Assembly: GCA_003022985.1 (NCBI GenBank)
Contig: PXTV01000245.1
Coordinates: forward strand, 1-19,536
Direction: 5' to 3'
DNA from: Bacteroidetes bacterium SW_11_45_7
GTDB lineage: Bacteria; Bacteroidota; Bacteroidia; Chitinophagales; SW-11-45-7
Length of the DNA stretch: 19,536 nucleotides
In this document: positions 1-19,536 of the stretch, piece by piece
Position numbering within the stretch: the first letter of the stretch is position 1
Layout: each line of letters starts with the position of its first letter
The notes under the pieces: generated by a model
The model's input: only the letters and a program-made list of their open reading frames with translations
The model's database searches: none
Told to the model about the DNA's origin: nothing
Made by a program: the position numbers and the translations under genes

Positions 1-272
1 TGCCGATCAGGAATACCTCCCAGCCCCACCGTGTTCACGTCAGGGTCTGCTTCACTGACCTTAACGCCTTCTTCCACGCAATCAATTGCCTTGTAACCTT
101 CTTTCAATAACTGCCATGCCTTTTCGTTAGCTGCCACACCGTGCTTCCAGGTTGAGAGCACAACAGGCTGCGATTGACGGGAGTTGGGCAATGAAGAAAA
201 CCAGTGAGCCGGTGCAGTTAAAGGTAGTGCTGAAAGAACAGCATTTTTGAGAAAGGAACGTCTTTTGGCCAT
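1..272 (-). CDS. Glycosylasparaginase (isoaspartyl peptidase/L-asparaginase family), N-terminal part
   Basis: Only the first 90 codons lie in the window; the gene runs off the left edge. The protein begins with a twin-arginine-like export signal (KRRSFLKN followed by a hydrophobic stretch, about residues 3-25), so Tat export to the periplasm is likely. Mature sequence starts near PVVLSTWKHGVAANEKAW, which matches the start of the alpha chain of N4-(beta-N-acetylglucosaminyl)-L-asparaginases, followed by AIDCVEEGV and DVNTVGLGGIPDR, also typical of the family. These enzymes are Ntn hydrolases that cleave the amide between N-acetylglucosamine and asparagine and process themselves at an internal Thr, which lies outside the window. 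The start at 272 is the only ATG that includes the whole signal peptide. It has its own promoter-like motif and is divergent from the serine hydrolase gene. Confidence 0.8.
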   Translation of the reverse strand, partial: MAKRRSFLKNAVLSALPLTAPAHWFSSLPNSRQSQPVVLSTWKHGVAANEKAWQLLKEGYKAIDCVEEGVKVSEADPDVNTVGLGGIPDR

Positions 273-290
273 TTTTAGTCACTTGTGAGC

Positions 291-298
291 CAAAAGTA
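291..298 (-). promoter_or_regulatory. Bacteroidota -7 promoter element for the glycosylasparaginase gene
   Basis: On the minus strand the sequence is TACTTTTG, an exact match to the Bacteroidota -7 consensus TAnnTTTG. It sits 18 nt upstream of the ATG at 272, implying a very short leader. No clear TTTG -33 element is seen at the usual 19-21 nt spacing; a palindrome occupies that zone instead. Confidence 0.5.
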
Positions 299-310
299 AA
301 AATAACACCC

Positions 311-325
311 TGAACCATTGGTTCA
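311..325. promoter_or_regulatory. Perfect 15-nt palindrome in a divergent promoter region
   Basis: TGAACCA-T-TGGTTCA has 7-bp perfect arms. It lies in the 176-bp gap between two divergent genes and about 12 bp upstream of the -7 element at 291-298, which is where the -33 element would be expected. This placement suggests a repressor or activator site, but no regulator is known from the sequence. Confidence 0.35.
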
Positions 326-448
326 ATCTTTCAACACAGCATATCGTTGACAGTGACCGGTTCTCATTTAACGGGAGGTAACGGGCTTTGGGGTTTCATC
401 TGTCAAGCCAACCCCTTAACTTTACACACCTAAAACGAGGTAGGCAGC

Positions 449-2236
449 ATGTGGCGCACAATAGAAGTTCTTATCCTATTTCTTATTCCAGTAACGATAC
501 TTAGTCAAAATCCCCAACTGAACACCGATTACAGCCCGCTCATAGAAGATTTAAAGGAGCGGATCCCCAAAGGGTTGAACAAACACAACATTCCTGGTTT
601 GAGCATTGCTCTTGTGGACAAAGATGGCATTGTTTGGCAAGAGGGCTTCGGTTATGCCGATAAAGAAACCAAAACTCCCGCCAAGCCAAACACGAGCTAT
701 CGTGTGGGGTCACTTTCCAAAATGTTCACGTCCGTAGGCATCATGAGGTTGGTGGATAAAGGACAAATTGAACTGGACAGTACACTCGATACTTATTTGC
801 CCGATTTTTCCATGAAATCGCGGTTTGGTAAGGAAACGAAGCCCCCTACTATCCGTCAGCTCCTCACCCACTATGCCGGCTTGCCGGCCAATTACATTAA
901 GGGTATCCTTGATAAAGACCCTAAATCGCTTGACAGTTATGTCAATCTCCTGTCCGATCAGTACTACGCTTTTAAGCCCAATACGGTTTATTGTTACTCC
1001 GGTACCGGTTATTCATTACTTGGCTTATTGATCGAAGAAATCACCGGCAAATCTTTTGCCAAGTACATGGAAGAAAATGTGTTGCTGCCTCTTGATATGG
1101 AGAAGTCAGCCTTTCAGCTTAATGCCACCATCGAAGAACATCTTGCCTCCGGTTATTTGAAAGACGAGAAACGCCAGCAATTTCCTGTTTGCGATGTACC
1201 TGCCGGGGGACTGTATAGCAATGTGGGCGACTTAGCAAACTTTATCAAGATGTCGCTGCATCGAGGTCATTACGAGGATCAAAAAATCCTCAGTTCGTCT
1301 GCCTTTAGTAAGCTGGTTGAACCGCAGAACGGCAATCATCCCTTTGATTATTCGATGCGGATCGGGCTCGGGTGGAAACTCGATGGTATTGCTTTTACTT
1401 ATGGCGAAAACCTTTCCCATCTTGGTACAGTGGCCGGTCATGGTGGCCAAACAGTTCTGTTCCGCTCCAAGATCATGATGGCGCTTGATCAAGGCGTGGG
1501 CGTTATTATTCTATGCAATTCCTCAAATGCAAAGGAGCTTGCGTGGCCCCTTGTAAGTGAGATTGTGGAAAGAATGGCTGCTGCCAAAAAAGGAGTAAAG
1601 AGAGAAACGACAGTAAAAAAACACTCAGGTAATGAAAATGTAGAGCCCTTTCCTAAGGATAATGTGAGTTATTACGCCTCCCGGTGGGGTGTGATGAAAA
1701 TGACCCCAAAGAATGACAAACAACGTATCCGGCTTTCTATTCCTGACCGTAAAATGCTGTTAAAAAAGGACGATCAGGGTGGATACGATGTGCGCTATCT
1801 CGCTTTGGGTTTCTTGCCAATTAAAGTATCTCAACTCAATCGTTACCATTTTGGCTTTATGCGAAAAGCAGATACTGACGTGATGGTATGCACCTCGGAA
1901 GGGATGGCGCAATTTTTTGGCAGCCGTATTGAAAAGGACTCCATTCCCCCTTCCTGGCGCAAACGGACCGGTCATTATAAAGGCAGGTTCTCCCAACAGG
2001 AAGCGGAGATCATCCAGGAAATGAAGCTATATGTACAAGATGGCTACCTTATGATGAACTTGAAGTTGCCCTTGATCACAGATGTCACCCTGCGCCTTGC
2101 TCTTAACCCCATTTCGGATAAACTTGCATATGTAAAGGGTCATAGCCGGATGACCGGTGATGTGCTAAAAGTTAAGGAGGAAAATGGTGAGCAAAAGCTG
2201 ATGTATGCCGGCCTCCCCTTGATCAAGCAAGATTGA
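449..2236 (+). CDS. Exported serine hydrolase of the beta-lactamase/AmpH (class C PBP) family
   Basis: A 595-residue protein with a signal peptide (about residues 1-19, cleavage near ILSQ). The N-terminal beta-lactamase domain (about 30-385) carries all three family motifs: the nucleophile SLSK at 88-91 (SxxK), YSG at 183-185 in the YxN position, and GHGG at 330-333 in the KTG/HxG position. The C-terminal 200 residues are a separate, probably beta-rich domain with no recognised motif. Family members act as DD-peptidases, esterases or peptidases in the periplasm, and the substrate cannot be told from sequence. A weak Shine-Dalgarno-like GAGG lies at 437-440. The length is normal for the two-domain group and no damage is seen. 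It is transcribed divergently from the glycosylasparaginase. Confidence 0.85.
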   Translation: MWRTIEVLILFLIPVTILSQNPQLNTDYSPLIEDLKERIPKGLNKHNIPGLSIALVDKDGIVWQEGFGYADKETKTPAKPNTSYRVGSLSKMFTSVGIMRLVDKGQIELDSTLDTYLPDFSMKSRFGKETKPPTIRQLLTHYAGLPANYIKGILDKDPKSLDSYVNLLSDQYYAFKPNTVYCYSGTGYSLLGLLIEEITGKSFAKYMEENVLLPLDMEKSAFQLNATIEEHLASGYLKDEKRQQFPVCDVPAGGLYSNVGDLANFIKMSLHRGHYEDQKILSSSAFSKLVEPQNGNHPFDYSMRIGLGWKLDGIAFTYGENLSHLGTVAGHGGQTVLFRSKIMMALDQGVGVIILCNSSNAKELAWPLVSEIVERMAAAKKGVKRETTVKKHSGNENVEPFPKDNVSYYASRWGVMKMTPKNDKQRIRLSIPDRKMLLKKDDQGGYDVRYLALGFLPIKVSQLNRYHFGFMRKADTDVMVCTSEGMAQFFGSRIEKDSIPPSWRKRTGHYKGRFSQQEAEIIQEMKLYVQDGYLMMNLKLPLITDVTLRLALNPISDKLAYVKGHSRMTGDVLKVKEENGEQKLMYAGLPLIKQD

Positions 2237-2395
2237 GTGCATGATAGCTTTTTCAGAATCAATTCATAGGATGGTTCCTGCGGTAAGATGACTACTGTCC
2301 ATTCCCTGTAGGATCAATTTTATATACTTTTACCTTAAATTGTTTGCCAAAAACCTATCATTTTATTATCTTAAGGAGAGAAAAAACTTCTGCAT

Positions 2396-2569
2396 ATGCA
2401 CAATTTTTACTCGAATGGTTTAATCAATAAAGCATTAAAGAAAGACAAGTCCCTGCAAGTGATTCAAAGGTGGTTGCGCATCTATTACAAGGTGAGGGTT
2501 GATCGTGCTTCACTTGAAATGAGAAAAAAAGCTCTTTCAAGCGGTTATTCCGTGCAAACCGGTTTCTAA
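2396..2569 (+). CDS. Possible small basic protein, 57 aa, unrecognised
   Basis: An ORF starting MHNFYSNGLINKALKK and ending SSGYSVQTGF fills part of the 518-bp gap after the serine hydrolase. It is rich in Lys and Arg (central RWLRIYYKVRVDR), has no signal peptide or membrane segment, and resembles no family I know. A strong AAGGAGAG lies at 2373-2380 but is 15 nt from the ATG, farther than ideal. Codon composition looks like ordinary coding sequence with no rare-codon run. It could equally be chance; the rest of the gap (2237-2395) shows nothing clear. Confidence 0.35.
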   Translation: MHNFYSNGLINKALKKDKSLQVIQRWLRIYYKVRVDRASLEMRKKALSSGYSVQTGF

Positions 2570-2582
2570 AATCGAATTTGTG

Positions 2583-2696
2583 TCATCTTGTAGGATCACT
2601 GCTGATCATTACTATGTCTATGTTGGGTGTTTCGTCATAGAAAACCAGCAAGTGATTTACAGGCATATCTTCTTCAGACTGATAAGCCTCTTGCAT
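2583..2696 (-). CDS. Possible acidic small protein, 37 aa, unrecognised
   Basis: A minus-strand ORF beginning MQEAYQSEEDMPVNHLL and ending MISSDPTR, preceded by AGGAGA about 7 nt before the ATG. It converges with the 57-codon ORF (13 bp between the stops) and its start is 58 bp from the ppx start, so the two would be divergent. It has no recognised motif. Its shortness means chance is a serious alternative. Confidence 0.22.
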   Translation of the reverse strand: MQEAYQSEEDMPVNHLLVFYDETPNIDIVMISSDPTR

Positions 2697-2754
2697 TCTC
2701 GCTCTCCTGCCGATTCAGTAATTTTACGCCCTCATATTCACCAAGCGCGTAACA

Positions 2755-3711
2755 GTGAAGGAAAAGAAGACAATTGCGGTTATCGATATTGGCACTAATT
2801 CTTTCCATCTGCTGATTGTAAGAATAGATGAAAAGGGTGCTTATCATCTTCTCCGCAGAGAACGCAAGTTTGTGAAACTCGCTCTTGACGGTATCCATAA
2901 GATAAGTAAGAAGCAATTCGATAAAGGAGTTGCCACTCTTGCCTCTTTCCGCACAATTGTTGAACAATACGAGCCCGATGATGTGCTTGCATTTGGAACA
3001 GCAGCTATAAGAGAAGCGGAGAATGGGCGTGAATTCATAGATAAAGTTAAGCAAGAGCTCAACCTTAGCATCTATTGTATTGATGGTGATACGGAAGCTA
3101 CCATGATTTATTACGGAGTAAGAAATGCCGTTAACTTGACTCATAAGCCCGTCTTGATTGTAGATATTGGGGGAGGCAGTGTGGAGTTTGTCATTGGTGA
3201 TGAGGGGCAAATTTACTGGCAGACCAGTCTTCCGATAGGGGCTTCTCTTCTCAAGGACCGCTATCATCACCACGACCCAATGCCAAAGCGGGAAATTGAC
3301 CAGTTACGGAACGATTTACGCAGGGAATTGGCAACGGTCAAGAAGCAAGTAGACCTGTATGAACCGGACCAGCTAATTGGAGTAGCAGGTTCTTTTGAGA
3401 CAGTGGCCGATATTATTTCAGCTAATAATACTGACTTCCACTATTCCCATGACCAGGTTGCTCACCATTTGCCTGTTGATAAATTCCTTGACCTCCACAA
3501 ACGCCTGACTGCCTCAACACTTGATGAACGCTTAGCCATAAAAGGAATGCATCCGGAAAGAGCGGATATGATTGTGGTGGCCAGTATTCTCACCCACTTG
3601 ATCATTGAGGATTACGGCATTCGTGAAATGTCGTTATCGCGCTACGGGCTTAAAGAGGGGGTCCTTTATAGTGTGGTCAATCAAATACCCATTGCAGCTG
3701 CTGAGTTATAG
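2755..3711 (+). CDS. ppx: Ppx/GppA family exopolyphosphatase / guanosine pentaphosphate phosphatase
   Basis: A 318-residue ASKHA-fold phosphatase. The phosphate-1 loop is DIGTNSFHLL (residues 11-20), followed by FGTAAIREAENG (80-91) and the catalytic-region GDTEATMIYYG with Glu114. The phosphate-2 loop is VDIGGGSVEF (136-145). It has only the two catalytic subdomains and no C-terminal HD/helical domain, as is usual for the short Bacteroidota form. It should hydrolyse terminal phosphates of polyphosphate and perhaps pppGpp in the cytoplasm; which one cannot be decided here. The start is GTG at 2755: an in-frame TAA lies at 2719-2721 and no ATG occurs between, and the fold starts only a few residues later. 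It converges on the DUF4834 gene with a 22-bp gap. Confidence 0.85.
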   Translation: MKEKKTIAVIDIGTNSFHLLIVRIDEKGAYHLLRRERKFVKLALDGIHKISKKQFDKGVATLASFRTIVEQYEPDDVLAFGTAAIREAENGREFIDKVKQELNLSIYCIDGDTEATMIYYGVRNAVNLTHKPVLIVDIGGGSVEFVIGDEGQIYWQTSLPIGASLLKDRYHHHDPMPKREIDQLRNDLRRELATVKKQVDLYEPDQLIGVAGSFETVADIISANNTDFHYSHDQVAHHLPVDKFLDLHKRLTASTLDERLAIKGMHPERADMIVVASILTHLIIEDYGIREMSLSRYGLKEGVLYSVVNQIPIAAAEL

Positions 3712-3733
3712 ATACTGTCTTGCATGACTAAAT

Positions 3734-3991
3734 TTATGAAGATTTTTCATCTGTTTTAATCTCTTCATAGTCGATGTATTCGCCACCGCTGTAGTCGTTG
3801 TGATTCACCTTGCGATGGGAATGGCTTTTCCCGTTCATCCCGTTCATGTTCACCCTTCCACGGCCGTTTTGCTGTTGCCCGTTATGCTTGTATTGCCTTG
3901 CTTCTTTGGCATCTGTAAAAAGGTTGTACAGATAACGGAAGTAACGGACAATCAGGAAAACTAAAATGATAAATGCTATGATGCGGAGCAT
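3734..3991 (-). CDS. DUF4834-type small membrane protein
   Basis: An 85-residue protein with one N-terminal membrane helix (residues 3-20, IIAFIILVFLIVRYF) and then a basic, glycine- and asparagine-rich linker. It ends in the acidic conserved tail GGEYIDYEEIK. This combination matches the DUF4834 family, which is found in Bacteroidota and has no known function. The tail is the family signature and points to the cytoplasm or periplasm depending on topology, which is not decidable here. It is convergent with ppx. Upstream lies a sigma-54-like motif at 4065-4080. Confidence 0.72.
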   Translation of the reverse strand: MLRIIAFIILVFLIVRYFRYLYNLFTDAKEARQYKHNGQQQNGRGRVNMNGMNGKSHSHRKVNHNDYSGGEYIDYEEIKTDEKSS

Positions 3992-4064
3992 ACTACTTAT
4001 GAAATGCAGTTACTAATGGTTGTTTTCAAATGGCGATGTATTGCTTTTACGCTATTCTCAAGTG

Positions 4065-4080
4065 AGCAATTTTTATGCCA
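4065..4080 (-). promoter_or_regulatory. Candidate sigma-54-type promoter upstream of the DUF4834 gene
   Basis: On the minus strand the sequence is TGGCATAAAAATTGCT. It keeps the GG (-24) and GC (-12) dinucleotides at the required spacing of the TGGCACG-N4-TTGCW consensus and departs from it only at CG to TA. It lies about 75 nt upstream of the start at 3991. One match to a short consensus in 213 bp of AT-rich intergenic DNA is weak evidence. Nothing else was recognised in 3992-4204. Confidence 0.25.
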
Positions 4081-4204
4081 GCTTTCAATACAACTTAAAA
4101 GAAGTGAATAATGTTTCAAGCACTTAGCTGTTTATTCATAAGCTATTGAAGAACAAAGGTCGGGAGAACAAATGACTAATTTCTGAGCGGAGCACAAATC
4201 TTCT

Positions 4205-5425
4205 TTACTTGCTCAAATACATGGATTTTTCCTTGTACATTTCGCGGAAATAAGGATCGTTCGTATCTACAATAAATCGAATGGACTCCCCGGTTGATTT
4301 CATTTCAGGACCGAGTTCCTTGTTGATGTCGGGGAATTTATCAAACGAGAAGACGGGTTCTTTAATGGCATAACCCTGCATCCTTTGCGGAAATTCAAAA
4401 TCCTTGAGTTTTTTCTCCCCCAGCATCACTTTGGTTGCATAGCTGAGATAAGGCACACCGTAAGCTTTTGCAATAAACGGCATAGTGCGCGAGGCCCTGG
4501 GGTTCGCTTCAATGACATAAACCGTATTGTCTTTAACGGCAAACTGGATGTTGATCAATCCACGTATACCTATGGAAAAGGCCAGTTTTCGGGCATAGTC
4601 ACGCATGGTTTCAATTACCTCCTCAGATAAGCCAAAGGGTGGCAAAACTGAGCTGGAGTCACCAGAATGGATGCCGGCCGGCTCAATGTGCTCCATGATA
4701 CCCATGATCTGAACGTCTTCTCCGTCACATATGGCATCGATCTCGGCCTCCTCAGAGCGATCCAGAAAATGGTCTAAGAGAATGCGATTGCCGGGTAAAT
4801 GCTTTAATAATTTCAGAACGGTTCGTTCCAGGTCCTCATCGTTGATAACGATCCGCATTCGCTGCCCTCCCAAGACATAAGAGGGCCTGACAAGCACCGG
4901 ATAACCAACATCGCGCACTACCTTAAGGGCTTCTTCAGCCGTTTCAGCCACATCGTACTTCGGGTAGGGGATTTTTAGTTCTTTGAGCAGATCCGAAAAG
5001 GCTCCCCGATCCTCAGCTCGATCCATGTTCTCAAAGGAGGTGCCGAAAATTTTGATGCCTTCTTGATAGAGGTTATCGGCCAATTTTAAGGCCGTTTGCC
5101 CACCGAGCTGCACAATGACGCCTTCCGGCTTTTCATGATCGATGATCTCACGGATATGCTCCCAATAAACGGGCTCAAAATACAGTTTGTCGGCAACATC
5201 AAAATCAGTTGAAACAGTCTCGGGGTTGCAATTTACCATTATGGTTTCGTATCCCTGCTCCTTGGCGGCAATCACACCATGCACACAGCAGTAATCGAAC
5301 TCGATGCCCTGACCAATTCTATTAGGCCCGGAGCCGAGGATCAACACTTTTTTGCGATCGGTAACAATGCTTTCGTTTTCCGTCTCGAATGCCGAGCTCC
5401 TTTCGCTTTTGATAGATATCGTCAT
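4205..5425 (-). CDS. carB: Carbamoyl-phosphate synthase large subunit, C-terminal half (split by frameshift)
   Basis: This frame holds the second (carbamate-phosphorylating) half of CarB: Rossmann-like preATP-grasp start KKVLILGSGPNRIGQGIEFD, then the ATP-grasp domain with VLVRPSYVLGGQRMRIV, SGDSSSVLPPFGLS and NIQFAVKDNTVYVIEANPRASRTMPF. It ends shortly after the ATP-grasp domain at KSMYLSK, so it lacks the C-terminal MGS allosteric domain of E. coli CarB; a shorter CarB of this kind is, as I recall, usual in Cytophagia. True homology starts at the Phe codon 5387-5389; the first 12 residues from the ATG at 5425 are out-of-frame translation of the other half. With the N-terminal piece it gives about 913 residues, about 24 short of the roughly 937 expected. 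Confidence 0.88.
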   Translation of the reverse strand: MTISIKSERSSAFETENESIVTDRKKVLILGSGPNRIGQGIEFDYCCVHGVIAAKEQGYETIMVNCNPETVSTDFDVADKLYFEPVYWEHIREIIDHEKPEGVIVQLGGQTALKLADNLYQEGIKIFGTSFENMDRAEDRGAFSDLLKELKIPYPKYDVAETAEEALKVVRDVGYPVLVRPSYVLGGQRMRIVINDEDLERTVLKLLKHLPGNRILLDHFLDRSEEAEIDAICDGEDVQIMGIMEHIEPAGIHSGDSSSVLPPFGLSEEVIETMRDYARKLAFSIGIRGLINIQFAVKDNTVYVIEANPRASRTMPFIAKAYGVPYLSYATKVMLGEKKLKDFEFPQRMQGYAIKEPVFSFDKFPDINKELGPEMKSTGESIRFIVDTNDPYFREMYKEKSMYLSK

Positions 5426-6944
5426 CTTCTACAGAAAGGATATTGGCAAGTTGAGCGTCAGAATACCCTTTTTGCTTAAGGGCAACGATCGTGTCTTTGT
5501 CGAGGTCTTCCAGATTTCGTTTGGCAAGTTCGCTTTCCGTGTTAACCAAGTCCTGAATTTGCCTGAGGAACCAATTATCGATTTGGGTATGGCTCTGTAC
5601 AGTTTGCAGGGGGACTCCGAGTTCCAGTGCGTCTTTAACGCGAAAGGCCCGGTCGTCAGAAGGCCACTTGATGCCATGCAGGTTATCTTCTGTTTTATGC
5701 CACTCCTTTTTATCAGCGCCCAGGCCAATGCGATTGTTTTCAAGCGACTGACAGGCTTTTTGGATGGATTCCCGGAAGCTGCGCCCAATGGCCATTACTT
5801 CGCCAACCGACTTCATCTGGAGGCCAAGGGTTGTGTCTGTTCCGTAGAATTTGTCCAGGTTCCATCTGGGGATTTTGGTTACCACATAGTCAAGCGCTGG
5901 TTCAAAATAGGCCGAAGTGGTTTGCGTGATCTGGTTTTTTAGTTCATCGAGGTTGTAGCCAATAGCCAATTTGGCAGCCACCTTGGCGATAGGGTAGCCG
6001 GTTGCTTTGGAAGCGAGGGCTGAAGAGCGGGAAACGCGCGGATTGATCTCCACGGCAATAATTTCTTCATTTTCCGGATTCAATGCAAACTGGACGTTGC
6101 AGCCCCCTGAAAAGTTGCCTAACGAGCGCATCATATTGATGGCCTTGTTGCGCATGTCCTGGAATGCTGTGTCGGACAAGGTCATTGACGGGGCAATGGT
6201 AATGGAATCACCGGTGTGGACGCCCATTGGATCAAAATTCTCAACAGTACAGATGATGGCCACATTATCGTTATTATCGCGCAACAGTTCCAGCTCGAAT
6301 TCTTTCCAGCCAAGCACAGCTTTGTCGATAATCACCTCGTGCATGGGCGATGCCTTGAGCCCTCGTTCCAATTTTTCCTCGAATTCATCTTTGTGGTGCA
6401 CAAAACTGCCTCCCGAACCACCCAGGGTATAGGATGCCCTTACAACTAACGGATAACCCAATTCCTGGGCAATTTCTTTCCCTTCAAGAATGGAATTTGC
6501 AATGCGCGAAGGGGCCACTTTGACATTGATACCTTCCATTAATTGTCTAAAGGCTTCGCGGTTTTCCGTCCTGTCGATGGCGTTCATATCCACCCCGATC
6601 ATTTTGACGCCATATTTTTGCCATATGCCCAATTCATCGGCCTCTTTGCAAAGGTTGAGGCCCGTCTGGCCACCCATTGTGGGCAACACGGCATCAATGG
6701 GGCGCTCTTCCAGAATTTCGATGAGGGAATCCGTTGTCAATGGCCTTAAATAGACATGGTCGGCCGTGACGTTGTCGGTCATGATCGTGGCCGGGTTGGA
6801 GTTGATCAAGCTCACTTCGATGCCTTCATCACGTAGGGCGCGGGAGGCCTGAGAGCCTGAATAGTCGAATTCGCAAGCCTGACCTATGATAATAGGGCCG
6901 CTACCTATTAACAGAATGGAGCGGATGGCATTGTTTTTCGGCAT
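5322..6944 (-). CDS. carB: Carbamoyl-phosphate synthase large subunit, N-terminal half (split by frameshift)
   Basis: This frame carries the carboxyphosphate-forming half and the oligomerisation region of CarB. Visible are SILLIGSGPIIIGQACEFDY, NSNPATIMTD, PTMGGQTGLN, the ATP-grasp segment VVRASYTLGGSGG, MGVHTGDSITIAP and EINPRVSRSSALASKATG. Then comes the helical region ending near YQKRKELGI (residue 519, codon 5388-5390). After that the frame goes wrong: the last 21 residues are out of frame. The segment normally following, with the conserved VDTCAAEF and the YYYST stretch, is missing from every frame. CarB combines glutamine-derived ammonia, bicarbonate and two ATP to make carbamoyl phosphate for arginine and pyrimidines. 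No carA is in the window. As sequenced, the gene cannot make a full enzyme. Confidence 0.88.
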   Translation of the reverse strand: MPKNNAIRSILLIGSGPIIIGQACEFDYSGSQASRALRDEGIEVSLINSNPATIMTDNVTADHVYLRPLTTDSLIEILEERPIDAVLPTMGGQTGLNLCKEADELGIWQKYGVKMIGVDMNAIDRTENREAFRQLMEGINVKVAPSRIANSILEGKEIAQELGYPLVVRASYTLGGSGGSFVHHKDEFEEKLERGLKASPMHEVIIDKAVLGWKEFELELLRDNNDNVAIICTVENFDPMGVHTGDSITIAPSMTLSDTAFQDMRNKAINMMRSLGNFSGGCNVQFALNPENEEIIAVEINPRVSRSSALASKATGYPIAKVAAKLAIGYNLDELKNQITQTTSAYFEPALDYVVTKIPRWNLDKFYGTDTTLGLQMKSVGEVMAIGRSFRESIQKACQSLENNRIGLGADKKEWHKTEDNLHGIKWPSDDRAFRVKDALELGVPLQTVQSHTQIDNWFLRQIQDLVNTESELAKRNLEDLDKDTIVALKQKGYSDAQLANILSVEDDDIYQKRKELGIRDGKRKHCYRSQKSVDPRLRA

Positions 6945-6953
6945 GAACCAATT

Positions 6954-7013
6954 ATTTGCAGCAGTTAGAAATGAAAATCAACCGTCATTAAAACGGTTCA
7001 AATTGCTGCAAAT
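6954..7013. repeat. Nested inverted repeats in the carB 5' region
   Basis: The outer arms ATTTGCAGCA (6954-6963) and TGCTGCAAAT (7004-7013) are perfect 10-bp complements. Inside them AACCGT (6980-6985) and ACGGTT (6993-6998) form a second stem. The right outer arm overlaps the -7 element of carB, and the left arm is 10 bp from the carB ATG. It could be an operator pair or a leader hairpin; the sequence does not decide. Confidence 0.45.
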
Positions 7014-7016
7014 TTA
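7009..7016 (-). promoter_or_regulatory. Bacteroidota -7 promoter element for carB
   Basis: The minus-strand sequence TAAATTTG matches TAnnTTTG and lies 64 nt upstream of the carB ATG. The -33 position 19-20 nt further upstream is only T-rich, not a good TTTG, so this is a half-supported promoter. Confidence 0.4.
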
Positions 7017-7114
7017 TTGTTTTGAGATGATTAGAAAGGAATACTGCGAATGATCATAGAGGAATAGTGATCCTAAGAGCATATAAATAGAGACTCTTAT
7101 TCGTCTTGAGGAAT

Positions 7115-7134
7115 TGACAAACAGTAATTTGTCA
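7115..7134. repeat. Perfect 7-bp hairpin between carB and a lipoprotein gene
   Basis: TGACAAA-CAGTAA-TTTGTCA. It lies 63 nt past the stop of the 56-aa lipoprotein on the minus strand but has no following T-run in that direction, so it does not look like a standard terminator. It could instead be an operator for carB transcription, since it lies about 100 bp upstream of the carB -7 element. Confidence 0.3.
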
Positions 7135-7197
7135 CTCAGATTTTGAGGTAAAGAAGGATGGGAAAGAATCAGTGAGCTGTTTTTACAATCTTTATTC

Positions 7198-7368
7198 TTA
7201 GCAGTCCCAATTGTCACTTTCTTCAGCCAGATCGAGTTCTTCTTCACAGAACTCCCTTGTATTGTCACTACCAACTTTTTCGCATGTCTTGCACTGTTCA
7301 CAAGAAGAAAGCGATGCAGTAACAGTGAAAAAAACGATTACGCAGAGAAGCTTAATGGTGCGATTCAT
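7198..7368 (-). CDS. Small cysteine-rich lipoprotein, 56 aa
   Basis: The protein starts MNRTIKLLCVIVFFTVTA and has a lipobox SLSSC with the lipidated Cys at residue 23, so it should be an outer- or inner-membrane lipoprotein. The 34-residue mature part is acidic: CEQCKTC, then EFCEEELDLAEESDNWDC ending the protein. This pattern of CxxCxxC, then EFC plus three acidic residues, L, A, W-D-C, is shared with the 64-aa protein at 7734-7928, so the two are paralogs. Function is unknown. Four cysteines besides the lipidated one could form two disulfides or bind a metal. It is well supported despite its length because the paralog conserves the frame from start to stop. Confidence 0.75.
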   Translation of the reverse strand: MNRTIKLLCVIVFFTVTASLSSCEQCKTCEKVGSDNTREFCEEELDLAEESDNWDC

Positions 7369-7477
7369 CTTGATTGATTTTTAATTCATTCATGCAGGCA
7401 GCTTAGCCATAGCAAAGATTATCAAAAAAATTGCGGTAAAAAAATCCTGTTAACCATGAAAGGAAGCTGGACATAAG

Positions 7478-7517
7478 AAAAAAGGGCCTGCTCATACTTT
7501 TGAACAAGCCCTTTTTA
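7478..7517 (-). terminator. Rho-independent terminator, duplicated copy
   Basis: A 16-bp stem (left arm 7479-7494, right arm 7501-7516, two G-U type positions) with a 6-nt loop. T-runs occur on both sides, so it could work bidirectionally. On the minus strand it follows the truncated lipoprotein fragment. Confidence 0.75.
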
Positions 7518-7540
7518 ATCCTGAAATAAAAGCGTGGGAA

Positions 7541-7600
7541 TTATCCGCAATCCCAACCCCTAGCATCTTTGGCATCCTCGAGGTCATCGTCACAGAATTC
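7541..7600 (-). pseudogene. 3' fragment of a Cys-rich lipoprotein gene
   Basis: It encodes EFCDDDLEDAKDARGWDCG and a stop, identical in DNA to the end of the intact gene at 7734-7928. Upstream of the GAATTC at 7595-7600 the gene sequence stops abruptly and is replaced by a repeat-element end. No signal peptide or lipobox remains. A 23-codon frame from an ATG inside the repeat is technically open but not credible as a gene. Confidence 0.8.
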
Positions 7601-7634
7601 ACCCACAACCATTGGAAGCAGTAGCCGTGTTATA
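7601..7634 (-). repeat. Terminal remnant of the dispersed hairpin repeat (copy 1)
   Basis: The 34 bp between the two copies of the 157-bp repeat match one end of the elements at 11982-12246 and 19362-19536. Against the latter there are about three mismatches over 33 bp (shared core on the minus strand: ATAACACGGCTACTG then TTCC and TTGTGGGT). It sits exactly at the breakpoint of the duplicated gene. Confidence 0.7.
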
Positions 7635-7636
7635 CG

Positions 7637-7793
7637 ATCCTGTTAATCATGAAGGGAAGCAGGACGTAAGAAAAAAGGGCCTGCTCATACTTTTGAACAA
7701 GCCCTTTTTAATCATGAAATAAAAGCGTGGGAATTATCCGCAATCCCAACCCCTAGCATCTTTGGCATCCTCGAGGTCATCGTCACAGAATTC
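7637..7793. repeat. 157-bp direct repeat, copy 2
   Basis: The second copy of the segment at 7444-7600, offset by 193 bp. Here the coding part is continuous with the complete lipoprotein gene, so this copy is likely the original. Confidence 0.95.
7671..7710 (-). terminator. Rho-independent terminator of the 64-aa lipoprotein gene
   Basis: The same 16-bp stem and 6-nt loop as the copy at 7478-7517. It lies 24 nt after the stop codon on the minus strand and is followed by a run of T. Confidence 0.8.
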
Positions 7794-7928
7794 TTCAGTT
7801 TTACCAGTTTTGTCACCTGTTGCAGGGTTTATTTCATCACATTCTTCACAATCTTCACAGGATGCCATGGTGCCTGCAAGGCCACACATAACTGTTAATA
7901 CGAGGAAAAATCTTTTTGTAGCGTTCAT
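7734..7928 (-). CDS. Small cysteine-rich lipoprotein, 64 aa
   Basis: Paralog of the 56-aa lipoprotein at 7198-7368. The signal peptide spans MNATKRFFLVLTVMCGLAGTMAS with the lipidated Cys at residue 24. The mature protein reads CEDCEEC, then a short Thr/Gly/Lys linker (about 10 residues longer than in the paralog), then EFCDDDLEDAKDARGWDCG. It is very acidic and has four non-lipidated cysteines. Function is unknown and I do not recall a named family. It has a well-formed promoter at 7996-8026, a 27-bp tandem duplication in its leader and a strong terminator. Its last 20 codons and downstream flank are duplicated next to it. Confidence 0.8.
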   Translation of the reverse strand: MNATKRFFLVLTVMCGLAGTMASCEDCEECDEINPATGDKTGKTEEFCDDDLEDAKDARGWDCG

Positions 7929-7933
7929 ACAAG

Positions 7934-7987
7934 AAAATTTTAGGGTTTAAAAATAATGGAAAAATTTTAGGGTTTAAAAATAATGGA
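7934..7987. repeat. Perfect tandem duplication of 27 bp in the lipoprotein leader
   Basis: Units 7934-7960 and 7961-7987 are identical (each starts AAAATTTTAGGGTTTAAAAA and ends TAATGGA). They lie between the promoter and the start codon of the 64-aa lipoprotein, so they lengthen its 5' UTR, which is extremely AT-rich. Confidence 0.95.
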
Positions 7988-7995
7988 ATTCACCA

Positions 7996-8026
7996 CAAAT
8001 ATAAAAAGGTTTTGTAGATTGACAAA
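7996..8026 (-). promoter_or_regulatory. Complete Bacteroidota promoter of the 64-aa lipoprotein
   Basis: On the minus strand, TTTG (8023-8026), a 19-nt spacer, then TATATTTG (7996-8003). Both elements and the spacing fit the Bacteroidota sigma-ABfr consensus TTTG-N19/21-TAnnTTTG. It is the best promoter in the window. The leader would be about 60 nt and contain the 27-bp tandem repeat. Confidence 0.75.
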
Positions 8027-8037
8027 TTCGAGCGTAA

Positions 8038-8045
8038 TAAATTTG
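8038..8045 (+). promoter_or_regulatory. Candidate -7 element for the GT2 gene
   Basis: TAAATTTG matches TAnnTTTG. A TTTG at 8011-8014 is 23 nt upstream, slightly too far. A second -7 match, TACATTTG, lies at 8102-8109 without a -33. Either could drive the glycosyltransferase gene at 8204. Confidence 0.3.
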
Positions 8046-8203
8046 AAAAACTATATTAGAGCGGACTCGATTTCACGTATCAACAGGACTTTGCGTAGTG
8101 TTACATTTGTAGCTATTGCCCGGTATAGACGTACCATTTGTGTTTGTTTGCCTCTCCATAATTTTTGATACAAAAAGCTTTGTTGAGTTGCTCCCATCAA
8201 ATC

Positions 8204-9130
8204 ATGATGATCATCTATTTTGCCTCTTTTTTATTAACACTTTTTTATGTTGGTTTAATCGCTTACTACGGCTATGGGTGGTATAGAACACGGCCTTTTC
8301 AGCCTTTTACGGAACGGGCTAATTTCTCAAAAACAGTTAGTGTTCTCATTCCTGTACGCAATGAAGAAGCGTCAATTCAGGCGACAATTCACGATATTCT
8401 CAAACAGGAATATCTAAATGATGGGATGGAAGTGATTGTTGTTGATGACTTTTCAAGTGATAGGACCCGCCAATATCTCGAGCAAATACCCGATAAGCGG
8501 CTAAGGGTGTTTGCTATGCGCGATTTTTTTAACGAGAACCAACTAGCGTCACCAAAAAAAGAAGCTCTTGCTTTGGCAGTTAGCAAAGCTAAAGGCGAGC
8601 TCATTGTGACAACTGACGGGGACTGCCGCATGGGGCCTCATTGGTTGTCAACCATAGTACGTTTCTTCGAACACTATCAGCCAAAATTGATAGCAGGTCC
8701 CGTGGTTTATCAACGCAGTGATTCTTTTCTCAATGCCTTTCAATCGCTTGATTTGTTAAGTATGATGGGCATCACTTGCGCCTCTGTAGCCAATGGATTG
8801 CCTGTTATGTGCAATGGCGCCAACCTGGCGTTTGAGAAGAGTGCATATGATAAAGTGGGTGGCTACAGCAATAATACATATACAGCCACTGGTGATGATG
8901 TATTTCTTATGTTAAAAGTTCAAAATAAATATCCTGGTGGCGTGAAGTTTTTAAAGGCCCGTGAAGCTGTTGTGACCACTGAACCGCAGCCAACATATTG
9001 GGCGTTATTTCAACAGCGCAAGCGATGGGGCGTTGTATTTGTTTCACGTAGCCATTATTATCGCAGTTTTACTCGGTCTGTTCGTTCATTCTTCCATGTT
9101 ACTTGTTGGGGTTGGGGCATTATTGCTTAA
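8204..9130 (+). CDS. Membrane-associated family 2 glycosyltransferase, main part (frameshifted)
   Basis: A GT-A fold glycosyltransferase with an N-terminal membrane helix (about residues 2-22). The catalytic domain has VSVLIPVRNEE (45-55), the nucleotide-binding DD at 81-82, DGD at 138-140 (DxD metal site), GDD at 230-232 with the likely catalytic Asp, and QQRKRW at 270-275, the QxxRW signature of membrane-bound polymerase-like GT2 enzymes. Homology ends at Trp275 (codon 9026-9028); the remaining 33 residues are out of frame. The normal C-terminal membrane segments continue in the +1 frame from about 9030. I prefer the ATG at 8204 to the TTG at 8165. Substrate is unknown; it probably works on a lipid carrier or surface glycan. 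Confidence 0.8.
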   Translation: MMIIYFASFLLTLFYVGLIAYYGYGWYRTRPFQPFTERANFSKTVSVLIPVRNEEASIQATIHDILKQEYLNDGMEVIVVDDFSSDRTRQYLEQIPDKRLRVFAMRDFFNENQLASPKKEALALAVSKAKGELIVTTDGDCRMGPHWLSTIVRFFEHYQPKLIAGPVVYQRSDSFLNAFQSLDLLSMMGITCASVANGLPVMCNGANLAFEKSAYDKVGGYSNNTYTATGDDVFLMLKVQNKYPGGVKFLKAREAVVTTEPQPTYWALFQQRKRWGVVFVSRSHYYRSFTRSVRSFFHVTCWGWGIIA

Positions 9131-9299
9131 GTTGATTGTGGACTTGATTTTCCTTTATCCCGTTTGTGCTTATTTCAATCAGAAATCTTTACTTTGGCTC
9201 TTTCTCCCTGTACAAATTGCTCATGTGGCCTATGTAGTAATGATGGGGATAGCTTCAAATATCAGAGGGTTCCAATGGAAAGGAAGACGATTGAAATAA
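9033..9299 (+). pseudogene. C-terminal membrane part of the same GT2, displaced frame
   Basis: Coding from about 9030 in a different frame from the catalytic part: ALYLFHVAIIIAVLLGLF, then two or three more membrane helices, ending FQWKGRRLK, a typical ending of this GT2 group. No good start codon exists (TTG at 9033 only), so it is not an independent gene. About 15-17 residues usually found between QRKRW and the first of these helices are missing at the junction 9026-9032 (TGGGGCG). The stop is 36 bp before the permease gene, suggesting a shared transcript. Confidence 0.75.
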
Positions 9300-9335
9300 T
9301 CCGGATTTTGCCAATTGTAAGGAGCTTATTAGCTA

Positions 9336-10577
9336 ATGGCAGCAACTGATAAAGCCACTTCAGCTCAATCTGTTTCTCCGGCTAAACGGTCACGGGATCG
9401 CCTCTTACGGAACAAACCTGCTGTGTTTGGCATGGTTACCATCGTTCTTGCCATTGTGGTAGCCATTTTGGGTTATTTGATCACCCCGGATGCCACGCCA
9501 AATGCTAACGATCAAATTCTCCAGATTACGAATAAGGCGCCCGGTTTTACCACTACGTTGCTGAAAGTTCGCAAAAACCGTTCGATTGAATTCAGGAATG
9601 TGTTCAACAAGATGGTTTACGGGCAGCAGCATCCTTATGATCTATTACCGATTGGCGATTATCGTTTTACCGATAGTTCCATTATTGTAGATCAGTATAC
9701 CAGAAAAGGGGGTACCTTAAAAACAAAAGAATTCGGGCTCGCTGATGTGGCTAACCCTTTATCGATTGAAGAGGGGCAGGGAAGTGAATTAAAAAAAGGT
9801 GCCATCCGGTTTACCACGTTTAATAATGAACAAAAGCAAATTGCTGTGGCGAAGCTTCAACAGCAAATAGAACAGCAACATATCGAGAACCGAACGTTTT
9901 ATCTGGGTACTGATAAATTTGGCCGGGATATTTTGAGCCGTTTGATGATCGGTGTGCGAATATCGCTGTCAGTTGGGTTGGTGGCTGTAGTGATCTCACT
10001 GGTTATTGGCATTACAATTGGCGCCATGGCGGGTTATTTTAGAGGTTTTCTCGATGATGTGCTTATGTGGCTGATCAATGTGATATGGTCCATCCCAGCT
10101 TTGTTGCTTGTTTTTGCCATAACACTGGCTCTTGGTAAGGGCTTTTGGCAGATATTTGTGGCCGTGGGGCTCACAATGTGGGTGGAAGTGGCACGTATTA
10201 TAAGAGGGCAATTTCTTAGTTTGCGGGAAATGCAATTTGTTGAGGCGGCTAAGAGTATGGGCTTTTCCCACCTTCGCACCATTAGCCGTCATATATTGCC
10301 TAATGTTATAGGACCGTTATCGGTGATTGCTGCTGCTAATTTTGCCACTGCCATTCTTGTGGAAGCAGGCCTTTCCTTTTTGGGCATTGGTGTTCAACCG
10401 CCTATTCCTTCCTGGGGAGGGATGTTGAATGAAAATTACGGCTACATTATTGGCAATAATCCCTTTCTTGCTATTATCCCCGGCCTTGCCATTATGATGA
10501 TGGTTCTGGCTTTCAATCTTATAGGGAACGGTTTGCGCGATGCTATGGATGTGCGCACAAGTACTGCAGGGAAGTAA
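9336..10577 (+). CDS. ABC transporter permease of the OppC/DppC (peptide/nickel) type
   Basis: A 413-residue inner-membrane permease. The basic N-terminus is followed by a first membrane helix (about 29-50). A long periplasmic insert (about 51-190) then leads into the classic GTDKFGRDILSRLMIG at 191-206, five more helices, and the EAA loop EAAKSMGFSHLRTISRHILP (303-322) that contacts the ATPase. AGLSFLGIGVQPPIPSWG near 355-372 is also diagnostic. The long insert is usual in Bacteroidota members. It should pair with an OppB-type permease, OppDF ATPases and a solute-binding protein, none of which are in this window. Shine-Dalgarno-like AAGGAG lies 11 nt upstream. The gene is intact. Confidence 0.87.
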   Translation: MAATDKATSAQSVSPAKRSRDRLLRNKPAVFGMVTIVLAIVVAILGYLITPDATPNANDQILQITNKAPGFTTTLLKVRKNRSIEFRNVFNKMVYGQQHPYDLLPIGDYRFTDSSIIVDQYTRKGGTLKTKEFGLADVANPLSIEEGQGSELKKGAIRFTTFNNEQKQIAVAKLQQQIEQQHIENRTFYLGTDKFGRDILSRLMIGVRISLSVGLVAVVISLVIGITIGAMAGYFRGFLDDVLMWLINVIWSIPALLLVFAITLALGKGFWQIFVAVGLTMWVEVARIIRGQFLSLREMQFVEAAKSMGFSHLRTISRHILPNVIGPLSVIAAANFATAILVEAGLSFLGIGVQPPIPSWGGMLNENYGYIIGNNPFLAIIPGLAIMMMVLAFNLIGNGLRDAMDVRTSTAGK

Positions 10578-10708
10578 GAAGGGTGATCACACGTTTATTC
10601 ACCGGGTTATTATTTCATCAATTGTAGCAAGATAATTGTATATTTAATGCCTCTGTTATCAGCGTTGAAACGTGTTCTGAATAAAGTTTACAGTTAGAGA
10701 TACTAAGC

Positions 10709-11962
10709 ATGAGCCAGGTCGACCAGAAGAATAATGAACTGGAGGAGAAAGTTAGAACCTATGAACGGCTGCTTTCTGTTAAACAGTTACAGATCAACTC
10801 GCTGCTCGAGGTTTCTCAAGCCATCAATAACAATTTCTCTACCTCTGCTCTCTTTCGTATTTACGAGTTCATTTTAAGAGCTCAACTCGGAATTCAAAAA
10901 ATCCTGGTTTTCCTGGAAAATGAAGGCTGGGTCTGTGTATGTCAATCAGGCACCGAGAATGACTACGAGGATGTCTCCGTCAAGGACGATCTGCTACCTT
11001 ATGCTAAAATTACCAAGCTTCCTGAAGCCGATAATGATAAGTTAAGCGAGTTCGAGGTTCTCATTCCTGTATATCATAAGGAGGAGCCGCTTGCTTATGT
11101 ACTGCTTGGCAATACCCAGGAAGATGAGCATACCTCAATGGAGGAAAAGATCAAATTCATTCAAACGATAACCAACATCATCATTGTTGCCAATGAGAAT
11201 AAGAAGCTGTTCCGTAAACAGGTTAACAATGAGGTTGTGGAAAAAGAGCTCGAATTGGCTGCAAGAATGCAGTCGATGCTCATTCCTCATGAATTACCAG
11301 AGGATGAGAATGTAGAAATGGATGCTATTTATCTTCCCCATCATAACGTTGGCGGTGATTACTATGATTATATTAAGCTCGATGAGAATCAGTTGGCTTT
11401 TTGTATTGGTGATATATCGGGGAAGGGTATTGCAGCCGCCTTGTTAATGGCCAATTTTCAGGCCAATCTTCGTACGCACATCCACCGGTTTGATAAACTA
11501 AAGAATTTTATTATTACCCTAAATGAGCAGGTTGGCAAGATTACCAAAGGCGAAAAATTCATCACCTTTTTCTTAGGGATTTACAACAGCCAAACACGAA
11601 AATTACATTACGTGAATGCTGGTCACAACCCACCAATGCTCTACAACAACGGTGAGTTAACTGAATTGCACGATGGATGCACGCTGTTGGGCATGTTTGA
11701 TGAGCTTCCTTTTATCAATACCGGTGAAGTTGAGCTTGAATCAAACGCTGTCCTGTTGAATTATACAGACGGGTTAATAGACTTTCAGATAGAGAACGGG
11801 GAGTTTTTTGGCTTAGAACGACTGACCAATTACTTCCGCGAAAACCTTCATTTAAAAATGGAGGTTTTTAACCAACAATTGCTCAATTATATTGAAGATA
11901 AAAAAGCTGCCGATTCCTCAACCAGTGATGATATTACGCTTCTAAGTTGCCGTTTTTATTGA
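10709..11962 (+). CDS. PP2C/SpoIIE-type serine phosphatase (RsbU-like) with N-terminal GAF-like domain
   Basis: 417 residues. The N-terminus has a short coiled coil (5-35) and a GAF-like sensory region (about 36-165), then a helical linker KELELAARMQSMLIP (179-193), the usual lead-in to SpoIIE phosphatases. The PP2C domain has the metal ligands in GGDYYD (215-220) and GDISGKG (234-240), a NAGHNPP motif, and SDDITLL near the C-terminus. Such enzymes dephosphorylate anti-anti-sigma proteins in partner-switching control of stress or surface functions, but no RsbV/RsbW partners are nearby. The sequence is intact. The 131-bp gap upstream holds no clear element. The stop is followed after 19 bp by the hairpin repeat. 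Confidence 0.85.
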   Translation: MSQVDQKNNELEEKVRTYERLLSVKQLQINSLLEVSQAINNNFSTSALFRIYEFILRAQLGIQKILVFLENEGWVCVCQSGTENDYEDVSVKDDLLPYAKITKLPEADNDKLSEFEVLIPVYHKEEPLAYVLLGNTQEDEHTSMEEKIKFIQTITNIIIVANENKKLFRKQVNNEVVEKELELAARMQSMLIPHELPEDENVEMDAIYLPHHNVGGDYYDYIKLDENQLAFCIGDISGKGIAAALLMANFQANLRTHIHRFDKLKNFIITLNEQVGKITKGEKFITFFLGIYNSQTRKLHYVNAGHNPPMLYNNGELTELHDGCTLLGMFDELPFINTGEVELESNAVLLNYTDGLIDFQIENGEFFGLERLTNYFRENLHLKMEVFNQQLLNYIEDKKAADSSTSDDITLLSCRFY

Positions 11963-11981
11963 CACAAGTGAATGGGATTAA

Positions 11982-12246
11982 AGAATAGCACGGTTAGAGG
12001 TTCCTGCCAATAATGGGGCTAAAGCCACTGTTGTATACGCTTTTGAACCCTTGGCCGGCAACTTTCCAAAAGTTACCGGAAAGGAGGGCGGTACATGTGG
12101 AATCCATAAAGCGGAAAACTTTTGGAAAGTTATTCAATATTCATTGCCGTTGGCTTCAGCCAACGGCTAACCATCAATTAACGATAGCGGCTTTAGCCGC
12201 ATTGTTGTACCCACAACCATTAGAACCCGTAGCCATTTTATTCTAT
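11982..12246. repeat. Hairpin-rich dispersed repeat, complete copy (copy 2)
   Basis: A 265-bp non-coding element between two convergent genes. Its ends are imperfect inverted repeats (AGAATAGCACGG at left; reverse complement of the right end AGAATAAAATGG). Inside are perfect inverted 15-mers AACTTTCCAAAAGTT (12060-12074) and its complement (12117-12131), a 22-nt hairpin GCCGTTGGCT-TC-AGCCAACGGC (12146-12167), and GCGGCT-TT-AGCCGC (12187-12200), with a decayed counterpart GGCTAAAGCC at 12017-12026. It behaves like a MITE or REP-type element; no transposase is nearby and no target-site duplication is obvious. Confidence 0.8.
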
Positions 12247-12250
12247 GAGA

Positions 12251-12628
12251 TTATAAACCACCACCAAAATTTTCTGCAAGTTCAATTACATATCCATTCG
12301 GATCTTGAATATAGACGGATGCCGATTTTTCCCATTCATACTCATTGACAATTGATACGTTCCTTTCCTTACATGCTTGCTGAACATCCTTGAAGTTGTG
12401 GATGTGTAAACCAAAATGGTTAAAGCCGGGTCCTTCTTTTGTCAATTGAAGCTCTTCCACCTCATACAAGCAAAGTTTAACTGCATCATTCCCAATGATT
12501 TTGGATTTGGCTTTGGGTTGATCTTTTAGAATGGCAAACCCGAACAAGTCGCAATAAAATTGGACCGACTCGTCAAGGTTTTTGACGTCTAAATTCATGT
12601 GATCGATGCCACTGGTTTGAAGTTTCAT
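12251..12628 (-). CDS. VOC superfamily (glyoxalase/bleomycin resistance-type) protein
   Basis: 125 residues forming two beta-alpha-beta-beta-beta modules: HMNLDVKNLDESVQFYCDLFGF (first module, possible metal ligand His10) and GFNHFGLHIHNFKDVQQACKERN through DPNGYVIELAEN (second, His71 and Glu116). The likely metal-binding pattern is retained. The superfamily includes lyases, dioxygenases, isomerases and antibiotic-binding proteins, and the substrate cannot be inferred. It is the last gene of the minus-strand polysaccharide block, 27 bp after the ligase gene. The stop at 12251-12253 is only 4 bp from the end of the repeat element, so the repeat borders the gene but does not disrupt it. Confidence 0.83.
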   Translation of the reverse strand: MKLQTSGIDHMNLDVKNLDESVQFYCDLFGFAILKDQPKAKSKIIGNDAVKLCLYEVEELQLTKEGPGFNHFGLHIHNFKDVQQACKERNVSIVNEYEWEKSASVYIQDPNGYVIELAENFGGGL

Positions 12629-12655
12629 ATCTGTTTTAGTATTTGTATGATAAGT

Positions 12656-14104
12656 TCAATTGCCAACCTTACCCTTTCGGTGTTTGATATCCAGATTAAC
12701 TAACAATGCAATATTCAAAAAGAATAGTGTGCCCGTTTTGACCGCTTCTACAAGATCGCTCAACATGAGATTGACATAAAGGACCAATAATGAAAGAATA
12801 GCAGCTGTAGCTAACAGGCGATCCTGACGTTCGTAGATGTACTTGAACAATCGCTGGCAGTAAAAAAACAGCGAGATAGTAAAACCGAGAAAGATCAAAA
12901 ACCCTATTACCCCCTGTTCCACAAGCATCAATAAGAAGTAATTATGAACCGTTGATCGTTCTTCGTTGTCAGATAAATAAGTTCTGAAATTCAGAAGCGT
13001 GTATTCCTTATAATAAGGGTAAAAGTTACCGGGTCCGTAACCGAGCAACGTGTTTTGATCCATCATATTGAAGGCGGCAAGCCAACGGTAAAATCGCTCC
13101 ATACTGGAGGCATCCTTTAATTGATAAGTGGCAACTATATGTTTTGTCAAATTTTGATGGGCTATTGTGTGCCTGTAGCTGGGGGCAAGGTCCATAAAAT
13201 TATTCTTGTAGTTCAAATAGCCAAAAATCCCCAGTAAGATGATGAAACTTGCAATAAGGGCATGGGGCAGCCAGCCCCTGTTTAGAAGAAAATAGGCAAT
13301 GCCGGCCACAAGTAACGCCAACCAACATGCGCGTGTATAGGAGAAATAAATGGCAACCAGAAAAATGACGCGACTTATAAGAAGAAAGCGCCTTTTGAAT
13401 GTGCCTTTTTCGTACCAGTAAGCAGCTATCCACAGGAAGGGAAATACCATTGTCAGGTGAGCTGCGTAATTCACGTGATTCCTGAAATAAGGCATCACGG
13501 CATCATTCACTTCATCAAAAGCGAATCCCCGGAGAGCTTGGCGAACTAATATGAGCAGGGTTATACAAAAGAGAGGAACAAATAAAACCCAGAAAGCTGA
13601 CCGGAACGTTTTGCTGTCTTTAAGAATGAGACCTGCCAGGAAAACAAAAACAACAATGTACCAGGTCTTGGCCAGAAAGAATTTGAGCGAAACCATCATG
13701 TCCTCCGAGGTGAGGGCTGTAATAAAGGTCCAGAAGTAATGGAGGCCGAGGATCAAAATGATGGGGTGGACGAGGAATCGTGATTTGATAAGCCCGGGGT
13801 TGGCGAGCACATAAAGAAAGAAAACGAACATGAGCCCGATCATGAGTGGCTCTGTTGGTAAATCTGTGGCAAGGTTACTGCCTTTGAAATAATATTCGAT
13901 AGAAAGGGGCAGAAAAAACAACAGAAGGTAAAAGACCTTCTGAAAATCAACCAATGAAAAATAGCCCAAAACAACAATAAAGGGAAGGAGGGCGAGCAAA
14001 TATTGCTCCAGATAAGCGCCCCCTAACAAGCTCGCAAGAGTAATAAGCCCGAAGCCTGTGTAAAAGACAAATTGATCAGTGCCTATAGCTCCTTTATTGG
14101 GCAT
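12656..14104 (-). CDS. O-antigen ligase/polymerase family membrane protein (Wzy_C domain)
   Basis: A polytopic inner-membrane protein of about 482 residues with roughly a dozen hydrophobic segments. The long periplasmic loop (SYRHTIAHQNLTKH to NFRTYLSDNEERST) is followed by STVHNYFLLMLVEQGVIG, the signature region of the O-antigen ligase/Wzy family. Arg-containing FSYTRACWLALLV is a second family motif. It would polymerise repeat units or ligate glycan to its acceptor at the periplasmic face. I choose the ATG at 14104 because it overlaps the wzz stop by the common ATG...TAA arrangement; the ATG at 14155 would add 17 polar residues deep within wzz. Its neighbours (wzz, wzx) support a surface polysaccharide role. 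Confidence 0.82.
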   Translation of the reverse strand: MPNKGAIGTDQFVFYTGFGLITLASLLGGAYLEQYLLALLPFIVVLGYFSLVDFQKVFYLLLFFLPLSIEYYFKGSNLATDLPTEPLMIGLMFVFFLYVLANPGLIKSRFLVHPIILILGLHYFWTFITALTSEDMMVSLKFFLAKTWYIVVFVFLAGLILKDSKTFRSAFWVLFVPLFCITLLILVRQALRGFAFDEVNDAVMPYFRNHVNYAAHLTMVFPFLWIAAYWYEKGTFKRRFLLISRVIFLVAIYFSYTRACWLALLVAGIAYFLLNRGWLPHALIASFIILLGIFGYLNYKNNFMDLAPSYRHTIAHQNLTKHIVATYQLKDASSMERFYRWLAAFNMMDQNTLLGYGPGNFYPYYKEYTLLNFRTYLSDNEERSTVHNYFLLMLVEQGVIGFLIFLGFTISLFFYCQRLFKYIYERQDRLLATAAILSLLVLYVNLMLSDLVEAVKTGTLFFLNIALLVNLDIKHRKGKVGN

Positions 14105-15056
14105 CACGGAGTGCTTGTCTAAGGTCTTTGAATTTTTCTGCCATAATGGCTCCAATAACAGCCAGGACGGTGGCTATAAGAGTAGTAGCTACACATATCA
14201 ACCAGCGAACCGGTTTTGCCTTTTTGTTGGCCGGATAAGCTTTTTCGAGGATATAAAGAGAGGAAACATCCTGTTCTGCTGAAACCTCGTATTGTTCGTA
14301 CAATGTAGAAAATCTTGTGAGTTCTTCAAGGGCATTTTCATGCCTCGATTTCAATACCTCGAATTGTGTAAGTGCTGTGGGCGAGGATGCCTCGTAATTT
14401 GCATCTTCTTCTGAACCACCGGCAACTTTTTCTATATTGTATTTCGCCTTGAGCTCCGATAAACTATCTGTAAGCTTATTAACTTCTTTTTGTTTCTCTC
14501 TGTATTTCTTTTCAAATGAAGAAACAATTCCGCTTTTCATATTTTGAACAGTCTCTAAGTTTCGTTGATCTATCACCCTGACAATAGTGTTAACCATTTG
14601 GGCAGCACGCTCGGGATCTGTATCTAAAATCTCGATTGAAATAGCACCGAGTTTTGTTTTCTTGGCGGTAAAGTTGCTATTGAACTGCCTTTTGGCGTAG
14701 AATTTCCATTGCTCATTAGTGGTATCGATATTGTAGACGTCATAGAGCTCAAAACGATTGATCATAAAATCAACTAATGGCTCTGACTTGGCAATTGTAA
14801 GTACTCTTTCAATATCACGTTCATCGCCAAAATAACTGGGTAGCATATCACCCGTGGCTTCACTGAATAACATCTGGCGGTCGGTAATGGATAAATTGGT
14901 GGGAAAAAAGACGGATTTGGACTTGTAGTGTTCATCCATGACGAATGAGGTGACAACACCCCCCAAAGCTGCAACGGCAATTAATACAATAATGGGAATA
15001 CGCCATTTTAGTACAATTTTTATCAGCTCGATGAGATTAAACGGTTTGTTATTCAT
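14094..15056 (-). CDS. Wzz/chain-length determinant family protein
   Basis: 320 residues with the Wzz layout: a membrane helix near the N-terminus (IPIIVLIAVAALGGVVTSFV, about 20-39), then a periplasmic alpha/beta domain with KSKSVFFPTNLSITDRQ and LGAISIEILDTDPERAAQMVN. After a coiled coil (about 170-265), LEKAYPANKKAKPVRW leads into the second helix (about 284-304). No kinase domain follows, so it is a stand-alone regulator of glycan chain length or an export co-factor. It has its own -7 element 21 nt upstream and a terminator separates it from wzx. The gene overlaps the ligase gene by 11 bp, implying translational coupling. Confidence 0.85.
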   Translation of the reverse strand: MNNKPFNLIELIKIVLKWRIPIIVLIAVAALGGVVTSFVMDEHYKSKSVFFPTNLSITDRQMLFSEATGDMLPSYFGDERDIERVLTIAKSEPLVDFMINRFELYDVYNIDTTNEQWKFYAKRQFNSNFTAKKTKLGAISIEILDTDPERAAQMVNTIVRVIDQRNLETVQNMKSGIVSSFEKKYREKQKEVNKLTDSLSELKAKYNIEKVAGGSEEDANYEASSPTALTQFEVLKSRHENALEELTRFSTLYEQYEVSAEQDVSSLYILEKAYPANKKAKPVRWLICVATTLIATVLAVIGAIMAEKFKDLRQALRDAQ

Positions 15057-15076
15057 TTTTACGCGCGGATTTTTTG

Positions 15077-15084
15077 CAAAAGTA
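15077..15084 (-). promoter_or_regulatory. Bacteroidota -7 promoter element for wzz
   Basis: The minus-strand TACTTTTG exactly fits TAnnTTTG, 20 nt upstream of the start at 15056. No clear -33. It lies directly after the terminator of the preceding gene. Confidence 0.5.
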
Positions 15085-15085
15085 G

Positions 15086-15119
15086 AAAAATCATAGAGGC
15101 GCTTAATTCACCTCTATCA
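15086..15119 (-). terminator. Rho-independent terminator after the wzx-like gene
   Basis: On the minus strand, ATAGAGGTG and CGCCTCTAT form a 9-bp stem (one G-U pair; core arms 15111-15117 and 15093-15099) with a 7-nt loop, followed by GATTTTT. It lies 32 nt beyond the wzx stop codon. Confidence 0.7.
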
Positions 15120-15150
15120 GGTGGTCTGATTGCTCAATTATCGTTGTTCG

Positions 15151-15654
15151 TCAACCGCTTCTTTCTTCGCCATCTTCCTGTTTTGAGCGGATGATTGTCA
15201 ATACGCTTTGCCAATTGAGCAATTTGATACTGGTTGCCATAGCAAGTGACAAAACAATACAAACGATAAAGTTGATGAACCATTGCTCAAAGAGCCCTTT
15301 GCTTATATAAGCTATTGCTACAACTGCTGCAAAATAAGTGACTAAAAGAGCGATGAGGCGATAATTAATGGCCAGTTGGAAAATGCGGTAAGCGGCAATT
15401 ATATGCAGAAGTGTAACAATCCCTTGCGTGATAAATGTTGAAATGGTAGCTCCAAAAGCCTGGTAATATTGGATAAGAATAAGATTAAGAACAATATTAA
15501 GCATGACACCGGCAAGCGCTATAATGTTTAGGTGCTTCATCTTTTCAGCTGCTGTAAGAAGAGTGCCGAATATATATATGGAGGCGATGAAGATAAATGA
15601 GACTATGAGGAGCGCAAAGATGGCGCCCCAGTAGCTTGTCGCGGCAACGTATAA
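15151..15654 (-). pseudogene. Wzx-like flippase, C-terminal part in displaced frame
   Basis: This frame continues the flippase from TTA TAC GTT at 15654 (LYVAATSYWGAIFALLIVSF) through FGTLLTAAEKMKHLNIIALAGVMLNIVLNLILI and several more membrane helices to EDGEERSG. The only ATG in it is at 15540, in mid-helix of the family alignment, so the piece is not an independent gene. Residues that normally connect the preceding segment (SYRFVFVLAG) to LLY-ATSYWG, about 20 of them, are missing at the junction 15648-15654. Confidence 0.75.
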
Positions 15655-16469
15655 CCGGCAAGGACAAAGACGAAGCGATAGCTCGTTTCCAGGAGGTCAA
15701 CGATCTTTTCCCGCTTTTGAAGCATCCTGGCAAAGATTGGTAATAACAGGGAGGCGAATAGAAAACCGAACATATTCACCGCATCGAGCAAACGATAAGC
15801 AGCAGCGTAGATACCTGCCTCTGTTGAGCCATTCTCAGGTAAAAGGCGCTCTATCATAACGCTGTCAATGCGGTTATAAAGAGCCATCAGGATCCCCAAT
15901 AAGGCAAATGGATAAGAGCGCCTCAGCAGTGTCTTAAGAAATTCCTTATCGATGGATAAGTCAATTTCATCCATTTTTCTTACAACGAGTAAGAACGAAA
16001 TAAGAGCAGTGAGCAGAAGAGCAATTGTATGAGCATAAACAAAGCGCTCAATGGTTAAGTATTCCACAGGCACTATGCCCAGTAACATTGAACCGATCAT
16101 CAGGATGAGGATAAGACGGTCAGTCACCGATAAAACAGCATCGAGCCGGAAATCATGAAGCCCGGATATATTGGAGCGTAAATACAGAACAAGGGATCGC
16201 AGGATTTGATTGACAACCATGAACTTTAGCAGGAACATTTGGTAGTTATTGAACGCCACCCTCCAGCCAATACCGAAGGTTATGATCGCATAAACCCCGG
16301 CCAGAGCTGCTTTTAGCACTAATATGTTGCTTAGGTATTTGTTGAGAAGGTGCGGTTCCCGGGCAATGCGGATGTTGTTAAAATTGTTGATCGGGTCAGT
16401 TTGCAGGGGCTGAGGCTCAGGGACAAAAACCCTGAAAAGCATTCTCAACAGCAAGGTATTCAAGATCAT
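15603..16469 (-). CDS. Wzx-like polysaccharide flippase (MATE/PST superfamily), N-terminal part, broken
   Basis: A lipid-linked oligosaccharide flippase of the polysaccharide transporter family. Good homology runs from INNFNNIRIAREPHLLNKYLSN through LYLRSNISGLHDFRLDAVLSVTDR, then YPFALLGILMALYNRIDSVMIERLLP and GIYAAAYRLLDAVNMFGFLFASLLLPIFARML, and stops after SYRFVFVLAGY; the last 15 residues are out of frame. The beginning is also abnormal. The family has about 50-60 residues, including a YGFYFSLF-like helix and a D-GI motif, before NFNN, but here only MILNTLLLRMLFRVFVPEPQPL precedes LQTDPINNFNN. It would move glycan units across the inner membrane for polymerisation by the adjacent ligase/polymerase. 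As sequenced it is non-functional. Confidence 0.78.
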   Translation of the reverse strand: MILNTLLLRMLFRVFVPEPQPLQTDPINNFNNIRIAREPHLLNKYLSNILVLKAALAGVYAIITFGIGWRVAFNNYQMFLLKFMVVNQILRSLVLYLRSNISGLHDFRLDAVLSVTDRLILILMIGSMLLGIVPVEYLTIERFVYAHTIALLLTALISFLLVVRKMDEIDLSIDKEFLKTLLRRSYPFALLGILMALYNRIDSVMIERLLPENGSTEAGIYAAAYRLLDAVNMFGFLFASLLLPIFARMLQKREKIVDLLETSYRFVFVLAGYTLPRQATGAPSLRSS

Positions 16470-16553
16470 CTGTCAATAGATTTTCTTGAACTCTCCTGTG
16501 AAATGCCTAATATTGTAGTTCTTGTGTTCAGCAAAAAAAAGAATTCCTGATCT

Positions 16554-17723
16554 ATGAAAATCGCAGTTAACACACGTTTTCTGCTTCCTGATCATTTGGA
16601 AGGAATTGGCTGGTTTACCTGCGAGACATTCCGTCAATTAACCCGTCAACATCCTGAGCACGAATTTCACTTTTTTTTCGATCGCTCCTATAGCGATACT
16701 TATCTCTTTTCGGACAACATCACACCTCATGTGCTTCAGCCACCTGCCAGACACCCCGTTTTGTGGTATTGGTGGTTCGAGTGGAGCGTAGTGCGCAAAT
16801 TGAAGCAGCTTCAACCTGACTTGTTCATCTCTCCGGATGGCTTCCTTAGTTTAAACACCCAAATCCCAACACTTCTGGTTATTCATGATCTTGCCTTTGA
16901 GCATTTTCCAAGCCATATCGGCAAATTAGCGCGGCAATATTACAGGCGCTATACCCCTCTTTTCACGCAAAAGGCAGCACGAATAGCTACCGTTTCTGAA
17001 TATTCCAAACAGGATATTGTGAGCCAGTACAGAGTAGCACCGGATAAGATCGATGTTGTTTATAATGGCTCAAACGGATACTACCGCGCCCTTTCTAAGG
17101 AGCAACAGCGCAATATCAGGCAACATTTAACAAATGGCAAAGAGTACTTCCTCTTTGCAGGAGCTCTTCAACCCCGTAAAAATGTGGCCAATCTGCTGCG
17201 GGCTTTTGATCAGTTTAAGCAAAAGACCGGCTCAACTACGCAACTGATTCTTGTGGGAAGAAAAGCATGGCACTATGATGGCATCATGGAGGCCTACAAT
17301 GAAATGAACGATAAAGCCGATGTGCAGTTTTTAGGGCACAAGAATGCTGTGGATCTTTCTGGTATTATGGGTGCAGCCAAATCTCTCGTATATGTTTCCC
17401 GGTTTGAGGGGTTTGGTATTCCGTTGTTGGAGGCCATGCAAGCTGAAGTGCCTGTCATTACCTCTAATACCAGTTCTATGCCGGAAATAGCAGGCGAGGC
17501 GGCCTGGTTAACAGACCCTTACTCGGTGGAAAGTATTGCTGATGCCATGATGAAGATTGATAATGATAAGAAACTGAGGCAGCAACTTGTTGATGCGGGA
17601 AAGAATCAACGCCAAAAGTTTTCCTGGCAGCAAACGGCCAATGAGCTCTGGGAAAGTGTTGAAAAGACTGTTTACAAAAGGGAAAAAAGCGGTCTTCATT
17701 TTGCAGGGGAAGCCAGCTCTTGA
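16554..17723 (+). CDS. Family 4 glycosyltransferase (GT-B fold)
   Basis: 389 residues with two Rossmann-like domains. The N-terminal acceptor domain starts MKIAVNTRFLLP with the glycine-rich EGIGWFT (16-22). The C-terminal donor domain has FAGALQPRKN (201-210), LILVGRKAW and the E-x7-E signature, Glu285 and Glu293, in RFEGFGIPLLEA, which binds the nucleotide sugar. It is a retaining cytoplasmic enzyme that adds a sugar, often mannose- or glucose-like, to a glycan; the sugar is not deducible. It is divergent from the flippase and 84 bp away, so it probably belongs to the same polysaccharide locus. It is intact. The start at 16554 has no strong Shine-Dalgarno, which is normal for the phylum. 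Confidence 0.86.
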   Translation: MKIAVNTRFLLPDHLEGIGWFTCETFRQLTRQHPEHEFHFFFDRSYSDTYLFSDNITPHVLQPPARHPVLWYWWFEWSVVRKLKQLQPDLFISPDGFLSLNTQIPTLLVIHDLAFEHFPSHIGKLARQYYRRYTPLFTQKAARIATVSEYSKQDIVSQYRVAPDKIDVVYNGSNGYYRALSKEQQRNIRQHLTNGKEYFLFAGALQPRKNVANLLRAFDQFKQKTGSTTQLILVGRKAWHYDGIMEAYNEMNDKADVQFLGHKNAVDLSGIMGAAKSLVYVSRFEGFGIPLLEAMQAEVPVITSNTSSMPEIAGEAAWLTDPYSVESIADAMMKIDNDKKLRQQLVDAGKNQRQKFSWQQTANELWESVEKTVYKREKSGLHFAGEASS

Positions 17724-17798
17724 ATTTTCATATATGAATCCCGCCTCAGCTTTTTCAAACAACTTCACGTCTAATCACCACCTAATAATGGTCAACCC

Positions 17799-19361
17799 AT
17801 GAAAATTGCCCTTGCTCAACTGAATTATCACATAGGCCATTTTGAGCAAAATATTCAGAAGATCAAGAAGGCCATTCGGGGGGCAAAAGACAAGGGGGCA
17901 GATCTTGTGGTTTTTGCTGAACTAGCAGTCTCCGGCTATCCGCCACGAGATTTTCTTGAGTTTGGTGACTTTGTGGAACGGTGCCGGCAGTCGATCCATG
18001 AGTTAGCTCAGGAAGCTGATGACATTGGAGTGATTGTAGGATCACCCAGCTTGAATAATAAACAGAGAGGCAAGCCCCTTTACAATTCTGCCTATTTCCT
18101 GTATGATGGGCAAGTCCAAAAGATTGTCAATAAGACCCTTCTTCCCAACTACAACATTTTTGACGAATACCGCTATTTTGAGCCCAACCGGGAATTCATT
18201 ACTGTTCAGCTTCAAGGCAAAATTATAGCCCTTACCATCTGCGAGGACCTTTGGGACGAAACCCCTGCCGGCCCCAACAGTAGTCAAGCTATGTACAGCA
18301 GGACGCCTATGGATATGTTGATTAGTGACAGTCCTGATATGATCATCAATATATCGGCTTCTCCATTTGATTATAATCACTCCGATGCCCGCTATGAAGT
18401 GCTGAAGCGCAACTCGGAGCAATACAATCTTCCTATTTTTTATGTGAACCATATCGGTGCTCAAACCGAGTTGATCTTCGATGGCGGCTCAATGGTTTTT
18501 GATGCTGAAGGTGAGCTTTCCGGCATGCTGCCCTATTTTGAAGAGGCGCTTCAGGTTTTCGATCTCGAGGAAATCACCCACTCAAGGAAAGCCCCAGGCC
18601 AGGAACCAACAAAAAGAATGCATGCCCCTCAAATACCTCTTAGTACAGTTCAAGCACTCGGGCCTGACAATGTCCGCGTTTTAATGATGCCTTCTGAGTT
18701 TTCCTCGGAGCATTTCGTGACGGATTCCGATCTGTTAGTGCAAAATCTCGGCTGTCAACAGGATACCATAGCCATTCACGATATTTATCACAGTTTTTTA
18801 AACACATTGCATCCCTTCATTCAAGACACAGCCTTTGATGTGACCGAGGAAAATATTCAATCCCGTATTAGAGGAACATTGTTAATGGCTTTCTCCAACA
18901 AGTTTGGCAACATTCTGCTTAACACATCCAATAAAAGTGAAGCAGCAGTTGGCTATGGCACCCTTTATGGCGACATGGCCGGTGGGCTCTCAATATTAGG
19001 TGATGTTTATAAAACCCAGGTATATGAGCTGGCCAGGTATATCAATCGGAATTGTGAGGTTATTCCTCAAAACATTATAGATAAACCGCCTTCTGCTGAA
19101 TTACGGCCGGATCAAAAAGATAGTGACTCCCTGCCCGCTTATCGTATATTGGATGATTTACTTTATCAATACATCGAGATGCGAAAAGGCCCTGACGATT
19201 TGAAAGAAACAGGGTTCGATGCTTCCCTGGTGGATCGTGTTTTGAAAATGGTGAACAGCAGTGAGCACAAACGTTACCAAACACCACCCATCCTTCGCGT
19301 GTCAACCAAAGCTTTCGGTATGGGAAGAAGGATGCCCATTGTGGCCAGGTATTTAACTTGA
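17799..19361 (+). CDS. nadE: Glutamine-dependent NAD+ synthetase lacking its ATP-binding loop
   Basis: The N-terminal glutaminase (nitrilase) domain (1-260) is complete with catalytic triad Glu41 (FAELAVSGYPPRD), Lys112 (NKTLLPNYNIFDEYRYF) and Cys148 (LTICEDLWDE). The synthetase domain then begins abruptly at VQALGPDNVRVLMMPSEFSSEH (from residue 284) and continues normally through TEENIQSRIRG, LLNTSNKSEAAVGYGTLYGD and the C-terminus. Missing between APQIP (280) and VQALGPDN is about 40 residues, including the LGLSGGIDSA PP-loop that binds ATP pyrophosphate. The enzyme amidates deamido-NAD with glutamine as donor; without the loop adenylation should fail. The deletion leaves the frame open. 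The length is 520 against roughly 545-560 expected. A hairpin repeat starts directly at the stop codon. Confidence 0.87.
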   Translation: MKIALAQLNYHIGHFEQNIQKIKKAIRGAKDKGADLVVFAELAVSGYPPRDFLEFGDFVERCRQSIHELAQEADDIGVIVGSPSLNNKQRGKPLYNSAYFLYDGQVQKIVNKTLLPNYNIFDEYRYFEPNREFITVQLQGKIIALTICEDLWDETPAGPNSSQAMYSRTPMDMLISDSPDMIINISASPFDYNHSDARYEVLKRNSEQYNLPIFYVNHIGAQTELIFDGGSMVFDAEGELSGMLPYFEEALQVFDLEEITHSRKAPGQEPTKRMHAPQIPLSTVQALGPDNVRVLMMPSEFSSEHFVTDSDLLVQNLGCQQDTIAIHDIYHSFLNTLHPFIQDTAFDVTEENIQSRIRGTLLMAFSNKFGNILLNTSNKSEAAVGYGTLYGDMAGGLSILGDVYKTQVYELARYINRNCEVIPQNIIDKPPSAELRPDQKDSDSLPAYRILDDLLYQYIEMRKGPDDLKETGFDASLVDRVLKMVNSSEHKRYQTPPILRVSTKAFGMGRRMPIVARYLT

Positions 19362-19536
19362 TAGAATAACACGGCTACTGGTTCCAATAATTGTGGGTAC
19401 AAAAATGCGGCTAAAGCCGCTATCATGAATTGATTGGTACCCGTTGGCTGAAGCCAACGGCAATGATTTTTGAATAACTTTCCAAAAGTTTTCCGCTTTA
19501 TGGATTCCACATGTACCGCCCTCTTTTCCGGTAACT
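19362..19536. repeat. Hairpin-rich dispersed repeat, copy 3, cut by window end
   Basis: An inverted copy of 12071-12246: the last 66 nt (19471-19536) differ from the complement of 12071-12136 at one position. It starts TAGAATAACACGG directly at the nadE stop codon and contains the GCGGCTAAAGCCGC hairpin (19407-19420), CCGTTGGCT-GA-AGCCAACGG (19441-19460) and AACTTTCCAAAAGTT (19476-19490). The other half lies outside the window. Confidence 0.85.

Follow-up and report, generated by a model that had tools for sequence, protein, structure and literature searches.

The stretch analysed here, called the window below, is a whole contig of 19,536 nucleotides (PXTV01000245.1) from the draft genome of Bacteroidetes bacterium SW_11_45_7, an assembly of 1,918,207 bases in 252 contigs with a completeness of 57.78% and a contamination of 0.65%. 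The window contains no N. A first-pass annotation had proposed that four of its genes (carB, a GT2 gene, a wzx-like flippase gene and nadE) each lack a sharply bounded internal block, and comparison with homologues bears this out, with about 25, 17, 16 and 36 codons missing, respectively. The further claim that three of the four are frameshifted and that nadE stays in frame is confirmed by the list of open reading frames (ORFs) and by alignments with close relatives. The remaining genes had been described as complete, in agreement with the Pfam matches obtained where they were scanned. At 449-2236 (plus strand), a 595-aa protein was assigned as a serine hydrolase belonging to family PF00144 (Beta-lactamase). 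An Rfam scan of the window returned nothing, and ARAGORN found no tRNA in it.

Homologues were sought in 29 relatives, which in every case belong to the same order but to other families; figures for NadE, GT2 and Wzx homologues refer to the best 120 matches listed. The first-pass annotation had pointed to close relatives as a check on the blocks, and protein searches found three very close full-length proteins from other assemblies that retain them: P0122 (NadE, 556 aa), P0241 (Wzx, 489 aa) and P0002 (GT2, 381 aa, listed at 90%). The same longest contig size, 99,279 bp, is given for the P0122 and P0241 clusters.

The carB gene lies on the minus strand and is spread over two frames, an N-terminal piece at 5322-6944 and a second piece at 4205-5425. 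The ORF list and the homologue comparison place the break within 5380..5400, with the join at about 5385-5391, where the frame changes. Against a homologue from the near-complete relative G019, 22 residues fall between the two pieces and about 74 nt are missing (median 90, two queries); the block is kept in all 11 relatives fetched. The GT2 gene, on the plus strand, likewise occupies two frames (8165-9130 and 9033-9299). Relative to P0002 it lacks 17 codons, or about 50 nt judging by the frames, at a frameshifting break within 9029..9036 (join at about 9032/9033), and the block is present in all 118 homologues that align across it (119 examined among the matches listed).

In nadE the break is in frame (18639..18646, plus strand, join at 18641-18645 by comparison with P0122). 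The gene is a single frame of 520 aa from which a net 36 codons of P0122 are missing, the SGGxDS motif among them; a whole-length tblastn alignment of P0122 shows 36 gap positions and 15 mismatches. This motif was found in 119 of 119 NadE homologues among the matches listed. It lies in an open frame at all 80 loci compared, with the full pattern in 70; in nine others the motif sits in a frame of 549-573 aa, and one short contig (L092) has a 345-aa frame.

The wzx-like gene, on the minus strand, is broken twice when read against P0241, with which it shares 98.8% identity over 246 residues and 96.4% over 167. Its ORFs lie in two frames (15151-15540 and 15603-16469), and the internal break, within 15650..15660 (about 15654), removes 16 codons (about 47 nt as judged from the reading frames) with a resulting frameshift. 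This block is present in 119 of 119 homologues aligned across it (120 examined among the matches listed). The first-pass annotation had also listed the region 16390-16450, and a fifth break does lie there, within 16388..16395 on the same strand (about 16391): the first 59-60 codons of P0241 are missing from the N-terminus, which is present in all 101 homologues aligned across it, again with 120 examined among the matches listed. The loss at 16391 exceeds the typical break size. On the opposite (plus) strand, a short ORF without a Pfam match lies at 16350-16550, immediately upstream of the GT4 gene, and may be the end of a gene truncated at the join. The 16391 join may therefore mark a wider gap, or the contigs on its two sides may not be true neighbours.

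At the level of nucleotide sequence, then, the blocks are truly absent from the window and present in the relatives examined. Programmed bypass, splicing or editing was rejected, because the block is missing in the DNA itself and very close relatives have it. The first-pass annotation had leaned towards either an artefact or the presence of second copies. The second part of this alternative found no support: searches of the genome itself, at 57.78% completeness, returned no second copy of carB, of nadE (two queries), of wzx or of the window's GT2 gene, and such copies may sit in the part of the genome that is missing. The first part is strongly supported by breaks found across the sampled part of the assembly, by many N-run gaps and by the intact genes of very close relatives.

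The first-pass annotation had also suggested looking for more such gaps in the rest of the genome. We surveyed the window and 80 further contigs (81 of the 252 contigs, 668,450 nt), using as controls 80 other loci and 60 stretches (1.2 Mb) of G019. The 80 loci and G019 together supplied the 1,881 ORF entries used as queries; some G019 ORFs may have been entered twice. Under a strict rule (each piece at least 60 bits, less than 60 nt between the pieces, and a changed frame), 18 breaks were found among the 168 gene places (157,523 nt) of the sampled contigs that had a homologue, and 14 of them were free of N. Applied to the controls, the same rule found no break, either in the 80 loci (650 gene places, 733 kb) or in G019 (104 places, 101 kb). 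A looser rule gave 34 break places in the sampled contigs, all of them frame-changing, nine with N nearby and 25 without; nadE is not among them because its break is in frame. In the controls the looser rule gave 21 break places in the 80 loci, six with a frame change, and none in G019. The 80 loci were chosen around nadE, so this gene is over-represented among them. Break sizes are rough, being read from where local matches stop. Pseudogene decay would be expected to bring small slips and stops along with larger deletions; of the 18 strict breaks, 17 imply a change of at least 19 nt, and only the remaining one, at L193 (5 nt), is small enough that it may be such a slip. The earliest survey, with fewer references, gave few matches, and an initial count (17 breaks in 102 genes against 1 in 216) is superseded by the figures above.

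Housekeeping genes are among those broken. NCBIfam models applied to the reference proteins named leucyl-tRNA synthetase (leuS), GMP synthase (guaA) and PBP2 (pbp2). In its own genome leuS is spread over four matched stretches of a single contig, of which the first two share a frame and the last is preceded by an N run of 98; a separate search found rpoB in two frames on one contig, free of N. Ordinary pseudogene decay would have been expected to spare such genes, yet leuS, guaA, pbp2, rpoB, carB and nadE are all broken.

That the deletions are real, through a lineage-wide process or early genome decay, is highly improbable. The blocks are missing from the sequence as given, and residue changes in 908 conserved columns of nadE, GT2 and wzx point the same way, with nine specific to the window against three specific to the sister, numbers too small to weigh. 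A preliminary count gave 9 stops within matches over 30,859 aligned residues in the genome and 12 over 89,258 in the controls; these could reflect decay, sequence errors or match ends overrunning a break. Against real deletions, the cell would have broken copies of nadE, carB, leuS, guaA and rpoB alike, gaps of similar size that do carry N occur among the N-free ones, and the 520-aa NadE and the window's GT2 are each listed from one contig, that of the window. The unusual short-deletion process that the first-pass annotation had offered for this lineage is unsupported. If the deletions were real, the joint absence of intact genes for NadE, CarB, LeuRS, RpoB and GMP synthase would be remarkable. 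A genuine genome-wide removal of gene blocks of about 30-150 nt in a lineage of uncultured Bacteroidota, housekeeping genes included, with compensation by unseen second copies or at the level of RNA or protein, is extremely unlikely.

The N runs in the assembly give clues to how the breaks arose. Fifty runs were found in 33 of the 81 contigs, with lengths of 2-263 nt (2, 4, 7, 7, 8, 12 ... 263), compared with five in the 80 other loci and none in the 60 G019 stretches. Fifty runs of such variable length, down to 2 bases, indicate that the assembly was scaffolded, and the lengths seem to fit gap estimates cut off at zero. Short N runs inside genes, at points where homologous residues are missing, do not seem to be masked sequence. 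One N run of 81 (L196:6722-6802) has a left flank that resembles, by eye, the beginning of a tRNA gene. For the nine N-marked breaks, the homology gap minus the N length was 67, -19, 202, 58, -52, -19, 64, 32 and 37 nt, with a mean of about +41 nt. Given errors from -52 to +202 nt, a true gap of 30-150 nt would frequently receive an estimate of zero or below. Gap size showed no difference between N-free and N-marked breaks (Mann-Whitney p = 0.49), in a comparison of low power with 19 and 9 values, respectively, picked by hand. Of the 25 N-free rows, nine were omitted from it by hand (L175 3232, L180, L187, L193, L195 4593, L198 578, L198 650, L202 400 and the G019-based GT2 row); the window contributed three extra values, obtained by comparison with P0002, P0241 and P0122.

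Taken together, the missing gene pieces are very probably an ordinary assembly artefact, in which draft contigs were joined without marking the unsequenced gap between them. The window would be a single scaffold from a draft genome of an uncultured member of the Bacteroidota, assembled from short reads, whose contigs would have ended at short uncovered stretches and been put in order by read pairs. A positive gap estimate would then have been written out as N, and contigs with an estimate of zero or less would have been abutted without N, dropping some 30-150 nt of real sequence or leaving a short overlap duplicated. We infer the read-pair scaffolding, the low coverage and the zero-or-less rule; the breaks throughout the sampled assembly (the same kind recurring in housekeeping genes across 81 of the 252 contigs), the variable N runs that stand as scaffold gaps of estimated length, the intact close relatives and the absence of strand-inverted splits are direct observations.

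This explanation has partial parallels in known assemblers. According to the Velvet paper (PMC2793427), neighbouring contigs without a connecting path are joined by as many N as the distance estimate, and many of these buffers are very short; its Pebble module resembles the present case in the variable, often very short N buffers and in the placement of contigs side by side by read pairs. The description of Meraculous (PMC3158087) reports negative gap estimates, a second point of likeness. Unlike the buffers described there and for Velvet, the breaks in this genome are mostly free of N (25 of 34 under the looser rule, 14 of 18 under the strict one). Among the papers listed in a literature search, none was seen that dealt with unmarked scaffold gaps in a metagenome bin.

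Two other routes to false joins were weighed. A gap closer or graph step within the assembler may have accepted a short chance overlap of contig tips; the product would still be an artefact, and we consider this route improbable. It gains from the window codons beside two of the joins, which differ from P0122 or P0241, and from a short shared stretch that the first-pass annotation's reasoning would allow at the carB join. Codon reasoning suggests, however, that no more than a few bases are shared at the GT2 join, and the occurrence of N runs as short as 2 nt shows that gap estimates were entered as N. Chimeras formed before sequencing by multiple displacement amplification (MDA) of a single-cell genome are very unlikely. 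The completeness of 57.78% fits a single-cell assembly, and MDA chimeras, like the breaks considered here, are false joins in genomes of uncultured cells; in one study (PMC1855051), 85% of them were inverted and direct joins of less than 10 kb made up 11 of 475. Mostly inverted joins would therefore be expected, yet no query was split between opposite strands within 3 kb. That no gene was found split across strands counts against amplification chimeras.

If contigs were abutted without N, some overlaps might have been left unmerged. A 27-nt stretch at 7934..7987 is perfectly doubled head to tail and is possibly such an overlap. Within a gene at L195 4591, 26 nt are doubled in tandem with one mismatch, as an unmerged overlap would look. 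Near-perfect tandem copies numbered eight in the genome (mostly simple repeats), two in G019 and nine in the other loci; the number in the genome is only modestly raised and we place no weight on it.

The practical consequence concerns how such drafts are read. A draft rated 0.65% contaminated can hold one break per approximately 5 kb of homology-covered coding sequence (34 places in 157.5 kb, most of them free of N). With breaks this frequent and mostly N-free, gene losses, frameshifts and shortened proteins read from this draft are unsafe.

Several repeats were also noted in the window. A 157-nt repeat (7444-7600 and 7637-7793, 97% identity, spacing 193) may reflect either another false join or genuine duplication. 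The 36-nt spacer between its copies resembles part of a dispersed repeat of about 180 nt (repeats D2, I2). Near it, on the minus strand at 7734-7928, lies a small acidic, cysteine-containing ORF of 64 aa with a signal-like start and no Pfam match, and an ORF near 7190-7370 seems, by eye, to be similar. The dispersed repeat itself occurs at 12071-12259 (plus strand) and 19348-19536 (minus strand), so that the window ends inside one copy. It has 35 matches in its own genome at E up to 1e-5 and contains two short, strong hairpins (DNA fold z = -3.1).
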